Source of the DNA: a bacterium
Lineage (GTDB): Bacteria; Myxococcota_A; UBA9160; UBA4427
Direction of reading: 5' to 3'
NCBI GenBank assembly: GCA_024742285.1
Contig: JANSYR010000010.1
Location: 62,001-126,000, forward strand
DNA: 64,000 nt
Part shown: in pieces, positions 1 through 64,000 of the stretch
How positions within the stretch are numbered: position 1 is the first letter of the stretch
How the letters are laid out: each line of letters begins with the position of its first letter
Program-made: the position numbers and the translations under genes
The notes under the pieces: generated by a model
The model's input: the letters and a program-made list of their open reading frames with translations, nothing else
What the model was told of the DNA's origin: nothing
Database searches by the model: none

Positions 1-639
1 GACACGCCCCTCTATCGCCGGCGTCTCGTCGAGGCGCTCTCGGCGCATGCGGATCACGATCGACGGGCGGACGTCGCGGGCCTGCACGCACGCATCGAGG
101 CGGGCTTCGCGGCGCTCGGGGAGGTCCCCGCGACGCGGGATCGCGTGATCCACGCCGACCTCAAGATCTCGAACGTCCTCTTCGCCGGCCAGGAGCCGCC
201 GGCCCGCCACGAGGCGGTCGCGTTGATCGACTTCGACACGCTGATGCGGGCGCCGCTCCACAGCGAGTGGGGGGACGCCTGGCGGTCGTGGTGCAACCGG
301 CGAGGCGAGGACGAGCGGGAAGCGGTCTTCGACCTCGAGGTCTTCGAGGCGTCGATTCGGGGCTTCGCCCAGGGCTACGGTCGCCCGATCGATCGCGCGG
401 AGCGCGATTCGCTCGTCGATGCGACGGAGCGGATCGCCCTGGAGCTGGCCACGCGCTACGCGACGGACGCACTCGAGGAATCCTACTTCGCCTGGGATCG
501 CGACCGGTTCCGTCGCGCGACGGATCACAACCTCGTGCGAACGGAAGGCCAGCTCTCCCTCGTCGAGGCCGCGCGAAGCTGCCGCGATGCGCGCGTCTCG
601 ATCCTCGAGTCGGTCTTCCCCGTCGAGGATGGGGCCTAG
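1..639 (+). CDS. Phosphotransferase (APH/NahK-like), C-terminal part
   Basis: The reading frame is open from the first base of the window, so the gene begins upstream and only about 212 C-terminal residues are visible. It carries the Brenner motif of aminoglycoside-phosphotransferase-fold kinases (VIHADLKISNVLF), with the catalytic Asp and metal-binding Asn. The metal-binding Asp follows in ALIDFDT. The segment after it (EWGDAWRSWCN) resembles the small-molecule sugar/homoserine kinase branch more than true antibiotic kinases. Substrate cannot be read from the sequence. Its TAG stop shares the palindrome CTAG (636-639) with the stop of the convergent histidine kinase, so no terminator fits between them. 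Family call is firm; specific function unknown. Confidence 0.85.
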   Translation, partial: DTPLYRRRLVEALSAHADHDRRADVAGLHARIEAGFAALGEVPATRDRVIHADLKISNVLFAGQEPPARHEAVALIDFDTLMRAPLHSEWGDAWRSWCNRRGEDEREAVFDLEVFEASIRGFAQGYGRPIDRAERDSLVDATERIALELATRYATDALEESYFAWDRDRFRRATDHNLVRTEGQLSLVEAARSCRDARVSILESVFPVEDGA

Positions 640-1919
640 GGCCTGCGCGCGACTTCAGCGCCGCGGGCGGGGAGCGCGACGGTCACGCGGGTCCCGCGTC
701 CCTCGTCGCTGTCGATCGTGAGCCGGCCATCGTGGTCGGCGACGATGCCGTGCGAGACGGAGAGCCCGAGTCCGGTCCCACCTGCGTGCAATCGGGTCGT
801 GAAGAACGGGTCGCGGGCGCGCGCGAGCACGTCCTTCGACATGCCGATCCCGTGATCGCGGACGGTGCACTCGACCTCGGTGCGAAGGTCGTCTGCGATC
901 CAACGCGTCGTGATCTCGATCCGGCCGCCGGCCGAGCTGGCGTTCGTAGCGTTCTGGATCAGGTTCAGAAGGACCTGCGCGAGCTCCGTGGCGTTCCCGT
1001 CGATCGCGGGGAGACTCGCGTCGAGGTCGACCTCGAGCTCGACACCCGCACCGCGCGTCTGGTGGCGTGCGTCGTCGCGCGCGCGTCGCACGACGTCGTT
1101 CATCGAGATCGAGCGCTTCTCCGAGGACTCGTTGCGACCGAAGCGCAGCATGCTCTTCACGATGTGGCTGCACCGCTCGACGTCCCGCCGGATGCCGGCC
1201 AGGGCCTCGTCCCGTTCTTCCTCGTCGGTCGTGAGGGCCGCCATCTCGGTTCCGATCAGGATCGTACCGAGGGGGTTGTTCAGCTCGTGTGCGAGGCCCG
1301 CGGCGAGGGTGCCCAGCGCGGCGAGCTGTTCGTTGCGGCGTGCGTCCTCTCGGGAGGCCTCGAGCTCACGTGTCCGTTCGGCGACGAGGGCTTCGAGGCG
1401 TTCACGGTACGCGGCGAGCTCCGCCTGCTCGAGCTTTCGGTCGCTGATGTCGTGGGTCACGGCGAGCTGGGCCACGATCCGGCCATTCTCGTCCTCGAGC
1501 GGCGCTGCGAAGGTCTCCATCTGGCGATGGGTGCCCTTGCAGCCCTCGATCTCGAACTCCAGCCGCGCGTGCTCTCCCTCGAAGACGCGCTCGTTCAGCG
1601 CGATGAACGCCGCGCGATCGCGGGGCACGACGAGGTCGTAGACGCACGCCCCGATCATCTCTTCCTCGCGATCGGCCTCGATCATCGCCAGTCCGGCGGG
1701 ATTCATCGACAGAAGCGAACCGTCACGCGCGACGAGCTTCACGCAGGCGGGCTCCGACTCGAAGATCGTCCGATAGCGCGCCTCGCTCTCGATCATCGCT
1801 TCGACGAGTGCGTCGCGGTCCGAGCGAGTCGGCCGGTCGTCGTCCTCGATCGACGGTCGGCCGCCGAGTGCATGCGCGTCGGGCCGTTCGGCGTGCTCGG
1901 AGTCACGTCGCTGGGACAA
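636..1919 (-). CDS. PAS-domain sensor histidine kinase
   Basis: A 427-residue cytoplasmic kinase with no membrane segment. It has one PAS sensor domain (about residues 45-165), a short coiled-coil linker, the HisKA phosphoacceptor motif GLAHELNNPLGTI (His about 211) and a complete HATPase_c domain: N box LLNLIQNATNA, G1 box DHGIGM and G2 box GTGLGLS. I place the start at a TTG (1919) because a perfect AGGAGG lies 6 nt upstream (1926-1931); the frame stays open further upstream but that part reads as non-coding. It is transcribed divergently from the AsmA-like gene. No receiver domain or response regulator is visible nearby, so it is an orphan kinase here; the NtrB/HPK4-like H box is compatible with a partner elsewhere. 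Confidence 0.92.
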   Translation of the reverse strand: MSQRRDSEHAERPDAHALGGRPSIEDDDRPTRSDRDALVEAMIESEARYRTIFESEPACVKLVARDGSLLSMNPAGLAMIEADREEEMIGACVYDLVVPRDRAAFIALNERVFEGEHARLEFEIEGCKGTHRQMETFAAPLEDENGRIVAQLAVTHDISDRKLEQAELAAYRERLEALVAERTRELEASREDARRNEQLAALGTLAAGLAHELNNPLGTILIGTEMAALTTDEEERDEALAGIRRDVERCSHIVKSMLRFGRNESSEKRSISMNDVVRRARDDARHQTRGAGVELEVDLDASLPAIDGNATELAQVLLNLIQNATNASSAGGRIEITTRWIADDLRTEVECTVRDHGIGMSKDVLARARDPFFTTRLHAGGTGLGLSVSHGIVADHDGRLTIDSDEGRGTRVTVALPARGAEVARRP

Positions 1920-1925
1920 TCCGGG

Positions 1926-1931
1926 CCTCCT
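1926..1931 (-). promoter_or_regulatory. Shine-Dalgarno AGGAGG fixing a TTG start
   Basis: Read on the minus strand, AGGAGG is followed after 6 nt by TTG at 1919. No equally good site precedes any upstream in-frame start, so this decides the start of the PAS kinase. Confidence 0.75.
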
Positions 1932-2152
1932 GTCCGGGGAGCCTGGATCCTCGCACGCCGTCGGCCCGAGGTCATCCGTCCCGCGTGGGCGATCGCTGAC
2001 CCGTGTTCGCCGAAGCCGGGGGAACACCTGTCTTCCAGCGCGGGTCTTCTCCCCGGGAAGCCCGCGATTGATCCGATCCGCGGGATCCCGCACTCTACGC
2101 CGGAGTGGGGCGTTCCTCGAGCGACGCCGACCACGCGAATGGGGGAAAATGG

Positions 2153-3937
2153 ATGCGGAAGCTCCTGATCGGTCTGGCCGTCGTGTTCGTCGTCCTGATC
2201 GTCGTCGTCTTCGTCGCGGTGTCGAACCTGAACGGGTATCTCGAAGAGAACCGGGACACCCTTGCTGGGATCGCCAGCGATGCGGCGGGGCGGGACGTCT
2301 CCTTCGAGAAGGCCGAGGTCGCCTTCTCCGGGGGGCTCGCGGTTCGGGTCGCCGGACTCCGGGTCTCGGAGGATCCGCGCTTCGGCAAGCCCGACTTCCT
2401 CTCCCTCGACGACGCCTACGTCGGCGTCCGCATCCTGCCGGCGCTCTCGGGACGGATCGAAGTCAGCGGGATCCGACTCGATGCGCCGTCGATTCGTGTG
2501 ATCCAGACCGCGGAGGGCTTCAATTTCGCGAGCCTCGGTGGGGGCGGGGAGGCCGCTCCGGCGCCGCCGCCCGAGGAGGAGTCGGGGGCCTCGGGCTCGA
2601 TGGCCCTCGCGATCGCCGCCCTCGAGATCGATGGAGGAACCCTCGTCTACGAGGACCGCACGAGCCCCGACGGCCTCGCCCTCGTGATCGACGACTTCAT
2701 GAGTACGGGCACCGACCTGACCCTGGACGGCCCGATCGCGATCGACTTCTCCGGTCGGGTCCGTTCCTCGGAGCCCGCGGACGAAGGGCTCGCGAGTGAA
2801 GTGGAGGGCGAAGTCCGACTCGCGGCGTTGGATCCGCTGAACGGGACGGTCGTCCTCGAGAGCCCCTCTCTGCTGCCGGCGCTCTTCGGCGTCCGCCTCG
2901 AGGAAGGCGAGACGATCGAGCGCCTCGACGCGTTGCGCATCGACGTCGAGCTCACCCCGGATCCGCCGACGGAGGGCTATCCGGTCTCGATCCGCTCGCG
3001 CGAGGCCCGCCTCGCCGGCTTCGACCTCTCGGACATCGCCATCGACGTCAACTACCGGTCGGTCGCGACCGGTTCCGCCGTCACCCTGGACCAGGTGGCG
3101 ATCGGCCTGGCCAGCGGGACGATCGAGCTGACCGGTGACGTCCTCCTCGGCCCGCCCGGGGCGTCGCCGTTCGATCTGAAGACCAAGATGCGGGACCTCG
3201 ACGCCGGGGAGCTGGCCGCGGTGTTGATGGGGGTGCCGGCGGAGGCGGTGACCGGAACCCTGGGCGGCGACGTCGACCTGGCCGGGGACAGCCTCGAATG
3301 GGAGTCGCTCAAGAAGAGTCTCGTGGGCAAGCTTCGCCTCGACGTCGGCGCGGGGGCGCTCGAACAGGTGAACGTGCTGAACACCCTCGTCGGTCGGCTC
3401 TCCGCGGATCCGGGGATCGGTCAGCTCGCGGCGACCTCGATCCGGGACGTCGTGCCCGAAGCGCTGTCGGGCGACCGCACACCCTTCGACGGGATCGGCA
3501 TGGCCCTCGAGATCCTCGATGGGACGATCCACGCGAGAGACCTCCAGATCGCGGCGCGGGACTTCGCGATCGACGCGGTCGGGAAGGTCGGGCTCGATGG
3601 AGCGCTGTCCGCGGACGGGAGCTTCCGCTTCTCGGAGGCGCTCTCGGAGAAGATCCTGGCGAAGGCGGATCGACTCGAGTCCGTCCTCGGGCAGGACGGG
3701 ATCGTCGTGCTCCCGCTTCACATCGGCGGGACGACCGACTCCCCGACCATTGCCCCGGACCTCACCGCGCTCTCGGGCAAGGCGAAGGACGAGCTCAAGA
3801 ACCGGGCGGCGGAAGCGCTGACCGACAAGATCTTCGGCAAGCGCAAGGACGGTGAGGGGAGCGCGGCGGAAGAAGCCGATCGCAAGGCCACCGAGGACGC
3901 GCTCCGCGAAGGCATCGGCCGCTTCCTCGGGCGCTAG
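2153..3937 (+). CDS. AsmA family protein
   Basis: A 594-residue protein with an N-terminal signal anchor (about residues 2-25, very rich in V, F and I) followed by a long beta-rich periplasmic part. The first 110 residues after the anchor follow the AsmA pattern (NLNGYLEENRDTLAGIASDA, then AEVAFSGGLAVRVAGLRVSE). The C-terminal third has the AsmA_2-like section with repeated dLaG/G-x-V-D elements. AsmA/TAM-like proteins are inner-membrane anchored and implicated in moving phospholipid or outer-membrane components across the periplasm. ATG 2153 is chosen because the membrane anchor begins immediately there; an upstream GTG at 2105 would add a non-hydrophobic leader. It is divergent from the histidine kinase across about 230 bp that should hold both promoters. 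Confidence 0.85.
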   Translation: MRKLLIGLAVVFVVLIVVVFVAVSNLNGYLEENRDTLAGIASDAAGRDVSFEKAEVAFSGGLAVRVAGLRVSEDPRFGKPDFLSLDDAYVGVRILPALSGRIEVSGIRLDAPSIRVIQTAEGFNFASLGGGGEAAPAPPPEEESGASGSMALAIAALEIDGGTLVYEDRTSPDGLALVIDDFMSTGTDLTLDGPIAIDFSGRVRSSEPADEGLASEVEGEVRLAALDPLNGTVVLESPSLLPALFGVRLEEGETIERLDALRIDVELTPDPPTEGYPVSIRSREARLAGFDLSDIAIDVNYRSVATGSAVTLDQVAIGLASGTIELTGDVLLGPPGASPFDLKTKMRDLDAGELAAVLMGVPAEAVTGTLGGDVDLAGDSLEWESLKKSLVGKLRLDVGAGALEQVNVLNTLVGRLSADPGIGQLAATSIRDVVPEALSGDRTPFDGIGMALEILDGTIHARDLQIAARDFAIDAVGKVGLDGALSADGSFRFSEALSEKILAKADRLESVLGQDGIVVLPLHIGGTTDSPTIAPDLTALSGKAKDELKNRAAEALTDKIFGKRKDGEGSAAEEADRKATEDALREGIGRFLGR

Positions 3938-3947
3938 AGAGGCTGTC

Positions 3948-5207
3948 TCAGCGGCGCTCGGCGACCAGGTCGAGACCCTCGAGGCGTCGAATGAAGATGC
4001 TCTTCGCGTAGCGGGCCCAGGCGGGGCGACCACGCTCGGGGCGATCCGGCGCCACGTGCTTCGTCGCGGCGAGGATCTCCTCGACGACGACGCGCGCTTC
4101 GAGGCGTGCCAGCGGCGCGCCGATGCAGAAGTGGGCCCCCCGTCCGAAGCTCATGTGCTTCTTGGGATGCTTGCGGTCGAGGCGAAGCAAGTCGGGGTCG
4201 TCGAGGACGGCCGGGTCGCGGTTCGCGGAGGCCCAGAGCAGCATCAGCCGATCGCCCTCCGCGAGATCGTATCCGCCGAGGCTGCAGTCCCGGCGCACCG
4301 CGCGGTAGTGGAAGTTGAACGGCGGCTCGAGGCGCACGACCTCTTCGACGAAGCGCGGGACGAGGGTCGGGTCTGCGCGAAGCCGATCTGCGAGGGCCGG
4401 ATCCTCCGCCAGCACGCGAAGCGTCGAGCCGATCAAGGCCGCCGTCGACTCGCCGCCGGCGCCGAACATCACGATCGCGATCCCGATGGCTTCGTCTCGC
4501 GCGATGCGTCCGTCCCGGGTCGCGAGGGCCAGGGCGTTCAGGAGCGGCGCGTCGGGCGCGGGGTCCGGGGAGTCGAGGACGTCGAAGTGGCGCGCCAGGT
4601 AGCGCGCCATGTTCGCGGACTCGGTCGCGAGGAAGGTCAGCCGGCCGTGGTCGGCTTCGCCGGCGAGGATGTCGCCGCCCATCATCGACCAGGTTCGGAA
4701 GTCGGCGACGTCGGCTTCCGGGAGGCCGAGCAGGTACGCGACGGCGAGGGCGGGGACGACTTCGGCGATCGGGACGGCGTCGCCGCCGCCCGCGTCGAGC
4801 CAGGGGGCGAGCGCCCGTCGGGTCCATCCGCGCACCCGCTCCTCCATCTCGGGCGTGGTCGTGCGTCGCGCGTCGAGGCGTGGCTGCGCCGTCGCGCGAT
4901 GGACGGCGTGGTGGGGCTCGTCGGCGGTGGCGATCACGGCGTTGCCGCCGGTCGCGAGGGGGAAGACCGCGGGCTCGCCGTCCGGGCCGCGGAAGAGCAC
5001 GCCGGTCAGATTCGCGGAGAAATCGTCCTCGCGGCCCAGGACTTCGTCGATCAGCGCCCAGCTCGCGACGGCGTGGACCCCGGAGTCGCCGATCCGGGCG
5101 AGCGGATGCTGCTCGCGCAGCCGGGCGTAGATCTTCTGGGGCTCCTCGATCGCCTCGGGCGAGAGGATCTCGTCGGCGGTCGAGGAGTAGAGCGGGGCTC
5201 GCTTCAT
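3948..5207 (-). CDS. Cytochrome P450
   Basis: A soluble 419-residue bacterial class I-type P450 without a membrane anchor. The heme-thiolate loop is SFGRGAHFCIGAPLARLEA with Cys about 361. The I-helix oxygen-activation motif is AGGEST and the K-helix ExxR is in VEEVVRLEPPF. It would hydroxylate a hydrophobic substrate using electrons from a ferredoxin and reductase, neither of which is encoded next to it. The ATG at 5207 overlaps the stop of the upstream GMC oxidoreductase as ATGA, which indicates translational coupling and a shared pathway: hydroxylation by the P450 and oxidation of an alcohol by the flavoprotein. Family is certain; substrate and CYP number are not determinable by eye. Confidence 0.95.
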   Translation of the reverse strand: MKRAPLYSSTADEILSPEAIEEPQKIYARLREQHPLARIGDSGVHAVASWALIDEVLGREDDFSANLTGVLFRGPDGEPAVFPLATGGNAVIATADEPHHAVHRATAQPRLDARRTTTPEMEERVRGWTRRALAPWLDAGGGDAVPIAEVVPALAVAYLLGLPEADVADFRTWSMMGGDILAGEADHGRLTFLATESANMARYLARHFDVLDSPDPAPDAPLLNALALATRDGRIARDEAIGIAIVMFGAGGESTAALIGSTLRVLAEDPALADRLRADPTLVPRFVEEVVRLEPPFNFHYRAVRRDCSLGGYDLAEGDRLMLLWASANRDPAVLDDPDLLRLDRKHPKKHMSFGRGAHFCIGAPLARLEARVVVEEILAATKHVAPDRPERGRPAWARYAKSIFIRRLEGLDLVAERR

Positions 5208-6679
5208 GCTCTTCCGGCTCCCCGCAGCATCGCGGCGCCGCGCTCCGCGAGGGCGGCGATCACGATGTGGGTGTTGCTGCGGGTGACCCGCGGAATCGTC
5301 GCGCCATCGATCACGTAGAGTCCTCGGGTTCCGCGGACGCGCAGGTCGAGGTCGACCGGAGCGTCATCGTCTTCGCCCATGCGGCAGCTCCCGACGCCAT
5401 GATAGAAGGCGCCGTGGTTCGCGCCGATCCAGGCGTCGATCTCCTCGTCGCTCTGGTCGCCCAGCGCGCGGAGCGGAGCCGCGTCGTCGGAGACCTTGCT
5501 CTCCGCGAGGATCCGTGCGGCGAGGCGGTAGCCGAAGCGGAGGCGTTCGACGTTGCCCGTTTCGCTCGGGAAGGGCCAGTCGAATCGTCCGCGCGCGGAG
5601 GCCTCGGCACTCGTCGTCTCGACGCGCGCCTCGCCGAAGGGCTGCTGGAGCGAGACGCTCAGGTTCAGCTGGTAGGCGTCGCGCGCGACCCGCTCGCACC
5701 AGGGCGTGATCTGGAGATCGTTCTCCCAGGGCGACCCCTCTGCGGAGACCCGCGCGAGGATCTGGATGCCGTCGCTGCCGGGCTGTTCGAAGCGAGCCGA
5801 GAGCGGGGCGGAGAGCTGGATCACCATGTGGTCGGTCCAGTGGCGGCCGACGCCGGCGAGGTCGACGAAGGTCGGCAGTCCCCGTGCGCGAAGCGCGTCG
5901 GCGGGACCGATCCCCGATCGCCAGAGCAGGAGCGGCGTGTGCAGCACGCCGGCGGAGAGGATCACGCGGCTCGCCTCGAGCATCTCGCCAGCGGGGAGGG
6001 CTACGCCGGTCGCCCGCTCGCCGTCGAAGACGACACGCTCGACCAGCGTCTCGGCGCGGACCTCGAGGTTGTCGCGGTCCAGGGCGGGAAAGAGGTGGGT
6101 CGGTCCCGCGGAGAGTCGCCGCTTGCCGTCGCGGTTCATCGGGATCGGGCCGACCCCGGTCGTATCCGGGGCGTTCTGGTCGGGGCACTCGCTGATCCCC
6201 TGCCCGAGGCAGGCTTCATAGAAGGCGCGGTAGGTCGGATCCCACTCGGCCTCGGCCCAGCGGCGGATCGGAATCGGCCCCGCATCGCCGTGATAGTCGG
6301 CGTCCCCGAACTCGACGTCGGTCTCGAGCCGACGGAACCAGGGCAGCATCTCGTCCCATTGCCAGCCCCTCGGCCAGTTCGCGAGATCCGCCGGCTCCGC
6401 GCGCATGGCGACGCCGCCGTTGATGCTCGACGATCCGCCGACCCCGCGCCCGCGCAGGTAGGGGAGTCGCCGGCCGTCGCTCGAGTCGACCTCTTCCCCC
6501 CACTCGATCGGCCAGGCGTAGCCGCGGCCGAGGTACTCGACCTGCTCGGGGAGGGCACCGGGGTCGTGCGCCGGGCCCGCTTCCAGGAGGAGGACGCGAT
6601 GGCCCGGGTCCTCGGAGAGACGGGCGGCGAGGACGCAGCCGGCCGATCCGGCGCCCACGATGATCGTGTCCCAACTCAT
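5204..6679 (-). CDS. GMC family FAD-dependent alcohol oxidoreductase
   Basis: A 491-residue choline-dehydrogenase-like flavoprotein. The FAD-binding GxGxxG is at residues 9-14 (IIVGAGSAG). GMC signature 1 is GRGVGGSSSINGGVAMRA and the second signature region is GVLHTPLLLWRSGIGPADAL. The catalytic C-terminal pair is visible as His about 427 in YHGVGSCRMG and Asn469/His471 in TRSNTH. It oxidises a primary or secondary alcohol to a carbonyl, passing electrons to a carrier or oxygen. It is the upstream partner of the P450 (ATGA overlap) and lies about 100 bp downstream of the SDR gene on the same strand. Confidence 0.95.
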   Translation of the reverse strand: MSWDTIIVGAGSAGCVLAARLSEDPGHRVLLLEAGPAHDPGALPEQVEYLGRGYAWPIEWGEEVDSSDGRRLPYLRGRGVGGSSSINGGVAMRAEPADLANWPRGWQWDEMLPWFRRLETDVEFGDADYHGDAGPIPIRRWAEAEWDPTYRAFYEACLGQGISECPDQNAPDTTGVGPIPMNRDGKRRLSAGPTHLFPALDRDNLEVRAETLVERVVFDGERATGVALPAGEMLEASRVILSAGVLHTPLLLWRSGIGPADALRARGLPTFVDLAGVGRHWTDHMVIQLSAPLSARFEQPGSDGIQILARVSAEGSPWENDLQITPWCERVARDAYQLNLSVSLQQPFGEARVETTSAEASARGRFDWPFPSETGNVERLRFGYRLAARILAESKVSDDAAPLRALGDQSDEEIDAWIGANHGAFYHGVGSCRMGEDDDAPVDLDLRVRGTRGLYVIDGATIPRVTRSNTHIVIAALAERGAAMLRGAGRA

Positions 6680-6779
6680 TCGGTCGTCTCCTGCTGAGCC
6701 TGCGGCGTTCTGTACGAGCTTGCGGCGCCCTGATCCGCGAGAGGCGATCGAGCATAGCGAGCCCGCCGAGGGTGCCCGC

Positions 6780-7634
6780 TCAGTCGGCGTCGTCTCCGAG
6801 CAGTCGCGCCCGCAGCGCGTCGTCGTTCACGAAGACGGGCAGCCCGTCGTCGTCCAGGTAGCTGGGCTTGATCGAAGCGCCGCCGTCGACGGCGATCACC
6901 TGACCGGTGATCCACGTCGAGAGGTCCGAGAGGAGGAAGAGGGCGGCACGAGCGATGTCTTCCGGGGTGCCGCGTCGACCGAGGGGAAGCGTCCGTCGAT
7001 CGAGGGTCGCGTCGCTGTCGGTGGCGCGGGGCGTCCGGATCGTGCCGGCTGCGATGGCGTTCACGCGCAGACCGCCAGGACCCCATTCGAGCGCCTGTGT
7101 CCGCGCGAGGGACAGGAGCGCCGCCTTCGCCATCGCATAGGGCGCGCCGAAGGGCATCGCCTGGAGTCCGACGATCGAGGCGACGTGAACGAGGCTGGCG
7201 GAGTGGCCGACCGGTAGCGCCGCCTTCGCGAAGGTCTGGGAGACGAGCCAGGTCGCGCGCAGGTTCCTTTCGAAGATCGCATCGTAGACGTCGTCCTCTA
7301 CCCGGGTGATCCGGTCGAAGCGTTCGAGGCCGAGCCCGCCGACGACGTTCACGATCCCGTGCGGTAGGGATCCGCCCGTGCTGCGCGCATCGACGAGCGC
7401 TTCGATCGCTGCGCGATCCGTCGCGTCGACGACCAGCGGTTCGATCGTGCCCGGGGCATCGACTGCGCCGTCGACGGTCGGCGTGAGCGCTTCCTCGTTC
7501 ACGTCGAGGGCGACGACGTGGGCTCCAGCCGCGGCCAGCGCGACGCTCGTCGCGCTCCCGATCCCGCCGCCGCCGGCGCCGACGACCCAGACGATCCGTT
7601 CCTCGAGACCCAGACCCACCTCCGGCGTGCGCAT
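6780..7634 (-). CDS. SDR family NAD(P)-dependent oxidoreductase
   Basis: A 284-residue classical short-chain dehydrogenase/reductase. The nucleotide-binding glycine motif is a variant, VVGAGGGGIGS (residues 17-27), and an acidic residue after beta-2 (ALDVNEE) favours NAD(H). The active-site YxxxK is in PYAMAKAALL, with a Ser in VASIVG upstream. The C-terminal VDGG motif is in VIAVDGGASI. It would interconvert an alcohol and a ketone. Only 1 bp separates its ATG from the stop of the upstream VOC gene, so the two are co-transcribed with the GMC/P450 pair downstream. Substrate unknown. Confidence 0.92.
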   Translation of the reverse strand: MRTPEVGLGLEERIVWVVGAGGGGIGSATSVALAAAGAHVVALDVNEEALTPTVDGAVDAPGTIEPLVVDATDRAAIEALVDARSTGGSLPHGIVNVVGGLGLERFDRITRVEDDVYDAIFERNLRATWLVSQTFAKAALPVGHSASLVHVASIVGLQAMPFGAPYAMAKAALLSLARTQALEWGPGGLRVNAIAAGTIRTPRATDSDATLDRRTLPLGRRGTPEDIARAALFLLSDLSTWITGQVIAVDGGASIKPSYLDDDGLPVFVNDDALRARLLGDDAD

Positions 7635-7635
7635 G

Positions 7636-8175
7636 CTAGTCCTCGTCGTCCGAAGCCGGGCGCGTCTCGAGCTCGTCCACCCGGCTGCCGAGTCGGTCGC
7701 CCATGTACTCGATCAGCTCGACGACGTACCCGTCGGGATCGCGTAGGCACACGACGGACTCGACCCCGGTCGTCGGATTCGGGTCCATCGGCGCGCCGAT
7801 GAAGTCGAAGCCCTCGCCGCGCAGCTCCTCGTAGGCAGCGCGGAGGTTGCGGGTCCGGAGCGCCATCACGCGCGGGACGCGATCCGGATCCGCTGGGTCG
7901 TCCGGGTTCTTCCACCTCGGCTCGAGCCACTCGATCAGGTCGAGGCGGGTGTGATGCTCGGAGGTGCCGAGGCCGAGGAGGGCGCCTCGGCCCTGGGCGC
8001 GACGCATGCCGAAGTTGCTGCCCACGTAGTCGGGCCAGACGACGTCGCGATTGTCGCGCAGGACCTGGAAGCCGAGCCGCGTGTAGAACGCGAGGGAGCG
8101 CTCGAAATTCGAAGCGTTCACCACGAAGTGGAAGAGGGATTGCACCTCCCACGACTGCGCTCGGTCTCCGCCCAT
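7636..8175 (-). CDS. VOC (glyoxalase/bleomycin-resistance fold) protein
   Basis: A 179-residue vicinal-oxygen-chelate protein with the paired beta-alpha-beta-beta-beta units: the first begins at LFHFVVNASNFERSLAFYTR, the second at RVMALRTRNLRAAYEELR and ends in CLRDPDGYVVELIEY. The final Glu and an internal His (SEHHTRLDLIEW) are plausible metal ligands. The family covers glyoxalases, extradiol dioxygenases and isomerases, so the reaction is not fixed. ATG 8175 is supported by an AAGGAGGA sequence about 8 nt upstream. The frame stays open far upstream, but that is only the antisense shadow of the LLM gene. It is first gene of a five-gene minus-strand unit (VOC, SDR, GMC, P450). Confidence 0.85.
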   Translation of the reverse strand: MGGDRAQSWEVQSLFHFVVNASNFERSLAFYTRLGFQVLRDNRDVVWPDYVGSNFGMRRAQGRGALLGLGTSEHHTRLDLIEWLEPRWKNPDDPADPDRVPRVMALRTRNLRAAYEELRGEGFDFIGAPMDPNPTTGVESVVCLRDPDGYVVELIEYMGDRLGSRVDELETRPASDDED

Positions 8176-8274
8176 CGCCCGCTCCTCCTTCGTTCCGGTG
8201 TCCGGCCTCGATCTTCGCGCGATGGGGCGGTGTTCGCGAGTGCGGACCGGATTCGTTCCGGTAGAGTGGGAGCT

Positions 8275-8279
8275 GGAGG
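8275..8279 (+). promoter_or_regulatory. Shine-Dalgarno GGAGG before a TTG start
   Basis: GGAGG ends 7 nt before the TTG at 8287. It supports a TTG start for the LLM oxidoreductase rather than one of the upstream in-frame codons. Confidence 0.65.
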
Positions 8280-8286
8280 TGCGCCC

Positions 8287-9474
8287 TTGATCCTCGACAT
8301 CTTCTCCGAGCTGCAGCGCGCGCTGCCCCCTGGTCAGGTCGCCGACGCGGCCTTCGAGGGGCGGATCCTCGAAGACGCGATCGAGCAGGCGAAGCTCGCC
8401 GACGCGCTGGGCTTCGGCTGTTGGTGGACCGTCGAGCACCACGGGGCGACCGAATTCTCCTACAGCTCGTCCCCCGAAATGATGCTCGCCGTCCTCTCCC
8501 AGCACACGGAACGGATCCATCTCGGGCATTCCGGCGTGCTCGCCCCCTTCAACATCAACCACCCGCTCCGGGTCGCCGAGCGCGCGGCGTTCCTCGACCA
8601 GGTGAGTGGCGGGCGTCTCGAGCTCGGACTGGCGCGTTCCGGCGGAACCGAGTGGGAAGCCTTCGAGGTCGATCCGGACTCGTCGCGCGATCAGCTTCGG
8701 GAAGCGCTGACGATGATCCCGCGGATGTGGACCCAGGACGCGTTCGAGTGGAAGAGCGAGCACGTGAAGATCCCGCCGAGGAACGTCGTGCCCAAGCCCG
8801 TGCAGTCGCCGCATCCGCCGCTCTGGCAGACGGCGACGAGCCCGGAGTCGTTCCGGATGGCGGGCGAGCTCGGCGTGGGCGCCCTCGCGACGACCCTCGT
8901 GTCTCCCCTCGATACCCTGGCTCTGATGCTCCGGGAGTACGACAAGGGGCTCGAGTCGGCGAAGCCGGTCGGGAAATTCGTGAACGCCCAGCGCTCGGTC
9001 TTCACGTTCATGCACTGTTGTGATTCGCGGGACGACGCGATCGAGTCCGGGGCCGCGGAGGCGGTGCTCTGGTTCATCAACGCTGCGCCGACGGTCTTCC
9101 ACGTCCCGAGAGATACGTGGATCGACGCGATCCGAGGCGACCTCAAGGACTCGGCGCCGTCGAGCGATGCCGCGCTCGACGCACCCGAGATCTACGACGA
9201 CCTCGACCTGAACGATCCGATTCCGGTGATCGCGCTCCTGAATCGGCAGCTCGCCGGGCAGCCGCTCGATCCGGAGGAGGTCTTCGAGGTGATGGAACCG
9301 ATTCCGTCGGTCGTGATCGGTGACGTCGACGCCTGCGAGGCCAAGCTGCGCGGCTACCAGTCGATCGGATGCGACCGGCTGATGTGCCTCATGCAGATGG
9401 GACACGTGAGTCAGGAGAGCGTGATGCGCAGCATCCGCCTGACGGGTGAGCACCTGATTCCGAAGTTCGCCTGA
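8287..9474 (+). CDS. LLM class flavin-dependent oxidoreductase
   Basis: A 395-residue bacterial-luciferase-like protein. The N terminus LDIFSELQRA followed by LADALGFGCWWTVEHHG is the beta-1/beta-2 pattern of the luciferase TIM barrel, and GRLELGLARSGGTEWEAF is the conserved flavin-binding stretch. These enzymes use FMNH2 or F420 for oxygenation or hydride transfer. No flavin reductase sits next to it. The start is a TTG with GGAGG 7 nt upstream. It is divergent from the VOC gene and lies 52 bp upstream of a TesB thioesterase in the same direction, probably one unit. Substrate unknown. Confidence 0.88.
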   Translation: MILDIFSELQRALPPGQVADAAFEGRILEDAIEQAKLADALGFGCWWTVEHHGATEFSYSSSPEMMLAVLSQHTERIHLGHSGVLAPFNINHPLRVAERAAFLDQVSGGRLELGLARSGGTEWEAFEVDPDSSRDQLREALTMIPRMWTQDAFEWKSEHVKIPPRNVVPKPVQSPHPPLWQTATSPESFRMAGELGVGALATTLVSPLDTLALMLREYDKGLESAKPVGKFVNAQRSVFTFMHCCDSRDDAIESGAAEAVLWFINAAPTVFHVPRDTWIDAIRGDLKDSAPSSDAALDAPEIYDDLDLNDPIPVIALLNRQLAGQPLDPEEVFEVMEPIPSVVIGDVDACEAKLRGYQSIGCDRLMCLMQMGHVSQESVMRSIRLTGEHLIPKFA

Positions 9475-9526
9475 AGGAACCGGCGTCGCCTTTCCGGCCG
9501 GCCGGTCGCCGCTATCCTGCGCGCCC

Positions 9527-10345
9527 ATGCCGTACGACGTGACCGACTTCCAGAGCTTGATGGCGCTCGAATCCCACGGACCCGACGTCTTCGTGGGGAT
9601 CGGCCCGGCCTATCCCTGGGGCGGCCTCTACGGCGGGCAGGTCGTGGCGCAGGCGCTTCGCGCCGCCTGTCACACCGTCGACGCGGACCATCTGCCGCAC
9701 TCCCTCCACGCGTACTTCATCCGCGCGGGAGACACCGAGGAGCCGATCCGCTTCGAGGTCGATCGAATCCGCAACGGCCGTTCCTTCGTGACCCGCCGCG
9801 TGGTCGCGCGCCAGTCGATCGGGCCGATCCTGAACCTGTCGGCGTCGTTCCAGGTCCGGGAGTCGAACCAGTCGGACGTGCAGACCCAGTCGATGCCCCG
9901 CGTGGCGGCGCCGGAGGACCTCGAGCCGGACCACTGGGGACCGATCCTCTCGCGGCGATCGATCAAGCCCGAGAAGGGCGTACCGCACTCGGCGGCCTGG
10001 CTGAAGATCGCGCAGGAGATCGGGGAGGATCCGATCCTCCAGGCCTGTGGGCTCGCCTACGCCTCGGACGACATCCCGACCGAGGCCGCGAGCCTCGCCC
10101 ATCCGAAGCGCCCCGATCCCTACCACGACGCGGAGAACTACGGCGACGTCTTCGTCGGGGCGAGCCTCGACCACGCGATCTGGTTCCATCGCCCGGGCCG
10201 CCACGACGAGTGGGTGCTCCACGACTTCATGGGGCACGGCGTGACGGGGGCGCGGGGGCTCGGCATCGGGCAGGTCTACGCCCGGGGCGGCGTCCACCTG
10301 GCGACCATCGCGCAGGAAGTCCTGATCCGGGAGAAGACGCGTTAG
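9527..10345 (+). CDS. tesB: Acyl-CoA thioesterase II (TesB-like)
   Basis: A 272-residue double-hotdog thioesterase, near the 286-residue length of E. coli TesB. The N-terminal hotdog has GGLYGGQVVAQALRAA and PHSLHAYFIRAGDTEEPI; the C-terminal hotdog has SLDHAIWFHRP with the catalytic-type Asp, then GARGLGIGQVYARGGVHLAT. It hydrolyses acyl-CoA to fatty acid and CoA. Together with the acyl-CoA synthetases elsewhere in the window it could recycle CoA during lipid breakdown. It follows the LLM gene with a 52-bp gap and converges on the serine-hydrolase gene. Confidence 0.93.
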   Translation: MPYDVTDFQSLMALESHGPDVFVGIGPAYPWGGLYGGQVVAQALRAACHTVDADHLPHSLHAYFIRAGDTEEPIRFEVDRIRNGRSFVTRRVVARQSIGPILNLSASFQVRESNQSDVQTQSMPRVAAPEDLEPDHWGPILSRRSIKPEKGVPHSAAWLKIAQEIGEDPILQACGLAYASDDIPTEAASLAHPKRPDPYHDAENYGDVFVGASLDHAIWFHRPGRHDEWVLHDFMGHGVTGARGLGIGQVYARGGVHLATIAQEVLIREKTR

Positions 10346-10375
10346 GCGTCCCGGCCTTCCGGATCGGCTCCCGAG

Positions 10376-11740
10376 CTAGCTCCGCGTCGCGACCGCGTCG
10401 ACGATCCGAGCGACGAGCCCCTCGATGTCGATCCGGGGACCGCGGTCCACGCCGAGCCGAACGACCACCAGGTCGTGCCGGGGGACGACCATCACGTACT
10501 GTCCCTCGAAGCCCGTCGCGGCGAATACGTCCGGATCGAGCTGCGGCCAGCGGCGCTCGCCTTCGGCGGGGTCGGTGTTCAGCCACCAATGGGCGCCGTA
10601 GATCCCTTCGGTGTTGGTCGGCGTCGGCGTACGCGTGTACTCGATCCAGTGCGGCGAGAGGATCGTCCGGCCCCCGACCCGCCCTCCGTCGAGGTAGAGC
10701 TGCCCGAAGCGGGCCCAGTCCCGGGCGGTCGCGAGCATGTGGGAAGAGCCCACGTACACGCCGCTCGCATCCGGCTCGAGGACCGCGCTCGCCATCCCCG
10801 TCGGACCGAAGAGGGTCTCGTGCGGGAACCGGAGGTAGGCCGCGAGGTCGCCTTCGAAGGCGACCTGGAGCATGGCGTACTGGAGCAGGTTGGTGGTCCC
10901 GCTCGAGTAGCTCCAGAAGGAGTCGGGCGGGCGGGCGATGCCACGGCTGGCCGCATATCGACCGCGGTTCGCCCGCCCGTGGCCGAAGAGCATCTGGATC
11001 GCGTCGGAGCCGGGCGCGTCGTAGCTCTCGTCGAATCGGAGGCCGCTGCTCATCCGGAGCAGCTCGTCCCAGGTGATCGCCTGGCGGGGATCGTTCGGCG
11101 GCCAGTCCGCGAGGGGGACGCGTGCATTCACGTCGAGTCGACCTCGATCTGCCAGGAGGCCGACCATCGCGCTCGTCACGCTCTTCGTCATCGACCATCC
11201 GGCCAGAGGCGTCCGGTGATCGAAGCCTTCTGCGTAGGCTTCGGCGGCGAGGGCACCGCGATGGAACACGACGACGGCGCGGGTCCCGTAGCCCGGCGCC
11301 GATTCCGGGTCGAAGGCGGTCGCGACCGCCGCGTCGAGCGTGGGGTCCGGGTCGAGGACGCGCAGCGGCCGGATCGGGCCGGGCCGCGGGGCGAATCCGA
11401 CGTCGTCCAGCGGCGAAGGCCCGCCGTTCGGATCATCGAGGGTGCAGCCCAGACCTTCGCGATAACGCGCCGTGCTCGGGGCGAAGGCGTTCGCGAACCA
11501 GGCGGTGACGGTTCTCGCCTCGTCGTCTACGACGCCCGGGATCGGGATCGGCACGGGCAGGGGAAGGCTGACCTCCACCGCGTCCTCGGGCGTGCGCCCC
11601 GAGACGAAGACGGCACTACAGAGCCGCTTCGCCACCCAGCCCGTCCCCGCGATCGGCACGTCGCGTTGCCAGACGACGAGCGCGGCGAGCAGGACGAGCA
11701 GAAAGAGGCCGAGGCCCAGAGCGATGCGCGTCTTCGACAT
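10376..11740 (-). CDS. Serine hydrolase, beta-lactamase class C family, membrane anchored
   Basis: A 454-residue protein. Residues about 6-24 are a strongly hydrophobic signal anchor, placing the domain in the periplasm. The penicillin-binding-protein-like catalytic SxxK is Ser183-Lys186 in GWSMTKSVTS, and a Tyr-Ser-Ser motif (SYSSGTTN) supplies the second catalytic element. Such proteins are mostly esterases, peptidases or 6-aminohexanoate-dimer-hydrolase-like amidases rather than true beta-lactamases. The ATG is at 11740 and it is divergent from the LLM gene that begins at 11832. Substrate unknown. Confidence 0.88.
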   Translation of the reverse strand: MSKTRIALGLGLFLLVLLAALVVWQRDVPIAGTGWVAKRLCSAVFVSGRTPEDAVEVSLPLPVPIPIPGVVDDEARTVTAWFANAFAPSTARYREGLGCTLDDPNGGPSPLDDVGFAPRPGPIRPLRVLDPDPTLDAAVATAFDPESAPGYGTRAVVVFHRGALAAEAYAEGFDHRTPLAGWSMTKSVTSAMVGLLADRGRLDVNARVPLADWPPNDPRQAITWDELLRMSSGLRFDESYDAPGSDAIQMLFGHGRANRGRYAASRGIARPPDSFWSYSSGTTNLLQYAMLQVAFEGDLAAYLRFPHETLFGPTGMASAVLEPDASGVYVGSSHMLATARDWARFGQLYLDGGRVGGRTILSPHWIEYTRTPTPTNTEGIYGAHWWLNTDPAEGERRWPQLDPDVFAATGFEGQYVMVVPRHDLVVVRLGVDRGPRIDIEGLVARIVDAVATRS

Positions 11741-11831
11741 GGGGCGGGAGGCTAGTGGGTCCGCGGTGCCCGCCCAAGCGCATGTCTGCGAACGAGGGTC
11801 GCAGCGCGGCGAGAGGGGCTACCGTCGTGGC

Positions 11832-12782
11832 GTGACGCCGCTCGCTCCGGGTCAGATCTCACTGCGCCTCTATCCCCACCGACTTCCGCCGGTCGAGCAG
11901 GTGGAGCAGATGCTCGCCCAGGCCCGGGTGGCGGAACGTGCCGGCTGGGACGGTCTGATGACGAGCGAGCATCACGGCGGCTTTCCCGACTACGTGCCGA
12001 ACCCGCTGCAGCTCGCGGGCTGGCTCCTGGAGGCGACCGATCGGATCTGGGCGGCGGCCTGTCCGTTGCTGCTCCCCCTCTACGCGTGGTCCCACGTCGC
12101 CGAGCAGGTCGCGTGGCTCGCGGCGCGCTTTCCCGAGCGCGTCGGCGTCGGCGTGGCGGTCGGCGGCCTCGCCCAGGATTTCGAGATGGCGGGCCTCGAC
12201 TACGAAGACCGGGGTGCGGTCTTCCGCGCGTCGTTTCCGCTCCTGGCGGAGGCGCTCCGGGGCGAGGCGCAATCGCCGCTCTCGGAGGACGCCGCGATCG
12301 CCGCCACCCGGGAGCGTCCGATTCCGGTCGTGTCGGCCGCTCAGGGGCCGAAGGCGGTCGCGCGGGCGGCGGCGGCGGGAACGGGTGTCCTCTTCGACTC
12401 GCTGCAGACGCTGGTTCGGATGCGGGCGCTCTGCGACGCCTACGAGGAGGCGGGCGGCTCCGGCCCGCGGATCGCGATCCGTCGCGTGTGGCTCGGCCCG
12501 GCGCCCTCCGAGGAGGTCGCCGAGCAGATGGCCTTCTACCGGAGCTACGCACCGGAGGCCGCTCAGGAGCACTGGGGCGACGGCCAGCAGATGATCGCGG
12601 CGGAGGGTGCCGAAGAGGTCGCGGCGGGCCTGCTCCGCGTGGCGCGCGAGGGCGGCGCGGATGCGTTCAACCTCCGCGTCCACGTGAAGGGCATCGAGCC
12701 TTCGCGGGTCGACGAACAGATCGCGCGGGTCGGCGAGGAGCTCCTCCCGATCCTGCGTCAGGAACTGGTCGCCACACGTTAG
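11832..12782 (+). CDS. LLM class flavin-dependent oxidoreductase
   Basis: A 316-residue luciferase-like monooxygenase. The N terminus (ISLRLYPHRLPPVEQVEQML, then ERAGWDGLMTSEHHGG) and the mid-protein FPERVGVGVAVGGLAQDFEM follow the family fold, and PVVSAAQGPKAVARAAAAG is the later flavin phosphate-binding region. It is not closely similar by eye to the other LLM protein at 8287. I chose GTG 11832 because the conserved barrel starts a few residues later and the upstream frame reads as the antisense of the hydrolase. Its stop shares TTAG (12779-12782) with the convergent DsbA/HCCA gene. Cofactor (FMN or F420) and substrate unknown. Confidence 0.87.
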   Translation: MTPLAPGQISLRLYPHRLPPVEQVEQMLAQARVAERAGWDGLMTSEHHGGFPDYVPNPLQLAGWLLEATDRIWAAACPLLLPLYAWSHVAEQVAWLAARFPERVGVGVAVGGLAQDFEMAGLDYEDRGAVFRASFPLLAEALRGEAQSPLSEDAAIAATRERPIPVVSAAQGPKAVARAAAAGTGVLFDSLQTLVRMRALCDAYEEAGGSGPRIAIRRVWLGPAPSEEVAEQMAFYRSYAPEAAQEHWGDGQQMIAAEGAEEVAAGLLRVAREGGADAFNLRVHVKGIEPSRVDEQIARVGEELLPILRQELVATR

Positions 12783-14172
12783 TCGACGGCCCCGAGACGT
12801 CGGCGGATCTCCGCGGCCACCAGCCAGAGCCGATCCTGCCCCCAGACGGAGAGCAGGGTCCGTCCCTCCGCGTCGAGGAGGCGATAGCTGGGTACGCCCC
12901 ACAGACCGAGCTCTTCGTACATCGTCTGCCGGTTCGTCTCGAGCTCCTCGCGCCAGGCGTCGGAGTCGAGATGCTCGCGGGCGGCTTCCCAGTCGAGGCC
13001 GGCGCGCTCGACCACGAAGCGGAGCCCCGCGTCGTCGCCGGTCTTGCGGCCTTCGGCGAAGGCGGCCCGCAGGAACGACGAGAGGTACTCGGCGCCGCGA
13101 CCGGCGTCGCGCGCGAAGGGCCAGAGCGAGAACCCGCGAAGGACCGGCTCGCCGATCGGGTCGTACATGTCGCCGAAGGGGACGCCGATGTGCTCCGCCT
13201 CCCGGATGGCATCGCTCATGATGTAGAGGCCCTTCGCGGCGGGGGCGGGTACGCCCCGCATGACCATCGGCATGACCGGTCGGAGCTCGACCGGAATCCC
13301 GACGCGCCTCGCGAGCTCGATGCTCTCGTCGAAGATGACGGCGGTGTAGGGCGAGCGCAGGGAGGGGTAGATCTCGAGGCGGAGGCGGCCCCGGTTCTGG
13401 ACGGTGCCCGGATCCAGCGGCGGGCGATCGAAGCGAATCGCGTCGTCGCTCCCGGATCGCCGTGCGCCGTAGCGGCTCAGGCGCCGCTCGAGGAGGTAGA
13501 CGCGGTCGACGCCCCAGTACCACTCGCCCCCGTAGAGAAACATTCCGCCGGAATAGTGGCGCCAGCGCGTCCGCAGCGCGTTGCCCGCTTCGATGGCGGC
13601 GCGCCGGGCGGCTTCGCTCGCGGCGGGGATGCGCGCCTCGAGCTCCGCCAGCCCGCCTCGTCCCCGCGCCACAACGCGCGGCCCGCTTCGAGTGCGACGT
13701 CGAGGAAGCGCGGATCCGCGCGGAGGTCGGTGAGCAGGGCCTCGACCCGGGCGACGCGCTCCACGGGCGGCGCGTCCGCGTCGGCGGGGAAGGAGAGGCC
13801 GTAGTGGGGGGCGACGCTCGCGCTGTCGCGTCTCGCGTAGGCCGCCAGCAGGTCGGGCTCGGGGGCGTAGAGCTTCTCCGCCTGGCCGACCAGGTGGAAG
13901 CGGAACTCGATCTCGAAGCGAGCGGCCAGCTCGGCGGCCGCCTGGATGGCGAGTTCGCTGTAGGCGTCGTCGACCTGGTGGAAGAGATGGACGACGTGGG
14001 GGGCACCGCGGAGCCGTCGAAGACGCTCGGCCACGCCCTGACGCGCGCGGCGCACCTTCGGTACGACGCGCATCACGTTGCGCATGAGGATGCGAACGGC
14101 GTCGGGGGTGTCCTGGCGGCTGGCGGCGCCGGGCTGAGCGGAATCGTCGTTGCGGGTGCCTGCTTCTTCCAT
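12779..14172 (-). pseudogene. Two-domain DsbA/2-hydroxychromene-2-carboxylate isomerase-like protein, frameshifted
   Basis: Two reading frames together make one thioredoxin-fold protein. The 5' part starts at ATG 14172 (GGGAG upstream) and encodes a first DsbA-like domain (VVHLFHQVDDAYSELAIQAA) that runs sensibly up to RALWRGDEAG. The remainder continues without loss in a different frame from LAELEARIPAASEAARRAA, and ends at 12779. The switch lies near 13648-13655 and is repaired by adding one base. The second domain has the HCCA-isomerase hallmarks SLRSPYTAVIFDE, with Ser at the glutathione-activating position, and WGVPSYRLLD...VWGQDRLWLV. In the literal sequence the first frame stops at 13477. 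It may be a real mutation, a sequencing error, or less likely programmed frameshifting. Such domains isomerise CoA or aromatic intermediates using glutathione. Confidence 0.75.
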
Positions 14173-14226
14173 GATCGGACTCCCGGTGCGCCTTTCCTTC
14201 TCGGCTATTCCTCGGCTGTTCCTCGA

Positions 14227-15909
14227 CTACTCCTCGACGAAGGTGTTCTCGCCGAGGCCTTCCAGGACATGCTTCATGACCTTGCCGGTCGCGTTGCGCG
14301 GGAGCGGCTCACGGCGGATCTCGACGAACTCCGGGACCTTGAAGTAGGCCAGGGTTTCCGCGCAGAAGTCGCGAATCGCCTCTTCGGTAGGCGATGCGCC
14401 TTCGTTCGGAACGACGACGGCCTTCACGCGCTGGCCGAGCTCGCGATCGTCCACGCCGTGGACGGCCACCTCCGCGACATCGGGGTGGAGCTCGATCCGG
14501 TTCTCGATCTCGGCGGGATAGATGTTCTCGCCTCCGCGGATGATCATGTCGCGCATCCGGGACTCGATGTGGAGTCGTCCATCGATCAGGCGGCCGAGGT
14601 CACCGGTGTCCACCCAGCGGCCCGGGAGGAAGTTCTCCTCGTTCGCCTTCGGGTTGTTCAGGTACTCGAGCATGACCAGCGGGCTGCGAACGCAGACGCG
14701 TCCCGCCTCGCCGTCGGGGACGTCCTTGCCCTCGTCGTCGACGATCCGGATCTGCACGGTCGGGAGCGGCGGGCCGACGCAGTTCTCGGCCTCGCGGAGC
14801 ATCGCGTTGTTCGCATAGCTCACGAGTCCGCCCGTCTCGCTCGAGCCGTAGCCCGAGCCCACGGCTCCCTCGAGCTGCGGGAACTTCTCGGCCACCGCCC
14901 GTAGGAGCTCCGGGGTCGAGGCCGACCCGCCGACGCCGACGCTGGAGAAACGGCTCGTGTCGAGCTTCTCCATGTCGGGGTGGTCGATCAGGCGGAAGAC
15001 GTGGGTCGTGGCTCCGCTCCAGCTCGTGATGTCCTCGTCGATCGAGAGCTGGATGATGCGCGCCGGGTCGAAACGGCCCATGGGCCAGACGCTCGTGCCG
15101 CCGCCGGCCAGGGTCGCTGTCGTGCTGCCCATCGTGCCCGAGAGGTGGAAGAGCGGGAAGGGCGCCAGAACCGCACCGGGACTTCCCGCCGGCGGCTCGG
15201 TCATCATGCGCCGCGCGCCGATGAAGAAGCTCGACATCGTGAAGGCGACCAGCGTCCGGTGGGAGACGAGCGCGCCCTTCGGCCGGCCGGTCGTGCCCGA
15301 CGTGAAGAGGAGCAGGCAGGGATCGTCCTCCGCGATCGGCGTGTCCGGCAGGGCGGCGTCCGGCGCGAAGGTCCGGATCGTCTCGAAGTCCTGCTCGAAG
15401 GAGACGACGGGCATGCCGGGCTCGCCCTCCATTTCGGCGAGACGCTCCTTCCGACGTTCGTCGACGAGCAGGAGCTTCGGCTTCGCCAGGTCGAGGCCGT
15501 AGCGGATCTCGTCGCCCTGCCACCAGCCGTTCATCGAGATGACGACGCCACCGAGGGAGACCGTGGCCCAGTAGGTGAGGATCCACTCCGGGGCGTTGGC
15601 CGCGAGGATCGCGACGTGGTCGCCCTTGCCGATCCCGTAGCGCTCGCGGAACGCGGCCGCGACGCTCGCGACGTCGGCGAGGTGGTCGTCGTAGGTCCAT
15701 CGGCGGCCGTCGGCGAAGACCATGTAGTCCTTGTCGCCGTGGGCGGCGGAGGCCTGCAGCAGCTCCCGAAGTGACTTCGCGCGATTCTTGTAGACCTGCA
15801 TCGTCTCCCCGAGGACTTCCTCCTCGGCGAGCTCGAAGGGGCTGCCGGGGGCGAGGAGGCGCGCTTCGGCCTCTTCGAGGGAGAGCAGGGCGGGGGCGTC
15901 GCTGGACAT
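14227..15909 (-). CDS. Acyl-CoA synthetase (class I adenylate-forming)
   Basis: A 560-residue AMP-binding enzyme. The adenylate-forming P-loop is LLFTSGTTGRPKGALVSHR, motif A5 is GSGYGSSETGG, the core hinge motif is WVDTGDLGRL, and the C-terminal acyl-transfer Lys lies in PLPRNATGKVMKHVL. It activates a carboxylic acid to an acyl-CoA through an acyl-AMP. ATG 15909 follows an AGGAG about 9 nt away. It is the last intact synthetase gene of a long minus-strand block containing DUF35 and thiolase-fold genes, so its substrate is probably the acid degraded by that block. Chain specificity cannot be read. Confidence 0.93.
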   Translation of the reverse strand: MSSDAPALLSLEEAEARLLAPGSPFELAEEEVLGETMQVYKNRAKSLRELLQASAAHGDKDYMVFADGRRWTYDDHLADVASVAAAFRERYGIGKGDHVAILAANAPEWILTYWATVSLGGVVISMNGWWQGDEIRYGLDLAKPKLLLVDERRKERLAEMEGEPGMPVVSFEQDFETIRTFAPDAALPDTPIAEDDPCLLLFTSGTTGRPKGALVSHRTLVAFTMSSFFIGARRMMTEPPAGSPGAVLAPFPLFHLSGTMGSTTATLAGGGTSVWPMGRFDPARIIQLSIDEDITSWSGATTHVFRLIDHPDMEKLDTSRFSSVGVGGSASTPELLRAVAEKFPQLEGAVGSGYGSSETGGLVSYANNAMLREAENCVGPPLPTVQIRIVDDEGKDVPDGEAGRVCVRSPLVMLEYLNNPKANEENFLPGRWVDTGDLGRLIDGRLHIESRMRDMIIRGGENIYPAEIENRIELHPDVAEVAVHGVDDRELGQRVKAVVVPNEGASPTEEAIRDFCAETLAYFKVPEFVEIRREPLPRNATGKVMKHVLEGLGENTFVEE

Positions 15910-16055
15910 TCGAAAGGACTCCTGATCGCGGGGAGCGGTCGATGGGCTCACGTTCCGGGAGGGCGCGAACTCGATGGGCAGGGATGAGATCCCCGGGCGG
16001 GAGCGGATGGGTAGCTCGCCGTGTGCTCGCAGGGTAGCGAGCGGGTGTCCGGGGC

Positions 16056-16487
16056 TCAGCCGGGGCCCAGGACCGAGCGGTCTCCCTGCTCCATCATCGC
16101 GCGGCAGACCCGCCGCCGGGAGCGCCAGCCCGCCGGCGTCCGGATCAGCTCGTCTTTGTATTCGATCCAGCTCTCGTAGGTCTTGCCCGCGTGCTCGCCC
16201 TTGCCCATGTGCATGACCCGGCAGTAGTGCCGGCTCCGGGCGGTGTCGCCGTCGAGCTCGATCCGGTAGTTGCCGAGCAGGTGCTGGCTCGGACCGCAGC
16301 CGTCGAGGTAGCTGCGGATCGACGTCGTGGCCGCGTCCCGTCCCTGCTGCTGCCACTCGACCCAGTCGATCTCGACGTCGTCGGTGAAGACGTCGGCCAG
16401 GCCCGGCCAGTCCCGCTGGTCCAGGCATTCGGCGTAGCGGTCGAGGGTCGCGATGATCGCGAATCGGTCGTCTGCGGCGTCGCTCAT
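16056..16487 (-). CDS. SnoaL-like / NTF2-fold protein
   Basis: A 143-residue cone-shaped NTF2-fold protein. It begins with the typical helix FAIIATLDRYAECLDQRDWP followed by GLADVFTDDVEIDW, and has RSYLDGCGPSQHLLGNY and the later SWIEYKDELIRTPAGWRSRRR strand pattern. Members act as ketosteroid isomerases, polyketide cyclases or dehydratases; an Asp (DDVEIDW) sits where many of them have a catalytic acid. The ATG at 16487 overlaps the stop of the DUF35 gene as ATGA, so it is translationally coupled to it. A dehydratase or isomerase role on the same substrate is inference. Confidence 0.85.
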   Translation of the reverse strand: MSDAADDRFAIIATLDRYAECLDQRDWPGLADVFTDDVEIDWVEWQQQGRDAATTSIRSYLDGCGPSQHLLGNYRIELDGDTARSRHYCRVMHMGKGEHAGKTYESWIEYKDELIRTPAGWRSRRRVCRAMMEQGDRSVLGPG

Positions 16488-16924
16488 CGGTCGTCTCCGG
16501 AACGGGCAGGTCGGAAGCGCAGCAGCGTTCCCTCGCCGCCGTCGGTCGCCTCGAAGACGGGCTCGACCGCCATCCCGATCTCGATCGCCTCGGGCTGGAC
16601 GTCGACGAGCGTCGACGCCATGTGCACGCCCTCTTCGAGCTCGACGATCACGAGCTTCTGGGGTGTCTCGTCCGAGAAGAGGGGATTGGTCGGCTGGTGG
16701 GCCACGGTGAACGTATGGACGACGCCGCGCCCGGACACCGTCTCCCACGCGAGGGCGTTCGAGAGGCAGCCCGGGCAGTTCGAGCGTGGGTAGAAGATCC
16801 AGCGGCCGCAGTCGGTACAACGCTGGATCCGGACCTCGCCGTCGCGGAGCCCGGCCCAGAAGGGCGCCGAGGTCTCGGTCGCGACGGGAAGGGGCTTCGG
16901 AACGCCCTCGAAGGGATTCGCCAT
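16484..16924 (-). CDS. Zn-ribbon OB-fold protein (DUF35)
   Basis: A 146-residue protein with an N-terminal rubredoxin-like Zn ribbon (Cys36, Cys39, Cys50, Cys53 in CTDCG and CPGC) and a C-terminal OB fold (GVVHTFTVAHQPTNPLF, LVIVELEEG). DUF35 proteins are obligate partners of thiolase-fold enzymes, binding acyl-CoA and shaping the active site. The gene follows the thiolase-fold gene at 16935 by 10 bp and is coupled to the SnoaL-like gene by ATGA. The partner lacks the thiolase Cys, so this pair may form a retro-aldolase complex as in the Ltp2/DUF35 system, which is inference. Confidence 0.92.
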   Translation of the reverse strand: MANPFEGVPKPLPVATETSAPFWAGLRDGEVRIQRCTDCGRWIFYPRSNCPGCLSNALAWETVSGRGVVHTFTVAHQPTNPLFSDETPQKLVIVELEEGVHMASTLVDVQPEAIEIGMAVEPVFEATDGGEGTLLRFRPARSGDDR

Positions 16925-16934
16925 GTCTTCCTCC

Positions 16935-18137
16935 TCAACCGCCGCGCAGGATGAGCGCGGACTGCTCGCTCATCACGCCGCCGGTGCCGGACACGAAGGC
17001 GGTCTCGCAGTTCGCGACCTGTCGATCGCCGGCCTCGTGGCGCAGCTGATGGACGGCTTCGTTCACCTGGGACATGCCTCCGGCGCCGCCCGCCTGCCCA
17101 TACGAGAGCTGCCCGCCGTGGGTATTCAGCGGGAAGTCGCCCGAGAAGGTCAGGTCGTGGTCGCGCACGAACGCGAGTCCCTGGCCCTTCTTGCAGAAGC
17201 CGGCGTCTTCGAGGGTCAGCAGGGCCGTGATCGTGTAGCAGTCGTAGACGCAGGCGAGATCGATTTCGTCGCGCGACACGCCGGCCATCGAGAAGGCGAG
17301 CTCGGAGGCGACCCCGACCGGCGTCTCGAGCAGGTCGCGCGCATTGGGTGGTGACTTGACCGTCAATCGCTCGCCGCACCCCGCGATGACGACCGGTCGA
17401 TGGGCCGGGCTCGTCGTTCGGTCCCGTCGGGCGACCACCAGGGCATGACCGCCGGCGACGGGCATCACGATCTCGAGCAGGTGGAGCGGGTCGGCGATCA
17501 TGCGGCTCGCGAGCACGTCGTCTTCGGTGATCGGTTGGCCGTGGAAGACCGCGTCCGGATGGGCGCAGGCGTTCGTCCGCTGGTCGACGGCGATCTTCGC
17601 CATCGCGCGCTCGTCGTAGCCGTGCACCGCGCGATAGCGCTGGGCGATCATCGAGTAGCCCGCGTTCTGGGCCAGGTGGCCGTACGGGATCTCGAACTCC
17701 GCCTGGGGCGAGCCGTGGGAGTTCGAGCTGGCGCCGTAGATGATCCGGTCGTCGAAGGGCTGGCCGGGGCGCGGATCGTGCGGGATCGGTCGTGCGGGGA
17801 TCGCGCAGAGCACGACGTTGCAGAGCCCGAGCTCGATCGCCGCGGCGGCCCGCCAGACCATCCCGACGGCGTTCGCCCCGCCGAGGTCGACCTTCTCGGC
17901 GAAGTTCACCTCGAGGCCGAGGTACTCCGCGACCGTCGCCGGAACGAAGCCGCGGGCTTCGGTGATCATCGGCGTGACGAGGCCGTCGACCTCGGCGGCG
18001 TCGATCTCCGCGTCGGCGAGCGCCTCGCGGGCGAGCTCCGCCCACTGCTCGACCATCGGCGCCCGTCGACCCGAGAACTTCCGCTCGGGCTTCCAGTCCG
18101 CGACGCCCATGATCGCGGCCTCTCCCTTCAGTCCCAT
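16935..18137 (-). CDS. Thiolase-fold protein lacking the catalytic Cys (Ltp2/SCP-x type)
   Basis: A 400-residue thiolase-superfamily protein. The position of the nucleophilic Cys reads KVDLGGANAVGMVWRAA, with Ala/Asn instead of Cys. Where the neighbour at 19221 has the His motif VELHDCF, this protein has CVYDCYTITALL with Tyr. NTHGGQLSYGQAGGAGG near the C terminus supplies another Tyr. This matches what is known of Ltp2-type retro-aldol lyases in steroid side-chain breakdown, which pair with DUF35 proteins, although many uncharacterised SCP-x homologues share the pattern. ATG 18137 is favoured; the SD sequence (GAGGGGAG) overlaps the stop codon of the upstream 311-residue gene, so the genes are co-transcribed. 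Confidence 0.88.
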   Translation of the reverse strand: MGLKGEAAIMGVADWKPERKFSGRRAPMVEQWAELAREALADAEIDAAEVDGLVTPMITEARGFVPATVAEYLGLEVNFAEKVDLGGANAVGMVWRAAAAIELGLCNVVLCAIPARPIPHDPRPGQPFDDRIIYGASSNSHGSPQAEFEIPYGHLAQNAGYSMIAQRYRAVHGYDERAMAKIAVDQRTNACAHPDAVFHGQPITEDDVLASRMIADPLHLLEIVMPVAGGHALVVARRDRTTSPAHRPVVIAGCGERLTVKSPPNARDLLETPVGVASELAFSMAGVSRDEIDLACVYDCYTITALLTLEDAGFCKKGQGLAFVRDHDLTFSGDFPLNTHGGQLSYGQAGGAGGMSQVNEAVHQLRHEAGDRQVANCETAFVSGTGGVMSEQSALILRGG

Positions 18138-18144
18138 GCCCGTT

Positions 18145-19080
18145 CTACTCCCCTCGTCCGTGCGCTTTCCCTGGCCCGGGCTTCTCGAGGCCGAGCCGCG
18201 CGTAGTACTTCGCCGGCACGTCCTCGGGCCGCTTGTAGAGATAGGTCTTGCAGGTCTCGAAGCCAAGGCGCTCGGCGGGCTCCACGACGAAGAGCGGCGC
18301 GCCGGTCTGGCGGATCGAATCGATCTCCATGATCGGCTCGTGACAGCAGTAGACCGGGATCTCGTCGCGCCCGTACGTGAGCGGATGGGGTCCCCGCACG
18401 ACCAGGTCGTTGCGCGGTGTGGCGTAGTGCCCCGCGGCGATCATGCGACCGCCGCTCGGGCAGCGCGTGCAGGCGAAGGTCAGCTTCTCGTCGTCTTCCT
18501 CGAGCGGCACGGGCTGGAGATGGACCCGCGTGAAGTGGGTCAGCGCCTCCGCCCGCTCGCGGAAGGATGCGTTCCCGATCATGTCGCCGGACATCGCTTC
18601 GCCGAGCGCGGCCTCGATTCCCGGGATCCCGGCGTTTCGGCCGATCCACGAGAGGATCGCCGAGACGCGCGACATGCCACGGTCGTGTCGGACGAGGGCC
18701 TCGTCGTGGAGCGCGCGGGCCCGGAGCAGGGCCGCGTCGTTCTCACCTGCGGCGATCGCTGCGTCGATCGCCGCCGCCTCGTCCTTCCAGCGCGGGACCG
18801 GATCCGATCCGTCGCCACCGCGCTCCGGGGCGGCGACGAAATCCTCGATCGCCGCGAGGACCTCATGGCGGTCGTGGCCTCCGAGCGTCCGGTCGACCCA
18901 GGAGAGCAGGGTCTCCTCCCAGCCCGCGTAGTTCCGGATCATCGAGAGCACTTCCCGTCGCAGGCGCTTCACGAAGCCGAGCGCCGCCACCCGGTCGCCC
19001 GCTTCGAGCGCCTCCGCCAGCGCGTCGACGGACCGCAGCCCGAGCACGCGAAGCTCTTCGTCGCTGAATTCCCGCTCCAT
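18145..19080 (-). CDS. Protein of unknown function in the thiolase/DUF35 operon, Cys-rich C terminus
   Basis: I do not recognise this 311-residue protein. The N-terminal 160 residues are predicted from composition to be mostly helical, rich in Glu, Ala and Leu (DEELRVLGLRSVDALAEALE). The C-terminal half contains ACTRCPSGG, later VYCCHEP and a single ETCKTYLY, so five or more Cys and a His that could bind a metal. There is no signal peptide or membrane segment. It is 7 bp from the thiolase-fold gene downstream and is preceded by a terminator-like hairpin (19110-19139), so it is the first gene of the lower acyl-CoA unit. The context suggests a metal- or CoA-binding partner in side-chain degradation. 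Confidence 0.8.
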   Translation of the reverse strand: MEREFSDEELRVLGLRSVDALAEALEAGDRVAALGFVKRLRREVLSMIRNYAGWEETLLSWVDRTLGGHDRHEVLAAIEDFVAAPERGGDGSDPVPRWKDEAAAIDAAIAAGENDAALLRARALHDEALVRHDRGMSRVSAILSWIGRNAGIPGIEAALGEAMSGDMIGNASFRERAEALTHFTRVHLQPVPLEEDDEKLTFACTRCPSGGRMIAAGHYATPRNDLVVRGPHPLTYGRDEIPVYCCHEPIMEIDSIRQTGAPLFVVEPAERLGFETCKTYLYKRPEDVPAKYYARLGLEKPGPGKAHGRGE

Positions 19081-19109
19081 CTCGCTCCATCCCGCTCCGG
19101 AAAGACGAA

Positions 19110-19139
19110 GGGGCCGGCGAGCTCACGCCCGCCGACCCC
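19110..19139 (-). terminator. Rho-independent-type terminator after thiolase/DUF35 unit
   Basis: A 10-bp stem with one G-U pair (19110-19119 with 19130-19139) and a 10-nt loop. On the minus strand it is followed by TTCGTCTTTCC, a moderately T-rich tract. It lies between the thiolase stop at 19221 and the next start at 19080, so it likely ends the upper unit. Confidence 0.6.
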
Positions 19140-19220
19140 CATCGATCGTCATCGCCCTGGCCACGCGCTCCCGATGAATGACGGCTCACCCATCGCCGGT
19201 TGGCCAGAACCGACCCTCAG

Positions 19221-20381
19221 CTAGGCCGACGGTCCCTCCAAGATATGAATTCCGCAGCAGGTGCCGAGGCCGATCACGTGAGCGAGGCCGATCTTCGCGC
19301 CCTCGACCTGGCGCTTGCCGGCCTGGCCGCGAAGGTGCATCGCGATCTCGTACTGGTTCGCGATCCCCGTCGCGCCGATCGGGTGGCCCTTCGACAGCAG
19401 GCCGCCGGACAGGTTCACCGGAATGCGGCCGCCGATCCAGGTCTGCTTCTCGTCGATGAGCTTGCCGGCTTCCCCGTCGCCACAGAGCTGCAGGTTCTCG
19501 TAGTGGAGGACCTCCGCCGTCGCGAAGCAGTCGTGGAGCTCGACGAGGTCGAGATCCTCCGGGCCGACACCCGCCATCTCGTAGGCCTGCGAGGCGGCGT
19601 TCCGCGTGCAGGTGTTCACGTCGGGCATGACCTCGTCGCGGTCCGTCCACGGGTCGGTCGTGAGCACCGAAGCCCGGATCTTGACCGCCTGGCCCTGGAG
19701 GCCGCGTCGTTTCATCTCCTTCTCGGACATGAGGACCGCCGCGGCGGAGCCGTCCACGTTGGCCGAGCACATGAGCTTCGTGTTCGGGTACGAGATCATC
19801 TCCGCGTTCATGACCTCTTCGAGCGGGGTCTCGATCTGGTACCGCGCCTTCGGGTTCATGGTCGAGTGGTGGTGGTTCTTGACCGACACCATCGCGAACT
19901 GCTCGAAGGTCGTGCCGTACTCCTTCGCGTGGGCCATGCCGGCCTCGGCGAAGACACAGGGCATCGAGCCCGAACCGAGCAGGCCTTCCGGGTGCAGCCC
20001 CTTCGGCGCACCGCCGCCACCGCCGAGCATGCCCGCGCCGGCGAGCTTCTCGACGCCGACCGCGAGGACCGTGTCGTAGATGCCGGCGCGAATGGCGATG
20101 TAGCCCTCGCGCAGCGCCGTGGCGCCCGTCGCGCAGGCGTTCGACACGTTGATCGCCGGGATGCCGGTCTGGCCGATCTCTTCCTGGATCTGCTGGCCGA
20201 CCATGCCGGCCGCGGCCATCAGGTTGCCGCTGTAGAGCGCCTGGATGTCGTTGATCGTGACGCCGGCGTCGTCCATCGCGCCGAGCGCGGCCTCGGCCCC
20301 AAGGCTCGCGATCGAGCGGTCGAGGAACTTGCCGAACTTGATCATGTCGATGCCAGTGATGTAGACGTCTTCGCTGCCCAT
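19221..20381 (-). CDS. Thiolase family protein with intact active site (SCP-x type)
   Basis: A 386-residue thiolase. The nucleophilic Cys is in NVSNACATGATALREG, the first His motif in LDLVELHDCFATAEVL, and the GHP(I)GATG motif in LLSKGHPIGATGIANQY, followed by a Cys-containing end (GLGTCCGIHIL). All catalytic elements of a condensing/cleaving thiolase are therefore present, unlike the two other thiolase-fold proteins of the window. It would cleave a 3-ketoacyl-CoA. ATG 20381 has AAAGGAG upstream. The gene is downstream of a DUF35 gene, with a 167-nt gap holding three perfect or near-perfect hairpins. Confidence 0.93.
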   Translation of the reverse strand: MGSEDVYITGIDMIKFGKFLDRSIASLGAEAALGAMDDAGVTINDIQALYSGNLMAAAGMVGQQIQEEIGQTGIPAINVSNACATGATALREGYIAIRAGIYDTVLAVGVEKLAGAGMLGGGGGAPKGLHPEGLLGSGSMPCVFAEAGMAHAKEYGTTFEQFAMVSVKNHHHSTMNPKARYQIETPLEEVMNAEMISYPNTKLMCSANVDGSAAAVLMSEKEMKRRGLQGQAVKIRASVLTTDPWTDRDEVMPDVNTCTRNAASQAYEMAGVGPEDLDLVELHDCFATAEVLHYENLQLCGDGEAGKLIDEKQTWIGGRIPVNLSGGLLSKGHPIGATGIANQYEIAMHLRGQAGKRQVEGAKIGLAHVIGLGTCCGIHILEGPSA

Positions 20382-20461
20382 GGTTTCAGCTCCTTTGCCG
20401 TCCGCGCTGACTTGCCGCGGAGGTCGAATTCTTCAGGCGGTCCGTCGTGACTCGGACTGGG

Positions 20462-20573
20462 GTCGAATACGCGCCAGCGTATTCGACGTGGGTAAAGAGT
20501 CGAACCTGTCGTGCGCGTAGCGCACGAAGTTCGTGCTCGAGCCCGCCGCTAAGCGGCAGGCTTGAGCACGAAC
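20462..20573 (-). other. Three consecutive hairpins between DUF35 and thiolase genes
   Basis: Hairpin A (20529-20573): a 15-bp stem with one wobble pair, a mismatched pair, a 5-bp inner stem and a 3-nt loop; the inner loop holds part of the TAG stop of the DUF35 gene. Hairpin B (20510-20526): CGTGCGC/GCGCACG with a 3-nt loop. Hairpin C (20462-20487): an 11-bp perfect stem, GTCGAATACGC/GCGTATTCGAC, loop GCCA. No T tract follows any of them. They could be processing or stability elements, or partial terminators tuning the ratio of DUF35 protein to thiolase. Confidence 0.7.
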
Positions 20574-20962
20574 GTCAGGTACTCGTTGCCTTCGGCGTCC
20601 TTGCGGGGCGCGGTCTGGAAGTCGACCGTGACGTCCATGCCGAGGGTGATCTTGTCCGGGTCGGGCTCGATGCCGACCAGGTTGGTCTTGATCGTGCCGC
20701 CGCCGTCGAGATCGGCGATCGCGGAGACGAAGGGCACCTCGATTCCCGGGAAGGCCCGGTGGATGATCGAGAAGGAGTGGAGCTTGCCGGTGTTGGCGAG
20801 CTTGACCGGCGCCACGGTGTCCCGCGCGCCGCAGCTCGCGCAGGCCATCCGCTTCTTGAGCGAGATCGCACCGCAGGCGCTGCACTTCTGGCCTTCGAGG
20901 TACGGGTCGCCGCCGGCGGGCGCCTTGAGGTAGGGCTTGATGGTGAGAGTCTCTTCGGACAC
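20549..20962 (-). CDS. Zn-ribbon OB-fold protein (DUF35)
   Basis: A 137-residue DUF35 protein starting at GTG 20962 with a GGAG sequence 8 nt upstream. The four Zn ligands are Cys27, Cys30, Cys41 and Cys44 (CSAC, CASC) and the OB fold follows (LHSFSIIHRAFPGIEVPF, AIADLDGGGTIKTNLVGI). It is the likely partner of the active thiolase encoded next at 19221, as DUF35 subunits are in archaeal acetoacetyl-CoA thiolases and in bacterial SCP-x-type enzymes. The stop codon lies in the apex of a long hairpin that covers the last codons. Confidence 0.92.
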   Translation of the reverse strand: MSEETLTIKPYLKAPAGGDPYLEGQKCSACGAISLKKRMACASCGARDTVAPVKLANTGKLHSFSIIHRAFPGIEVPFVSAIADLDGGGTIKTNLVGIEPDPDKITLGMDVTVDFQTAPRKDAEGNEYLTFVLKPAA

Positions 20963-21205
20963 GTGGAGGCTCCGTCGTTCGCCCCCGTCGGTGGACGCCG
21001 CGTTCGCGGTCGCCGCCAGTATGGGGGGTGGGGTCGGGGGAGATCAGGGCGGTCCCGAACGCGCGTCGCAGGTCGGAAACCCAAGCCTCGACTCTAGGCC
21101 ACCCCAGGGTCGCTTCGCCAAGCGATTGACCGGAAGTTCCTAGGCAGGACGGGCTGTTACCGTGTCCGGGCGGGGCACGACGCGACCCCGGGGAGGGACG
21201 ACGGG

Positions 21206-22657
21206 ATGAGCGAGGAGAGCGGGCTGCGCGTGGACGAGCGCGACGTCGCGGCGTGGGACGCCGAGGCCGACGTGGTGGTCGTCGGCTACGGATGTGCCGG
21301 TGTCTGTACGGCCCTCGAAGCGCGCGGGGAGGGCGGTGACGTGCTCGTGCTCGAACGCGCCGGGGGTCCCGGGGGCACCTCGATCAACTCCGGTGGCTTC
21401 CTCTACTGCGGCGGCGGCACCGTGCTCCAGAAGGCGCTCGGCTACGAGGACTCCGCGGAGAACATGTACGCCTACATGATGGCCGCCTGTGGGCCGGAGC
21501 CGGATGCGGCCTTGATCCAGGCGTACTGCGAAGGCAGCGTCGCGCACTTCGACTGGATCCTGGCCAGGGGCGTTCCCTACAAGGAGAGCTTCTTTCCCGG
21601 GGCCCACGAACCCTTCCACTCCGACGACGGCCTCGTCTACTCGGGCAGCGAGTTCGCCTGGCCCTTCGACGAGATCGCGACCCCGGCGCCGCGCGGGCAT
21701 GCGCCGATGACGATCCGGGACAAGGGCGCGCTCCTGATGAACAAGCTGATCGCAGCGGCGGAGGCGGCGGGCGTCCGGACGTCCTTCGGGACGCGGGTCG
21801 AGTCCCTGGTGCAGGCGAGTGACGGCCGTGTGGTCGGCGCGATCGCCCACACGGTGGAGGGGCGAAAGCGCGTTCGTGCTCGCAAGGGCCTCGTGCTGAC
21901 CGCCGGCGGCTTCATCTACAACGACGACATGCTTCGCCGCTACGCGCCCCTCCTCCAGCAGTGCAAGTACAAGGTCGGGACGGAGACCGACGACGGCTCG
22001 GGCATCCGGCTCGGGGTCGCCGCCGGCGGCGAGGCGATTCGGATGGAGACCGGCGACGTCAGCCTCGCGGTCTTCCCGCCGAACGACCTGCGCTTCGGGA
22101 TCTGCGTGAGCGAGCAGGGGCAGCGCTTCCTGAACGAGGACGTCTATTTCGGCCGGCTCGGGGAATACGCACTGCTGCACCAGGAGGGACGGGTCTACCT
22201 GCTCGTCGACGACGAGCACTTCGGCCGACCCGAGAACTTCCCGGTCGAGATCGCCGCCGCGGGGGAGACGATCGAGGAGGTCGAGGCGGAGCTCGGCATG
22301 CCTTCCGGTGCCCTCGTCAGGACCGTGGCCTACTACAACGAGCACGCCGCGAAGGGCGAGGACCCGCAGTTCCACAAGCGAGCGGACTGGCTGGCGCCGA
22401 TCGTGAACCCGCCCTTCGGCGTGATCGACCTGACGACCGAGAACATGGTCTACTCGGCGTTCACGCTGGGCGGCTTGTGGATCGACCCGCACGGGCGCGT
22501 GCAGACGGGGGCGGGCGAAGCGATCCCCGGGCTCTACGCGGCGGGGCGCACGACCAGCGGCGTCGCCAAGCAGGGCTACAGCAGCGGCATGTCCCTCGGC
22601 GACGGCTCGTTCTTCGGCCGCGCGGCGGGGCGCCACGCGATGACGGCACGCGCCTAG
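21206..22657 (+). CDS. FAD-dependent dehydrogenase, KstD / fumarate-reductase flavoprotein family
   Basis: A 483-residue flavoprotein. The Rossmann FAD motif is VVVVGYGCAGVCTALEA with ERAGGPGG following, and the C-terminal FAD signature is PGLYAAGRTTSG...GYSSGMSLGDGSFFGRAAGR. This is the 3-ketosteroid delta-1-dehydrogenase-like branch, whose members dehydrogenate rings or enoyl groups next to a keto group. The catalytic Tyr pattern was not assigned. It is divergent from the DUF35/thiolase unit and its TAG stop shares CTAG (22654-22657) with the P450 gene. A paralogue is encoded at 50376. Steroid substrate is inference. Confidence 0.87.
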   Translation: MSEESGLRVDERDVAAWDAEADVVVVGYGCAGVCTALEARGEGGDVLVLERAGGPGGTSINSGGFLYCGGGTVLQKALGYEDSAENMYAYMMAACGPEPDAALIQAYCEGSVAHFDWILARGVPYKESFFPGAHEPFHSDDGLVYSGSEFAWPFDEIATPAPRGHAPMTIRDKGALLMNKLIAAAEAAGVRTSFGTRVESLVQASDGRVVGAIAHTVEGRKRVRARKGLVLTAGGFIYNDDMLRRYAPLLQQCKYKVGTETDDGSGIRLGVAAGGEAIRMETGDVSLAVFPPNDLRFGICVSEQGQRFLNEDVYFGRLGEYALLHQEGRVYLLVDDEHFGRPENFPVEIAAAGETIEEVEAELGMPSGALVRTVAYYNEHAAKGEDPQFHKRADWLAPIVNPPFGVIDLTTENMVYSAFTLGGLWIDPHGRVQTGAGEAIPGLYAAGRTTSGVAKQGYSSGMSLGDGSFFGRAAGRHAMTARA

Positions 22658-23883
22658 CGCGTCCCGCGGACCGCGAAGGTCGAGAGGCCCCGGAAGCTCG
22701 CGTTCATGGCGTAGGTGTACGGCCCGGACCCCATCTCGAGGTGCGAGAAACGATCGAGCAGGGCGTCGAGGGTCTCCGCGGCCTCGAGGCGGGCGAGGTG
22801 GGCGCCCAGACAGAAGTGGCGGCCACCGCCGAACGACATCAGGTGGATGTGCTCGCGGCGGACGTCGAAGCGGTCCGGATCGGGATGGACCGCCGGGTCG
22901 CGGCTCGCCGCGGCGAGGGAGACGCCGAGGGCCTGTCCCCGCTCGATGGCGAAGCCGTCGAACTCGAAGTCCTCGTGGGCGATCCGGCCCGAGTTGGTCA
23001 CGGGCGAGTCGTAGCGGAGGACCTCCTCGACGGCGTTCTTCATGAGCCCACGGTCGTCGCGCAGGAGCGCCTGCTGGTCGGGATTGCGGGCGAGGGCCAT
23101 GACCGCATTGCCGATCAGGTCGCTCGTCGTGAGGTTGCCGGCGAGCAGCAGCAGGATGCACTGCATCACGATCTCTTCGTCGGTCAGGCTGTCGCCGGAT
23201 TCCTCGGCGCGGACCATCTCCGTCACGAGGCCTTCGTCGGGGGTCGAACGACGCTTCTCGATCTCCTCGAGGAAGAAGGCGGCGATCTCTTCCCGGGCCT
23301 GCTCGGAGGCAGCGACGTCCTCCGGCGCGCCGAAGGGCGTGAACGCCGTCTTGATCATCGTGTCGGACCAGGTCTTGAACTGGCCGTGGCGCTCCGGGTC
23401 GACGCCGAGCAGCTCGGCGATGACGACGGTCGGGATCGGGTTCGCGACCTCGGCGATCAGGTCGAACTCCTCGTCCTCGATGGCGTCGACGTGTCGGCGG
23501 GCGACGAGACGGGCGCGGTCGCGCCACTTCTCGATCGCGCGCGGCGTGAAGGGGTGTCGCACGAGCTCGCGGAGGCGGCGGTGGCCCGGGTCGTCCATCA
23601 GGAGCATCGACGGCTCCTCGTCCCGGTCGCCGCCGAGGGCCTTGTGATAGAAGCTGTCCGGGTTGGCCCGGCGCGGGTCGCTCCAGAAGTCGGGGTTGCG
23701 CAGGATCGCGTGGACGTCGGCGTGACGGGTGAAGACCCACATCCCCATCTCGGCGTTGTAGTGGATCGGTGCGTTCTCACGGACCTCGGCGAGGACCGGG
23801 TAGGGGTCCTCCCGGAAGACCGGGTCGAAGACTGTCAGCTGCGCGCCGGTGGGGTGGCTGGGCGGGGCGACGGAAGTGGCCAT
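22654..23883 (-). CDS. Cytochrome P450 with atypical I-helix motif
   Basis: A 409-residue soluble P450. The heme loop is MSFGGGRHFCLGAHLARLEA with Cys about 358 and the ExxR is in VEEVLRYDSPV. The I-helix reads LLLLAGNLTTSDLIGN: the Thr is present but the acidic residue that normally precedes it (AGxE/DTT) is Leu. This acid helps proton delivery in many P450s, so the oxygen chemistry may differ. The protein is otherwise intact and full length. It converges on the KstD-like gene with shared CTAG stops and is divergent from the Ddn-like gene. No ferredoxin gene is adjacent. Confidence 0.94.
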   Translation of the reverse strand: MATSVAPPSHPTGAQLTVFDPVFREDPYPVLAEVRENAPIHYNAEMGMWVFTRHADVHAILRNPDFWSDPRRANPDSFYHKALGGDRDEEPSMLLMDDPGHRRLRELVRHPFTPRAIEKWRDRARLVARRHVDAIEDEEFDLIAEVANPIPTVVIAELLGVDPERHGQFKTWSDTMIKTAFTPFGAPEDVAASEQAREEIAAFFLEEIEKRRSTPDEGLVTEMVRAEESGDSLTDEEIVMQCILLLLAGNLTTSDLIGNAVMALARNPDQQALLRDDRGLMKNAVEEVLRYDSPVTNSGRIAHEDFEFDGFAIERGQALGVSLAAASRDPAVHPDPDRFDVRREHIHLMSFGGGRHFCLGAHLARLEAAETLDALLDRFSHLEMGSGPYTYAMNASFRGLSTFAVRGTR

Positions 23884-23996
23884 CGTGTCTGCTCTCCGTA
23901 GGCGCTCCGAATGGGGCGAACCGCGATTCTACATGGAATCTCGTATGCTCGGACCCCGCCCCGAGGAGTCGGGGGGATCACGCGGGAGGCACCCCG

Positions 23997-24482
23997 ATGG
24001 CTGGAATCGCAGACACCCTCGAACGCTGGGGAACCGCGGCGAGCTCGTCGAAGATCGGCGGGATCCTCTACCACGTCGTGTGTCGACGGATCGATACCGT
24101 GCTGATCCCTCTCACGAAGGGTCGTCTCTCGATGGGCCCGCCCGGGAACACCGTCCTGATCACCACGACCGGCGCGAGATCCGGCAAGCCGCGCAAGGCG
24201 AGCCTCGCCTTCATGTGGCACGGCGACGACATGGTGATCATCGCCTCCAAGGGCGGCGCGCCCCACCATCCCGCCTGGTACCACAACCTCAAGGCGGATC
24301 CGCGGGTCGTGGTCCAGACCCGCGCCGGCGTCGAGGACCGGGTCGCGCGCGAGGCGGTCGGCGAGGAGCGGGACAAGCTCTTCGAGGCGATGGCGACCAC
24401 GTACTCGAACTTCGCCGCCTACCAGGCGCGCGCGACCGAGCGGAAGATCCCGGTCATGGTGCTCTCGCCGATCACCGCGTAG
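23997..24482 (+). CDS. Deazaflavin (F420)-dependent nitroreductase-family protein (Ddn-like)
   Basis: A 161-residue protein of the split-barrel Ddn/DUF385 family. Typical elements are NTVLITTTGARSGKPRKASL, then IASKGGAPHHPAWYHNLKAD, which bind the deazaflavin phosphate tail. ATG 23997 follows a GGGAGG about 8 nt upstream. Known members use reduced F420 to reduce quinones, nitro compounds or enones. A second family member is encoded at 40885. If F420 is really used, its biosynthesis genes lie outside this window. Confidence 0.88.
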   Translation: MAGIADTLERWGTAASSSKIGGILYHVVCRRIDTVLIPLTKGRLSMGPPGNTVLITTTGARSGKPRKASLAFMWHGDDMVIIASKGGAPHHPAWYHNLKADPRVVVQTRAGVEDRVAREAVGEERDKLFEAMATTYSNFAAYQARATERKIPVMVLSPITA

Positions 24483-24510
24483 CGACGCGCGGCCCTACGC
24501 CGAAGCGGTC

Positions 24511-25557
24511 CTAGGCAAAGGCGGTCGGGGATGCGGCCGCCGCCGCGAGGTTCTCCTCGAGATGGGCGAAGCTCTGCATGTCGGCGTTCACCGCGTCGAG
24601 GCCGTGGGCCAGGACGTAGGCGTAGCTCCGCTGGAAGGGCGAGAGGCCGCTCGCGAGGACGGCGTCGTCGTAGTGCTCGTCGAAGGCGGTCGGCTTGCCC
24701 CAGCCGAGGAACTTCCGCCCGGCGAGGTAGCGGCCGGCCTTCATGCCGACGAGGGCGATGCCGGACGCGCGGACCCGATCGAGGAAGGGGCGCAGGTCCT
24801 TCATGGTCGCGCTGCCCGGCAGGATGTTCTTGTCCGCCCAGTCGTACCAGCCGGCGGGCGTGATCGCGATCTGCGCCAGATGGAAGGCGCCGGTCTCCAT
24901 CGCGGCTTCGAGCACGCGTTGGGCGTTCTGGTGGGTGCTGAGCCCCCAGTACTTCACCTTGCCCGCGTCGCGGGCGGCTTCGAAGGCGCTACGCATCTCG
25001 TCGCTCTTCACGATGTCCGGGTTGTGGGCCGCCATCACGTAGTACGCGTCGACGTGGTCGACGCCGAGCTCGCGCAGGCTCTGGTCCATCAGCCCGCGCC
25101 AGGTCGCCGCCCCTTCGCGCGCCTGGGACGTCGTGATCGCGTCGTTCGGCCCCACGTCGATGTAGGTCATCGCCTTCGAGATCAGGAAGATCTCGTCGCG
25201 CTTCGCCTTGTGGCGGGCGAGGAAGGGGGCGAGGTTCACCTCGGCGTCGGCGTAGTAGCGGCGGGTGCCGTTGTCGAAGACGTTGATCCCCGACTCGAGC
25301 GCGGCCTCGAGGAGGTCGTCGCGGCGGCGCCGGGAGAGGGCGGCGCCGCATCCGAAGACGAGCCGGCTGCCCGTGAAGCCGGTCCGTCCGAGTGGGCGAT
25401 GGCCCGGGTGGGCCAGCGGGGTGTCGTTTCCCGCGGCCTTCTTCGCGAGGTGGACCGCCGCGCCGGCGTCTCCGGTCTTCAGCAGCGTCTGGCCGGCGAG
25501 TCCCATCGCCGCGAGGCCGGTCAGGAAGGTTCGTCGGGTCGATCGCGCATCGCTCAT
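24511..25557 (-). CDS. Tat-exported aldo/keto reductase
   Basis: A 348-residue protein with a twin-arginine signal (STRRTFLTGLAAMGLAGQ) and the AKR barrel. The catalytic tetrad is visible: Asp and Tyr in VFDNGTRRYY, Lys in LISKAMT and His in YVMAAHNPD. Aldo/keto reductases are usually cytoplasmic NADPH enzymes, so a folded, cofactor-loaded export via Tat is notable. Members of this exported group are often annotated as oxidoreductases of unknown substrate. ATG 25557 is chosen because CCGGAGGA precedes it and the signal starts there. It is convergent with the Ddn-like gene and divergent from the decarboxylase operon. Confidence 0.88.
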   Translation of the reverse strand: MSDARSTRRTFLTGLAAMGLAGQTLLKTGDAGAAVHLAKKAAGNDTPLAHPGHRPLGRTGFTGSRLVFGCGAALSRRRRDDLLEAALESGINVFDNGTRRYYADAEVNLAPFLARHKAKRDEIFLISKAMTYIDVGPNDAITTSQAREGAATWRGLMDQSLRELGVDHVDAYYVMAAHNPDIVKSDEMRSAFEAARDAGKVKYWGLSTHQNAQRVLEAAMETGAFHLAQIAITPAGWYDWADKNILPGSATMKDLRPFLDRVRASGIALVGMKAGRYLAGRKFLGWGKPTAFDEHYDDAVLASGLSPFQRSYAYVLAHGLDAVNADMQSFAHLEENLAAAAASPTAFA

Positions 25558-25650
25558 CGTGGGTCCTCCGGACCGGATCGGGGCCTCGCACGACACTTTC
25601 GTGCGTTCGCGGGGCGAGCTCCGGCTCGGAATAGTCTACACTGACGGCGT

Positions 25651-25666
25651 CCTCCGTTTGCGGAGG
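25651..25666 (+). other. Short perfect hairpin in the leader of the decarboxylase operon
   Basis: CCTCCG and CGGAGG form a 6-bp stem around TTTG, about 140 bp upstream of the gamma-subunit start in the divergent intergenic region. It may be an operator half-site pair or a leader stem; no further evidence. Confidence 0.3.
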
Positions 25667-25803
25667 AAAGGGATTGTTCGTCCTGACGTCCCGATCACCC
25701 CCCAACGAAGCAGGGTCGATCGATTCGCTGGCCGGAACGGCGAGGTCGATCCAGCGCGCGATCTCCGGATCGGCGCGTTCTCGAGTTGTGGAGGGGATGT
25801 CGC

Positions 25804-26031
25804 ATGCTCGCCGATGGCATCCGACTGATGGCGATCGGAATGGTCACCGTCTTCGGCTTCCTGACGGTTCTCGTCGCCTTGATGGCCGCCCAGGCCGCCT
25901 TTTTCCGGGCGTTCTCGGGCCGCTTCGCGGACGAGGCGTCCGGGGAAGCGCCGCCGGCGGACGACGACGAAGTCGCGCTGGCGATCGCGATCGCGCACGC
26001 GCGGCGACTCGGCCGGGGAGCGTCGGCGTGA
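25804..26031 (+). CDS. Oxaloacetate decarboxylase gamma-type subunit
   Basis: A 75-residue single-pass membrane protein: one hydrophobic helix (LMAIGMVTVFGFLTVLVALM) followed by a short acidic and then basic cytoplasmic tail. This is the size and shape of OadG, which assembles the alpha and beta subunits of sodium-pumping decarboxylases. The terminal zinc-binding His-rich tail of classical OadG is not obvious. ATG 25804 follows GGAGGGG. The stop overlaps the GTG of the alpha-subunit gene as GTGA, so the three genes form a coupled operon. Confidence 0.85.
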   Translation: MLADGIRLMAIGMVTVFGFLTVLVALMAAQAAFFRAFSGRFADEASGEAPPADDDEVALAIAIAHARRLGRGASA

Positions 26032-27836
26032 GCCAGAAGAAGCTGATCAACGTCATGAACACCGCTTTCCGGGACGGCTTCCAGTCCGTGTACGGCGCGC
26101 GGGTCAAGACGGCGGATTTCCTGCCTGCGCTGGAAGCCTCGGTCGAAGCGGGCTTCACGCATTTCGAGGCGGGGGGCGGGGCGCGGTACCAGTCGCTCTA
26201 CCTCTACTGCCAGGAAGACGCGTTCGACATGATGGACGCGTTCCGGGCGACGGCCGGTCCCGACGCCAATCTGCAGACCCTCGCCCGCGGCGTCTCGGTC
26301 GTGAGCCTCGACTCCCAGAGCTCGGACATCATCGATCTCCACGCGCGCATGTTCGAGAAGCACGGGATGACGACGATCCGGAACTTCGATGCGCTGAACG
26401 ACGTGCGAAATTTGTCGTACTCCGGGCGTTGCATCACGGAGGCCGGACTCAGGCACGAAGTCGTGATCGCGCTGATGGAGCTGCCGCCAGGGTGCTCCGG
26501 CGCGCACACGCCCGAGTTCTACATGGAGACCCTCGAGGCAATCCTCGACGACGGCGTCCCCTTCGACTCGGTCTGCTTCAAGGACGCCTCGGGCACGGCC
26601 GTGCCGTCGAAGGTCTACGACACGATCAAGCTCGCCCGGCAGCGCCTCGGGGACGACGTCCACATCCGGCTCCACACCCACGAGACGGCGGGCGTCTCCG
26701 TCAGCGCGTACATCGCGGCCCTCGATGCCGGCGCCGACGGCATCGATCTGGCGCTCGCGCCGGTCTCCGGCGGCACGTCCCAGCCCGACTTCATCGTGAT
26801 GTGGCACGCGCTTCGCGGGACCGACTACGTGCTCGGGAACGACGAGGACGAGATCGACGTCGACCGGGTTCGCGAGGCGGAGGCGGTCTTCAAGGACAGC
26901 ATGAAGGACTACTTCGTGCCGCCGGAGGCGACCGCGGTCGAGCCGTTGATCCCGTATGCACCGATGCCGGGCGGCGCCCTCACGGCGAACACCCAGATGA
27001 TGCGGGACGCAGGCACCCTTCATCAGTTTCCGCAGGTGATCCAGGCGATGACGGAAGCCGTCAAGAAGGGCGGCTTCGGGACGTCGGTCACGCCGGTCTC
27101 CCAGTTCTACTTCCAGCAGGCCTACAACAACGTCGTCCTCGGGCCCTGGGCGCGGATCGCCGAGGGGTACGGCAAGATGGTCCTCGGCTACTTCGGGAAG
27201 ACCCCGGTCCCGCCGGATCCGGACGTGGTCGAGCTGGCGAGCGAACAGCTCGGCCTCGAGCCGACGACCCGCGATCCGCGCGAGATCAACGACGAGGATC
27301 CCACGAAGGGCATCCCGGCGGCGCGCGCGGCGCTCGAAGAACGCGGGCTCGACATCACCGACGAATCGATCTTCATCGCCTCTGCGCTCGGCGACAAGGG
27401 CCTCGCGTTCCTCGAAGGGGAGCGACCCGACGGCGTGCGGAAGGTCCAGCCCGAGGCGGCCGAAGCTTCGGGCGAAGCCCCGACCGCCTACGCCGTCGAC
27501 ATCGGAGGCCGGCGCTACGACGTCGCGTTCGAGAACGGCCACGCCACCGTGAACGGTCGGGTCGTGCACTACGCGATCGCGGATGCTTCGTCGACGCAAC
27601 CCGGGAAGGCGGGCGGCGCGGCGGGCAGCGTCATCGCGGCCGAGCTCGCGGGACAGGTCCTGCGCCTCGTCGCCGACGAGGGCGAAGAGGTCGCGGAGGG
27701 AGAGGTCCTGATCGTCCTCGAGGCCCTCAAGATGGAGATCGAAGTCAAGGCGCCGCGGGCAGGCCGCGTGGCGCGGATGCTCGTCGAGAAGGATCAGACC
27801 GTGGCCGTCGGTGACGGACTCGTGGAGCTCGCCTGA
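26028..27836 (+). CDS. oadA: Biotin-dependent carboxyltransferase / oxaloacetate decarboxylase alpha-type subunit
   Basis: A 602-residue protein starting at GTG 26028. The N-terminal carboxyltransferase (HMGL-like) domain carries FRDGFQS, the Lys of FKDASGTAV and the metal-binding HTHETAG. The metal-ligand Asp that normally precedes the RD pair is Asn (MNTAFRDG), possibly a subfamily trait. The PYC_OADA conserved middle follows, then a biotinyl domain with EALKMEIEV (biotin Lys about 568). It transfers CO2 from oxaloacetate or a similar beta-keto acid to biotin, and OadB then decarboxylates it while pumping Na+. No biotin carboxylase is present, which supports a decarboxylase rather than an ATP-driven carboxylase. 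Confidence 0.88.
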
Positions 27837-28972
27837 TGGAGACCTTTGCCGAGGTCTGGGCCGCGACCGGGATCGCGAACTCCGCCGGGTTCGGTCAGCT
27901 CGTGATGTTCCCCGTCTGTCTGGTCCTGCTCTATCTCGGGATCCGACGGGGCTTCGAACCCCTGCTCCTCGTCCCGATCGGTTTCGGGGGCCTGCTCGCC
28001 AACGTCCCCGTCGCCGACATCGCCGGGCCGGAGGGCTTCCTCGGGATCATCTACGCGAATGGCATCGCGAACGGGCTCTTCCCGCTCCTCATCTTCATGG
28101 GCGTCGGGGCCCTGACCGACTTCGGACCGCTCCTCGCCCGTCCGAGGACCGCGCTCCTCGGCGCGGCCGCCCAGTTCGGGATCTTCTCGACCGTGCTCGG
28201 CGCGATCGCGCTCTCGAGCTTCGTCGACGGCATCGACTTCGATCTCGGCGACGCGGCGGCGATCGGCATCATCGGTGGCGCCGACGGGCCGACTGCCATC
28301 TTCCTCGCCGGCCGCCTCGCCCCGGATCTCCTGGGTGCGATCGCGATCGCCGCCTACTCCTACATGGCTCTGGTCCCGATCATCCAGCCGCCGATCATGC
28401 GCCTGCTCACGACCGAGGAAGAGCGACGAATCGGCATGGCCCAGCTCCGCCCGGTTCGGAAGGCGGAGCGGATCGTGTTCCCGATCACCGTCGTGATCCT
28501 GTGCGCGTTGCTGATCCCGGACGCGACGCCCCTGGTCGGCGCGCTCATGTTCGGCAATCTGTTGAACGAATGTGGCGCCGTCGATCGACTCGCCGGCGCG
28601 GCCAAGAACGAGCTGATCAACATCGTGACGATCCTGCTCGGCCTGGCCGTCGGTTCGAAGCTCGCGGCGGACAAGTTCCTGACCGCGGAGACGCTCGGGA
28701 TCCTCGCCCTCGGGTTGATCGCGTTCGCGATCGGGACGGCGTCGGGCGTCTTGCTGGCCAAGCTGATGAACGCCCTGTCGCGGGATCCGATCAATCCGCT
28801 GATCGGGGCGGCTGGCGTCTCGGCGGTTCCGATGGCGGCCCGCGTCGTCAGCCGGGTCGGTCAGGAAGCGAATCCGCACAACGTGCTGCTCATGCACGCG
28901 ATGGGGCCGAACGTCGCCGGCGTGCTCGGATCCGCCGTCGCGGCCGGGGTGCTCCTCGCGTTGACGAAGTAG
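27836..28972 (+). CDS. oadB: Sodium-translocating decarboxylase beta subunit
   Basis: A 378-residue polytopic membrane protein with about nine to eleven hydrophobic segments. It has the beta-subunit signature [20 protein letters not shown], whose Asp is a known Na+ site, and the second conserved loop [20 protein letters not shown]. The C-terminal [12 protein letters not shown]...[17 protein letters not shown] repeat motif is also typical. The ATG overlaps the alpha-subunit stop by one base (TGATG). It couples decarboxylation of carboxybiotin to Na+ export. A convergent SleB gene follows about 30 bp after the stop. Confidence 0.95.
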
Positions 28973-29002
28973 GGCACGCGACGGAGACGGCTCGGGTCGA
29001 GT

Positions 29003-29479
29003 CTACCGGTAGAACGCGTGGTTCCCGATCACGCGCGTCTTCTCCCGAGGCCGCTTCCAGGGCACCTCGATCCAGGTCGCGTGGTAGAAGAGCGCGCCGC
29101 CGGTGGTGTCTTCCAGGCGGTCGGCGAGGAGCTGATAGGCGAGGGCGCCCGCGGAGCGCCAGGCGCGGCGATGGGTCGGGATGTCGCTGCGACCGTCGCA
29201 GTACCAGGAGAACTGGCAGCCGCGACCTTCGCCGCCCTGACGGACGACGCCGCAGACGCTCGCGGGAAAGCGCGCATCGTCTCGCCGGTTGAGGATCACG
29301 TGCCCGACCGCGCGCATGCCTTCTCGACCTTCGGCTCGCGCTTCGAAGTACATCGCGAGGGCGAGACACTCGGCCTGGCGCGCATCGATCGGGACGAGCT
29401 CGGCGCGAGCCGGCGCGGCGGGCGTGAGCCAGCCGAGCGCCGAGAGGGCGACGAGGAGCCTTCGGATCCGGAAGCGCAT
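29003..29479 (-). CDS. Cell wall hydrolase, SleB family
   Basis: A 158-residue exported protein with a Sec signal (RIRRLLVALSALGWLTPAAPARA). The SleB-type lytic transglycosylase domain has the catalytic Glu at about 46 in LALAMYFEARAEG, then VGHVILNRRDD, FPASVCGVVRQ and CQFSWYCDG. It would cleave peptidoglycan between MurNAc and GlcNAc. Sporulation is not implied: such proteins are widespread in Gram-negative bacteria. It is downstream of the DoxX-like gene on the same strand with a 10-bp gap. Confidence 0.9.
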   Translation of the reverse strand: MRFRIRRLLVALSALGWLTPAAPARAELVPIDARQAECLALAMYFEARAEGREGMRAVGHVILNRRDDARFPASVCGVVRQGGEGRGCQFSWYCDGRSDIPTHRRAWRSAGALAYQLLADRLEDTTGGALFYHATWIEVPWKRPREKTRVIGNHAFYR

Positions 29480-29489
29480 CGGCGAAACG

Positions 29490-29891
29490 CTACTCCGGAT
29501 CCGGCTGCGTGAACCACCACGCCCAGAGGATGAAGAGTCCCTGGAAGGGCATGCGAATCCAGTTCGCGATCGGGTTGCCGGTACCCGGGCCCTCGGGCCC
29601 GATGTTCTCGATCAGCATGTTCACGTTCGCGGGGAAGACCGCGATCGCGAGGGCGATCGCGCCCCAGGCGGCGAGTACGCGCGTTCTGGGCTCGAGGAGG
29701 TAGACCCCGATCACGATCTCGAAGAGGCCGGAGATCACGTTCAGCCATTCCGGATTCGGGAGCTTCGCCGGCACGATCGCCACGAAGAAGTCGGGCACCA
29801 GCAGGTGCATGAACCCGGCCGTACAGAGCTGGAGCGACAAGAGGTAGAGAAGCGGACGTCTGAAGCGGTGCACGGCGAGAGCATTTCCCAT
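29490..29891 (-). CDS. DoxX-like membrane protein
   Basis: A roughly 133-residue integral membrane protein with four hydrophobic helices (LLYLLSLQLCTAGFMHLLV, NVISGLFEIVIGVYLL, VLAAWGAIALAIAVF, FQGLFILWAWW). The segment VPDFFVAIVPAKLPNPEWLN and FPANVNMLIEN match the DoxX/DUF4345-like pattern common in redox and thiosulfate-associated proteins. Start is uncertain: ATG 29891 gives a plausible N terminus, and a GTG at 29927 would add 12 residues. Function unknown. Confidence 0.7.
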   Translation of the reverse strand: MGNALAVHRFRRPLLYLLSLQLCTAGFMHLLVPDFFVAIVPAKLPNPEWLNVISGLFEIVIGVYLLEPRTRVLAAWGAIALAIAVFPANVNMLIENIGPEGPGTGNPIANWIRMPFQGLFILWAWWFTQPDPE

Positions 29892-29986
29892 TTCGACGGT
29901 CGCGTCGATGGCGCCGCTTCCCCGCACTGGCCACGGAACCGCAGGCGCTCGAGCGTCGTCGCAGAGGGAGGTTCGAGGAAGCGCCC

Positions 29987-30604
29987 ATGCCCGAAGACGA
30001 TCCCGATCGACCCGACCCCCGTCTCCGCATCTCCCGCCCTTGCCCGGTCGATTGGGCCGCGGAAGGACGCGATCCCGGCGGATCCTTCTGTGGTCACTGT
30101 CGGAAGACGGTGCACGACGTCGAGGCGATGAGCGGCGCGGAGGTGGAGACCCTGCTCGACTCCGCGGAGGAGGTCTGCGTCCGTCTGGCGCGCCTCCCGG
30201 ACGGGACGATCCTCGCGCGTGATCACCCCCTTGCGCGACGCTCGGCGGCGGTGGCGGGCGCGGCGCTGGCCGCCTCCGCGCTCGCCTGCTCCGATGCGGA
30301 GATCGGGAGCGACGCCTTCGTGGCGAGCTTCGAGCCGCGGCCCGTTCCGCACGTCGTCCCGGCCGAGCGGGTCGCCGTGTCGGACGCCCGCGTCACGCTG
30401 GGCGCGGTGGTCGTGTCCAGCGTCGGCGAAATCACGCTCGATCCCGCTGCCGCCGATCCCCCGGCCGTCCCCGCCCTCGACCTCTCGCCGACGATCCCGG
30501 CCGAGGGCTGGGACTCGACGTCGTCGGTCGAGTTCGGTGCCTTCGGCGAAGAGGACCTCGGCGCTTCCCCCGATCCCGAGCCCGAGGGCTGCGAGGACGA
30601 CTGA
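29987..30604 (+). CDS. Single-pass membrane protein with N-terminal Cys-rich mini-domain
   Basis: A 205-residue protein. Residues about 12-70 match a short Cys-rich module best known from Bacteroidota secreted proteins: RISRPCPVDWAA, then GGSFCGHCRKTVHDVEAMS, then EEVCVRL. It has four Cys at conserved spacing. A hydrophobic helix follows (SAAVAGAALAASALAC), and the rest is a Pro-, Asp- and Glu-rich tail without recognisable fold. The order (Cys module before the helix) suggests a cytoplasmic or membrane-proximal metal site and an exported tail. Function unknown. It is divergent from the DoxX-like gene. Confidence 0.72.
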   Translation: MPEDDPDRPDPRLRISRPCPVDWAAEGRDPGGSFCGHCRKTVHDVEAMSGAEVETLLDSAEEVCVRLARLPDGTILARDHPLARRSAAVAGAALAASALACSDAEIGSDAFVASFEPRPVPHVVPAERVAVSDARVTLGAVVVSSVGEITLDPAAADPPAVPALDLSPTIPAEGWDSTSSVEFGAFGEEDLGASPDPEPEGCEDD

Positions 30605-30639
30605 TCGCGCCGCGCCGCGCCGACTCGCCGGGCGGGCGA

Positions 30640-32136
30640 CTAGACCCGCGACTCGCGACCCGCCCAGTAGCGCGCGCGGATCGTCCGCCGCGCGAGCTTG
30701 CCGGTCTCCGTCCGCGGAAGCGCGGCGTCGAAGTCGACGGCGCGGGGCACCTGGTAGCCGGAGAGATGCGCGCGGCAGTGGTCGAGGATCGCCGCGACGG
30801 CGTCCTCGTCTTCGGTAAGGCCGTCGACGAGCTGGACGACGGCGCGGACCTCTTCGCCCCACTCTTCGTTGGGCGCCCCGACGACGCAGCAGTCGGCGAT
30901 CTCCGGCCGCTCGAGGAGCACGCTCTCGATCTGGGCGGGGTAGATGTTCACGCCGCCGGAGATGATCACGTCGGCGCGGCGGTCGCAGAGGAAGAGGTAG
31001 CCGTCCTCGTCGACGAAGCCGATGTCGCCCATCGTGAACCAGCCGGGCTTCACGCGTCCTTCCGCGGTCTTCTCGGCGTCGTCCTTGTACTCGAAGGGCG
31101 ACTCGTCGAGGGCGAAGGCGACGGTTCCCTCGACGTTCGCCGCGACCGCCTCGCCGGCTTCGTCGAGGATCGCCATCTCGACGTCGGGTCGTGGCTTGCC
31201 GACGGAGCCCGGCTTCGTGAGCCACTCCTCGGGACCGATCATCGCGCCGCCACCTTCCGTGCCCCCGTAGAACTCGTAGAGGACGGGCCCCCACCACTCG
31301 ATCATCGCGCGCTTCACCGGCACGGAGACCGGCGCCGACCCGTGGCAGACGAGGCGGAGGGAAGACACGTCGTAGCGTCGGCGGATCTCTTCGGGCAGGC
31401 GGAGCAGGCGCACGAAGTGGGTCGGGACGAGGAACGTCGACGTCGCGCGCGTCTCTTCGACGGTCGCGAGGAACGCCTCGGGGTCGAACTTCTCCATCAG
31501 GACCACGTCCGCGCCGAGGACCAGGGCGCCGTCGCAGTAGGTGTTCGGTCCGGCGTGATAGAGCGGCGCCGCGACGAGATGGACGCCGTCCTTGGCGCCT
31601 ACCGGAAGGAAGGCCTGCATCATCGCGGCGCCCGCGGCGGCGGTCAGCGTCGGCGGTGGCCCGTCGCTCGCGCTCGCCCGCAGGACACCCTTGGGTCGAC
31701 CCGTGGTGCCGGACGTGTAGAGCATGTTCTCGCCGGCGAGGGGATGTTCGTAGGCGTCCCCCGACAAGGCCGCCACGTCGGACCAGGGACGGAAGCCCGG
31801 GATCGTGCCGCCGATCGCGAAGCGACGGCTCGGATCGATCCGCTCGGCGGCGTCGCCGACGAGGTCGCCGTAGCGCGCGTCGACGACGAAGGCGTCGGCC
31901 TCGCAGTTGCCGACCACGTAGTCGACGTCGTCGGCCTGCCAGCGTCCAGAGAGTGGCGTGTAGCGACGTCCGGACCAGGTCGTCCCGCGGTAGGTGAAGA
32001 GCGTCTCCGGCGTATTCGCCGAGAGACAGGCGACGGCGCCTCGGGTGGGGACCCCCGCGGCGTCGAGCGCGCGGGAGAAGCGGGCGGCGCCGGCGAGGGC
32101 AGAGGCATTGCGAACGGTGTGGATCGGGGTGGGCAC
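30640..32136 (-). CDS. Acyl-CoA synthetase (AMP-binding family)
   Basis: A 498-residue adenylate-forming enzyme starting at GTG 32136. The P-loop is NMLYTSGTTGRPKGVLRAS, A5 is LYEFYGGTEGGG, the hinge region is WFTMGDIGFVDEDGYLFL, and the C-terminal Lys is in LPRTETGKLARRTIR. It is slightly shorter than the synthetase at 14227 because the N terminus begins closer to the P-loop. It activates a carboxylic acid to its CoA ester; specificity unknown. It is divergent from the caspase-like lipoprotein gene. Confidence 0.92.
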   Translation of the reverse strand: MPTPIHTVRNASALAGAARFSRALDAAGVPTRGAVACLSANTPETLFTYRGTTWSGRRYTPLSGRWQADDVDYVVGNCEADAFVVDARYGDLVGDAAERIDPSRRFAIGGTIPGFRPWSDVAALSGDAYEHPLAGENMLYTSGTTGRPKGVLRASASDGPPPTLTAAAGAAMMQAFLPVGAKDGVHLVAAPLYHAGPNTYCDGALVLGADVVLMEKFDPEAFLATVEETRATSTFLVPTHFVRLLRLPEEIRRRYDVSSLRLVCHGSAPVSVPVKRAMIEWWGPVLYEFYGGTEGGGAMIGPEEWLTKPGSVGKPRPDVEMAILDEAGEAVAANVEGTVAFALDESPFEYKDDAEKTAEGRVKPGWFTMGDIGFVDEDGYLFLCDRRADVIISGGVNIYPAQIESVLLERPEIADCCVVGAPNEEWGEEVRAVVQLVDGLTEDEDAVAAILDHCRAHLSGYQVPRAVDFDAALPRTETGKLARRTIRARYWAGRESRV

Positions 32137-32337
32137 GCGGCGATCATACGGACCCGGGGCGTGCCTCGCCGGCCCTGCGGAGCGCGATCCCGGCGAGGGC
32201 TCTACCTTTTTCGGTGGAACCGGTCGCGCGCTGCGTGGCCCTCTTCGAGCGGGAACACGGCCGCTCCCTGCGTGCGCGGCGGTGGGTGCGCCCGATCCCT
32301 GTGAAGAACCCCGATGAACGGCCCGAGGTCGCTCCGA

Positions 32338-33963
32338 ATGCCCGCTGACGAAGCCGTCCGACCCCTTCCCTCACGACTGATTCGCGTCGCGACCGTGGCG
32401 CTGGCGCTCGTGCTGTCCAGCGGCTGCATCTCGATCGGGGGCTCCGGGCTCGGCGTCGTCGATCGGGGGCGGAGCGAGGTGCGGCCGCGACTCCAGCCGC
32501 CGACCGGACGGATCGATTCGGGCGCACTCCCGTCGAATGCGGACCTCGACGTCGACTGCGACTTCGATCGCATGCGGGGCAGCACGCTCGGGGGCTACGT
32601 CGAGGTCGATGCGCCGGTGCGCTGCCCGGACGAGGACGTCGTTCGGTACCTGCAGGCGACCGGGTTCTTCTCGGGCTCGCCGGTCGAGGACCCGCCGGAG
32701 GTCCGCGTGTCGCTGCGCTTCGATCCGACGGCGACGCCCAGCTTCGAGCGTTGTGCGGGAAGCGATGATCCGATGCCGGCGGTGCTGCCGGTGGTCGCGC
32801 AGTTCGACCCGGGGCGCGTGGCCTACGGGACCCGGGAGATCGGGGCGATCGCGGACATCTCGATCCAGTGGGAGGATCGTGCCCCCCGCTTCCTGAACGG
32901 GACGGGCTTCGCTCCGGGCGTCGATTGTGGTCCGATGGAGTTCATGGCCGCCGCGGAGCGTCGCTTCGTCGGGCGGGTCGGATCCCGGCTCGGAGAGGCG
33001 GCGCACGCGGCCCTCGAAGCCGCGCTCCTCGGTCGGGTCTCCGAGCGGGTGGCGTTCGTGCCGAAACCGTCGCCTTCGCCTCGGCAACCCCAGAACCAGA
33101 ATCAGAACGAGAACCAGAACCCGGGCCAGTGGACGACGAATTCCCTGACCCCGCCCACGCCGCCGTCCATCGCCGGCAGCGGGGCCGTTCCCGATCCGTC
33201 TCGGCCGACCCGGACGGACGCCGGGCCGATCGTCCTGCCGCCGGGAGGCTTCGGCCGCTATTCGGCGCTCGTGATCGGCGTCGACCGGTACGACCACCTG
33301 CCGGCGCTCGGGAACGCCGTGCGAGATGCCCGCGCGGTCGGCGCACTCCTCGAACAGGGCTACGGCTACGAGGTCACGACCCTCGAGAATCCGGGGCGTG
33401 CCGACATCCTGAAGGCCCTGGTCGGCCTCCGAAGGACCCTTTCCGAGGACGACAACCTCCTGATCTACTACGCCGGTCACGGCTGGCTCGATCCGGAGGC
33501 GGACGAGGGCTACTGGCTCCCGAGCGACGCGGACCGCGAGGACCCCACGAACTGGATCTCGAACGACACGATCACCGCTCAGCTCCGGGCGCTCCGGGCG
33601 AAGCACGTCATGGTCGTGGCCGACAGCTGCTATTCGGGGAAGCTCGTCCGTGGGATCAAGGTCGGGACCCGGCCCTCGGACTACTTCGCTCGGATGGCGG
33701 AGCGCCGGGCCCGGGTCGTGATGTCCTCGGGCGGCCTCGAGCCGGTCTACGACGCCGGCGGGCGAGGGGGGCACTCGGTCTTCGCCGCGGCCTTCATGGC
33801 GGCCCTCGAGGAGAACGAGGCGATCGTCGACGGCTCGACGATCTTCTCGCGGATCCGGCGGCCGGTCATGGCCAACGCGGACCAGATTCCCGAGTACGCG
33901 GACATCCGGCTGGCCGGACATGACGGTGGGGACTTTCTTTTCGTCCGCAAGGGTGCGTACTAA
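32338..33963 (+). CDS. Caspase-fold (peptidase C14) lipoprotein
   Basis: A 541-residue predicted lipoprotein: Arg-rich n-region, hydrophobic core (VATVALALVLSSGC) and a lipobox with Cys at about residue 30. The middle (about 30-240) is unrecognised and contains several Cys. A low-complexity linker (QNQNQNENQN) follows, then a C-terminal caspase p20-type domain: SALVIGVDRYDHLPALGNAV, catalytic His about 381 in YYAGHGW and Cys about 431 in VVADSCYSGKL. Such bacterial metacaspase-like proteases cut after basic residues or act in signalling and death-like responses. ATG 32338 fits the signal peptide better than an ATG 8 codons upstream. Location is likely the periplasmic face of a membrane. Confidence 0.88.
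   Translation: MPADEAVRPLPSRLIRVATVALALVLSSGCISIGGSGLGVVDRGRSEVRPRLQPPTGRIDSGALPSNADLDVDCDFDRMRGSTLGGYVEVDAPVRCPDEDVVRYLQATGFFSGSPVEDPPEVRVSLRFDPTATPSFERCAGSDDPMPAVLPVVAQFDPGRVAYGTREIGAIADISIQWEDRAPRFLNGTGFAPGVDCGPMEFMAAAERRFVGRVGSRLGEAAHAALEAALLGRVSERVAFVPKPSPSPRQPQNQNQNENQNPGQWTTNSLTPPTPPSIAGSGAVPDPSRPTRTDAGPIVLPPGGFGRYSALVIGVDRYDHLPALGNAVRDARAVGALLEQGYGYEVTTLENPGRADILKALVGLRRTLSEDDNLLIYYAGHGWLDPEADEGYWLPSDADREDPTNWISNDTITAQLRALRAKHVMVVADSCYSGKLVRGIKVGTRPSDYFARMAERRARVVMSSGGLEPVYDAGGRGGHSVFAAAFMAALEENEAIVDGSTIFSRIRRPVMANADQIPEYADIRLAGHDGGDFLFVRKGAY
33091..33120 (+). repeat. Five-copy hexanucleotide repeat in the caspase-lipoprotein linker
   Basis: Five tandem copies of a near-identical 6-mer (CAGAAC type, with CAGAAT and GAGAAC variants) encode Gln-Asn or Glu-Asn pairs. 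Slippage could change linker length by two residues per unit without loss of frame. Confidence 0.75.
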
Positions 33964-34576
33964 CGGGCACTTTTCCGGCCGCGCAGATCCGGCGCGCCGG
34001 CGCTCGGGGGCCCCGCCGGGGCATCGAGGCGGACGGGGAGCGAGATCGCGTTGTGCGCGCCCGGGCGGGTTCGAGGCGCTCGTGCGATGCCGGTCGAGAC
34101 CCGCGCGGGTTGGCCGCAACGCCCCGGAAATCCGGGCGATTTGGTTGCCCCGGCCCGGGGGAATCGCTACTCAAGCGCCCGGGATCGTTCACCCCGCAGC
34201 GCCGATCGAGCGCCGCAGGCCCCCGCCCGGGAGCCGCGGCGTTCGGCTTGTCGACCGGGCTGTCGCCGACCCACTCCGCGCAGCCCGTCGGGCGCCGGGG
34301 CGGACCGCGGTGACGGCGCGTCGCGCCGAGCCAGGGCGACGGGACGAAGGGTCCGACTGCCCCCCGGAGACCAACCCGGTCGAGCGTGGGCGGCGCGTCC
34401 CTACGCGTCGGCCCGAGGGCGTCGCGAAGCAGGGGGCGTGGACCGGATCCGCCGGACGGCCCGAGAGTGTGCACGCGATTCGGCGAGAGCCGGGCAGGAC
34501 CGAACATCTGAGCAGGACGAAGCCGCATCCGAGCCGGGAGCCCCACCCGATCCGGATGACGTGCACATGATGCGAC
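33964..34576. other. Long non-coding region upstream of the pyrophosphatase gene
   Basis: About 610 bp after the caspase-lipoprotein stop. The open frames here translate into Arg/Pro/Gly-rich sequence without a fold or a ribosome binding site, so I do not call a gene. It must contain the promoter of the pyrophosphatase; I could not identify a clear -35/-10 pair. No tRNA or recognised riboswitch motif was seen. Confidence 0.6.
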
Positions 34577-34636
34577 GGGTCTTCGCCCCGCCGGCTCCTC
34601 GAGCCGCGGGCCGAACCGGACCCGGGGCGAAAACCC
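34577..34636 (+). promoter_or_regulatory. Structured 5' leader hairpin before the pyrophosphatase gene
   Basis: GGGTCTTCGCCCCG (34577-34590) pairs with CGGGGCGAAAACCC (34623-34636): a 14-position stem with one mismatch. The 32-nt interior contains a 6-bp hairpin, CGGCTC/GAGCCG around CTC. The outer stem ends next to the AAGAGGA ribosome-binding region and 18 nt before the ATG, so it could modulate translation of hppA. Confidence 0.55.
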
Positions 34637-34654
34637 AAGAGGACGGAATCGACG

Positions 34655-36763
34655 ATGAGTGAATTGATCGGACAACTGACGACCGTGTCGCTGGTGGCGA
34701 GCGTGGTCGGTCTCGCGGTCGCGGTGTTCTTCTACTTCCGGGTGAAGGGTCTCCCGGAAGGCAACGACACGATGAACATGATCGCTCGCTTCATCCGCGA
34801 AGGCGCGATGGCCTTCCTGATGCGCGAGTACCGCGTCCTCGCCGTCTACTCGGTGGCCGTCTTCGCGTTCCTCTTCTTCGCGTTCAACGGTCAGGGCGAA
34901 GGCATGGGCCTCCTCGCCGGTGGCTGCTTCCTCTTCGGCGCTTTCCTCTCCCTCCTCTCCGGCTTCGTCGGCATGAAGGCGGCGACCTACGCGAACGTCC
35001 GGACCTGCCAGGCGGCCCGCGAGGGCAGCAAGCCGAACGCGCTGCTGACGGCCCTCGACGGCGGCGCCGTCATGGGCCTCTTCGTCGCGGCCACCGCAGT
35101 GATGGGGCTCGCGATTCTCTACTACATCTACGCGGGCGATCCGCACCTCGCGACGGTGCTCCACTCCTTCGCCGTGGGCGCTTCGTCGATCGCGCTCTTC
35201 TCGCGCATCGGCGGCGGCATCTACACGAAGGCCGCCGACGTCGGCTCGGACATCGCCGGCAAGGTCGTCGAGGGCATCCCGGAAGACGATCCGCGGAACC
35301 CGGGCGGCATCGCCGACAACGTGGGCGACAACGTGGGCGACGTGGCCGGCATGGGCGCCGACATCTACGAGTCGCTGGTCGCGGCGGTCGTCGCGGCCAT
35401 GGCGATCGCGCTGACCGCGGACGCCAGCTACGTCAGCAGCCTCTTCACGGATGCCTCGATGTCGGACGTCGAGACCCGCGCGCTGGCGGTCACGCTGCCG
35501 GTCTTCCTCTCCGGCGTCGGACTCGCCGTGTCGATCGTCTGCATCTTCATCGCCCGAGCGCTCCGCCAGAACTCCCCGGCGATGGTTCTGCGGGCCGCGT
35601 TGGTCGTGCCTTCGCTGATCATCTCGATCGTGTCCTTCGTGATCATGCCGATGCTGAACGTCTCCCAGGCGGTCACCTGGGCGATCACCGCCGGCGCGAT
35701 CGGCGGCGCGATCATCGGTCTGATCACCGAGTTCTACACCGCGTGGAGCCCGGTCGAGCGCGTCGCCGAGTCGTCCAAGACCGGCGCCGGTACGGGCGTG
35801 ATCTCCGGCCTCGCGGTCGGCATGGAATCGACGGTCGTCTCGCTCTTCATCGTGGCCGTCGTCGGCTTCCTCGCCGCCTACGTGATGCCCGGGGGCATGG
35901 AACTCTACGGCATCGCGATGGGCGCGGTCGGCATGCTCGCCGGTACCGCGATCGTGATGACGGTCGACGCCTACGGTCCGATCTCGGACAACGCCGGCGG
36001 CATCTCGGAGATGAGCGAGCTCGGCAGCGAGGTCCGCGACATCACCGACGAGCTCGACTCGGTCGGCAACACGACGGCGGCGATCGGCAAGGGCTTCGCG
36101 ATCGGCTCGGCGACCCTGACTGTCCTCTCGCTCTTCAGCGCGTTCATCCTCGAGGTGAACCACGTGCGCGTGAATTCGGGCATGGAGGCCATGGTCCTCA
36201 AGCTCGACGAGGCGCGGATCCTGATCGGCCTGCTGCTGGGCGCGTGTCTGCCCTACGCGGTCGGCGCGTCGACGATGACGGCGGTCGGTGCGGCCGCGCA
36301 GTCGATCATCGACGAGATCATCCGCCAGTTCAACGAGATCCCCGGTCTCCGCGAAGGCAAGGCCGACCCGGACGGAACGGCGATCGTCGACATCGCGACC
36401 CGCGCGGCGCTCCGCCAGATGGTGCTGCCGGGCAGCGTGGCGATCCTCGCCCCCGTGACCATCGGCTTCGTCCTCGGCCCGAAGGCGCTCGCCGGCATGC
36501 TCGCCGGCGCGGTGGCCGTCGGCGCCTCGCTCTCGCTCTTCATGGCGAACGCGGGCGGCGCCTGGGACAACGCCAAGAAGTTCATCGAAGCGGGCGGCCT
36601 CGAGGGTCATCCGAAGGGTTCCGACGCTCACAAGGCGGCGGTCATCGGCGACACGGTCGGCGATCCCTTCAAGGACACCTCGGGCCCCGGCGTAGCGATC
36701 CTGATCAAGGTGATGAGCGTCGTCTCGCTGCTCATCGCGCCGCTCATCGCGACGCTTGGTTAG
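34655..36763 (+). CDS. hppA: Membrane-bound pyrophosphatase, K+-dependent type
   Basis: A 702-residue polytopic protein with the mPPase signature region [20 protein letters not shown] and [20 protein letters not shown], rich in the Asp that bind Mg-PPi, and the later [16 protein letters not shown]. The K+-dependence site reads [10 protein letters not shown] with Ala (about 475) where K+-independent H+ pumps have Lys, so it is predicted K+-dependent. K+-dependent enzymes pump H+, Na+ or both; the sequence alone does not decide. It hydrolyses PPi, which acyl-CoA synthetases in this window produce. A structured leader precedes it and a strong hairpin follows 83 bp downstream. Confidence 0.97.
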
Positions 36764-36782
36764 GTCACAGGAGCTCGGCTGA

Positions 36783-36820
36783 GCCGCAGGCGCTCGGTCG
36801 GGCCGCGGGCGCTCGGCGGA
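36783..36820 (+). repeat. Imperfect tandem 19-bp repeat after the pyrophosphatase gene
   Basis: Two adjacent 19-bp units, GCCGCAGGCGCTCGGTCGG and a variant sharing about 15 positions. The core resembles the GCCCGCAGGCG element of the tandem repeat at 46109-46160, suggesting a dispersed intergenic repeat in this genome. Confidence 0.45.
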
Positions 36821-36846
36821 GAACCGCCTGCGTCTGACTGAATGAC

Positions 36847-36882
36847 GAACGCCCCGGTCGGGATCTCCCGGCCGGGGCGTTC
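36847..36882 (+). terminator. Strong hairpin terminator, probably bidirectional
   Basis: A 17-bp stem with a single G-T wobble (36847-36863 with 36866-36882) and a tiny loop. No clear T tract follows. Placed between the pyrophosphatase gene and the convergent gene at 37102, it can serve both. Confidence 0.75.
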
Positions 36883-37101
36883 TGCGTGGCGGTGGGGACG
36901 AATCTCCCCGCCGACGCGAGCCGGCCCGGAGAGGTGGACCGACGATTGCACCCTCCCGAGATCGCGCGAGTTCGTCGTCTGATTCGCTCGAGGTCGAGAA
37001 CGGCGGGTCTCGTTTCTCTCGCGGATCGTGGATCGCGGTACTCGCTTCCACGGCTTCCGGCGGAGCGGGCAGCGCGGGTGCATTCCTCGGTCCACTTTGG
37101 A

Positions 37102-37596
37102 TCAGCCGAGGGCGAGCGGCTCGACTTCCTCGGCCACGGCCGAGCTCCACGCGCCGACGACGCACGCAGCCGCGATCAGCGCGGCGAACCCGTGAAGGCC
37201 CGCGGCGATCCCCTCGCAGTGTTCGAGGAGGCCCCATCGGCCGAGCAGCCAGTTCCAGTCGTGGATGTGGCCGCCGACCAGCGGGAGCGCCTGGGCCTGC
37301 GCATCACCGAGATAGCGGGCAGTGTTCATCAGGCTCTCGGCCAGCCAGATGCCCATCAGCCAGGCCTCGAAGAGTTGGCGGGCACGCAGGAAGTGAAGGG
37401 CGCAGGCGACCGGAAAGAAGAGCTGGCCGAAGGTGCCGCCGAGGAAGTGGAGCGTCTCGCCGAAGAAGCCCAGGAAGACATGACCCGCCTCGTGGAAGAG
37501 CAGGTTCACGCCGTCGAGAAAGTGATAGTCGTAGTCGAAGACGAGCCAGACGACGTACACGAGAACGGGGATCAGGAGGAGGCGCTTGGCGGACAT
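37102..37596 (-). CDS. Small integral membrane protein with HEAGH zinc-peptidase motif
   Basis: A 164-residue polytopic protein with about four hydrophobic segments. A HExxH motif sits in the second helix (NLLFHEAGHVFLGFFGE), and a conserved-looking FGETLHFLGGTFGQLFFPV follows; an Asp in YLGDAQ could be the third ligand. This looks like a minimal intramembrane metallopeptidase-like protein related in style to M50, but the M50 LDG motif is not obvious. Substrate and activity unknown. It converges on the pyrophosphatase gene and is divergent from the SDR gene at 37880. Confidence 0.75.
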   Translation of the reverse strand: MSAKRLLLIPVLVYVVWLVFDYDYHFLDGVNLLFHEAGHVFLGFFGETLHFLGGTFGQLFFPVACALHFLRARQLFEAWLMGIWLAESLMNTARYLGDAQAQALPLVGGHIHDWNWLLGRWGLLEHCEGIAAGLHGFAALIAAACVVGAWSSAVAEEVEPLALG

Positions 37597-37879
37597 GAGG
37601 GCGGAATCGGCCGACCGGCGCCTCGACCTTCGGGCCGCCTGGGAAGCGCGGCGCGCCAGCCGCCGAACCGCGCTTCGAGCCGGGCGACGTCTCCCCGGCG
37701 GGAGCGAGGCGCGTGGGGCCCGGCGGCCTCGAGCGGTCTCCGCGTTCCGTCGCCGTCGCTACACAAGCGGGGGCCGAACGCCTATCCTCCGCGCGCTCCG
37801 GGCCCCGGCCCCTCCCTCTACACCTCAGCCCCATCCGCCGCGCGCGACCTGCCGCGGTCAGCAGGAGTCTCCACGCGTC

Positions 37880-38650
37880 ATGGATCTGAACGCCACTTCC
37901 TCGATCATCACCGGCGGTGCGTCGGGCATCGGCCTCGCCACGGCCAAGCAGGTCGCGGCCCTCGGCGGTCGCGTCGTCGTCGCCGACCTCAACGAAGAGA
38001 AGGGAAAGGCGGTCGCCGACGAGCTCGGTGGCGTCTTCGTCAAGACCGACGTCTCCGACGAGGCGCAGGCCCAGGCCGCCGTCGACGCGGCGCTCGAGCT
38101 CGGTCCCCTCCGCACGGTCCTGAACTCTGCGGGCCTCGGCAGCGCCGGTCGCACCGTCGACCGCGAGGGCAACCCCTTCAACCTCGACAACTTCTCCTTC
38201 GTGATCAAGGTGAACCTGATCGGCACGTTCAACGTGACCCGCCTCGCCGCGGCGGCGATGTCGAAGCAGGATCCGGTGGACGACGACGGCCAGCGGGGCT
38301 CGATCGTGAATCTCGCCTCGGTCGCGGCCTTCGACGGTCAGATCGGCCAGTGCGCCTACTCGGCCTCGAAGGGCGGCGTGGTCGGCATGACCCTCCCGAT
38401 CGCGCGCGACCTCGCCGCGGTCGGCATCCGGGTGAACTGCATCGCCCCCGGCCTGATCGATACGCCGATCTACGGCGAGGGCGAGGGCTCGGAGAAGTTC
38501 AAGGCCCATCTCGGTCAGAGCGTGCTCTTCCCGAAGCGCCTCGGCGTCGGCGCAGAGCTCGCCTCGATGGTGCTCGAGCTCTTCCAGAACGACTACATGA
38601 ACGGAGAGACGATCCGCGTCGACGGCGGCATCCGCATGCCCCCGAAGTAG
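37880..38650 (+). CDS. SDR dehydrogenase, HSD10 / 3-hydroxyacyl-CoA dehydrogenase type
   Basis: A 256-residue SDR with TGGASGIG (SIITGGASGIGLATAKQ), the NAD-preferring ADLNEEKG, NSAGLG, the catalytic Ser (NLASVAAF) and YSASKGGVV. It also has the HSD10-like NPFNLDNFSFVIKVNLIGTF region, known from type II 3-hydroxyacyl-CoA dehydrogenases that act on branched-chain acyl-CoA and steroids. Start ATG 37880 is chosen because the fold begins there, with CAGGAG upstream. It heads a three-gene unit with ICMT-like and TMEM220-like membrane proteins. Confidence 0.93.
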   Translation: MDLNATSSIITGGASGIGLATAKQVAALGGRVVVADLNEEKGKAVADELGGVFVKTDVSDEAQAQAAVDAALELGPLRTVLNSAGLGSAGRTVDREGNPFNLDNFSFVIKVNLIGTFNVTRLAAAAMSKQDPVDDDGQRGSIVNLASVAAFDGQIGQCAYSASKGGVVGMTLPIARDLAAVGIRVNCIAPGLIDTPIYGEGEGSEKFKAHLGQSVLFPKRLGVGAELASMVLELFQNDYMNGETIRVDGGIRMPPK

Positions 38651-38701
38651 GCGGAACCCTCCGGACGCGGGCGCAGAGACGGACGCGAGGCGGACAGACG
38701 C

Positions 38702-39622
38702 ATGCGAATCGGCCGCCGGAACCTGCGCAAGGGCCTCCTTGCGGTGGGCTGTGTGCTCGGCGCACCGTCCACCGGCGGGCTGGTCGCGGGGGGCGCGCTG
38801 ATCGCGCTCGGCGGAGCGCTCCACCTCTGGTCGAAGGGCTGCCTCGAGCAGAACCGGCGACTGATCACCGCCGGTCCCTATCGCTACGTCCGCAATCCCT
38901 TCTATCTGGCGAATGCGCTGATCGATGCGGGTCTCTGCGTCGTGGTCGGCGTCGTCTGGATCGCGGCCCTCTTCGCCGTCCTCTGGCTCCTCGCCTATCG
39001 CGACACGATCGACGGGGAGGAGCGCAAGCTCGCCGATCTCTTCCCCGACGAGTATCCGCGCTATGTCGCCGCCGTGCCGCGCCTCGTTCCGAACGGCTCG
39101 GCCTGGCCGCGCGCCGCCGTGACCGGTCACTTCAGCTGGGACAACGACGGACTCGCGCGGGGGCAGGAGTACGCCCGGCTCGTCGGAATCGCCCTGGGGC
39201 CCGCGGTGGTCGTCGCGGGCGCCGTGCTTCGGCGGGACGGCGTGGAGGTCTTCGCGTCCGGCAACGAGGTGCGCCTCGCGAGCTTCGTCGCGCTCCCCTC
39301 GCTCTGGGTGTGGAAGCTCGCGATCGCCGAAGCGTTCCGCCGTCCCGAATCGGCGCTGGTCGGCACGGCCTTCGCCCGAAGCGGGCGGCTCGCGCTGGCG
39401 GCGGGACTCGTCGGTCTCGCGCTGTGGCTCGCTCCGGACCAGGCACCGCTCGCGATCCTCGCGGCGGGGTGGGCGGGGCTCGCGTTGCTGGACGAGTTCG
39501 CGGCGCGTCGAACGGACGCCGGCACGCCGCGGGTACGCTGGCGCTATCTGGGACCCGTTGCGCTCGGGAGTCTCGTCGCGGGGGCGATGCTCGGGGCGCG
39601 GGCGCTCGGCGCGTTCGCGTAG
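38702..39622 (+). CDS. Isoprenylcysteine-methyltransferase-like membrane protein
   Basis: A 306-residue polytopic protein. The conserved ICMT/PEMT-like motif LITAGPYRYVRNPFYLAN and the acidic/basic pair EERKLADLFPDEYPRY are present in the N-terminal half, which matches the catalytic domain of these SAM-dependent methyltransferases. The C-terminal half adds four or more hydrophobic helices that I cannot place. It probably methylates a lipid, thiol or carboxylate at the membrane. It is 51 bp after the SDR gene and 18 bp before the TMEM220-like gene. Confidence 0.8.
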   Translation: MRIGRRNLRKGLLAVGCVLGAPSTGGLVAGGALIALGGALHLWSKGCLEQNRRLITAGPYRYVRNPFYLANALIDAGLCVVVGVVWIAALFAVLWLLAYRDTIDGEERKLADLFPDEYPRYVAAVPRLVPNGSAWPRAAVTGHFSWDNDGLARGQEYARLVGIALGPAVVVAGAVLRRDGVEVFASGNEVRLASFVALPSLWVWKLAIAEAFRRPESALVGTAFARSGRLALAAGLVGLALWLAPDQAPLAILAAGWAGLALLDEFAARRTDAGTPRVRWRYLGPVALGSLVAGAMLGARALGAFA

Positions 39623-39640
39623 AGGCAGGAGAACCGGTCG

Positions 39641-40000
39641 ATGCGAATCGCGTGCTTCGTGTTCACGGCGCTCTTTCTCGTGGGCGCCGCGGTCCAGTGG
39701 AACGATCCGGATCCGATCGCCTGGATCGTCGCGTATCTCCTGGGCGCCGGACTCTCGCTCCAGGCTGCGCTCGGCAAGCCGTCGTTCCTGGCGAACGCCC
39801 TCGCGGCGGTGGTCTTCGGGATGGGCTTCGCGGCCCTGGCCGCGACGATCCCCGATGCCCCGGACGAGGCGTTCACTTCGTTCCAGATGCGCGAGACGAG
39901 TCACGAAGAGCCGCGCGAAGCCGTGGGCCTCGGGCTGCTCAGCGTGTGGAGCGCGGTCCTCGCGTTCCGGTCGAGATCGCCGGCGCTTCGGGAGGACTGA
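39641..40000 (+). CDS. TMEM220-like membrane protein
   Basis: A 119-residue protein with three hydrophobic segments. The N-terminal half carries the family motif VQWNDPDPIAWIVAYLLGAG and the rest includes LLSVWSAVLAF. TMEM220-family proteins occur from bacteria to animals and their function is not known. It is the last gene of the three-gene unit beginning at 37880 and converges on the Coq4-like gene. Confidence 0.75.
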   Translation: MRIACFVFTALFLVGAAVQWNDPDPIAWIVAYLLGAGLSLQAALGKPSFLANALAAVVFGMGFAALAATIPDAPDEAFTSFQMRETSHEEPREAVGLGLLSVWSAVLAFRSRSPALRED

Positions 40001-40021
40001 GTCCCCCCGTGGCCGGCCGCC

Positions 40022-40771
40022 TCACGCGTGGGCTTCGGCGGCCTTCGGCGTCCGGTGGTCCCACGGGCGATAGGGGCGGAGCGGAGGCACGCCGAGCTCC
40101 CTTCGGACCTCTTCGAGCGGAAGAGGAAGGAGCCGCTCCCAGTCCGCCGCGAGGAGGTAGTCCGCCCCTCGTCCACGACGTCGTCCGCGGAAGCCGGTCA
40201 CGAGGACGTCGAAGCGGCCCGTCCTGAGCGCGATCCCGATCAACTGCAGCCAGGACGAGATCGTCATCGCGCGGTAGCCGACCTGGACGGCCTGGAAGTT
40301 CACGATCGCGAGCTCGCCGGCCATGTCGGTTCCGTAGCCGGTCACGACGTGCCAGAGGTCGTGCAGATCGCGGAAGCGGTCGTGCAGGTACGCGACTTCG
40401 GGGGAGGCGTCGGGCACGAATCCTTCGGTCTCGGCGCGTGCGACGCGCACCTCTTCCGCGAGGTGCTCGGGATAGAGGCCGTTGTCCTCCGCGAACGCGC
40501 AGTAGGTTCGTCCCAGACTGCCCTCGGGCATGGCGCGCAAGCGATCGCGATCCGCGACGAGGGCGAGTGCGTCGTGGCGCTCGTCGAGCAGTCGTCGTCC
40601 GAGTGTCGTGGCGCGCATCCGGGCGAGCATCGTCGCGTCGCCGCGTCCGAGCGCGAGCGAGAGCGCGTCGAAGCTCTGGACGGCGGGGGCGACCGCTTCC
40701 GGGTCCTTGCCCTGGAGGCGGATCTTCCGGATGGCCGAGCGCAGGTTCTCGAATCGCGTCGAAAGGGGCAT
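40022..40771 (-). CDS. Coq4-family protein
   Basis: A 249-residue soluble protein with the Coq4 metal-binding motif HDxxH(x)11E as HDLWHVVTGYGTDMAGE (His137, His141, Glu153). The sequence around it (YLHDRFRDLHDLWHV and NFQAVQVGYR) is characteristic. In eukaryotes Coq4 is needed for ubiquinone synthesis and performs oxidative decarboxylation at C1 of the ring. Bacterial relatives are scattered and often of unknown role. It stands alone on the minus strand, with no other ubiquinone gene nearby. Confidence 0.9.
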   Translation of the reverse strand: MPLSTRFENLRSAIRKIRLQGKDPEAVAPAVQSFDALSLALGRGDATMLARMRATTLGRRLLDERHDALALVADRDRLRAMPEGSLGRTYCAFAEDNGLYPEHLAEEVRVARAETEGFVPDASPEVAYLHDRFRDLHDLWHVVTGYGTDMAGELAIVNFQAVQVGYRAMTISSWLQLIGIALRTGRFDVLVTGFRGRRRGRGADYLLAADWERLLPLPLEEVRRELGVPPLRPYRPWDHRTPKAAEAHA

Positions 40772-40884
40772 GGCGCGCCGCTCCGCGGGTTCCCGGCCAG
40801 AATAGACAGGGGGCGGACCCGTGTCTAACCTGACTCACGAGCGCGACGCACGGTTTCGCCGGACACGCCTCTCGGGAGGACGCC

Positions 40885-41427
40885 ATGACTTCGAGGAACC
40901 TGCCGGAAGAGGGCAGCACGACCCACGAACGACCGCAGACGACCGCGGAGAAGGAAGCGTTCTCTTCCGGCGGCAATCGTCACCTGATCCTGTTGCGGGG
41001 GAAGTGGGGACTCGCGATCGACACGTTCGTCCTCTGGTCGACCGGCTACTCCCTGATGACGAAGCAGTACGCCGTCGCCAACGGGGTCGCCTACAGCCCT
41101 ACGCTCCTGCTCTACACGACCGGCACGAAGACCGGGAAGAAGCGGCGATGCGGCTTGCCCTACTTCGAGGTCGACGGCGCCTACGTCGTCCGCGGCAGCA
41201 ACGGCGGCGGACCGACCGACCCGCATTGGTGCCACAACGTGCGCGCGAACCCGGACGCGAAGATCCGGGTGCGCGGGCGAACGAAGGCGGTGCACGCGCA
41301 CGTCGCGAGCGGCGAGGAGCGCGAGGTGCTCTTCAAGAAGCTCGACGCGATGAGCCCTTCGACGGGGCAGTACCAGCGGATGTGCGCGCCGCGAGAGCTG
41401 CCCCTCGTCGTCCTGCGACCGATCTGA
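40885..41427 (+). CDS. Deazaflavin-dependent nitroreductase-family protein (Ddn-like)
   Basis: A 180-residue split-barrel protein of the same family as the one at 23997. It has LLYTTGTKTGKKRRCGLPYF and the phosphate-binding VRGSNGGGPTDPHWCHNVRAN. A longer N terminus (about 50 residues) precedes the barrel. Reduced F420 is the probable cofactor. The TTG of the next gene starts 7 bp after its stop, so they are probably translated together. Confidence 0.88.
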   Translation: MTSRNLPEEGSTTHERPQTTAEKEAFSSGGNRHLILLRGKWGLAIDTFVLWSTGYSLMTKQYAVANGVAYSPTLLLYTTGTKTGKKRRCGLPYFEVDGAYVVRGSNGGGPTDPHWCHNVRANPDAKIRVRGRTKAVHAHVASGEEREVLFKKLDAMSPSTGQYQRMCAPRELPLVVLRPI

Positions 41428-41434
41428 GCTCGCC

Positions 41435-42097
41435 TTGAGCGTCTACATCGACGTCTGGCACCGGACCCACCCGCTCACCCCCGAAGCCCACGCTCGCTTC
41501 CTCGACTACTACGCGCGCTACGTGGTCGCGCCGCCCTCGGACTACTTCGAGGTCGTCGCGGGCTTCCGCTACCTCGACGGCCCCACGAACGAGGACTTCG
41601 CGCTCTACCGCTATCCGTCGATGGCGGAGATCGAGGCGTCGATGCGGAGCTACGCCGTCGACGGCGAGGCGCTCCAGGCGACTCTCGAGACGTTCTCGGC
41701 TCTGGAAATCGAGGAGACGCGGGGGATCGCGCTCCATCTCCCCCATGCACCCGAGTCGCGCCTCGACGACGCGATCGCCGCGCCGGGCGGGGAGGGCGCG
41801 CATCGCTTCGTCCGCCACGTGAGGCGCTGCGGCGGAAACGAGCGGCCCGCGGCCTTCGCCCTCCTCGAACGCCAGCGCGACGAGGCGGAAAAGGCCGGCG
41901 GCGGGACCCTCGTGGTGGGCTTCGAGTACATCGTCGGCCCGGTCATGGATCTCGTCGAGATCTGGCGGGTACCCGCGGATCGCGGGGTCTGCCCCATCGA
42001 CGACGTCGACCCGGCGCTCGTGGCCGAGCTCGCGAGGCTGGCGCCGGAGCGGGAGCGGCGGGCAATCGAGCCGACGCGCTTCTCGAAGCTGCGCTGA
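41435..42097 (+). CDS. Protein of unknown function, possible dimeric alpha-beta barrel
   Basis: A 220-residue soluble protein starting at TTG 41435. It begins MSVYIDVWHRTHPLTPEAHA and contains a NIPSNAP/EthD-like rhythm (strand, helix, strand, EDFALYRYPSMAEIEASMRS), and later FEYIVGPVMDLVEIWRVP. I do not recognise the family with confidence. No signal or membrane segment. It sits 7 bp behind the Ddn-like gene and ahead of the amidohydrolase gene, so it may act on the same substrate. Confidence 0.7.
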   Translation: MSVYIDVWHRTHPLTPEAHARFLDYYARYVVAPPSDYFEVVAGFRYLDGPTNEDFALYRYPSMAEIEASMRSYAVDGEALQATLETFSALEIEETRGIALHLPHAPESRLDDAIAAPGGEGAHRFVRHVRRCGGNERPAAFALLERQRDEAEKAGGGTLVVGFEYIVGPVMDLVEIWRVPADRGVCPIDDVDPALVAELARLAPERERRAIEPTRFSKLR

Positions 42098-42230
42098 CCC
42101 GTGCGCGCCCCGGGGCCGGGGCGATCGGCAATCCGCCGGCAGATCGGGGGGGCGGCGATCTCGCAGCGGCCGGCGTCACCGGTGGTAGACTGCGGAGCCT
42201 GCGATCCGCAGCCTCCAGGAGACCCCTTCG

Positions 42231-43985
42231 ATGTACGACCTCGTGATTCGCAACGGCGAGATCTACGACGGAACGGGCGCGCCGGCCTTCGACGGCGATC
42301 TCGCGATCGAAGGTGACCGGATCGTCGCGGTGGGTGCGCTGGACGACGCGCTCGTCGGACCCGATACGGAGACGATCGACGCGACGGGCCGGATCGTGAC
42401 CCCGGGCTTCGTCGACGCCCACACCCACTACGACGGCCAGATCACCTGGGATCCCTTCGTCTCGCCGTCCACCTACCACGGCGTCACCACGATCGTGACC
42501 GGGAACTGTGGCGTCGGCTTCGCCCCCTGCCGCACGGATCAGCGCGATTGGCTGATCGGACTCATGGAAGGCGTCGAGGACATTCCCGGAACGGCGCTCC
42601 ACGCCGGCATCCAGTGGGATTGGGAGACCTTCCCCGAGTACCTCGACGCGCTCGAGAAGACGCCGCTCGCGATCGACGTCGGAACGCAGGTGCCCCACGG
42701 CGCGGTACGGGCGTTCGTGATGGGCAAGCGTGGCCCGGCCCGCGAGGTCGCGACGCCGGAAGAGATCGAGGGCATGAAGCGGGTCGTGCGCGAGGCGATC
42801 GACGCCGGCGCCCTCGGCTTCTCGACCTCGCGAACCGAGAAGCACCGCGACGTCGACGGCGAGGTCACGCCGTCGATCACGGCGCATGCCGACGAGCTGA
42901 CGGGGATCGCGACGGCGCTCCGCGACGCGGGGAAGGGCGTCCTCCAGGGCATCTCCGACTTCTACGACTTCGAGGAGGAGTTCTCGATGTTCCGGAAGAT
43001 GGCGGAGACCGCCGGGCGGCCATGCTCGATCACGGTCGAGCAGCAGGACGCGCGCCCGGACTGGTGGCATCAGCTGCTCGACGCCGTCACCCGGGCGCAG
43101 GCCGATGGTCTCGAGATGCGGGGACAGGTTCCGCCCCGTGCGACGGGCGTGCTCCTCGGCCTCACCGCCACCCTCAACCCCTTCTCGTTCTGCACGTCGT
43201 TCCGGGACGCGATCTTCGATCTCGAGAAGTTCGAGGCCTTCCCCCTCGAGCAGCGGGTCGAAAACCTCCGCAAGCCCGAGGTTCGCGCTGCGATCCTGGC
43301 GGAGGTCCCGCAGGCCGAGGCCCCGAATCCGTTGATCGGAGAGATCGTGTCGAGCTTCCACAAGCTCTTCCCGATGAGCGACCCGGTCGACTACGAGCCC
43401 GCGCCCGAAGACTCGGTCGAAGGAATCGCGAAGCGGGAAGGCCGTTCGCCGCAGGAGGTCGCCTACGACCTGATGCTCGAGAACGAGGGGCAGGCGCTGC
43501 TCTACCACCCGCTCTTCAACTACCTGCCGGGAAATCTCGACTACGTGGAGAAGATGCTCGAACACCCGCACACGGTCTTCGGCCTCTCCGACGGCGGCGC
43601 TCACTGCGGCGTGCTCTGCGACGCGAGCTTTCCGACGACGCTGATCCAACACTGGGGGCGCGATCGAAGCCGCGGCAAGAAGCTGCCGCTCGAGCGGCTC
43701 GTCCGCATGCAGACGAAGGAGACCGCCGAGCTGGTCGGTCTCTTCGACCGCGGCGTCCTCGCGCCCGGCTACAAGGCCGACGTGAACGTGATCGACTTCG
43801 AGGGGCTCACGCTCCATCCGCCGACGGTGGTCTACGACCTGCCCGCCGACGGTCGGCGACTGGTTCAGCGGGCCACGGGCTACGAGAAGACGATCGTCTC
43901 CGGCAAGGTCGCCTTCGAGGGCGGCGAGCCGACCGGTGTGCTCGGCGGCAAGCTGATCCGCGGGAGCCAGCCGGCGCCCGCCTAG
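42231..43985 (+). CDS. Amidohydrolase, N-acyl-D-amino-acid deacylase-like
   Basis: A 584-residue metal-dependent amidohydrolase. The N-terminal beta sandwich YDLVIRNGEIYDGTGAPAF leads into the metal motif GFVDAHTHYDGQITWDP. TGNCGVGFAP, with the family's conserved Cys, is typical of D-aminoacylases, and a late GLSDGGAHCGVLCDAS motif supplies the active-site Asp. The family removes acyl groups from D-amino acids, but lipid-degrading bacteria contain many homologues of unknown substrate. Its 56-bp gap to the epimerase-type SDR suggests co-transcription with the following kinase. A second family member is cut by the right edge of the window. Confidence 0.9.
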   Translation: MYDLVIRNGEIYDGTGAPAFDGDLAIEGDRIVAVGALDDALVGPDTETIDATGRIVTPGFVDAHTHYDGQITWDPFVSPSTYHGVTTIVTGNCGVGFAPCRTDQRDWLIGLMEGVEDIPGTALHAGIQWDWETFPEYLDALEKTPLAIDVGTQVPHGAVRAFVMGKRGPAREVATPEEIEGMKRVVREAIDAGALGFSTSRTEKHRDVDGEVTPSITAHADELTGIATALRDAGKGVLQGISDFYDFEEEFSMFRKMAETAGRPCSITVEQQDARPDWWHQLLDAVTRAQADGLEMRGQVPPRATGVLLGLTATLNPFSFCTSFRDAIFDLEKFEAFPLEQRVENLRKPEVRAAILAEVPQAEAPNPLIGEIVSSFHKLFPMSDPVDYEPAPEDSVEGIAKREGRSPQEVAYDLMLENEGQALLYHPLFNYLPGNLDYVEKMLEHPHTVFGLSDGGAHCGVLCDASFPTTLIQHWGRDRSRGKKLPLERLVRMQTKETAELVGLFDRGVLAPGYKADVNVIDFEGLTLHPPTVVYDLPADGRRLVQRATGYEKTIVSGKVAFEGGEPTGVLGGKLIRGSQPAPA

Positions 43986-44041
43986 GTCGTTCGACATCGC
44001 CATGAATCGCGTCGAGAGATCGGCGCTCGGAGGGAAGTTTC

Positions 44042-44941
44042 GTGAAGGACCAGAAGATCCTCGTCACCGGACCGACCGGTCAGGTCGCCGGGCCGGTGGC
44101 CCACCACCTCGCCCAGGACAACGAGGTCTGGGCGACCTCGCGCTTTACCGACGACTCGAAGCGAGGCCCCTTCGAGGCGACCGGCATCACCTGCGTGAAG
44201 AGCGACCTCGGGACCGGAGACTTCTCCGAGCTGCCCGAGGACTTCGACTACGTGCTCCACTTCGCGTGCTCGCGGACCCCCGACTTCGAGACGGACCTGG
44301 TCGCGAACGGCGAGGGGGTGGGGCGCCTGATGAGTCATTGCCGTCGGGCCAAGGGCTTCCTCGCCTGCTCGACGACCGGGGTCTACGAGGCGGACGACCA
44401 CAATCCGTTCACCGAGGAGAGCCCGCTCGGGGACAACCACCGGGTGATGGCACCGACCTACAGCATCTCGAAGATCGGTGCGGAGGTCGTCGCCCGCTTC
44501 GCGGCGAAGGAGTTCGACCTGCCCACCGTCATCACCCGGCTGAACACGCCCTACGGGTCGAACGGGGGCTGGCCCTACTACCACCTGATGATGATCAAGA
44601 ACGGCACGCCGATTCCGGTCCACACGAACGCGCCTTCCGAGTACACGCTGATCCACCAGGACGACATCAACCGGACCGTGTCGGGACTCGTCCAGTCCGC
44701 GACGATCCCGGCTCGGATCGTGAACTGGAGCGGTCAGGAGCACGTCGCCATCGAGACCTGGTGCGCCTATCTCGGCGAGCTGATCGGCGTCGAGCCCAAG
44801 TTCGACTTCACCGACGCGACCCTCGAGAGCGTGAAGACCGACAACGCCAAGATGCAGGCGCTGGTCGGTCCGTGCGAGGTCGATTGGAGGGACGGTCTGC
44901 GGCGCATGGTGGAGGAACGCCACCCGGACTGGCTGGTCTGA
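44042..44941 (+). CDS. NAD-dependent epimerase/dehydratase (extended SDR)
   Basis: A 299-residue extended SDR starting at GTG 44042. The Rossmann motif is ILVTGPTGQVAGPVA, the active site is CSTTGVYEA followed by YSISKIGAEV, and the later LIHQDDINRTVSG segment is the usual C-terminal substrate region. It may be an epimerase, dehydratase or keto-reductase. Five bp separate it from the APH-like kinase gene, which makes a shared pathway very likely: a reductase forming a hydroxyacyl intermediate for the kinase is one reading. Confidence 0.9.
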   Translation: MKDQKILVTGPTGQVAGPVAHHLAQDNEVWATSRFTDDSKRGPFEATGITCVKSDLGTGDFSELPEDFDYVLHFACSRTPDFETDLVANGEGVGRLMSHCRRAKGFLACSTTGVYEADDHNPFTEESPLGDNHRVMAPTYSISKIGAEVVARFAAKEFDLPTVITRLNTPYGSNGGWPYYHLMMIKNGTPIPVHTNAPSEYTLIHQDDINRTVSGLVQSATIPARIVNWSGQEHVAIETWCAYLGELIGVEPKFDFTDATLESVKTDNAKMQALVGPCEVDWRDGLRRMVEERHPDWLV

Positions 44942-44946
44942 CGGAC

Positions 44947-46023
44947 GTGGCGCCCGCCCGGCCGACGCTGCGCACGGGGATCGAGGACGTCGATCCCCGG
45001 CACGCCCTCGACGTCGCAAGGCTCGAGGATCGCCTGCGCGAAGAGCTCGACGAGTTCGACGGGACTCTCGAGGTCCGCCAGTTCGTCGGTGGGCAATCGA
45101 ACCCGACCTACCTGCTCTCCGATGGTACGCGGTCGTGGGTGCTCCGCCGGAAGCCGCCGGGCGAGCTCGTCTCCTCCGCCCACGCGACGGATCGCGAGTT
45201 CCGGATCCTCTCCGCGCTCGCGGGGACCGACGTACCGGTTCCGCGCGTGCGGTTCTACTGCGACGACGAATCGGTGATCGGGACCGAGTTCTACGTGATG
45301 GACCGGGTCGAGGGGCGCATCCTCGTCGACCAGACGTTGCCGGACTGGACGCCGGACGAGCGACGGTCCCTCTACGCTTCCCAGCTCGACGTGCTGGCCG
45401 CGCTCCACCGCGTCGACTTCGAGGCCGTCGGTCTCGGGGACTACGGCAAGCGGGGCAACTACTTCGCGCGTCAGATCCACGTCTGGGGCAAGCAGTACGC
45501 GGCGTCCCACACGGCGCCCGAAGAACGTTGCGCGTCGATGGAGCGCTTGATCGAGTGGCTCCCGGAGAACGTGCCCGCGGACGACACGACGACGATCGTC
45601 CACGGCGATTTCGGGCTCAACAACCTGATGCTCCACCCGACGGCGCCTCGGATCGCGGCGGTCCTCGACTGGGAGCTCTCGACCCTCGGCCACCCCTTCG
45701 CCGATGTGACCTACCACCTGTCGGCGCGGCTCTTCCCGACGAGCCCCTTCCAGGATGTCGACGATGCAGCGCTCCGCGCGGCGGGACTGCCGACCCAGGC
45801 GGAGTACGTCAAGGGCTACTGCGAGCGGACCGGTCTGGACGACCTTCCCGACCTCGATTTCTACCTGGCCTTCCACCTCTTCCGGACGGCCGGCATCATG
45901 TTCGGCATCGCCGGTCGCGCGAAGGCGGGGACGGCCGCCAGCGATCAGGCGAAGGCCCTCGGCGCCTCCGCCATTCCCCTGGCCGATCGCGCGCTGGAGT
46001 ACGCGCGCACCCTCGGCGCCTGA
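44947..46023 (+). CDS. APH-like phosphotransferase of the ACAD10/11-associated type
   Basis: A 358-residue kinase-fold protein starting at GTG 44947. It has the N lobe FVGGQSNPTYLLSDGTRSW with VLRRKPPGE, the Brenner motif IVHGDFGLNNLM (catalytic Asp) and the metal-binding Asp in VLDWELSTLGHPFADV. This is the family fused to acyl-CoA dehydrogenase in animal ACAD10/11 and represented by LvaA in bacterial levulinate catabolism, where it phosphorylates the 4-hydroxyl of acyl-CoA. An ACAD10/11-type dehydrogenase is encoded about 1 kb downstream on the other strand, and the epimerase-type SDR is 5 bp upstream. The substrate is therefore predicted to be a 4-hydroxyacyl-CoA, not tested. Confidence 0.9.
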   Translation: MAPARPTLRTGIEDVDPRHALDVARLEDRLREELDEFDGTLEVRQFVGGQSNPTYLLSDGTRSWVLRRKPPGELVSSAHATDREFRILSALAGTDVPVPRVRFYCDDESVIGTEFYVMDRVEGRILVDQTLPDWTPDERRSLYASQLDVLAALHRVDFEAVGLGDYGKRGNYFARQIHVWGKQYAASHTAPEERCASMERLIEWLPENVPADDTTTIVHGDFGLNNLMLHPTAPRIAAVLDWELSTLGHPFADVTYHLSARLFPTSPFQDVDDAALRAAGLPTQAEYVKGYCERTGLDDLPDLDFYLAFHLFRTAGIMFGIAGRAKAGTAASDQAKALGASAIPLADRALEYARTLGA

Positions 46024-46052
46024 CCCTCCGCGCGTCCGCGATCGACGGATGA

Positions 46053-46076
46053 GCCGATTGCCCGCAGGCGGCGGAT
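46053..46076 (+). repeat. Degenerate copy of the 26-bp repeat
   Basis: Shares GCCGA and GCCCGCAGGCG plus GGAT with the tandem repeat at 46109-46160, differing at about four positions. Confidence 0.45.
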
Positions 46077-46108
46077 CCGGCTCGGCGCTTCTTCTCGGCA
46101 CCCAGCTC

Positions 46109-46160
46109 GCCGAGCGCCCGCAGGCGAAGGATGAGCCGAGCGCCCGCAGGCGAAGGATGA
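46109..46160 (+). repeat. Perfect tandem 26-bp direct repeat
   Basis: Two identical 26-bp copies (46109-46134 and 46135-46160), each beginning GCCGAGCGCCCGCAGG and ending in GGATGA. They lie between the convergent kinase and outer-membrane-protein genes, directly against the stop of the latter. A degenerate third copy is at 46053. Confidence 0.85.
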
Positions 46161-46161
46161 G

Positions 46162-46902
46162 TCAGAAGTTGAAGCGGATGCCGATGATGCCCTCGTGCGC
46201 GTCGAACTCGTCTTCGACCTCCTGGGTCCGGGTCGACGGGGCGATCACCGCGCCCGAGCCCTTCTCGCCAGCGATCGCGATGTAGCGGTAGCCGAAGTTG
46301 AAGGCGACGACGTCGGAGACCGGGACGATCACGCCGGCCATGGCGTTGTACACGAAGACCGGGTCGCCGTCGTCGATCTCGAAGGCGCCGTCCGTCGTCT
46401 GGTAGACGTCGATCTTGTAGCTACCGCCGCCGATGCCGGCGCCGATCCACGGGGTGATCCCGAAGAAGTCGTCGCCGAGGTCGAGATCGACGTAGCCGTT
46501 CGCCATGACCGCGAAGAGCGAGAGGTCGCCGTCGGCCTGGGTGCCGCTCACGAGGCCGGCCTGGTCGATGTCGGCCTCGCGATGGGTGATCGCGATCTCG
46601 GCGCGGAAGAGGTCGGTGATCTTGCGACCGAGTGCGCCGCCGAAGTGGACGCCGACCTCGTCGGGCTGGACGCTGCCGAGACCCGTCGCGGCGGAGCCGG
46701 CGTCGATCGATTGGTTCGGCACGTGGGCCACGCCGGTCTGGAATTCGAAGTACCAGAGCGTTCCCTCTTCCTCGTGGTCGTCGGCGAGGGCATCGCCGGC
46801 GGAAAGGGCAACACCAGCAAAGAGGGCGAGTGTGAAGAGGCCTGCCAGGGTGGGCAGCAGGTGGCGGACGGGCGGGTGCTGGGCGGGGCGCGTCGGGGTC
46901 AC
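46162..46902 (-). CDS. Outer-membrane beta-barrel protein
   Basis: A 246-residue exported protein starting at GTG 46902, with GAGGAA just upstream. The signal peptide (LLPTLAGLFTLALFAGVALS, then ADALAD-type cleavage) precedes a Gly- and aromatic-rich sequence of alternating beta strands such as GVHFGGALGRKITDLFRAEI and FFGITPWIGAGIGGG. The C terminus ends in IGIRFNF, the Phe-terminated BAM signal. It is similar in length to OmpW/OprF-N-like small barrels, which often import hydrophobic compounds. A lipid uptake role fits the neighbouring acyl-CoA genes but is inference. Confidence 0.87.
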   Translation of the reverse strand: MTPTRPAQHPPVRHLLPTLAGLFTLALFAGVALSAGDALADDHEEEGTLWYFEFQTGVAHVPNQSIDAGSAATGLGSVQPDEVGVHFGGALGRKITDLFRAEIAITHREADIDQAGLVSGTQADGDLSLFAVMANGYVDLDLGDDFFGITPWIGAGIGGGSYKIDVYQTTDGAFEIDDGDPVFVYNAMAGVIVPVSDVVAFNFGYRYIAIAGEKGSGAVIAPSTRTQEVEDEFDAHEGIIGIRFNF

Positions 46903-47024
46903 GTGGATTCCTCGGTAGGCCGGCGGGGACGCTCGGCAACCTCCGAGGATAGGCGAGATCCCGGGCTTCGTCCGACTCCCCGACTCTGCGTCATTTCGCC
47001 GCGAGGCGGACGAATCGGGGCCGC

Positions 47025-48344
47025 CTAGCCTCGCTCCCGGACCGCGTCGACGAGTGCACCGAACTTCGCGCGCGCGGCCTCGCGGCGCGTGGGGAGGTGT
47101 TCGCTCGGCCATCCCTCCACCGGCGCGACGTCCTTGAGGATCTGACGCGCCATCGCCTGCTTGTGGACTTCGTCCGCGCCGTCGGCGATCCGGAGCGCGC
47201 GTCCCTGTCGGTACATGTGCTCGAGCGGCATGTCGGTCGTGTAACCGAGGGCGCCGTGGATCTGGATCGCACGATCGATGATCTCGAGGGTCAGCTTCGG
47301 GACGTAGTACTTGATCATCGAGATCTCGGTCCGCGCGCTCGACCCGTGGTCCTTGCCCTGGTCCATCGCCCAGGCCGCCCGCATCACGACGAGGCGCGCC
47401 GTCTCGAGCTGGGTGTAGGACTCGGCGATCATGTCCTGGACCATCTGCATCTGGCCGAGGGGCCGACCGCGGGTCTGCCGCGACGCCGCGCGCTCGCACA
47501 TCATCTCGAAGGCGTACCGGGCCTGTCCGATGCAGCGCATGGCGTGGTGGATCCGTCCGCCCCCGAGTCGTTTCTGCGAGAGCAGGAAGCCCTCGCCGGG
47601 CGCGCCGATCATGTGCTCGTCCGGGACGCGACAGTCCTCGTACACGACTTCCGAGTGGCCGCCGATCCGGTCGTAGAGCAGGCCCGGTTCGGATGCGTGG
47701 GGGTGGGACATCGAACCGACGTCGCGAACGACGGTCATCCCCGGCGTGCCCTTCTCGACGACGAACATCGACGCGCGCTGGTGGGGAGGGGCCTCGGGGT
47801 CGGTGACCGCGAAGAGCAGCGTGAAGTCCGAGACCGACGCGTTCGAGGCGAACCACTTGTGACCGTTGATCACCCAGTCGTCGCCGTCGCGGATGGCGGT
47901 GGTCGTCATCTCCGTCGGGTTCGAGCTCGCCGTGAAGGGCTCGGTCATCGAAAACGTGCTGCGAACCTCGCCCCGGATCAGCGGGTCCAGCCAGCGCTTC
48001 TTCTGCTCCGGCGTCGCGCCGACCGCGAGGAGCTCCATGTTTCCCGAGTCGGGCCCCTGGCAGCCGAACATCTCCGGGGCGAGGGAGTGGCGGCCGAGGA
48101 TCTCGTGGATCTGGGCGAGATGGACCTGTCCCATTCCCTGTCCGCCGTCCTCGGGCTCGAGGTGGGGCGCCCAGAGTCCCTGCTTCTTGACCTCTTCCTT
48201 GAGCGGGGCCCAGAGTGCGTCGAGCTGCGCCTGGTCGAGACCATCACAGAGCAGGTCCAGGGGAATGATCGTCTCGTCCACGAACTCCCGGATCCAATCG
48301 AGCTTCTTCTGGAATTCGGGTTCGGTCGTGAAGTCCCAGGCCAT
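47025..48344 (-). CDS. Acyl-CoA dehydrogenase, ACAD10/11 type
   Basis: A 439-residue acyl-CoA dehydrogenase. FAD/substrate motifs include FSMTEPFTASSNP and WVINGHKWFASNA, and the C-terminal bundle ends YRQGRALRIADGADEVHKQ. At this end, standard ACADs have Glu as base in YEGTSEI; here the segment is ADGADEVH, the Asp-type seen in ACAD10/11. Known ACAD10/11 enzymes use a phosphorylated 4-hydroxyacyl-CoA made by an APH-like kinase. Such a kinase is encoded at 44947, so the two probably act in sequence. Alternative: a conventional medium- or long-chain ACAD. Confidence 0.93.
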   Translation of the reverse strand: MAWDFTTEPEFQKKLDWIREFVDETIIPLDLLCDGLDQAQLDALWAPLKEEVKKQGLWAPHLEPEDGGQGMGQVHLAQIHEILGRHSLAPEMFGCQGPDSGNMELLAVGATPEQKKRWLDPLIRGEVRSTFSMTEPFTASSNPTEMTTTAIRDGDDWVINGHKWFASNASVSDFTLLFAVTDPEAPPHQRASMFVVEKGTPGMTVVRDVGSMSHPHASEPGLLYDRIGGHSEVVYEDCRVPDEHMIGAPGEGFLLSQKRLGGGRIHHAMRCIGQARYAFEMMCERAASRQTRGRPLGQMQMVQDMIAESYTQLETARLVVMRAAWAMDQGKDHGSSARTEISMIKYYVPKLTLEIIDRAIQIHGALGYTTDMPLEHMYRQGRALRIADGADEVHKQAMARQILKDVAPVEGWPSEHLPTRREAARAKFGALVDAVRERG

Positions 48345-48514
48345 GATCTGCTCCCTCGGTTTCGTGAAGCGAATGGTACGGTTCGCGACGGCGAAGTGCC
48401 CGAAGCAGCTCGCGGCCCTGTGCTAGCGTCGGCCGCCGTTCGCGCGAACCCGCGCGCTGGAACGCCCGCGCCGAGCGCCAGGAGCGCCGCGCGCTTCAAT
48501 CCAGGAGTCGTCGC

Positions 48515-50353
48515 ATGACCCGGTTCCCCCGCCTGCTCGTCGCCCTCGTTCCCTTCCTGCTCGCCGCCTGCGGCGAGTCGTTGCCGGAAGCCGATCCGGC
48601 GACCCGCCGCACGATCGCGCAGGGCGAGATCGTCGGTGCCTCGATCGACGATGGCGCCGTACTCGCCTGGAAGGGGATTCCCTTCGCGGCGCCGCCGACG
48701 GGCGACCTCCGCTGGCGTGCACCCCGACCGCCGGCGTCCTGGGAGGGCGTTCGGGAGACGCTGGCTTCGGGTGGGGTGTGTACGCAGCTCGGGGGCGACC
48801 CGCTCCAGGGCTCGGAGGATTGCCTCTATCTCGACGTGTTCGCGCCGGCCGCGGTGGCCGAGGAGGGCGCCGACCTCCTGCCGGTCATGTACTGGATCCA
48901 CGGTGGGGGGAACACGCTTGGCTCCGGGGACATGATGCCGCCGCAGGCGCTGGCGCGGGACAACGGCGTGGTCCTCGTGACCATCAACTACCGCCTCGGG
49001 CTCTTCGGCTGGCTCTCCCACGACGCGCTCCGCGCGGGGGCGTCCGGACCCGAGGACGCGTCCGGAAACTTCGGGACCCTCGACATCATCCGCGGCCTCG
49101 AATGGGTCCAGGAGAACATCGCGCAGTTCGGAGGCGACCCCGGACGCGTGACGATCTTCGGCGAGTCCGCCGGCGGCCTGAACGTGTTCTCGATGCTCGT
49201 TTCCCCGATCGCGAAGGACCTCTTCCACGCGGCGATCGCGCAGAGCGGTTCGCCGACGACGATGACGCGGGACGAATCGGACCACTACACGGACGACGCC
49301 GAGGCGCCCGGGCTGCCCGGCTCTTCGGGGGAGCTCCTGATCGCGCTCCTCCAGCAGGCCGGTCGCGCAGAGGATCGTGCCTCGGCGAAGGCGGTCGCGG
49401 CGGAAATGGAGCTCGGCGAGATCGAAGCGTTCCTGCGCGGTCATTCGGCGGCGGAGCTCCTCCAGCCCTTCGTCGACGAGGTCGGCGACGCGTCGATGCC
49501 GATGTACATCGTGCCCAACATCTTCCAGGATGGTCACGTCGTTCGTCGGGGCGAGCCGATCGACCTCTTCGCGACGCCGGGGGCCTACAACGCGGTGCCC
49601 TTCATCGCGGGGACGAACCGCGAAGAGTCGAAGCTCTTCGTCGCCTTCGACTCGCCGCACGTCGAGCGGACCTTCGGGCTGCCGAGCGGTTTCTCGAACC
49701 TTCGGATGTACGACGTCGAAGGCGAGTACGGAGGGCTGGTGTGGCGGGCGATGGGCGCGGACGAGCCGCTCGCGGCGATGCGGAAGAGTCAGGGACCGAC
49801 CGTCTGGGGTTACCGGTTCGACTGGGACGAGGAGCCGGTCGTGTTGGGGACCGATCTGTCGAAGCTGCTCGGGGCGGCCCACGCGATGGAGCTCTTCTTC
49901 GTGTTCGGCCTGACGGATCTGGGCTTCGCGAATCGCTTCATCTTCGAAGACCCCGAATCCGCGACGCTCCTCTCCGAACGCATGCGCTCCTACTGGGCGA
50001 ACTTCGCCTACACGTACCGGCCCGGACGAGGGCAGGGCGGTGACCTCCCCGACTGGGCACCCTGGGGCGACGGGTCGAAGGATCCGAAGTACATCGTCTT
50101 CGACACGGACGCGGGCGACGGGCTCCGCATGGAGCGAGACCAGATCGACCAGGCCTGGGTCGTTTCGCGCGCGATGACCGATCCGCGGATGCTGAGCGAC
50201 GAAGAGCGTTGTCGCGTCTACAAGAACATGGTCCAGTGGAGCGAGGCGCTCACGCCGGAGGCCTACACGACGATCGGAGAGGGGATGTGCGAGCCCTTCC
50301 CGATCGGCTCGCGGCTGGACTTCCCGTCCCTCTCCCACGACCCCGCCGAGTGA
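48515..50353 (+). CDS. Carboxylesterase type B lipoprotein
   Basis: A 612-residue exported esterase. A signal with lipobox LLAACGE (Cys about 19) suggests a lipid anchor. The catalytic Ser is in TIFGESAGGLNVFSM, the oxyanion hole in MYWIHGGGNTLGSGDM, and EDCLYLDVFAP is the usual N-terminal motif. Type B carboxylesterases hydrolyse esters of hydrophobic alcohols and may release a substrate such as a steroid ester at the cell surface. The C-terminal part includes WANFAYT. It is divergent from the acyl-CoA dehydrogenase gene. Confidence 0.93.
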   Translation: MTRFPRLLVALVPFLLAACGESLPEADPATRRTIAQGEIVGASIDDGAVLAWKGIPFAAPPTGDLRWRAPRPPASWEGVRETLASGGVCTQLGGDPLQGSEDCLYLDVFAPAAVAEEGADLLPVMYWIHGGGNTLGSGDMMPPQALARDNGVVLVTINYRLGLFGWLSHDALRAGASGPEDASGNFGTLDIIRGLEWVQENIAQFGGDPGRVTIFGESAGGLNVFSMLVSPIAKDLFHAAIAQSGSPTTMTRDESDHYTDDAEAPGLPGSSGELLIALLQQAGRAEDRASAKAVAAEMELGEIEAFLRGHSAAELLQPFVDEVGDASMPMYIVPNIFQDGHVVRRGEPIDLFATPGAYNAVPFIAGTNREESKLFVAFDSPHVERTFGLPSGFSNLRMYDVEGEYGGLVWRAMGADEPLAAMRKSQGPTVWGYRFDWDEEPVVLGTDLSKLLGAAHAMELFFVFGLTDLGFANRFIFEDPESATLLSERMRSYWANFAYTYRPGRGQGGDLPDWAPWGDGSKDPKYIVFDTDAGDGLRMERDQIDQAWVVSRAMTDPRMLSDEERCRVYKNMVQWSEALTPEAYTTIGEGMCEPFPIGSRLDFPSLSHDPAE

Positions 50354-50375
50354 GGAGGGGCGCTCGCGCCGCGCA

Positions 50376-51851
50376 TCAATCCTTGCGTTCGGCGACCTGT
50401 CGTCCCGCCCTGCGCCCGAAGAACGTGACGTCGCCCACGGACATGCCCGACGCATAGCCTTCGGCGGTGCGCGGCATGCCGCAGGTCGCGCGTCCGGCGG
50501 CGTAGAGCCCGGGGACCACGTCACCGTCCATCGTCAGGACCTCGCCGGTCGGCTTCGTCTCGAGCCCGCCGAGCGTGAACCCCACGTAGATCCCGTGTTC
50601 GCCGGGGGTGATGTCGACCGCCGCGATCGTTCCCTCGATCGGCTCCATCCACTCCGCCTGCTTGTGGAAGAGCGGGTCCTCGCCCTTCGCTGCGTACTCG
50701 TTGTAGTGGTGGAACGTGTGCGCGAGGTTCGCGGCGGGGAGGCCGATGTCCTCGGCCAGCTCCTCGATCGTCTCCGCCGCGCTCGCGATCTCGCCGCCGA
50801 GCATGTTGGGCTGCTTCCAGTGCTTCTCGCCGATGATCAGGAAGACCTTCTCTCCGGTCTGGAGCTGCTTCAGGTTGTTCGACGCGATCCGCGCGTGGTA
50901 GACGTCCTCGTTGATGAAGCGCTGGCCCTGGCTGTTCACGAGGATGCCGAAGGTGTGGCTCGACGGCGGGTAGAACGGGATCGTCACGAAGCTCTGGTTC
51001 ATGTGGAGCGTCGAAGCCCCCGCACCCTGGCCCATGCGGATGCCGCCCCCGTCGTCGAAGGGGTTGCCGATCGGCTGGGCGCGCTTCGCGACCCCGGGGC
51101 TGTAGTGCTCCCACATGGCCTGGTTCATCGCGAATCCGCCGGTGCAGAGGATCACGCCGCGGCGCGTGCGGACGTTCTTCTCCTCGCCGTCGATCCGGAC
51201 GACGAGGCCGTGGATCGCGCCTTCCTCGTCGGCAATCAGCCGGAGGACCCGCGCGTCGTACTCGACGCGGATCCCCCGCTCCTCGACGTTCCGCGTGACG
51301 ATCTCCATGAAGAGGGGGCCACCGTTGTCTCCTTCGATCTCGAGGTTGTGGCCGCGAGGGCAGGGCGCGGCGACGTCCCGGAAGGGCCAGGCCTTCTCGT
51401 TGCCCGTGTAGAGGAGACAGTCGTCGGTCATCGCGACGATCGCCTTGTCCTTGTACTCCGTATCCTTGTAGGGCACGCCGAGGCCGACGATCCAGTCGAA
51501 GTGGTCGCGGCTTCCCTCCGCGTAGCAGCGGATCTTCTCCTCGTCGCCGACGTCGCCCATGCAGAGCTTCAGGTATTCGAAGAGCGCCTCGGTCGAGTCG
51601 TCGTAGCCGCAGGCCTGCTGCACGCGGGTGCCGCCTCCGCCGCCCATGTAGATCTCGGCGCTCGACAGCGCCGTCGAGCCGCCGCTCGCGCTGGCGACCT
51701 CGAAGATCGTGACCTCCGCGCCGTTGTCGCTCGCTTCGATCGCGGCACAGCCGCCAGCACCGCCGAAGCCCACGACGGCGACGTCGGTCTCGAGGTCGAA
51801 GCTCGCGACGTCGGCGAGTCGGCGGGGGTGGGTCGGGCTGATCTGGCTCAT
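50376..51851 (-). CDS. FAD-dependent dehydrogenase, KstD / fumarate-reductase flavoprotein family
   Basis: A 491-residue paralogue of the protein at 21206. The FAD motif is VAVVGFGGAGGCAAIEA, with EVASASGGSTALSSAE, and the end is PGLYAAGRATCG then GYASGMSVGDVTFFGRRAGR, near identical in pattern to the other. It dehydrogenates a cyclic or enoyl substrate with FAD. It is convergent on the carboxylesterase gene. Two such paralogues in 30 kb suggest two ring or chain positions are attacked, but no substrate is shown. Confidence 0.87.
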   Translation of the reverse strand: MSQISPTHPRRLADVASFDLETDVAVVGFGGAGGCAAIEASDNGAEVTIFEVASASGGSTALSSAEIYMGGGGGTRVQQACGYDDSTEALFEYLKLCMGDVGDEEKIRCYAEGSRDHFDWIVGLGVPYKDTEYKDKAIVAMTDDCLLYTGNEKAWPFRDVAAPCPRGHNLEIEGDNGGPLFMEIVTRNVEERGIRVEYDARVLRLIADEEGAIHGLVVRIDGEEKNVRTRRGVILCTGGFAMNQAMWEHYSPGVAKRAQPIGNPFDDGGGIRMGQGAGASTLHMNQSFVTIPFYPPSSHTFGILVNSQGQRFINEDVYHARIASNNLKQLQTGEKVFLIIGEKHWKQPNMLGGEIASAAETIEELAEDIGLPAANLAHTFHHYNEYAAKGEDPLFHKQAEWMEPIEGTIAAVDITPGEHGIYVGFTLGGLETKPTGEVLTMDGDVVPGLYAAGRATCGMPRTAEGYASGMSVGDVTFFGRRAGRQVAERKD

Positions 51852-51995
51852 CTGGTTCTCTCGGTTCGATTCGGATCGGACGGTCCGTCCCGGCGGGCGG
51901 GCGACGATTCTAGCCGACGAGCGCGCGGAGCGGGATCCACCTGACGGATCGGTTCTCGATGAGCGAGCGGGACCGAGCTGCGACAGAATGGGCGG

Positions 51996-52298
51996 ATGGA
52001 CGAAGAGCGAGCGAGAGGGACGCCGGTGGAGCCGGACCCGGAGGTGCTCCTCCAGATCGCGCGGATGGAGATGCCCTTCGGGCGCTACCAGGGGCGGCGA
52101 CTGATCGATCTCCCCGAACCCTACGTCGTCTGGTGGAGGGAGCGGGGCTTCCCCAAGGGCCGCCTCGGCATGCTCCTGGCGACGCTCTACGAGATCAAGG
52201 CGAACGGCCTGGAGCCCTTGCTCGCGGGTCTTCGCGACCCGTCTGATCCGCTCTACCGAAACGTCGACCCGCGCAACTTCCGCGAGGGAGATCGCTAG
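51996..52298 (+). CDS. DUF3820 family protein
   Basis: A 100-residue soluble protein. It has the family pattern MPFGRYQGRRLIDLPEPYVV followed by GFPKGRLGMLLATLYEIKAN and GLEPLL. DUF3820 proteins are small, and Pseudomonas relatives were linked to quorum-sensing-regulated virulence; biochemical role unknown. The stop shares CTAG (52295-52298) with the convergent CBS gene. Confidence 0.88.
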   Translation: MDEERARGTPVEPDPEVLLQIARMEMPFGRYQGRRLIDLPEPYVVWWRERGFPKGRLGMLLATLYEIKANGLEPLLAGLRDPSDPLYRNVDPRNFREGDR

Positions 52299-52705
52299 CT
52301 GCCTGGTTCAGGGCGGGCGCAGGCGCGCAGGACGTCGGTGAACGTGAGGATTCCGATGGCCTCGACGCCCTCGACCACCGGAGCCATCCGGACGCCGGCA
52401 TGTCGCATCAGACGGATGCAGTCCGAGGCGAGCAGATCGGCCGGGATCGTGAGCGCGGGGCGGGTCATCGCGTCTTCCACGCAAAGCGAATCGAGCGCCT
52501 CTTCGCCTGCCTCGCAGATCACCTCGATGCAGTCCTTGATTGTCAGGATGCAGTAGCCACGACCGCGCACGGGCGGATCGATCAGCAGGCCGTGGATGCC
52601 GTGCTCGTCCATCCGCAGGGCGGCTTCGCGTAGCGTTTCTTCTGGATCGCCCCGAACGATCTTCCGGGTCATCAGGTCACGGGCGCGCTGGGTTTCGAGC
52701 TTCAC
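52295..52705 (-). CDS. Paired CBS-domain protein
   Basis: A 136-residue protein made only of two CBS domains: the first starts ARDLMTRKIVRGDPEETLRE, the second VEDAMTRPALTIPADLLAS and ends VEGIGIL-like in GVEAIGILTFTDVL. CBS pairs bind adenosine nucleotides and act as energy or redox sensors. It starts at GTG 52705 and overlaps the FapA stop as GTGA, so it is translationally coupled to FapA. The pairing suggests a nucleotide-sensitive regulator of the FapA-like protein. Confidence 0.9.
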   Translation of the reverse strand: MKLETQRARDLMTRKIVRGDPEETLREAALRMDEHGIHGLLIDPPVRGRGYCILTIKDCIEVICEAGEEALDSLCVEDAMTRPALTIPADLLASDCIRLMRHAGVRMAPVVEGVEAIGILTFTDVLRACARPEPGS

Positions 52706-54054
52706 GAGTCGGTCTCCGGATCGTCCACGATGATGCGGCGCTGTTCACGATCGAGTCGAAAGGTGCAGGGGCCGACGTCGGCCTCGAGGACGTGGAGCAC
52801 GCTTCCGATCGCGAGGCGGCAACCGGCGTGCGCGAAGCCGCGGATCTCGATCGAGGCGGCCGAGAGCAGCTCGCGTTGTCGGAGTCGCCATCGGATGCGG
52901 TCCTCGACGCCGTCCCGGGTCCGCAGCTTGCGCTGGCCGGTCTTGCGTGCGCCGCGATCCCGCCTCTTCCGAGCGCTCCCGCGTCGGCCGGCGCGTCGGT
53001 CGGGGGTCGCGACTCGACGAAGCGTGGGATCGATCCCTTCCGGTTCGAGCGGGACGCCGGCGTGAATCTCGACCGGACCACCGGCGGGACTTCCGGCCTG
53101 GTGGACGGCGATCCGGTGTTCGGCAGCGATCCGATCGGACAGCGCGCGCCCGCCGATCTCGACCTCGCGACCGTGGATTCGCGAGGCGGACACGCTGCGT
53201 GCAATCTCGATTCGCCCGCCCGCGCGAAGTCGGGCACCGAGCGCATGTCGTGCGCGGAGATCCGTTCCTGCCCGTATCCAGCCACCCTCGCGACCGAGGA
53301 CGCCGCCGACGATCTCGACCGCGAGTCCCGCGTGGACCTGCCCGTCGTCGACGAGGCCGCCGATCCGGATGCTTCCGCCGGCCCTGGCCTGCATGTGGGG
53401 CGTCAGATCGCGCGTGATCTCGAGGTGGTCCTTCGTCTCGAGGTTGCCGGACGCGGGATCGACGGATCCGTTGTGGACGTGAACCGCCGCGACGTCGATC
53501 CGTCCCTTCGGATCGTAGGCGCGCGCACCGTCTCGCGTCGCGACGATCGAGCCGTCTTCCTGCAACGCGACGCCGTCGCCGAACTCGATCGCGAACTCGG
53601 GCGTCTCCTCCGGCGCGAGGGCTTCGCCGCGGACATCGATGCCCGGTTCGCCCGGGACGGCCTCCAGGACGCGCGCGACGGGGTCGCCGGCCTTGATCGG
53701 GACGATCGATCGTCGCTCGCGGAAGTCGAGGGTGCCGTCCGGACGGAGCGTTCCCGGGAGGGGGCCCTCGGGATCCTCGAGGCAGAGCCTCGGCGGAATC
53801 GGGGCGACCGGCGGCACCCCTCGCGCGACGCATCGCTCCGTCGGGTCCGCATTGCGTGAAGCGAGGGCGCGCTCGACGGGGCGGAAGGCCGTCTCGTCGA
53901 CGCCGTAGGTGACGCCCTCCGTCGCGAGGGCGGCGCGAAGATCGTCCAACGAGCCCGGCGGCCCCGAGACGAGGGAGACCGACGCTTCGAGTCCGTCGTC
54001 GCTGACGCGTACGTGGATCCGTTGGGCGATCGTATGGGCTTCGTGCTCGTCCAT
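52702..54054 (-). CDS. FapA (DUF342) family protein
   Basis: A 450-residue protein with the FapA-type beta-helix domain: repeated short strands with Gly/Asp turns (GSVDPASGNLETKDHLEI, RAGGSIRIGGLVDDGQVHAG, GGRIEIARSVSASRIHGREV). A very basic helical insertion (about 335-385) and a C-terminal DUF342-like beta end follow. FapA proteins are found in Vibrio and Myxococcus near motility or chemotaxis genes and influence cell-surface or polar events. No flagellar or pilus gene is present here. It precedes and is coupled to the CBS gene by GTGA. ATG 54054. Confidence 0.85.
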   Translation of the reverse strand: MDEHEAHTIAQRIHVRVSDDGLEASVSLVSGPPGSLDDLRAALATEGVTYGVDETAFRPVERALASRNADPTERCVARGVPPVAPIPPRLCLEDPEGPLPGTLRPDGTLDFRERRSIVPIKAGDPVARVLEAVPGEPGIDVRGEALAPEETPEFAIEFGDGVALQEDGSIVATRDGARAYDPKGRIDVAAVHVHNGSVDPASGNLETKDHLEITRDLTPHMQARAGGSIRIGGLVDDGQVHAGLAVEIVGGVLGREGGWIRAGTDLRARHALGARLRAGGRIEIARSVSASRIHGREVEIGGRALSDRIAAEHRIAVHQAGSPAGGPVEIHAGVPLEPEGIDPTLRRVATPDRRAGRRGSARKRRDRGARKTGQRKLRTRDGVEDRIRWRLRQRELLSAASIEIRGFAHAGCRLAIGSVLHVLEADVGPCTFRLDREQRRIIVDDPETDS

Positions 54055-54223
54055 CTCCGATCTGGGATCGACCGATCCTGGACGCGGGGTGAGCCGGAAC
54101 GTGCGCCGGTGCCCTGACGCGGCCCCGGCGACCGGGGTTCGCCCGGTGGCGAATCCGGCGAAACCTCGACGAAGTCGTACGACCGGGCGCCGCCGCCGCG
54201 GCGCCCGCGCGATCCCGGACGAC

Positions 54224-55708
54224 TCAGACCGGCGTGACGACGCCTTCGGAGAAGCGCGCGTTGCGCCCCACGAACTCCTCGTCGGCCAGCGCTGCGGCCA
54301 TCAGGTCCGGGTCGGTCGAGCCGCCCCAGACCCGGAATCCGTCCGGATTGATCGCCGCGAAGTTGAGGCGGACCGGGCCTTCCTTGCCGACCAGCACGGT
54401 GTAGCTCTCGATCGGCGCCTCGCCTTCGTAGCGCTCCTTCAGCATCGGTCGGAGCTCCATCTTCGCGAACTCCTCCGAGACGTCCTCGATCTCCGGGAGC
54501 ACCGCGTCGATCGGCTCGGTCGAGTAGATGCCGTAGGAGAAGTGCGCGAAGGCACCGCCCACGGAGCCGATCGCTCCGGTCGAGCCGGGATCCTTGCGCA
54601 GCCGGTCGATCATCGTCGCCTTGCTGTGGAGGACGTAGTTGCCGAAGGGGCCACCGAAGAAGGTCATGCCTCCGGTCAGGCTCGGCACCGGATCCGTCGG
54701 GATCCCGAGGGCGGCGGCGCCGGCCTGGATCGCGAAGGGGAAGCACGAGTAGAGGTCCACGTGCTCGAGGTCGGAAGCGTTCTTCTTCGCCCGTTCGAGG
54801 ACGCGCTGGGCCGCCAGGACCTGGCCGGGATGGACGTGGAGCCGCTCCCGCTCGGAGAGCGTGATCGTCTTGCTCATCTCGGTCGAGGCGCGGAGGAAGA
54901 CCCGCTGGCCACCGGGCACGCCGAAGCGGTCGGCCGCCTCCGTCGAGCAGACGATCAGCGCGGCACTCTGGTCCACGGAGATGTTCGACGTCATCAGCTT
55001 CGTGTACGGATAGATCACCATCCGGTTGGCTTCGGTCGGGTTGCGGATCTCGTCCGCCGGGACCTCGCGAGGGATCCACGCGTAGGGATTGTCCGCGGCG
55101 ACCTTGCTCATCTGGTGGGCGAGCTCGGCGATCCGATCGCGGTGGGCCGAGGGGGTCTCGCCGAGACTCGCGCGGAGCGACGTCTCGCAGAAGGTGAAGA
55201 TCGACGTCGCGTCGACGATCCCCGCGTCCTTCTCCCCCGGATTCTGGGTGTACTTCATCTCGCCGACGGTGGCGTCGGGCTCACCGGGGATCGCGTCCTC
55301 CCAGTGGAGGTCGCCGCCGCCGCGGAGGATCCGCCGCTTGCTGTTCTCGCTCTCGCCGCCGACGATTGCGATCACGTCGGCGCGGCCCGCGGCGATCTCC
55401 TTGCAGGCCATGTTGAGCAGGATCTGCACGATGTGACCGGAGACGGCGCCGGTGATGCTCTTCGCGCCCGGGGAGCCGAGGCGCTCGCCGAGGAGCTTGC
55501 CCGGGTTGCCGTACTGCCAGGTTCCGCGCGGGACGTAGATCGCGTCGAGGTGACGGGCGAGCTTCGGAGCGCCGGCGTCTTCCGCGGCCTGGCGGATCGC
55601 GTTTTCCATCATCTCGATCGGGGAGATCGCCTCCGCCGGATCGTCTACGCGCTGGACGAGCTGACCGATTCCGGCAATCGCAGGTCGGCGGGGTGCATCG
55701 GAAGCCAT
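54224..55708 (-). CDS. Thiolase-fold protein with altered active site
   Basis: A 494-residue thiolase-superfamily protein. At the nucleophile position it reads ITGAVSGHIVQILLNMACKE, with no Cys at the usual place, and where canonical enzymes have a His it reads LEHVDLYSCFPFAIQAG with Tyr. LTGGMTFFGGPFGNYVLHSK replaces the GHP motif. Such proteins are common in actinobacterial and deltaproteobacterial acyl-CoA clusters and may be retro-aldolases or non-thiolytic acyltransferases. It has a longer C-terminal domain than the two others and no adjacent DUF35 gene. Isolated between FapA and the PQQ enzyme. Confidence 0.88.
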   Translation of the reverse strand: MASDAPRRPAIAGIGQLVQRVDDPAEAISPIEMMENAIRQAAEDAGAPKLARHLDAIYVPRGTWQYGNPGKLLGERLGSPGAKSITGAVSGHIVQILLNMACKEIAAGRADVIAIVGGESENSKRRILRGGGDLHWEDAIPGEPDATVGEMKYTQNPGEKDAGIVDATSIFTFCETSLRASLGETPSAHRDRIAELAHQMSKVAADNPYAWIPREVPADEIRNPTEANRMVIYPYTKLMTSNISVDQSAALIVCSTEAADRFGVPGGQRVFLRASTEMSKTITLSERERLHVHPGQVLAAQRVLERAKKNASDLEHVDLYSCFPFAIQAGAAALGIPTDPVPSLTGGMTFFGGPFGNYVLHSKATMIDRLRKDPGSTGAIGSVGGAFAHFSYGIYSTEPIDAVLPEIEDVSEEFAKMELRPMLKERYEGEAPIESYTVLVGKEGPVRLNFAAINPDGFRVWGGSTDPDLMAAALADEEFVGRNARFSEGVVTPV

Positions 55709-55820
55709 GGACGGGGTCTCCTGCGCTCGGGGAGCGCGATGGGCGGACGGGGCCGCGGGAGAGACGTTGATAGCACCTCCGAGGCGGCTCGGCGGCGGGC
55801 TCCGGAGGGGGGCGACCGGC

Positions 55821-57986
55821 TCAGTCGGTGATCCAGGACGTCGGGATGCAGGCGCGTTCGGCGATGAACTCGACGAGCTGCTCGGTCAGTCCGCCGCTCC
55901 GCCAGGCCCGGTCGAGGACGTACGCCTGGATCGCCTTGGCGTCGTCTTCGGAGAGCGCGTCGGCGAAGCTCGGCATGCCCTTCGCGGTTCGCAGACCGCC
56001 GCGGACGATTGCGTCCCACTGGTCGTGGGTCTCGGCGCTGGCGGTCTTCAGGTCGGGATAGATCCCGCTCGCGTGGGTGCCCATCCCGTGACAGCTGAAG
56101 CAGTTGTTCGCGTAGAGCGTACGTCCCTGGTCGATGCGTGCTGCGTCGACCTCGAGCCGCGGAACGGCCACCTCCCGCTTCGGGCGCTGACGAACCGGGG
56201 GCAGCGTGGCCCGGCCCCCGATCTTCCAGGCGAGCAGCCGCCCGGCGTTGTCGTGCGTGAAGCGGGACATGTGGTTGCCGTGGGACCCGCCCACGCCCGC
56301 GAGGACGGCGATGTACTGCTCGCCGTCGATCGCGTAGGTGATCGGCGGGGCCATCACGTCGATACCGACGTCGACGCCCCAGCGTTCCCTTCCGTTCTGG
56401 GCGTCGAAGGCGCTGAAGCGGCCGTTGCCGCTGCCCTGGAAGACGAGCTGTCCGGCGGTCGCAAGGGTGCCACCGGGGACGCCCGAGTCGTGCAGGACCT
56501 CCCAGGCCTTCTTCTCCGCTCGGGGGTCCCAGGCGATCAGTCGCGTGAGGCCACAGGGCATGAAGCGGATAGCCGCCGTCGATTCCATGTCGCGATGAAG
56601 CTGTGCGAGGTCTTCGCCGGTGTTCCAGAGGCCGGGTCGGTAGACGAATTCGTCGAGCGGCGCGTAGAGGTAGGGGCCCTCGCTCGCGGGGATGTAGACG
56701 AGCCCGTTGTCGGGATGGAAGCTCATCGGGTGCCAGTTGTGCGCGCCCGGCGGCGGTGGTGACACGAAGCGCGCTTCCTGCGACCAGGTCGCTTCGGATC
56801 GTTCGACCGGCCGTCCGGTCTCGAGGTCGACGTGGCTGGCCCAGCTGGCGTGCACGAACTTCTCGGCGGAGAGCAGCTCCCCGGTCCGGCGGTCGAGCAC
56901 GTAGAAGAAGCCGTTCTTCGGCGCCTGCATGAGGACCTTGCGCTGCGTGCCCTTCCACTCGAGGTCGGCGAGGATCATGTGCTGGGTCGCCGTGTAGTCC
57001 CAGTGCTCGCCCGGGGTCGTCTGGTAGTGCCAGACCAGGCGGCCCGTGTCGGGCCGAAGCGCGAGGATCGAAGACAGGAAGAGATTGTCCCCACCCCCCG
57101 GACTCCGCTTCGCGCGGTCGTAGACGCTCGCGTTCCCGGTGCCCACGTAGAGCAGGTCGAGCTCCGCGTCGTAGGCCATCGAGTCCCACGCGGTTCCGCC
57201 GAGTCCCGCTTCCCAGAGCGAGTCCGGGGGCCAGGTCTCCGCGGCGCGCTCGAGCTCCGGGTGTTCGTGGGGGCCGTCCTTGCTGCCGGGAACGGTGTAG
57301 AAGCGCCAGGCCAGCTCGCCGGTCCCGACGTGGTACGCGGAGAAGAAGCCGCGCACGCCGAGCTCCGCGCCGCCGTTGCCGATCACGACGAGGTCCTTCA
57401 CGACGCGGGGCGCGCCGGTGATCGTGTAGGGCTGGCCGAGCGGCGCGGTCTGAACGCTCCAGATCGGCTCGCCCGTCGCCCCGTCGAGGGCGAGGAGCCG
57501 GCCGTCGATCGTGCCGACGTAGACCCGGCCGTCGTGGACCGCGACGCCGCGGTTCACGACGCCGCAACAGGCGTGCCGGGCTTTCCAGCGTGCGACCTTC
57601 GGATCGTGGCGCCAGAGCTCGCGCCCGGTCTTCGCGTCGAGCGCGAACACGACGCTCCAGCTGGCGGTGGCGTACATCACGCCGTCCACCACGATCGGTG
57701 TCGCTTCGAGGCCGCGGTCCGAGCCCGTCATGTAGGACCAGGCGAGGCCGAGGAGGGCGACGCTGTTGCGGTCGATCTGGTCGAGGGGGCTGAAACGCTC
57801 TTCGCGCGCAGTCAGACCATGGAGCGGCCAGGCGACGTCGCCCTCGATGGGGACGATCGGCGGCGGCTCCTCGCGAGCCGCGAAGGCGTCGGAGGCATTG
57901 GAGGCGTCGAAGGCGAGCCCGACGACGAGGGCGAACGCGAGGAAGAGCGTGGCGATGGACGGGCGAGGGGAGGGGGCGTGGCCCAC
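55821..57986 (-). CDS. PQQ-dependent alcohol dehydrogenase with cytochrome c domain (quinohemoprotein)
   Basis: A 721-residue periplasmic enzyme starting at GTG 57986 with GAGGAT upstream and a Sec signal (SIATLFLAFALVVGLAFDAS). The N-terminal beta propeller contains PQQ W-motif repeats and the rare adjacent-Cys motif RHACCGVV that forms the disulfide ring over PQQ. WDYTATQ supplies the catalytic Asp and the heme c motif is NNCFSCHGMG near the C terminus. Type II quinohemoprotein dehydrogenases oxidise alcohols and pass electrons to c-type cytochromes. No PQQ-synthesis genes are in the window. It lies downstream of the small exported protein gene. Confidence 0.94.
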   Translation of the reverse strand: MGHAPSPRPSIATLFLAFALVVGLAFDASNASDAFAAREEPPPIVPIEGDVAWPLHGLTAREERFSPLDQIDRNSVALLGLAWSYMTGSDRGLEATPIVVDGVMYATASWSVVFALDAKTGRELWRHDPKVARWKARHACCGVVNRGVAVHDGRVYVGTIDGRLLALDGATGEPIWSVQTAPLGQPYTITGAPRVVKDLVVIGNGGAELGVRGFFSAYHVGTGELAWRFYTVPGSKDGPHEHPELERAAETWPPDSLWEAGLGGTAWDSMAYDAELDLLYVGTGNASVYDRAKRSPGGGDNLFLSSILALRPDTGRLVWHYQTTPGEHWDYTATQHMILADLEWKGTQRKVLMQAPKNGFFYVLDRRTGELLSAEKFVHASWASHVDLETGRPVERSEATWSQEARFVSPPPPGAHNWHPMSFHPDNGLVYIPASEGPYLYAPLDEFVYRPGLWNTGEDLAQLHRDMESTAAIRFMPCGLTRLIAWDPRAEKKAWEVLHDSGVPGGTLATAGQLVFQGSGNGRFSAFDAQNGRERWGVDVGIDVMAPPITYAIDGEQYIAVLAGVGGSHGNHMSRFTHDNAGRLLAWKIGGRATLPPVRQRPKREVAVPRLEVDAARIDQGRTLYANNCFSCHGMGTHASGIYPDLKTASAETHDQWDAIVRGGLRTAKGMPSFADALSEDDAKAIQAYVLDRAWRSGGLTEQLVEFIAERACIPTSWITD

Positions 57987-58128
57987 GGTGTGTCGATCCT
58001 CGGAGGCGACGCGCCTTCGGACGCGCCCTCGGCGATGCGGATCGAGCATAACCGCCGCGCATCGGTCGCGCGTCGGGCCGAAATTGGACCGGGAGTTCGT
58101 CGACGGAAAGGGGGCTCCGACCTGTCCG

Positions 58129-58617
58129 CTAGCGCGCGGCGGCGGGCGCGTCTTCCTTCGGTTCGACGAATCTCGGGTTGCGACCGGCATCCGGGTCTTC
58201 CGGATCGGGGACGAGGGCCGGGTTGCGCGCGACGTCGGCGCGATCCTGCTCGACCTCGTAGAACCAGCCGGGGAGGGCGCCCGCGCGGCGACCCTCTTCC
58301 TGGATCGTCGACAGCGCGCGCTCGACCTCGACGAGTTCCGCCCGCGCCTCCTCGGCCGCGACGCGATGGACGTGTCGCTTCTTGCCGCGGCGGTAGTTGC
58401 GTCGGTTCGCGTCGGCGTAGAGCTCGGTCTCGACCGCGATGGTCTCGCGAAGCGAGTCCGCGCGCTCGAGCAGGGTCCGGTAGCGCGTCTGCCAGTAGTC
58501 CTTTGCGGAATCGAGCTCCGGGCTGCGCTGGGCCGCGGCCGCGGGAGCGAGCAGGAGCAGGCCGAGCCCGACGAGCACCGCGCGTCGAAGCACGAGGACG
58601 GTCGATCGCGAAAGCAT
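58129..58617 (-). CDS. Small exported protein, coiled-coil, unknown function
   Basis: A 162-residue protein with a clear Sec signal (RRAVLVGLGLLLLAPAAAA) and a mature part dominated by an amphipathic helix rich in Glu, Arg and Ala (AKDYWQTRYRTLLERADSLR). The C-terminal region is Pro/Asp rich. ATG 58617 is supported by GGAGG 7 nt upstream. It precedes the PQQ dehydrogenase in the same direction with a 142-bp gap, so an accessory or structural role for that enzyme is possible but unproven. Confidence 0.78.
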   Translation of the reverse strand: MLSRSTVLVLRRAVLVGLGLLLLAPAAAAQRSPELDSAKDYWQTRYRTLLERADSLRETIAVETELYADANRRNYRRGKKRHVHRVAAEEARAELVEVERALSTIQEEGRRAGALPGWFYEVEQDRADVARNPALVPDPEDPDAGRNPRFVEPKEDAPAAAR

Positions 58618-58818
58618 GGTGGAACCTCCCACACGCGCCATCGGCCGACTGTGTGCATCGCCTGAGCATCTTCGGTCGGGACGTCCCGGATCCGCTCCGA
58701 TTTCCGCCGGTCCGGCTCGCGTCGACGGCCCTGCCGACCGAAGAGACGGGGGGATCCGCTACGTTCCGGCGCCGCGCCCGCCGCGATCCGGCCGGACACT
58801 GCCGCAGGGACCGACGCC

Positions 58819-61752
58819 GTGAACCGCTTCGACCACCGACTCGCCTATGCGCTCTTCGTCGCGTCGGGAGCGACGGGGCTCGTCTACGAGGTCACCTGGT
58901 TCCGGAACCTCTCGCTGATCTTCGGTGCCAGCTTCGAGTCCTCAGCGATCGTGCTCGCCGCCTTCATGGGCGGGATGTCCCTGGGCGGCTTCGCTTTCGG
59001 GCGGCTCGCGCGTCGATTCGAGCGGCCCCTCCGCGTCTACGCGCTCCTCGAACTCGGGATCGGCGGTCTCGCCCTCGTCCTCCCCTCGCTGATGCGCGCG
59101 ATCGACACGCTCTACGGGGCGCTCGCGCCGGGAGACGGAAGCGTCGATGCGGGGCTGCTCGCGCTCCGAAGCGTGCTCGCCTTCGCGGCCCTCGTCCTCC
59201 CGACCTTCCTGATGGGCGCGACCCTGCCGGTCGTGACGCGTCTCCTCGTCGAAGAGGACGACGAGTTCGGGACGCGCCTCGCCTGGCTCTATGGATCGAA
59301 TACGGTCGGCGCCGTCCTCGGAACCCTCGCCGCCGGCTTCCGGATGATCCCGGCCCTCGGTGTCTGGCGGACCCAGCTGGCGGCGATCGCCGTGAACGTC
59401 GTGATCGGCCTCGTCGCGCTGGGCCTCGATCGGCGCGTGCGACCCGTCGAGGAACGAACGATTGCTGCGACCGCGGGGCCCGACTCGACCAGCCAGGATT
59501 CCATTCGCGGGCTCCGCCTGGTCTTCTGGGGGACCGCCCTCTCGGGCTTCGCGTCTCTCGCCCTCGAGGTGCTCTGGACCCGGGCGCTCTCGGTCGCGGT
59601 CGGGAGCTCGACCTACAGCTTCTCCGTCATGCTCGCGGCGTTCCTCACGGGCATCGCCCTCGGGAGCCTGATCCACGCGATGTCCCCGACCGCCGGGCGC
59701 CCCCTCGTTCCGCGCTTCGGATGGATCCTGGCCGCGGCCGGCGTTGGGGCCCTCGTCGTGTCGAGCGCGATCCCGCAGCTCCCCCGCCTCGCGATCCAGC
59801 TCAATCTGGCGCTCTACGACGATCTCGCGCGGATCCGCCCGCTCACGACCTTCCTCCTCGCCTTCGTGATGATGGTCGTGCCCTGTCTGTTCATCGGCAT
59901 GGCCTTTCCCCTCGCGAACGAGGCCCGGGCGCGGCTCGCGGCCGCGCGGGGCGACGGTTTCGCGCGGCCGGTGGGGGACACCCTTTCGCTGAACACCCTC
60001 GGTTCGATCGCAGGGTCCCTCGGCGCGGGGTTCGTGCTGATTCCGCTCGTCGGGCTCGAGCGAGCGATGTTCCTCGCCGCGTCCCTCTACGTTGCGTGGG
60101 GGGCGATCGTGTTGGCGGTCGAGGCCGCCGAGCAGCAGGGCCTGACCTCGCCCTCGGTGGTCTTCGCGGTGATCGCGGCCGGCGTCGCGCTCTCGCTCCC
60201 CGCGCTCCTGCCCGGGCGGACCGACGAGCTCTTCGGGGCCTTCAGCAACAACCAGCTCGGTCAGTACGTGCGGGCGGACGGCGGGATCGACGTCGAGGCC
60301 GAGCTCGGCAAGGGCGTCGTCCGCTACTACCGCGAAGGCCGGAGCGCGACGGTCTCGGTCCACGAGCAGGACGGTTTTCGTTCGATCAGCGTGAACGGCA
60401 AGATCGTCGCGAGCGACGACCCCGAAGACCTGCGCACGCAGTACATGCTGGCCCACGTGCCGCTGCTCGTGCACCCCGACCCGAGCTCGGCGCTCGTCAT
60501 CGGGATGGGGGCGGGGACGACCCTCGGCGGGATCACCGCGCACGACGACCTCGACCGCATCGCCCTCGCTGAGATCGAGGAGGCGATGCTCGGGGCCGAG
60601 CCCCATTTCGCCGCCTCGAACGGGTCCCCGCTCTCGGACCCGCGCCTGCGGGTCTTCCTCGAGGACGGCCGGAACTATCTCAAGACGACCGATCATCGCT
60701 ACGACGTGATCACCGCCGATCCGATCCACCCGTGGACCCGCGGTTCGGGGTACCTCTATACCGAAGAGTACTACCGGCTCGCGGCCGAGCGCCTCGAGGC
60801 GGGCGGAATCATGTGTCAGTGGCTCCCGGTCGCGGACCTCGCCCCCGCCGACTTCAAATCCGTCGTGGCGACCTTCGCGAAGGTCTTCTCGTACACGATG
60901 CTGTGGCACAGCACGTCGGCGGTGTTGATCGGGAGCGACGCGCCCCTCACGCTCGATCTCGCGGACCTCGAGCGTCGGATGAAGCAGCCCGGGGTCGCGC
61001 GCCAGCTCGATCTCCTGGGACTCGACACGCCGCTCGCCTTCGTCGGGGAGCTCCGGCTCGACGATGCGCAGGTCCGGGATTTCGCGGCCGGGGGGCTGGT
61101 CAATACCGACGACAACCTGCACCTGGAATTCTCGAGCCCCCTGGCGATCGGCGGCGATCGACAGGTCTGGAGCGTCCTGCGCGCGCTGCACGCCTATCCG
61201 CCCGGGGTGAGCCCGCTCCGCGCGGCTGCGCCGGAGACGGTCGAGGCGCTGCACGCGGTCCAGCGGGCCAAGACGCGAACGGTGCTCGCGACGATCGGCA
61301 TCCGTTCCCCGGACCCGGGCCTGCGTGGCGAGGCGTTCCGAGCGTTGAACGCGCTGGTCGCCGAGCGGCCGGACTATCGACCGGCGGCGATGGCCCTCGC
61401 GGCCTATCTCGGCCAACGCGCCGAGCATTTTCTCACCCAGGGCGGACGCGGATCGGCGCAGGGGCTCGTCGACGCGGAGCGGGCCATCGCCCTCGATCCA
61501 GCGAGCGGGATCGCCTGGCACGCCCAGGGGCTCGCCGAGCGGCGGCGTGGCCGGAAGGCTTCGGCCCTGGCGGCCTTCGAACGGGCGCGTTCACTCGAGC
61601 CCCGACAATGGCGACACCATCTCGAGGTCGCCCGGGTGCTCGACGCGCTGGGCCGTCGCGAGGAGGCGCGGGCGGCGCTGGCCGCAGGACTCGAGGTCCA
61701 TCCGACGAACGAGGCGATGCGATCGCTCGAAGAATCCTGGGGCGCGAGCTAG
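58819..61752 (+). CDS. Membrane-fused spermidine-synthase-like protein with C-terminal TPR
   Basis: A 977-residue protein starting at GTG 58819. The first about 480 residues hold 10 to 13 membrane helices, the MFS-like module of bacterial fused spermidine synthases (ATGLVYEVTWFRNLSLIFGA, FMGGMSLGGFAFGRL). A cytoplasmic aminopropyltransferase-like domain follows: VIGMGAGTTLGGI (SAM-type loop), LAEIEEAM, FLEDGRNYL and the YDVITADPIHPW motif with the conserved Asp. The last about 130 residues are TPR-like helices. Family members are widely distributed, but polyamine synthesis has rarely been shown; some act on other substrates. Converges on the hydrolase gene at 61762 with a 9-bp gap. Confidence 0.9.
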   Translation: MNRFDHRLAYALFVASGATGLVYEVTWFRNLSLIFGASFESSAIVLAAFMGGMSLGGFAFGRLARRFERPLRVYALLELGIGGLALVLPSLMRAIDTLYGALAPGDGSVDAGLLALRSVLAFAALVLPTFLMGATLPVVTRLLVEEDDEFGTRLAWLYGSNTVGAVLGTLAAGFRMIPALGVWRTQLAAIAVNVVIGLVALGLDRRVRPVEERTIAATAGPDSTSQDSIRGLRLVFWGTALSGFASLALEVLWTRALSVAVGSSTYSFSVMLAAFLTGIALGSLIHAMSPTAGRPLVPRFGWILAAAGVGALVVSSAIPQLPRLAIQLNLALYDDLARIRPLTTFLLAFVMMVVPCLFIGMAFPLANEARARLAAARGDGFARPVGDTLSLNTLGSIAGSLGAGFVLIPLVGLERAMFLAASLYVAWGAIVLAVEAAEQQGLTSPSVVFAVIAAGVALSLPALLPGRTDELFGAFSNNQLGQYVRADGGIDVEAELGKGVVRYYREGRSATVSVHEQDGFRSISVNGKIVASDDPEDLRTQYMLAHVPLLVHPDPSSALVIGMGAGTTLGGITAHDDLDRIALAEIEEAMLGAEPHFAASNGSPLSDPRLRVFLEDGRNYLKTTDHRYDVITADPIHPWTRGSGYLYTEEYYRLAAERLEAGGIMCQWLPVADLAPADFKSVVATFAKVFSYTMLWHSTSAVLIGSDAPLTLDLADLERRMKQPGVARQLDLLGLDTPLAFVGELRLDDAQVRDFAAGGLVNTDDNLHLEFSSPLAIGGDRQVWSVLRALHAYPPGVSPLRAAAPETVEALHAVQRAKTRTVLATIGIRSPDPGLRGEAFRALNALVAERPDYRPAAMALAAYLGQRAEHFLTQGGRGSAQGLVDAERAIALDPASGIAWHAQGLAERRRGRKASALAAFERARSLEPRQWRHHLEVARVLDALGRREEARAALAAGLEVHPTNEAMRSLEESWGAS

Positions 61753-61761
61753 GTCGGCCGC

Positions 61762-63852
61762 CTAACGCGTGGTCGGGACGTCCCGTCGCGTCGCCCACTT
61801 CCAGCGTTCGATCGCCGCATCGAAGGTCGGCTTCACGTCCTCGGCGAGGAGCCAGCCGGCTGCGAAGAGCTGGTCGATCGCCGCGGCGACCCGGGTCTCG
61901 TAGGCGTCGCGATCGGGATAGAGCGCGCGCAGGGCGGGGCGCGTGTCGCCGGGAGCGCGTTCCGCTTCGGTTCGGGCGAGGGGCAGGAAGGAACCGATGT
62001 AGCCGACCATTTCGTCGGCGCCGCCGGGCTTGCCGTGGCGGAGTGCCCAGGGCGTGTAGGTCCCGATGGGCGCCTGGAGCTCGACTGCGCGCAGACCCGT
62101 CGCCTCGTTGCCGGTCGCGTCGATCCCCGGGACACGGATCGCGTAGGCCGCGCCGCGCTTCGGCGGCTGCACGTCGATGATCCGCTCCTCGAAGCGCGGA
62201 CCGAAGTCGAGGCGATCGGCGACGTGGGGCGAGCGCGGGGGCACGAGGCTCGCAACGGGGTAGTCGAGTGATCCGGGGAGGACGAGGGTCCCGCTCTCGA
62301 TTGTGGGGATCGACGACGCGGGCGGGGCGACGTCGGCCTCGACCCAGGCGAGCAGGTGCGTCAGGAGGGCGCGCTGGAAGGCGCGGGTGTCGATGCTGCT
62401 TCCCACGAAGAGCCCCGGTTCGATCTCGCTTCGCGGATCCGGAGGGAAGGGCAGGGAGTAGTGGGGCGCGCTCGCGACGTGGTAGAGGCGTTCGTCGGCG
62501 ACGGGCGCGACGTCCCGGGTTCCGTCCGGCGTCATGTGGATGAGGGAAGCGGCGCGGCCCCAGTATTCGTAGCCGGTGTTGATCTGGAAGATCTTCGGGA
62601 GCGTGCCGCTCGCGATCGCCCGGTCGTAGAGCCCCGCCTCCCGGTCGCCGTCGCGGGTCGGGCGGCCGGTGAAGGGGAAGGCATCGCCGGGATAGAAGAA
62701 GTTCGCGTAGGGATTGCCGACGCGTCCCGGGTGACCGAAACGATGGTTGAAGCCGCCGCGGCCGGCGCCGCCGATCTGGATCATCATGCCGTCGAAGACG
62801 CGTTCGCTCCCGGTCCCCTCGTCCGCGGCGCCTTCGTTGAAGCCGTCGTAGAGGAAGTGGCGGAGGTAGCGGCCGGACTGGGAGAGCCCGTGCGCGACGA
62901 GGGTCGCTGCGCGAAAGGGACAGTCCGGGTCGCCCTTCACGTAGCGGGCGAAGTCCCGGAACGCGGCGAAGCCGAGCCCGAGGAGCCGCGGCCGACTCGA
63001 CACGTAGACGAGCTCGTAGATCCAGCCGGCTTCGAAGGCGCCGTCGCTCGCCACGATCGATCCGCCTGCTTCGTCGAAGCGCCAGGTCGCGCGCGGGACG
63101 ACCTCACGCTCGGCGTTCCTTGCGCGCCGTCGCGTGAGCCGATTCTCGGGCGCGTCGGGCTCGCTCGCGACGTTGGGGAGGTGGCCGAGGGCTGCGAGGG
63201 GGAGCGTCGTGGCGTCCTCGTCGACGACCCAGTCCGAGCGCGCGAGCCCACGAATCGGCTGGCCCGCGGCGTCGGCGAGTGCGCTCGGAACGTCGAGGGT
63301 CATCGCGTCCGGGAAGCGCGGCGCATCCGCCTGCCAGCCGATCCAGACGACGGTCAGGCCTCGCCGCATCAGGAAACCGTCGCCCCAGTCGAGCGGAGAC
63401 GACGGGTCCAGGGTCGCCGAGGCGCCGAAGCTCCTCTCCACCCGGTTCATGAGCGCCAGGGCGAGTCGGCGGCCGCGGTTCGGGACGTCGAAGAGCGCGG
63501 TCCCGCTCCGCTGCTTCGGGTCGATGGCCTGGAGGACGGTGAAGTCACCGCTCGCCCGGACTTCGGCTTGCTCCGGCGAACGCGCGGCGGCGGCGAGGTC
63601 CGCCACGCGCGCGTTCCCGGGCGCGTCCGGGGCGAAGGCGTAGTGGACCCGACCTTCGATCAGCTCGTAGGGGATCGGCTTCCCGAGGTCGTCGCGAAAA
63701 GCGTCGGGCTCGAGGATCGGGACGCGACGCGTGATCTCGAGCTCGACGACGCGGGCGGCGCCCGGGGCGGCGGCGAGGAGGCCGGCCAGGGAGAGGAGGG
63801 CGACGAGGATTGCGACGGGGCGGAGAGCGACTGCGTGGGTACGGGCGATCAT
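61762..63852 (-). CDS. Large exported alpha/beta hydrolase (Abhydrolase_10-like)
   Basis: A 696-residue protein with a Sec signal (ILVALLSLAGLLAAAPGAA) and a long catalytic domain with the nucleophile elbow GLSQSGRYLRHFLYDGFNE. The N-terminal 250 residues are beta rich (FDVPNRGRRLALALMNRVE). Members of this family are annotated as alpha/beta hydrolase domain proteins of unknown substrate and occur often next to acyl-CoA and steroid genes. The ATG overlaps the stop of the amidohydrolase at 63849 as ATGA. Confidence 0.88.
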   Translation of the reverse strand: MIARTHAVALRPVAILVALLSLAGLLAAAPGAARVVELEITRRVPILEPDAFRDDLGKPIPYELIEGRVHYAFAPDAPGNARVADLAAAARSPEQAEVRASGDFTVLQAIDPKQRSGTALFDVPNRGRRLALALMNRVERSFGASATLDPSSPLDWGDGFLMRRGLTVVWIGWQADAPRFPDAMTLDVPSALADAAGQPIRGLARSDWVVDEDATTLPLAALGHLPNVASEPDAPENRLTRRRARNAEREVVPRATWRFDEAGGSIVASDGAFEAGWIYELVYVSSRPRLLGLGFAAFRDFARYVKGDPDCPFRAATLVAHGLSQSGRYLRHFLYDGFNEGAADEGTGSERVFDGMMIQIGGAGRGGFNHRFGHPGRVGNPYANFFYPGDAFPFTGRPTRDGDREAGLYDRAIASGTLPKIFQINTGYEYWGRAASLIHMTPDGTRDVAPVADERLYHVASAPHYSLPFPPDPRSEIEPGLFVGSSIDTRAFQRALLTHLLAWVEADVAPPASSIPTIESGTLVLPGSLDYPVASLVPPRSPHVADRLDFGPRFEERIIDVQPPKRGAAYAIRVPGIDATGNEATGLRAVELQAPIGTYTPWALRHGKPGGADEMVGYIGSFLPLARTEAERAPGDTRPALRALYPDRDAYETRVAAAIDQLFAAGWLLAEDVKPTFDAAIERWKWATRRDVPTTR

Positions 63853-64000
63853 CGGACCTCCAGATTCAGGATTCTTCGGCCGGCCAATACGTCCTCGACG
63901 ACGCGTCCCTGCGCGAGAGCGACCTGGCCTGCGACGATCACGGCTTCGATCCCGTCCGAAGGCTGGAAGGGATCTCCGTAGGTCGCCCGGTCGATCACGG
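63849..64000 (-). CDS. Amidohydrolase, C-terminal end (N-acyl-D-amino-acid deacylase-like), truncated by window edge
   Basis: Only the last 50 or so residues are visible. They read RATYGDPFQPSDGIEAVIVA then GQVALAQGRVVED, the typical closing strands of the D-aminoacylase-type amidohydrolases. A similar end is seen in the gene at 42231. The TGA overlaps the ATG of the alpha/beta hydrolase gene, so both are translationally coupled. The start lies beyond 64000. Confidence 0.8.
   Translation of the reverse strand, partial: VIDRATYGDPFQPSDGIEAVIVAGQVALAQGRVVEDVLAGRRILNLEVR

Follow-up and report, generated by a model that had tools for sequence, protein, structure and literature searches.

The window, a stretch of 64 000 nt of bacterial DNA, carries two gene pairs that each encode a DUF35 protein and a thiolase-fold protein, with a gene for a 311 aa protein, P311, lying between the pairs, and this arrangement raises the question of whether P311 is a new partner of a DUF35/thiolase complex, as a reading made from the DNA letters without database searches (here, the sequence-only reading) had proposed. 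On the evidence below, the lower pair probably encodes a steroid aldolase complex of the Sal type and the upper pair a DUF35-linked thiolase of the ordinary kind, with P311 likely to belong to neither complex. Rather than a Sal partner, P311 is probably a protein from a separate, unnamed family.

Organization of the locus

All five genes are present on the minus strand where the sequence-only reading had placed them (Table 1), with the 7 bp that it had counted between P311 and the lower thiolase-fold gene (18138–18144), and the codon scores of all five are strong in a caller whose training set of 15 genes from the stretch included them. The DUF35a gene is directly downstream of the Sal gene, and the ATG of the SnoaL_4-like gene overlaps the DUF35a stop. 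In G210, a relative from the same genus, the same SnoaL start instead overlaps the P311 stop.

Table 1. Genes of the locus, with positions in the window
Feature	Position	Strand	Basis
AMP-binding acyl-CoA synthetase, nearest CasG (steroid-24-oyl-CoA synthetase)	14227..15909	-	NF052580
SnoaL_4-like protein	16056..16487	-	Pfam SnoaL_4 3.3e-31
DUF35a, 146 aa, stand-alone ChsH2-type zinc-ribbon/OB-fold protein	16484..16924	-	Pfam OB_ChsH2_C 1.3e-18, zf-ChsH2 8.9e-14
Sal-type steroid side-chain retro-aldolase (likely), thiolase fold, 400 aa	16935..18137	-	Bit score, identity, residue map, clade
P311, 311 aa, unnamed family	18145..19080	-	Alignments, models, fold search, ligand swap
Upper SCP2-like thiolase, 386 aa	19221..20381	-	Thiolase_C_1 2.2e-38, motifs
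DUF35b, 137 aa, GTG start, zinc-ribbon/OB-fold	20549..20962	-	Pfam zf-ChsH2 and OB_ChsH2_C

The upper and lower pairs

The upper pair combines a DUF35 protein with an ordinary thiolase of the Cys/HDCF/GHP kind, in agreement with the intact active site seen earlier. The Cys lies in NACATG, the HDCF and GHP motifs are both present, and the enzyme matches the SCP2-thiolase 6hsj with 265.8 bits. DUF35b has a C4 ribbon and a weak match to BbsA.

The lower enzyme matched 9myr_A with 520.9 bits in a search of PDB sequences. It shares 59 % identity with CtSal, described as a retro-aldolase for the C5 side chain of bile acids in Comamonas (PMC12329534), and groups with it in a clade of 10 rows with 97/98 support, in a tree that was midpoint rooted for drawing only and in which two long branches were flagged. 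Every CtSal active-site residue checked is retained: Tyr298 and Cys300 align with Y302 and C304, and Gln157, Gln343, Gln348 and Gly387 correspond to CtSal Gln161, Gln347, Gln352 and Gly391. The nucleophilic Cys of the SCP2 thiolases was not found in the residue map, where its position is taken by Gly87. Hence, the earlier statement that this enzyme lacks the Cys holds for the nucleophile and not for Cys300, which is kept within YDCY, the motif that also provides the Tyr noted at the HDCF position. The corresponding Cys304 of CtSal is reported to be essential as an acid and not as a nucleophile (PMC12329534). An Ltp2-type lyase had been suggested, and the type, a retro-aldol enzyme that needs a DUF35 partner, was correctly recognized, while the subfamily is Sal; membership of Ltp2 is ruled out by the residues, YDCY and Gln348 as against YDHF and a second Tyr (Tyr344).

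The best PDB match of DUF35a is the DUF35 of CtShy (9myr_B, 143 bits). In CtShy the DUF35 is fused to MaoC and has a Cys3His1 ribbon, whereas DUF35a stands alone, with only zf-ChsH2 and OB_ChsH2_C over the Pfam cut-offs and no MaoC domain in its 146 aa, and has in place of the Cys3His1 ribbon a C4 ribbon (C-x2-C-x10-C-x2-C, CTDC-x10-CPGC). A MaoC hydratase is neither fused to nor adjoining the lower pair, unlike in Shy. A DUF35 gene adjoins Sal at all plasmid loci opened, at L153–L156 and, from gene calls, at 11 of the 12 loci in the phylum, none being called beside L074, and DUF35a is predicted to be an essential partner of Sal.

The synthetase gene matches NF052580 with 594 bits, under the 750-bit cut-off, and a CasG-like ligase gene also adjoins Sal in the relative G354. 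KshA_C is taken here as a broad family, and nine oxygenase matches to it were found in the genome from which the window comes, together with a KstD-like gene (452 bits) and an extradiol dioxygenase-like gene (323 bits); KshA_C excepted, all of these ring-degradation matches lie under the curated cut-offs.

If the mechanism described for CtSal (PMC12329534) is taken as a model, Tyr298 would take the proton from the C22-OH of a C5-side-chain 22-hydroxy-steroid-24-oyl-CoA, the C22–C23 bond would then be cleaved, and Cys300 would protonate the acetyl-CoA enolate, with a C20 aldehyde remaining. The ring-binding cleft would be shaped by DUF35a, and the neighbouring CasG-like ligase may activate the C24 acid. 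The His59 loop of CtSal is reported to block planar rings, and this loop and the Cys3His1 zinc finger have been tied to bent-ring bile acids (PMC12329534). Because the lower enzyme is without the His59 loop and its partner has a C4 ribbon, planar rings are likelier, and planar C5-side-chain steroids are the substrates predicted from the sequence.

Linkage of P311 across relatives

In one relative, G327, P311 also lies beside the pair. P311 adjoins Sal only there and in the window, in the conserved order P311-Sal-DUF35a-SnoaL, with 87–88 % identity between the two for both P311 and Sal and a similarly short P311-Sal gap. Since the gaps are short, P311 and the lower pair are likely to be co-transcribed in both. 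Across the other relatives the linkage is lost in both directions, and P311 as a new partner of the complex is not supported. In G210 and G200, both of the same genus, P311 is present and no Sal gene separates it from SnoaL, and no Sal, DUF35 or thiolase gene was found near P311 at 12 loci (11 genomes) outside the genus; the contigs of some P311 loci are short (3.2 and 7.5 kb). No P311 was found at 19 other Sal loci, and three genomes that keep Sal (G181, G093 and G065) have no P311. Among nine genomes of the same genus, P311 and this Sal are each found in four and both in only two. In G354 only 370 bp of contig lie upstream of Sal, and a P311 there could have been lost in an assembly gap. On the linkage as a whole, P311 was rejected as a Sal partner, and we consider that it adjoins Sal through the gain and loss of genes in this cluster. 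It was also rejected as a partner of the upper thiolase because, among the nine genus genomes, the thiolase occurs without P311 in three (G354, G167 and G098) and is unlinked from it, at a contig end, in G210.

The P311 family

P311, unrecognized in the sequence-only reading, has no match in Pfam or NCBIfam and no significant match among PDB sequences. A search for related loci from the single query sequence gave only three loci, and a search of plasmids gave four Rhodococcus records, one of them unannotated. Oxygenase, SDR and CoA genes lie near P311, and SnoaL_4 and SDR genes recur there in raw counts. When 17 members were scanned, Pfam and NCBIfam gave stray matches only; the Pfam matches to LTM (9/17, best E 7e-6) and B12-binding_2 (4/17, best E 5e-5) were judged to reflect helical composition, V4R was not matched in the same scan, and a PDB profile search with the family reached a best E of 0.28.

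The protein is made up of an internally duplicated helical N-terminal half and a C-terminal alpha/beta domain (AlphaFold models with pLDDT 90.9 and 91.3). H132, C207, R212, Y244, H247, C277 and K283 are invariant in alignment A3, and in three of 15 sequences C245 and the acid at 267 are swapped for R245 and C268. The Cys/Cys/Glu/Cys set suggests a metal site, in which a subfamily would have exchanged one ligand.

Foldseek returned nothing for P311 at E<=0.001. In VIA, the best TRAPP/V4R match to the domain model had a Z of 6.6 (139 aligned, rmsd 5.3), and the top 15 rows were all TRAPP subunits, followed by the PoxR/DmpR/MopR sensors; with the whole protein, TRAPP rows were mixed with many unrelated helical rows. 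Profiles were built from relatives, with one locus (L102) omitted from the V4R set and five weak loci from the ATC set. Three Cys of P311 co-align with the ATC_hydrolase profile, the hhalign score of which was reached by shuffles in 5/150 cases for the domain and 14/150 for the whole protein; for V4R the values were 23/150 and 56/150, and the reversed profile scored higher in three of the four comparisons, among them that of ATC_hydrolase with the domain. From the models, P311 possibly includes a V4R/TRAPP-like ligand-binding domain.

Alternative explanations

The lower pair might use the same retro-aldol chemistry on a non-steroid beta-hydroxyacyl-CoA, such as a terpenoid or a branched acid. 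Many Sal-like paralogues in genomes of the phylum, in clusters without clear steroid genes, and the missing bile-acid ring determinants are consistent with this, but the close clade with CtSal at 59 % identity and the adjoining CasG-like ligase gene make it unlikely. Even less probable is a lineage-specific role for P311, in the window species and G327 only, as a third subunit of Sal-DUF35a or as an accessory to it, for example in metal or substrate delivery; the 7 bp spacing, the shared gene order and the high identity of both proteins would fit, while P311 without Sal in G210, G200 and 12 further loci, and Sal without P311 in G181, G093 and G065, argue against it.

For P311 itself, we tentatively suggest that it is the first protein to be described from an unnamed bacterial family, in which a V4R/TRAPP-like domain with a putative metal site (C207, C245, E267 and C277, with H247) would bind the hydrophobic intermediates of several catabolic operons or act on them, with a ligand moved in one subfamily, the adjoining Sal pair being an aldolase for C5-side-chain steroids with planar rings and having a DUF35 of the C4 type. 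That the C-terminal domain is instead an unrelated new fold, with catalytic Cys and His rather than metal ligands, is a serious possibility that falls somewhat short of even. The empty Foldseek search, the VIA Z of at most 6.6 and the V4R and ATC_hydrolase scores within the shuffled range all fit a new fold, but the run of TRAPP subunits and then PoxR/DmpR/MopR at the top of the VIA rows, and the swap of C245 and the acid at 267 for R245 and C268, point back to the V4R/TRAPP-like domain with its putative metal site.

Comparison with known systems

It was reportedly not until 2025 that the structure of Sal and its catalytic residues were described, in a proteobacterium with a DUF35-MaoC fusion (PMC12329534). 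The lower pair resembles this CtSal/CtShy system (Comamonas testosteroni, PDB 9myr) in its mapped active-site residues, in the Gly at the nucleophile position and in a DUF35 partner encoded alongside. It is a Sal homologue from a different lineage in which the catalytic residues are intact and two proposed determinants for bile acids are missing, and a comparison of the enzymes can therefore test whether the zinc finger and His59 loop select the ring shape, as has been proposed. TcLtp2 with the ChsH2 DUF35 (PDB 6ok1) shares with the lower pair a thiolase fold without the nucleophile Cys, a base Tyr and a C4 DUF35 ribbon, but is only 30 % identical to the lower enzyme, and Ltp2 acts on C3 side chains where Sal acts on C5 side chains. 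The upper pair has the Cys, HDCF, GHP and DUF35 partner of the SCP2-type and BbsAB-like thiolases, with matches that are under the NCBIfam cut-offs.

The conserved Cys/His family that P311 defines is found in neither Pfam nor NCBIfam and comes with a concrete prediction of a metal site. The domain model of P311 aligns over ~140 residues with V4R/TRAPP (Bet3) proteins, among them the phenol sensors PoxR, DmpR and MopR, at a Z of no more than 6.6 and with no significant sequence match. Unlike these sensors, P311 has no AAA+ or DNA-binding domain and carries the extra duplicated helical N-terminal half. Its putative Cys-Glu-Cys ligands are spaced by 22 and 32, and Cys151-Glu172-Cys185 of DmpR by 21 and 34.

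Gene arrangement and identity of the lower pair

The five minus-strand genes were confirmed in the window, and gene positions and a domain search bore out the arrangement of the sequence-only reading, including the 7 bp between the gene for the 311-aa protein (P311) and the lower thiolase gene. Judged by sequence, the upper pair is, as had been read, an ordinary thiolase with intact Cys, HDCF and GHP, paired with DUF35b; this thiolase was present at ≥86 % identity in seven of the nine genus genomes, the window's own counted. Nearby, a DSBA-like gene seemingly occupies two reading frames, compared with one 464-aa ORF in L024, a possible frameshift in the window.

The closest solved structure for the lower thiolase-fold protein was 9myr_A (520.9 bits), taken as the Comamonas testosteroni side-chain aldolase CtSal on the grounds that '9MYR' appears twice in the main text of PMC12329534 and that Tyr302 and Cys304 land on YDCY of the chain. 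That paper describes both of these YDCY residues as essential, with Gly in place of the thiolase nucleophile and with Gln161, Gln347, Gln352 and Gly391 in the active site. The aligned counterparts in the window are Y298, C300, G87, Q157, Q343, Q348 and G387. Identity was 59 % to CtSal versus 30 % to TcLtp2, and a 25-row tree, with long branches for the outgroup thiolase and Ltp2, placed the protein in a group of ten (support 97/98) that also holds CtSal, the Vibrio alfacsensis protein, two proteins from Rhodococcus plasmids and relatives. Because of these residues, identities and grouping, the enzyme was assigned to the Sal type, making the lower pair, as far as sequence can tell, a Sal homologue. 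The suggested Ltp2-type retro-aldol lyase (Ltp2 being the C3-side-chain lyase type) thus stood as regards Tyr at the HDCF position and the replaced nucleophile, but the Ltp2 subfamily was ruled out. A third, Sal-like type in two phylum loci (L068 and L078), also DUF35-paired, has YDSF together with His at the Gln352 position, as PDB 4u4e does.

In plasmid Sal loci, an OB-fold protein gene directly follows Sal; in Vibrio alfacsensis it is a DUF35-MaoC fusion by domain search, and in the Rhodococcus plasmids DUF35 and MaoC are separate genes. In L155, a locus with a nearer Sal orthologue, Sal and DUF35 precede two MaoC-like genes, one slightly below the Pfam cut-off; ORFs named by eye as acyl-CoA dehydrogenase-like and CoA-transferase-like are also present. 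No MaoC gene adjoins the window pair. The zinc ribbon differs among DUF35 partners of Sal-like enzymes: in seven phylum loci the motif reads CPRD, Asp taking the second ligand position, and the ribbon Cys are wholly absent from two on Rhodococcus plasmids.

Coordinates of genes and other features
Feature	Location	Position	Strand
DSBA-like gene	window	12779-14172	
DSBA-like ORF	L024	6289-7683	
CasG-like ligase	window	14227-15909	-
146-bp gap	window	15910-16055	
SnoaL_4-like	window	16056-16487	-
DUF35a	window	16484-16924	-
Sal, 400 aa	window	16935-18137	-
P311	window	18145-19080	-
Thiolase	window	19221-20381	-
DUF35b	window	20549-20962	-
Sal-like third type	L068	8934-10091	
Sal-like third type	L078	9252-10409	
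P311 homologue	L130	5590-6624	
P311 homologue	L151	4563-5624	
DUF35, CPRD	L067	10661-11083	
DUF35, CPRD	L069	8345-8761	
DUF35, CPRD	L071	7965-8375	
DUF35, CPRD	L072	10341-10796	
DUF35, CPRD	L073	1046-1462	
DUF35, CPRD	L075		
DUF35, CPRD	L077		
DUF35, no ribbon Cys	L128	9200-9622	
DUF35, no ribbon Cys	L131	9217-9645	
KshA_C match	window's contig	41327-41908	
KshA_C match (just outside window)	window's contig	132097-132684	
KshA_C match	window's contig	159164-159757	
KshA_C match	window's contig	233942-234520	

Linkage of P311 to the lower pair

P311 homologues (E≤0.001) were found in 15 of 377 phylum genomes. P311 was conserved beside the lower pair in G327, a same-genus genome with the window's gene order, but not in two others, G210 and G200, where the order is CasG-P450-SnoaL-P311 without Sal or DUF35a between, nor in any of the 12 loci L027-L038, which come from 11 further genomes and whose extracted stretches gave no Sal, thiolase or DUF35 match at E≤1e-8. 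Likewise, a tblastn search for P311 gave nothing in the 19 Sal loci compared (12 from the phylum, L067-L078, four with a nearer orthologue, L153-L156, and three from plasmids). Among nine same-genus genomes, P311 occurs in the window's own, G200, G210 and G327, and window-type Sal (≥75 % identity) in the window's own, G327, G354 and G181; absence of P311 from G354 is uncertain because L153 starts 370 bp upstream of Sal, and G181, G093 and G065 are uncut on that side. The proposal that P311 is a new subunit of the lower complex was not supported, and P311 was rejected as a Sal partner on this linkage. The SnoaL ATG overlaps the stop of P311 in G210 and of DUF35a in the window, as if the Sal pair had been inserted between P311 and SnoaL, or cleanly removed. 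G327, G210 and G200 carry a P450 gene between SnoaL and the CasG-like ligase; the window lacks it and has a 146-bp gap at that point.

Features of the P311 family

No family in Pfam or NCBIfam matched P311 at E≤0.1. H132, C207, R212, Y244, H247, G260, C277 and K283 are invariant in two alignments, A1 with 17 rows and A3 with 15, of which three come from Rhodococcus plasmids. AlphaFold gave confident models, with pLDDT 90.9 and pTM 0.89 for the whole protein and 91.3 and 0.84 for residues 93-304. With this domain model, rows 1-15 of a VIA search were all TRAPP subunits (Z 6.6 to 5.4), followed by rows including BcsD, PoxR, DmpR and MopR (5.3 to 4.0) and YslB (3.3), with designed proteins (4.2) in between; all lie below Z 8, where a match may mean a common arrangement. 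Foldseek with the domain found nothing at E≤0.001. PMC2253512 reports homology between V4R and Bet3; the comparison of the P311 profile with the V4R and ATC_hydrolase profiles did not pass its controls.

The zinc ligands of DmpR are Cys151, Glu172, Cys177 and Cys185 (PMC7264223), and the P311 spacing C245-E267-C277 (22, 32) is close to that of Cys151-Glu172-Cys185 (21, 34). Twelve of the 15 P311 sequences have C245 with Glu/Asp at 267, the other three have Arg245 with Cys268, and none has both or neither of Cys245 and Cys268; as the three may be one clade, the swap was perhaps a single event. Moderate evidence thus points to a putative metal site. The N-terminal half looks like an internal repeat, the test score being reached by 1 of 500 shuffles for the window protein and by none of 500 for four of 13 rows, with the rest weaker and L036 showing none; compact homologues have a single copy of the unit.

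Among the neighbours of P311, L038 has a Rieske oxygenase with SnoaL, L033 a monooxygenase of luciferase-like type, L034 MaoC together with a citrate-lyase-like gene, L027 and L028 SnoaL next to glyoxalase-like genes, and L029 and L031 SDR genes. Other neighbours are a 2-oxoacid dehydrogenase cluster (Rhodococcus jostii RHA1 pRHL3) and, in two Rhodococcus (L130, L151), a conserved plasmid cluster in which DUF1116 is accompanied by SDRs, a hydrolase and two genes resembling glutamine synthetase. These would fit catabolism of hydrophobic compounds in general, and P311 represents an unnamed family deserving separate study.

Ring preference and steroid context

The adjoining ligase is nearest to CasG, a steroid-24-oyl-CoA synthetase, at 594 bits, under the curated 750-bit cut-off. 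In the window's genome, nine KshA_C matches exceed the cut-off, and genes resembling KstD and extradiol dioxygenases score below theirs. Four of the nine KshA_C-family oxygenases lie on the window's contig.

PMC12329534 ties preference for bile acids (bent ring) to two features, a His59 loop and, in CtShy, the Comamonas DUF35 partner, a Cys3His1 ribbon. Aligned with CtSal, this region of the window Sal is two residues shorter and lacks the His; across the 25 rows of the alignment, the longer loop with His occurs in CtSal and the Vibrio protein alone. The latter combines this loop with a C4 ribbon, and therefore the two features are not always coupled. Given the missing loop and the C4 ribbon of DUF35a, we infer that the window Sal would act on a planar-ring steroid with a C5 side chain. 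CtSal and CtShy combine the His59 loop with a Cys3His1 ribbon, whereas the window pair has no such His loop and a C4 ribbon, and its ring preference possibly differs from that of CtSal.

Follow-up and report, generated by a model that had tools for sequence, protein, structure and literature searches.

A candidate 4-hydroxyacyl-CoA kinase adjacent to an acyl-CoA dehydrogenase from a sister clade of ACAD10/11-LvaC that may not be its partner

The locus analyzed here is part of a bacterial DNA stretch of 64,000 nucleotides (the window) and comprises the genes for an extended SDR, an APH-fold kinase, a small outer-membrane beta-barrel and an acyl-CoA dehydrogenase (ACAD) (Table 1). The kinase has a GTG start located 5 bp past the SDR stop codon, and the barrel, a member of PF13505, lies between kinase and dehydrogenase, a layout already described in a first-pass annotation of this DNA. 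The kinase core (VHGDFGLNNLM and LDWE) and the Asp-type signature ADGADEVH near the C-terminus of the dehydrogenase, reported in the same annotation, were also found. Kinase and dehydrogenase are considered real genes because they match Pfam families PF01636 (175 bits) and PF00441 (142 bits), respectively, and have orthologues of 68-94% identity within the genus; remote APH and ACAD families are the sole NCBIfam names they receive. Both genes are convergently transcribed and therefore cannot form a single operon. Synteny across relatives was mapped with tblastn, since a simple GC-based gene caller replaced the kinase by an antisense frame.

Table 1. Genes and functionally relevant sites at the locus (positions refer to the window)
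Feature	Position	Strand	Basis
Extended SDR, TerB-like	44042-44941	+	TerB 6d2v, 198 bits
ACAD10/11-type kinase, APH fold, candidate 4-hydroxyacyl-CoA kinase	44947-46023	+	PF01636, clade, fold
Arg83 codon, equivalent of mouse ACAD11 R86, CoA contact	45193-45195	+	invariant in alignment
Arg175 codon, equivalent of mouse ACAD11 R176, CoA contact	45469-45471	+	invariant in alignment
Asp221 to Asn226, equivalents of catalytic D220 and N225	45607-45624	+	alignment
Small outer-membrane beta-barrel, bystander	about 46162-46902	-	PF13505
Acyl-CoA dehydrogenase, HAMR sister clade of ACAD10/11-LvaC	47025-48344	-	trees, sequence, fold
Catalytic-base Asp388 codon, equivalent of ACAD11 D753	47181-47183	-	alignment
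Phosphate-pocket motif RLGGGRIHHAMR	47535-47570	-	alignment

Among solved relatives, the kinase scored 339 bits against 3dxp (49% identity) and 252 bits against mouse ACAD11 (40%), and 3dxp was also the first match in a fold search (E 5e-32). It is nested in a 28-row clade that contains the ACAD11 kinase and Burkholderiales kinases, with a support of 100/100 in the careful tree and 100 in the quick tree. All four residues reported for catalysis and CoA contact are kept and are invariant in the kinase alignment (R83, R175, D221 and N226), Arg83 being present in all clade kinases covering this site. An antibiotic- or choline-type APH kinase with no tie to lipid catabolism is highly improbable: the Pfam family is shared, with 31 PF01636 matches in the whole genome, but antibiotic kinases score below 35 bits, the CoA-contact arginines are absent from the more distant APH paralogues of this genome (L014-L016), and characterized APH, MPH or choline kinases were rejected as nearest kin by sequence, fold and tree. 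The initial assignment to the ACAD10/11 type is thus upheld, and comparison with this clade indicates that the kinase very probably acts on 4-hydroxyacyl-CoA.

The dehydrogenase was also correctly recognized as an enzyme of the ACAD10/11 type and not a Glu-base ACAD. It scored 271 bits against 4hr3 and 261 bits against ACAD11 (41% identity), compared with at most 173 bits for ordinary ACADs, and the same two proteins were its best solved relatives in a fold search. Its residues R259, H267 and R270 correspond to the phosphate-pocket residues R626, H634 and R637 of ACAD11; together with the D753 equivalent, these positions are invariant in 65/65 rows of the ACAD10/11-LvaC superfamily and, as a set, absent from ordinary ACADs. 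A classical Glu-type enzyme (MCAD/SCAD) is ruled out by the Asp base and by the best matches in sequence and fold. In the tree, the dehydrogenase does not fall inside the ACAD11/LvaC-type clade (support 100/98) but in a sister clade (91/74; 95/83 with L289) that has HAMR in place of HCMR in the pocket motif and RLGGGR in place of RLGPGR. Ala268 thus stands where ACAD11 has Cys, a position occupied by Ala in all 29 HAMR rows and by Cys in 31 of the 32 LvaC-type rows. The loss of this Cys need not abolish function, because 4hr3, a member of the LvaC clade that is itself uncharacterized, likewise has Ala. The proline at the cavity opening of human ACAD11 (P463) is present in the window dehydrogenase but varies within the LvaC-type clade as aligned. 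The HAMR clade is apparently uncharacterized; the literature search yielded no biochemical data on any HAMR enzyme and nothing relevant on FadE36 and steroid links. Judged by its residues, the window dehydrogenase is probably a phosphate-eliminating ACAD.

A phosphate-elimination mechanism has been proposed for ACAD10/11 (PMC12440821, PMC11342911), and both ACAD10 domains were replaced in vitro by a B. pseudomallei kinase/ACAD pair (PMC11342911). Clade, fold and conserved residues suggest that the window kinase would phosphorylate the 4-hydroxyl of 4-hydroxyacyl-CoAs with ATP as donor, and that an FAD-containing ACAD of the ACAD10/11-LvaC superfamily would then strip the phosphate. In this step, the Asp would take the C2 proton, Arg/His/Arg would hold the phosphate and FAD would lend a hydride, giving a 2-enoyl-CoA that would feed beta-oxidation. 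The window dehydrogenase probably catalyzes an elimination of this kind, perhaps with another hydroxyacyl-CoA as substrate.

Several known systems resemble the locus in part. With animal ACAD10 and ACAD11 it shares the kinase clade, the catalytic and CoA-contact residues, the Asp base and the R626/H634/R637 equivalents, whereas the window genes are separate and the dehydrogenase belongs to the sister clade, at the above 41% identity and with HAMR for HCMR. In the comparisons, P. putida LvaA and LvaC were represented by Burkholderiales relatives, 3dxp, 4hr3 and ACAD11. Pairs of an LvaA-type kinase and an LvaC-type ACAD occur in Burkholderia and its relatives (tested in PMC11342911). The window kinase is about 50% identical to the Burkholderiales relatives 3dxp, L134 and L160, but the neighbouring ACADs of those pairs are LvaC-type, with 55-62% identity to ACAD11 or 4hr3 and 37-43% to the window ACAD. 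The lva operon of Pseudomonas putida and P. citronellolis also has kinase, ACAD and SDR in one neighbourhood; however, it is co-directional (kinase, LvaB, LvaC, LvaD, LvaE), whereas the window genes are not, the window SDR is an extended TerB-like enzyme, and the set includes neither a CoA ligase nor a small LvaB-like gene. The 25-hydroxysteroid kinase of Sterolibacterium denitrificans (9fsg; PMC8449060) likewise has an APH fold and activates a hydroxyl for phosphate elimination, but it is distant (39 bits; 20% in the fold search) and its substrate is a free sterol and not an acyl-CoA.

The neighbourhoods of related genes bear on whether kinase and dehydrogenase are partners. An LvaC-type ACAD (50-62% identity to ACAD11 or 4hr3) was found within 10 kb in 36 of 80 kinase homologues, mostly within 250 bp, whereas a HAMR-type ACAD was found within this distance of none of the 80. 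HAMR ACADs elsewhere adjoin kinases of another clade, as seen in 15 of its 19 rows. Since the window kinase clade pairs elsewhere with LvaC-type ACADs and HAMR ACADs pair with this other kinase clade, the window pair is, on these phylogenetic grounds, a crossed one, its two members coming from separate co-evolving halves of the superfamily. An LvaC-type dehydrogenase that is 55% identical to mouse ACAD11 is encoded in the same genome, outside the window and 42 kb from the kinase (G000:C10:150548-151789), and it is the likeliest partner of the kinase, alone or in addition to the window enzyme. This pairing is not exclusive, because many relatives carry an LvaC-type ACAD without a window-type kinase. 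We assign a probability of about 0.6 to the overall reading of an ACAD10/11-type kinase, a HAMR-clade dehydrogenase and an LvaC-type enzyme as the likeliest partner. The known chemistry probably applies, but the two window genes may not truly belong together, and the initial idea of a cognate pair loses ground given the different superfamily halves and the LvaC-type enzyme elsewhere in the genome.

Alternatively, the two genes might form a working 4-hydroxyacyl-CoA pair through a cross-clade partner swap fixed in the genus, a minority reading of some weight. They lie side by side in four genomes (G000, G002, G004 and G005), in G002 separated by just about 130 bp that contain no barrel gene; G007 has the SDR directly beside FADox and lacks both genes, which fits joint gain or loss, and the dehydrogenase retains every pocket residue of the superfamily. 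Against this reading stand the convergent transcription, the LvaC-type partner encoded elsewhere, the occurrence of SDR and kinase without the dehydrogenase in G001, and G008, where the dehydrogenase lies at the edge of a contig and a genome-wide search gave no kinase. Furthermore, this neighbourhood was seen in one genus only, and synteny extends to the flanking genes from F420red to FADox, which makes proximity partly background; because the whole block is syntenic, the adjacency was discounted as support for a pair. Kinase-ACAD pairs as such recur in other organisms, whereas the cross-clade pair of the window was seen in its own genus only.

It is also possible, though tentative, that the window dehydrogenase acts on its own phospho-acyl-CoA, supplied by a HAMR-clade kinase at another locus (C1:756290 or C11:201176), and that its proximity to the window kinase is genus-level synteny. 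Two kinases of the same genome (L012 and L013) belong to the HAMR-partner kinase clade (99/94), as does the kinase of L102 and L251, the nearest kinase-adjacent relatives of the window ACAD. However, there is no HAMR ACAD near L012 or L013, and the HAMR-type ACADs L018 and L019 of this genome could be their partners instead.

Less probable is that the dehydrogenase is an ordinary oxidative ACAD whose substrate is polar, carboxylated or cyclic, with Arg/His/Arg binding something other than phosphate. Glutaryl-CoA dehydrogenase binds a carboxylate by an analogous Arg (PMC12440821), and a kinase adjoins the ACAD at only 11 of the 36 HAMR-type loci of the phylum. This fraction is nevertheless well above the approximately 5% expected within 5 kb, the pocket residues are invariant in both superfamily halves, and an APH kinase lies within about 1 kb of the HAMR ACAD at 8 of 9 sampled plasmid loci (expected about 0.02 each), which makes such an enzyme unlikely. 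Contig C6 of the same genome has a kinase-DUF6285-ACAD row in which the ACAD uses Glu as its base and lacks all of the pocket residues; adjacency of kinase and ACAD alone is therefore no proof of phosphate elimination. DUF6285 is a possible LvaB counterpart.

The first-pass annotation had suggested that the set, with the SDR and the barrel, could be a complete import-to-beta-oxidation route, and this part was not sustained. Of 61 genomes, 44 carry the SDR, in most cases with the kinase missing, and no SDR-kinase linkage outside the genus was supported in these 61 genomes; the SDR probably does not belong to the module as a dedicated component. A role as LvaD-like 4-oxoacyl-CoA reductase was dropped given this distribution and TerB as nearest relative. 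The barrel is 43-57% identical in relatives and absent from this place in G002, and it was rejected as a fatty-acid importer since it belongs to PF13505 and is not FadL. No CoA ligase or transporter belongs to the window set.

Beyond the window, Actinomycetota and Proteobacteria repeatedly carry an operon that joins a HAMR ACAD to a kinase of its partner clade, often together with an SDR, and tandem HAMR operons occur in Rhodococcus, Massilia, Variovorax and Caulobacter. We tentatively propose, at somewhat below even odds, that this combination may be a second, uncharacterized ATP-driven route of hydroxyacyl-CoA dehydroxylation in Actinomycetota, alpha- and betaproteobacteria and the phylum of the window, with a substrate other than the 4-hydroxy fatty acids of ACAD10/11, and that the window genus may have joined a HAMR dehydrogenase to an ACAD11-type kinase. 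The role of ACAD10/11 in 4-hydroxy acid catabolism was assigned as recently as 2024-2025. In bacteria, the superfamily divides into at least two halves that are matched by separate kinase clades, and as far as the literature found shows, the LvaC/ACAD11 half is the sole one tested. Recognition of the HAMR clade would also correct many automatic annotations, such as "aminoglycoside phosphotransferase" or plain "acyl-CoA dehydrogenase". Given the clean HAMR diagnostic and the tandem operons in culturable genera, the substrate range of phosphate-eliminating ACADs is directly testable.

The first-pass annotation had proposed that kinase, SDR, barrel and ACAD10/11-type dehydrogenase (ACAD, acyl-CoA dehydrogenase) form a 4-hydroxyacyl-CoA module; all four genes were found where it had placed them, and its domain-level reading of kinase and dehydrogenase was right. 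In a search of all solved structures, the kinase scored highest against Ralstonia 3dxp (339 bits), followed by mouse ACAD11 at 252 bits; kinases for macrolides, viomycin and hygromycin stayed below 35 bits. A fold search with its AlphaFold model (mean pLDDT 87.5) again placed 3dxp on top (E 5e-32), with a partial ACAD11 match ranking below 25-hydroxysteroid kinase and Rv3168. It falls inside the ACAD11-kinase clade (support 100/100; careful tree of 61 kinases), and all four equivalents of the ACAD11 residues for catalysis (D220, N225) and CoA contact (R86, R176) (PMC12440821) are present. We infer that it is an active kinase.

Gene set of the kinase-dehydrogenase locus and other features of the window
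Feature	Position	Strand	Remarks
SDR	44042-44941	+
Kinase	44947-46023	+	5 bp downstream of SDR
Small outer-membrane barrel	about 46162-46902	-	between kinase and dehydrogenase
Dehydrogenase	47025-48344	-	beyond barrel, convergent with kinase
ChsH2-like/thiolase set	16484-20962		two OB-fold proteins resembling ChsH2, in alternation with SCP2-like thiolases, two P450 genes nearby; resembles a set for degrading side chains of sterol or isoprenoid type
Biotin-dependent carboxylase/decarboxylase alpha-like protein	25674-28972		adjoins sodium-pumping oxaloacetate decarboxylase beta subunit
Caspase-like (Peptidase_C14) domain protein	32314-33963
Membrane proton-pumping pyrophosphatase	34655-36763		conserved in genus close to kinase-dehydrogenase block
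F420-type nitroreductase-family protein	40885-42097		NIPSNAP-like gene close behind; pair retained in several genus members
Cytochrome c domain fused to PQQ-dependent alcohol dehydrogenase	55821-58799

For the dehydrogenase, 4hr3 leads the solved relatives with 271 bits, ACAD11 follows with 261 bits and no ordinary ACAD exceeds 173 bits; a fold search with its model (mean pLDDT 82.5) gave the same ranking. Equivalents of R626, H634, R637 and D753, which ACAD11 requires for phosphate elimination (PMC12440821), are invariant in all 65 rows of its superfamily, and the complete set was found in none of 17 other ACADs aligned. Judging from these pocket residues, phosphate elimination is our best guess for its function. 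Most likely, the window kinase would form a 4-phosphoacyl-CoA, from which an ACAD of this superfamily would strip the phosphate to yield 2-enoyl-CoA, a chemistry reported for ACAD10/11 and one B. pseudomallei pair (PMC12440821, PMC11342911).

HAMR replaces HCMR in 29 of 29 rows of the dehydrogenase's clade, and RLGGGR replaces RLGPGR in nearly all examples inspected. In the careful tree, a branch with 91/74 support sets this HAMR clade apart (95/83 with the HCMR relative L289 included), and the ACAD11/LvaC-type clade has 100/98; as tested, this places the window dehydrogenase's clade beside ACAD10/11-LvaC, as its sister, rather than inside it. The superfamily has a third deep lineage (L256-L258), with RIYDGPDEVH and HCMR, which in L257 and L258 directly adjoins an ACAD11-type kinase.

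As to the kinase's partner, matching of clades would favour a distant LvaC-type dehydrogenase over that of the window. Among 80 kinase homologues in named genomes, 36 have an LvaC-type ACAD (50-62% identity to ACAD11 or 4hr3) no more than 10 kb away, in most cases at 250 bp or less, and none has a HAMR-type ACAD in that range. In the kinase tree, a HAMR ACAD adjoins 15 of 19 rows of a separate APH-type clade, and the ACAD11-kinase clade (28 rows) has such a neighbour only in the window's genus. Kinase and dehydrogenase thus come from differently paired clades, which makes the window pair a crossed one. The single LvaC-type ACAD of the source genome (C10:150548-151789; 55% to mouse ACAD11, HCMR) lies 42 kb from the window kinase, no kinase was found adjoining it, and the HAMR-partner clade is represented by two kinases encoded elsewhere in the genome.

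The two genes are adjacent in four genus genomes (G000, the source, and G002, G004 and G005), and from the 31 APH-family matches in the 6.5 Mb draft source genome, the chance expectation of one within 1 kb of any gene is ~0.02. The window covers 62001-126000 of that genome's contig C10. The G003 contig stops short of the expected dehydrogenase position; G001 has SDR and kinase without dehydrogenase or carboxylesterase, G008 a dehydrogenase on a contig edge with no kinase found, and G007 an SDR adjoining the FAD enzyme gene without kinase or dehydrogenase. As evidence that the two form a functional pair, this adjacency counts for little because the block from F420-type reductase to FAD enzyme is syntenic throughout, and convergence across the barrel means that there is no operon; with the clades crossed as well, the proposed pairing is uncertain. 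The source genome also holds a kinase-DUF6285-ACAD row (L099, G000:C6:274942-277603) in which the ACAD carries Glu as its base and lacks the phosphate pocket, so adjacency alone is no proof of phosphate elimination. The DUF6285 protein may act as a small partner of the kinase, similar to LvaB. In L302 (5255-7049) and L304 (5155-7125), a kinase adjoins a histidine-phosphatase gene and an ACAD, with DUF6285 too in Thermus; these rows recall the P. citronellolis lva cluster, where a histidine phosphatase takes the position of P. putida LvaB (PMC6692424).

A complete import-to-beta-oxidation route including SDR and barrel found no support. SDR homologues (nearest solved relative, TerB) occur in 44 of 61 genomes, mostly distant from any kinase, and the barrel is missing in G002 and fast-diverging elsewhere (43-57%).

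That bacteria have ACAD10/11-like pairs was known before; the part that appears to be new is the HAMR sister clade and the separate kinases that go with it, and a non-exhaustive search of the ACAD10/11 and wider literature found no account of it. In the phylum outside the genus, 36 loci were assigned to the HAMR type by their identity to the window protein, and some of these were also placed on a tree; 11 of the 36 carry a kinase no further than about 5 kb away (about 5% expected). Nine plasmid HAMR ACADs were sampled (Variovorax, Streptomyces, Massilia, Caulobacter, Sphingomonas, Rhodococcus). In eight (L290-L296, L308), an APH-type kinase lies about 1 kb away or less, and in six of these eight it is co-directional and at most 100 bp distant; an SDR is often next in the row. 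On plasmids, HAMR-type ACAD and APH-type kinase, often with an SDR, are a recurrent uncharacterised operon.
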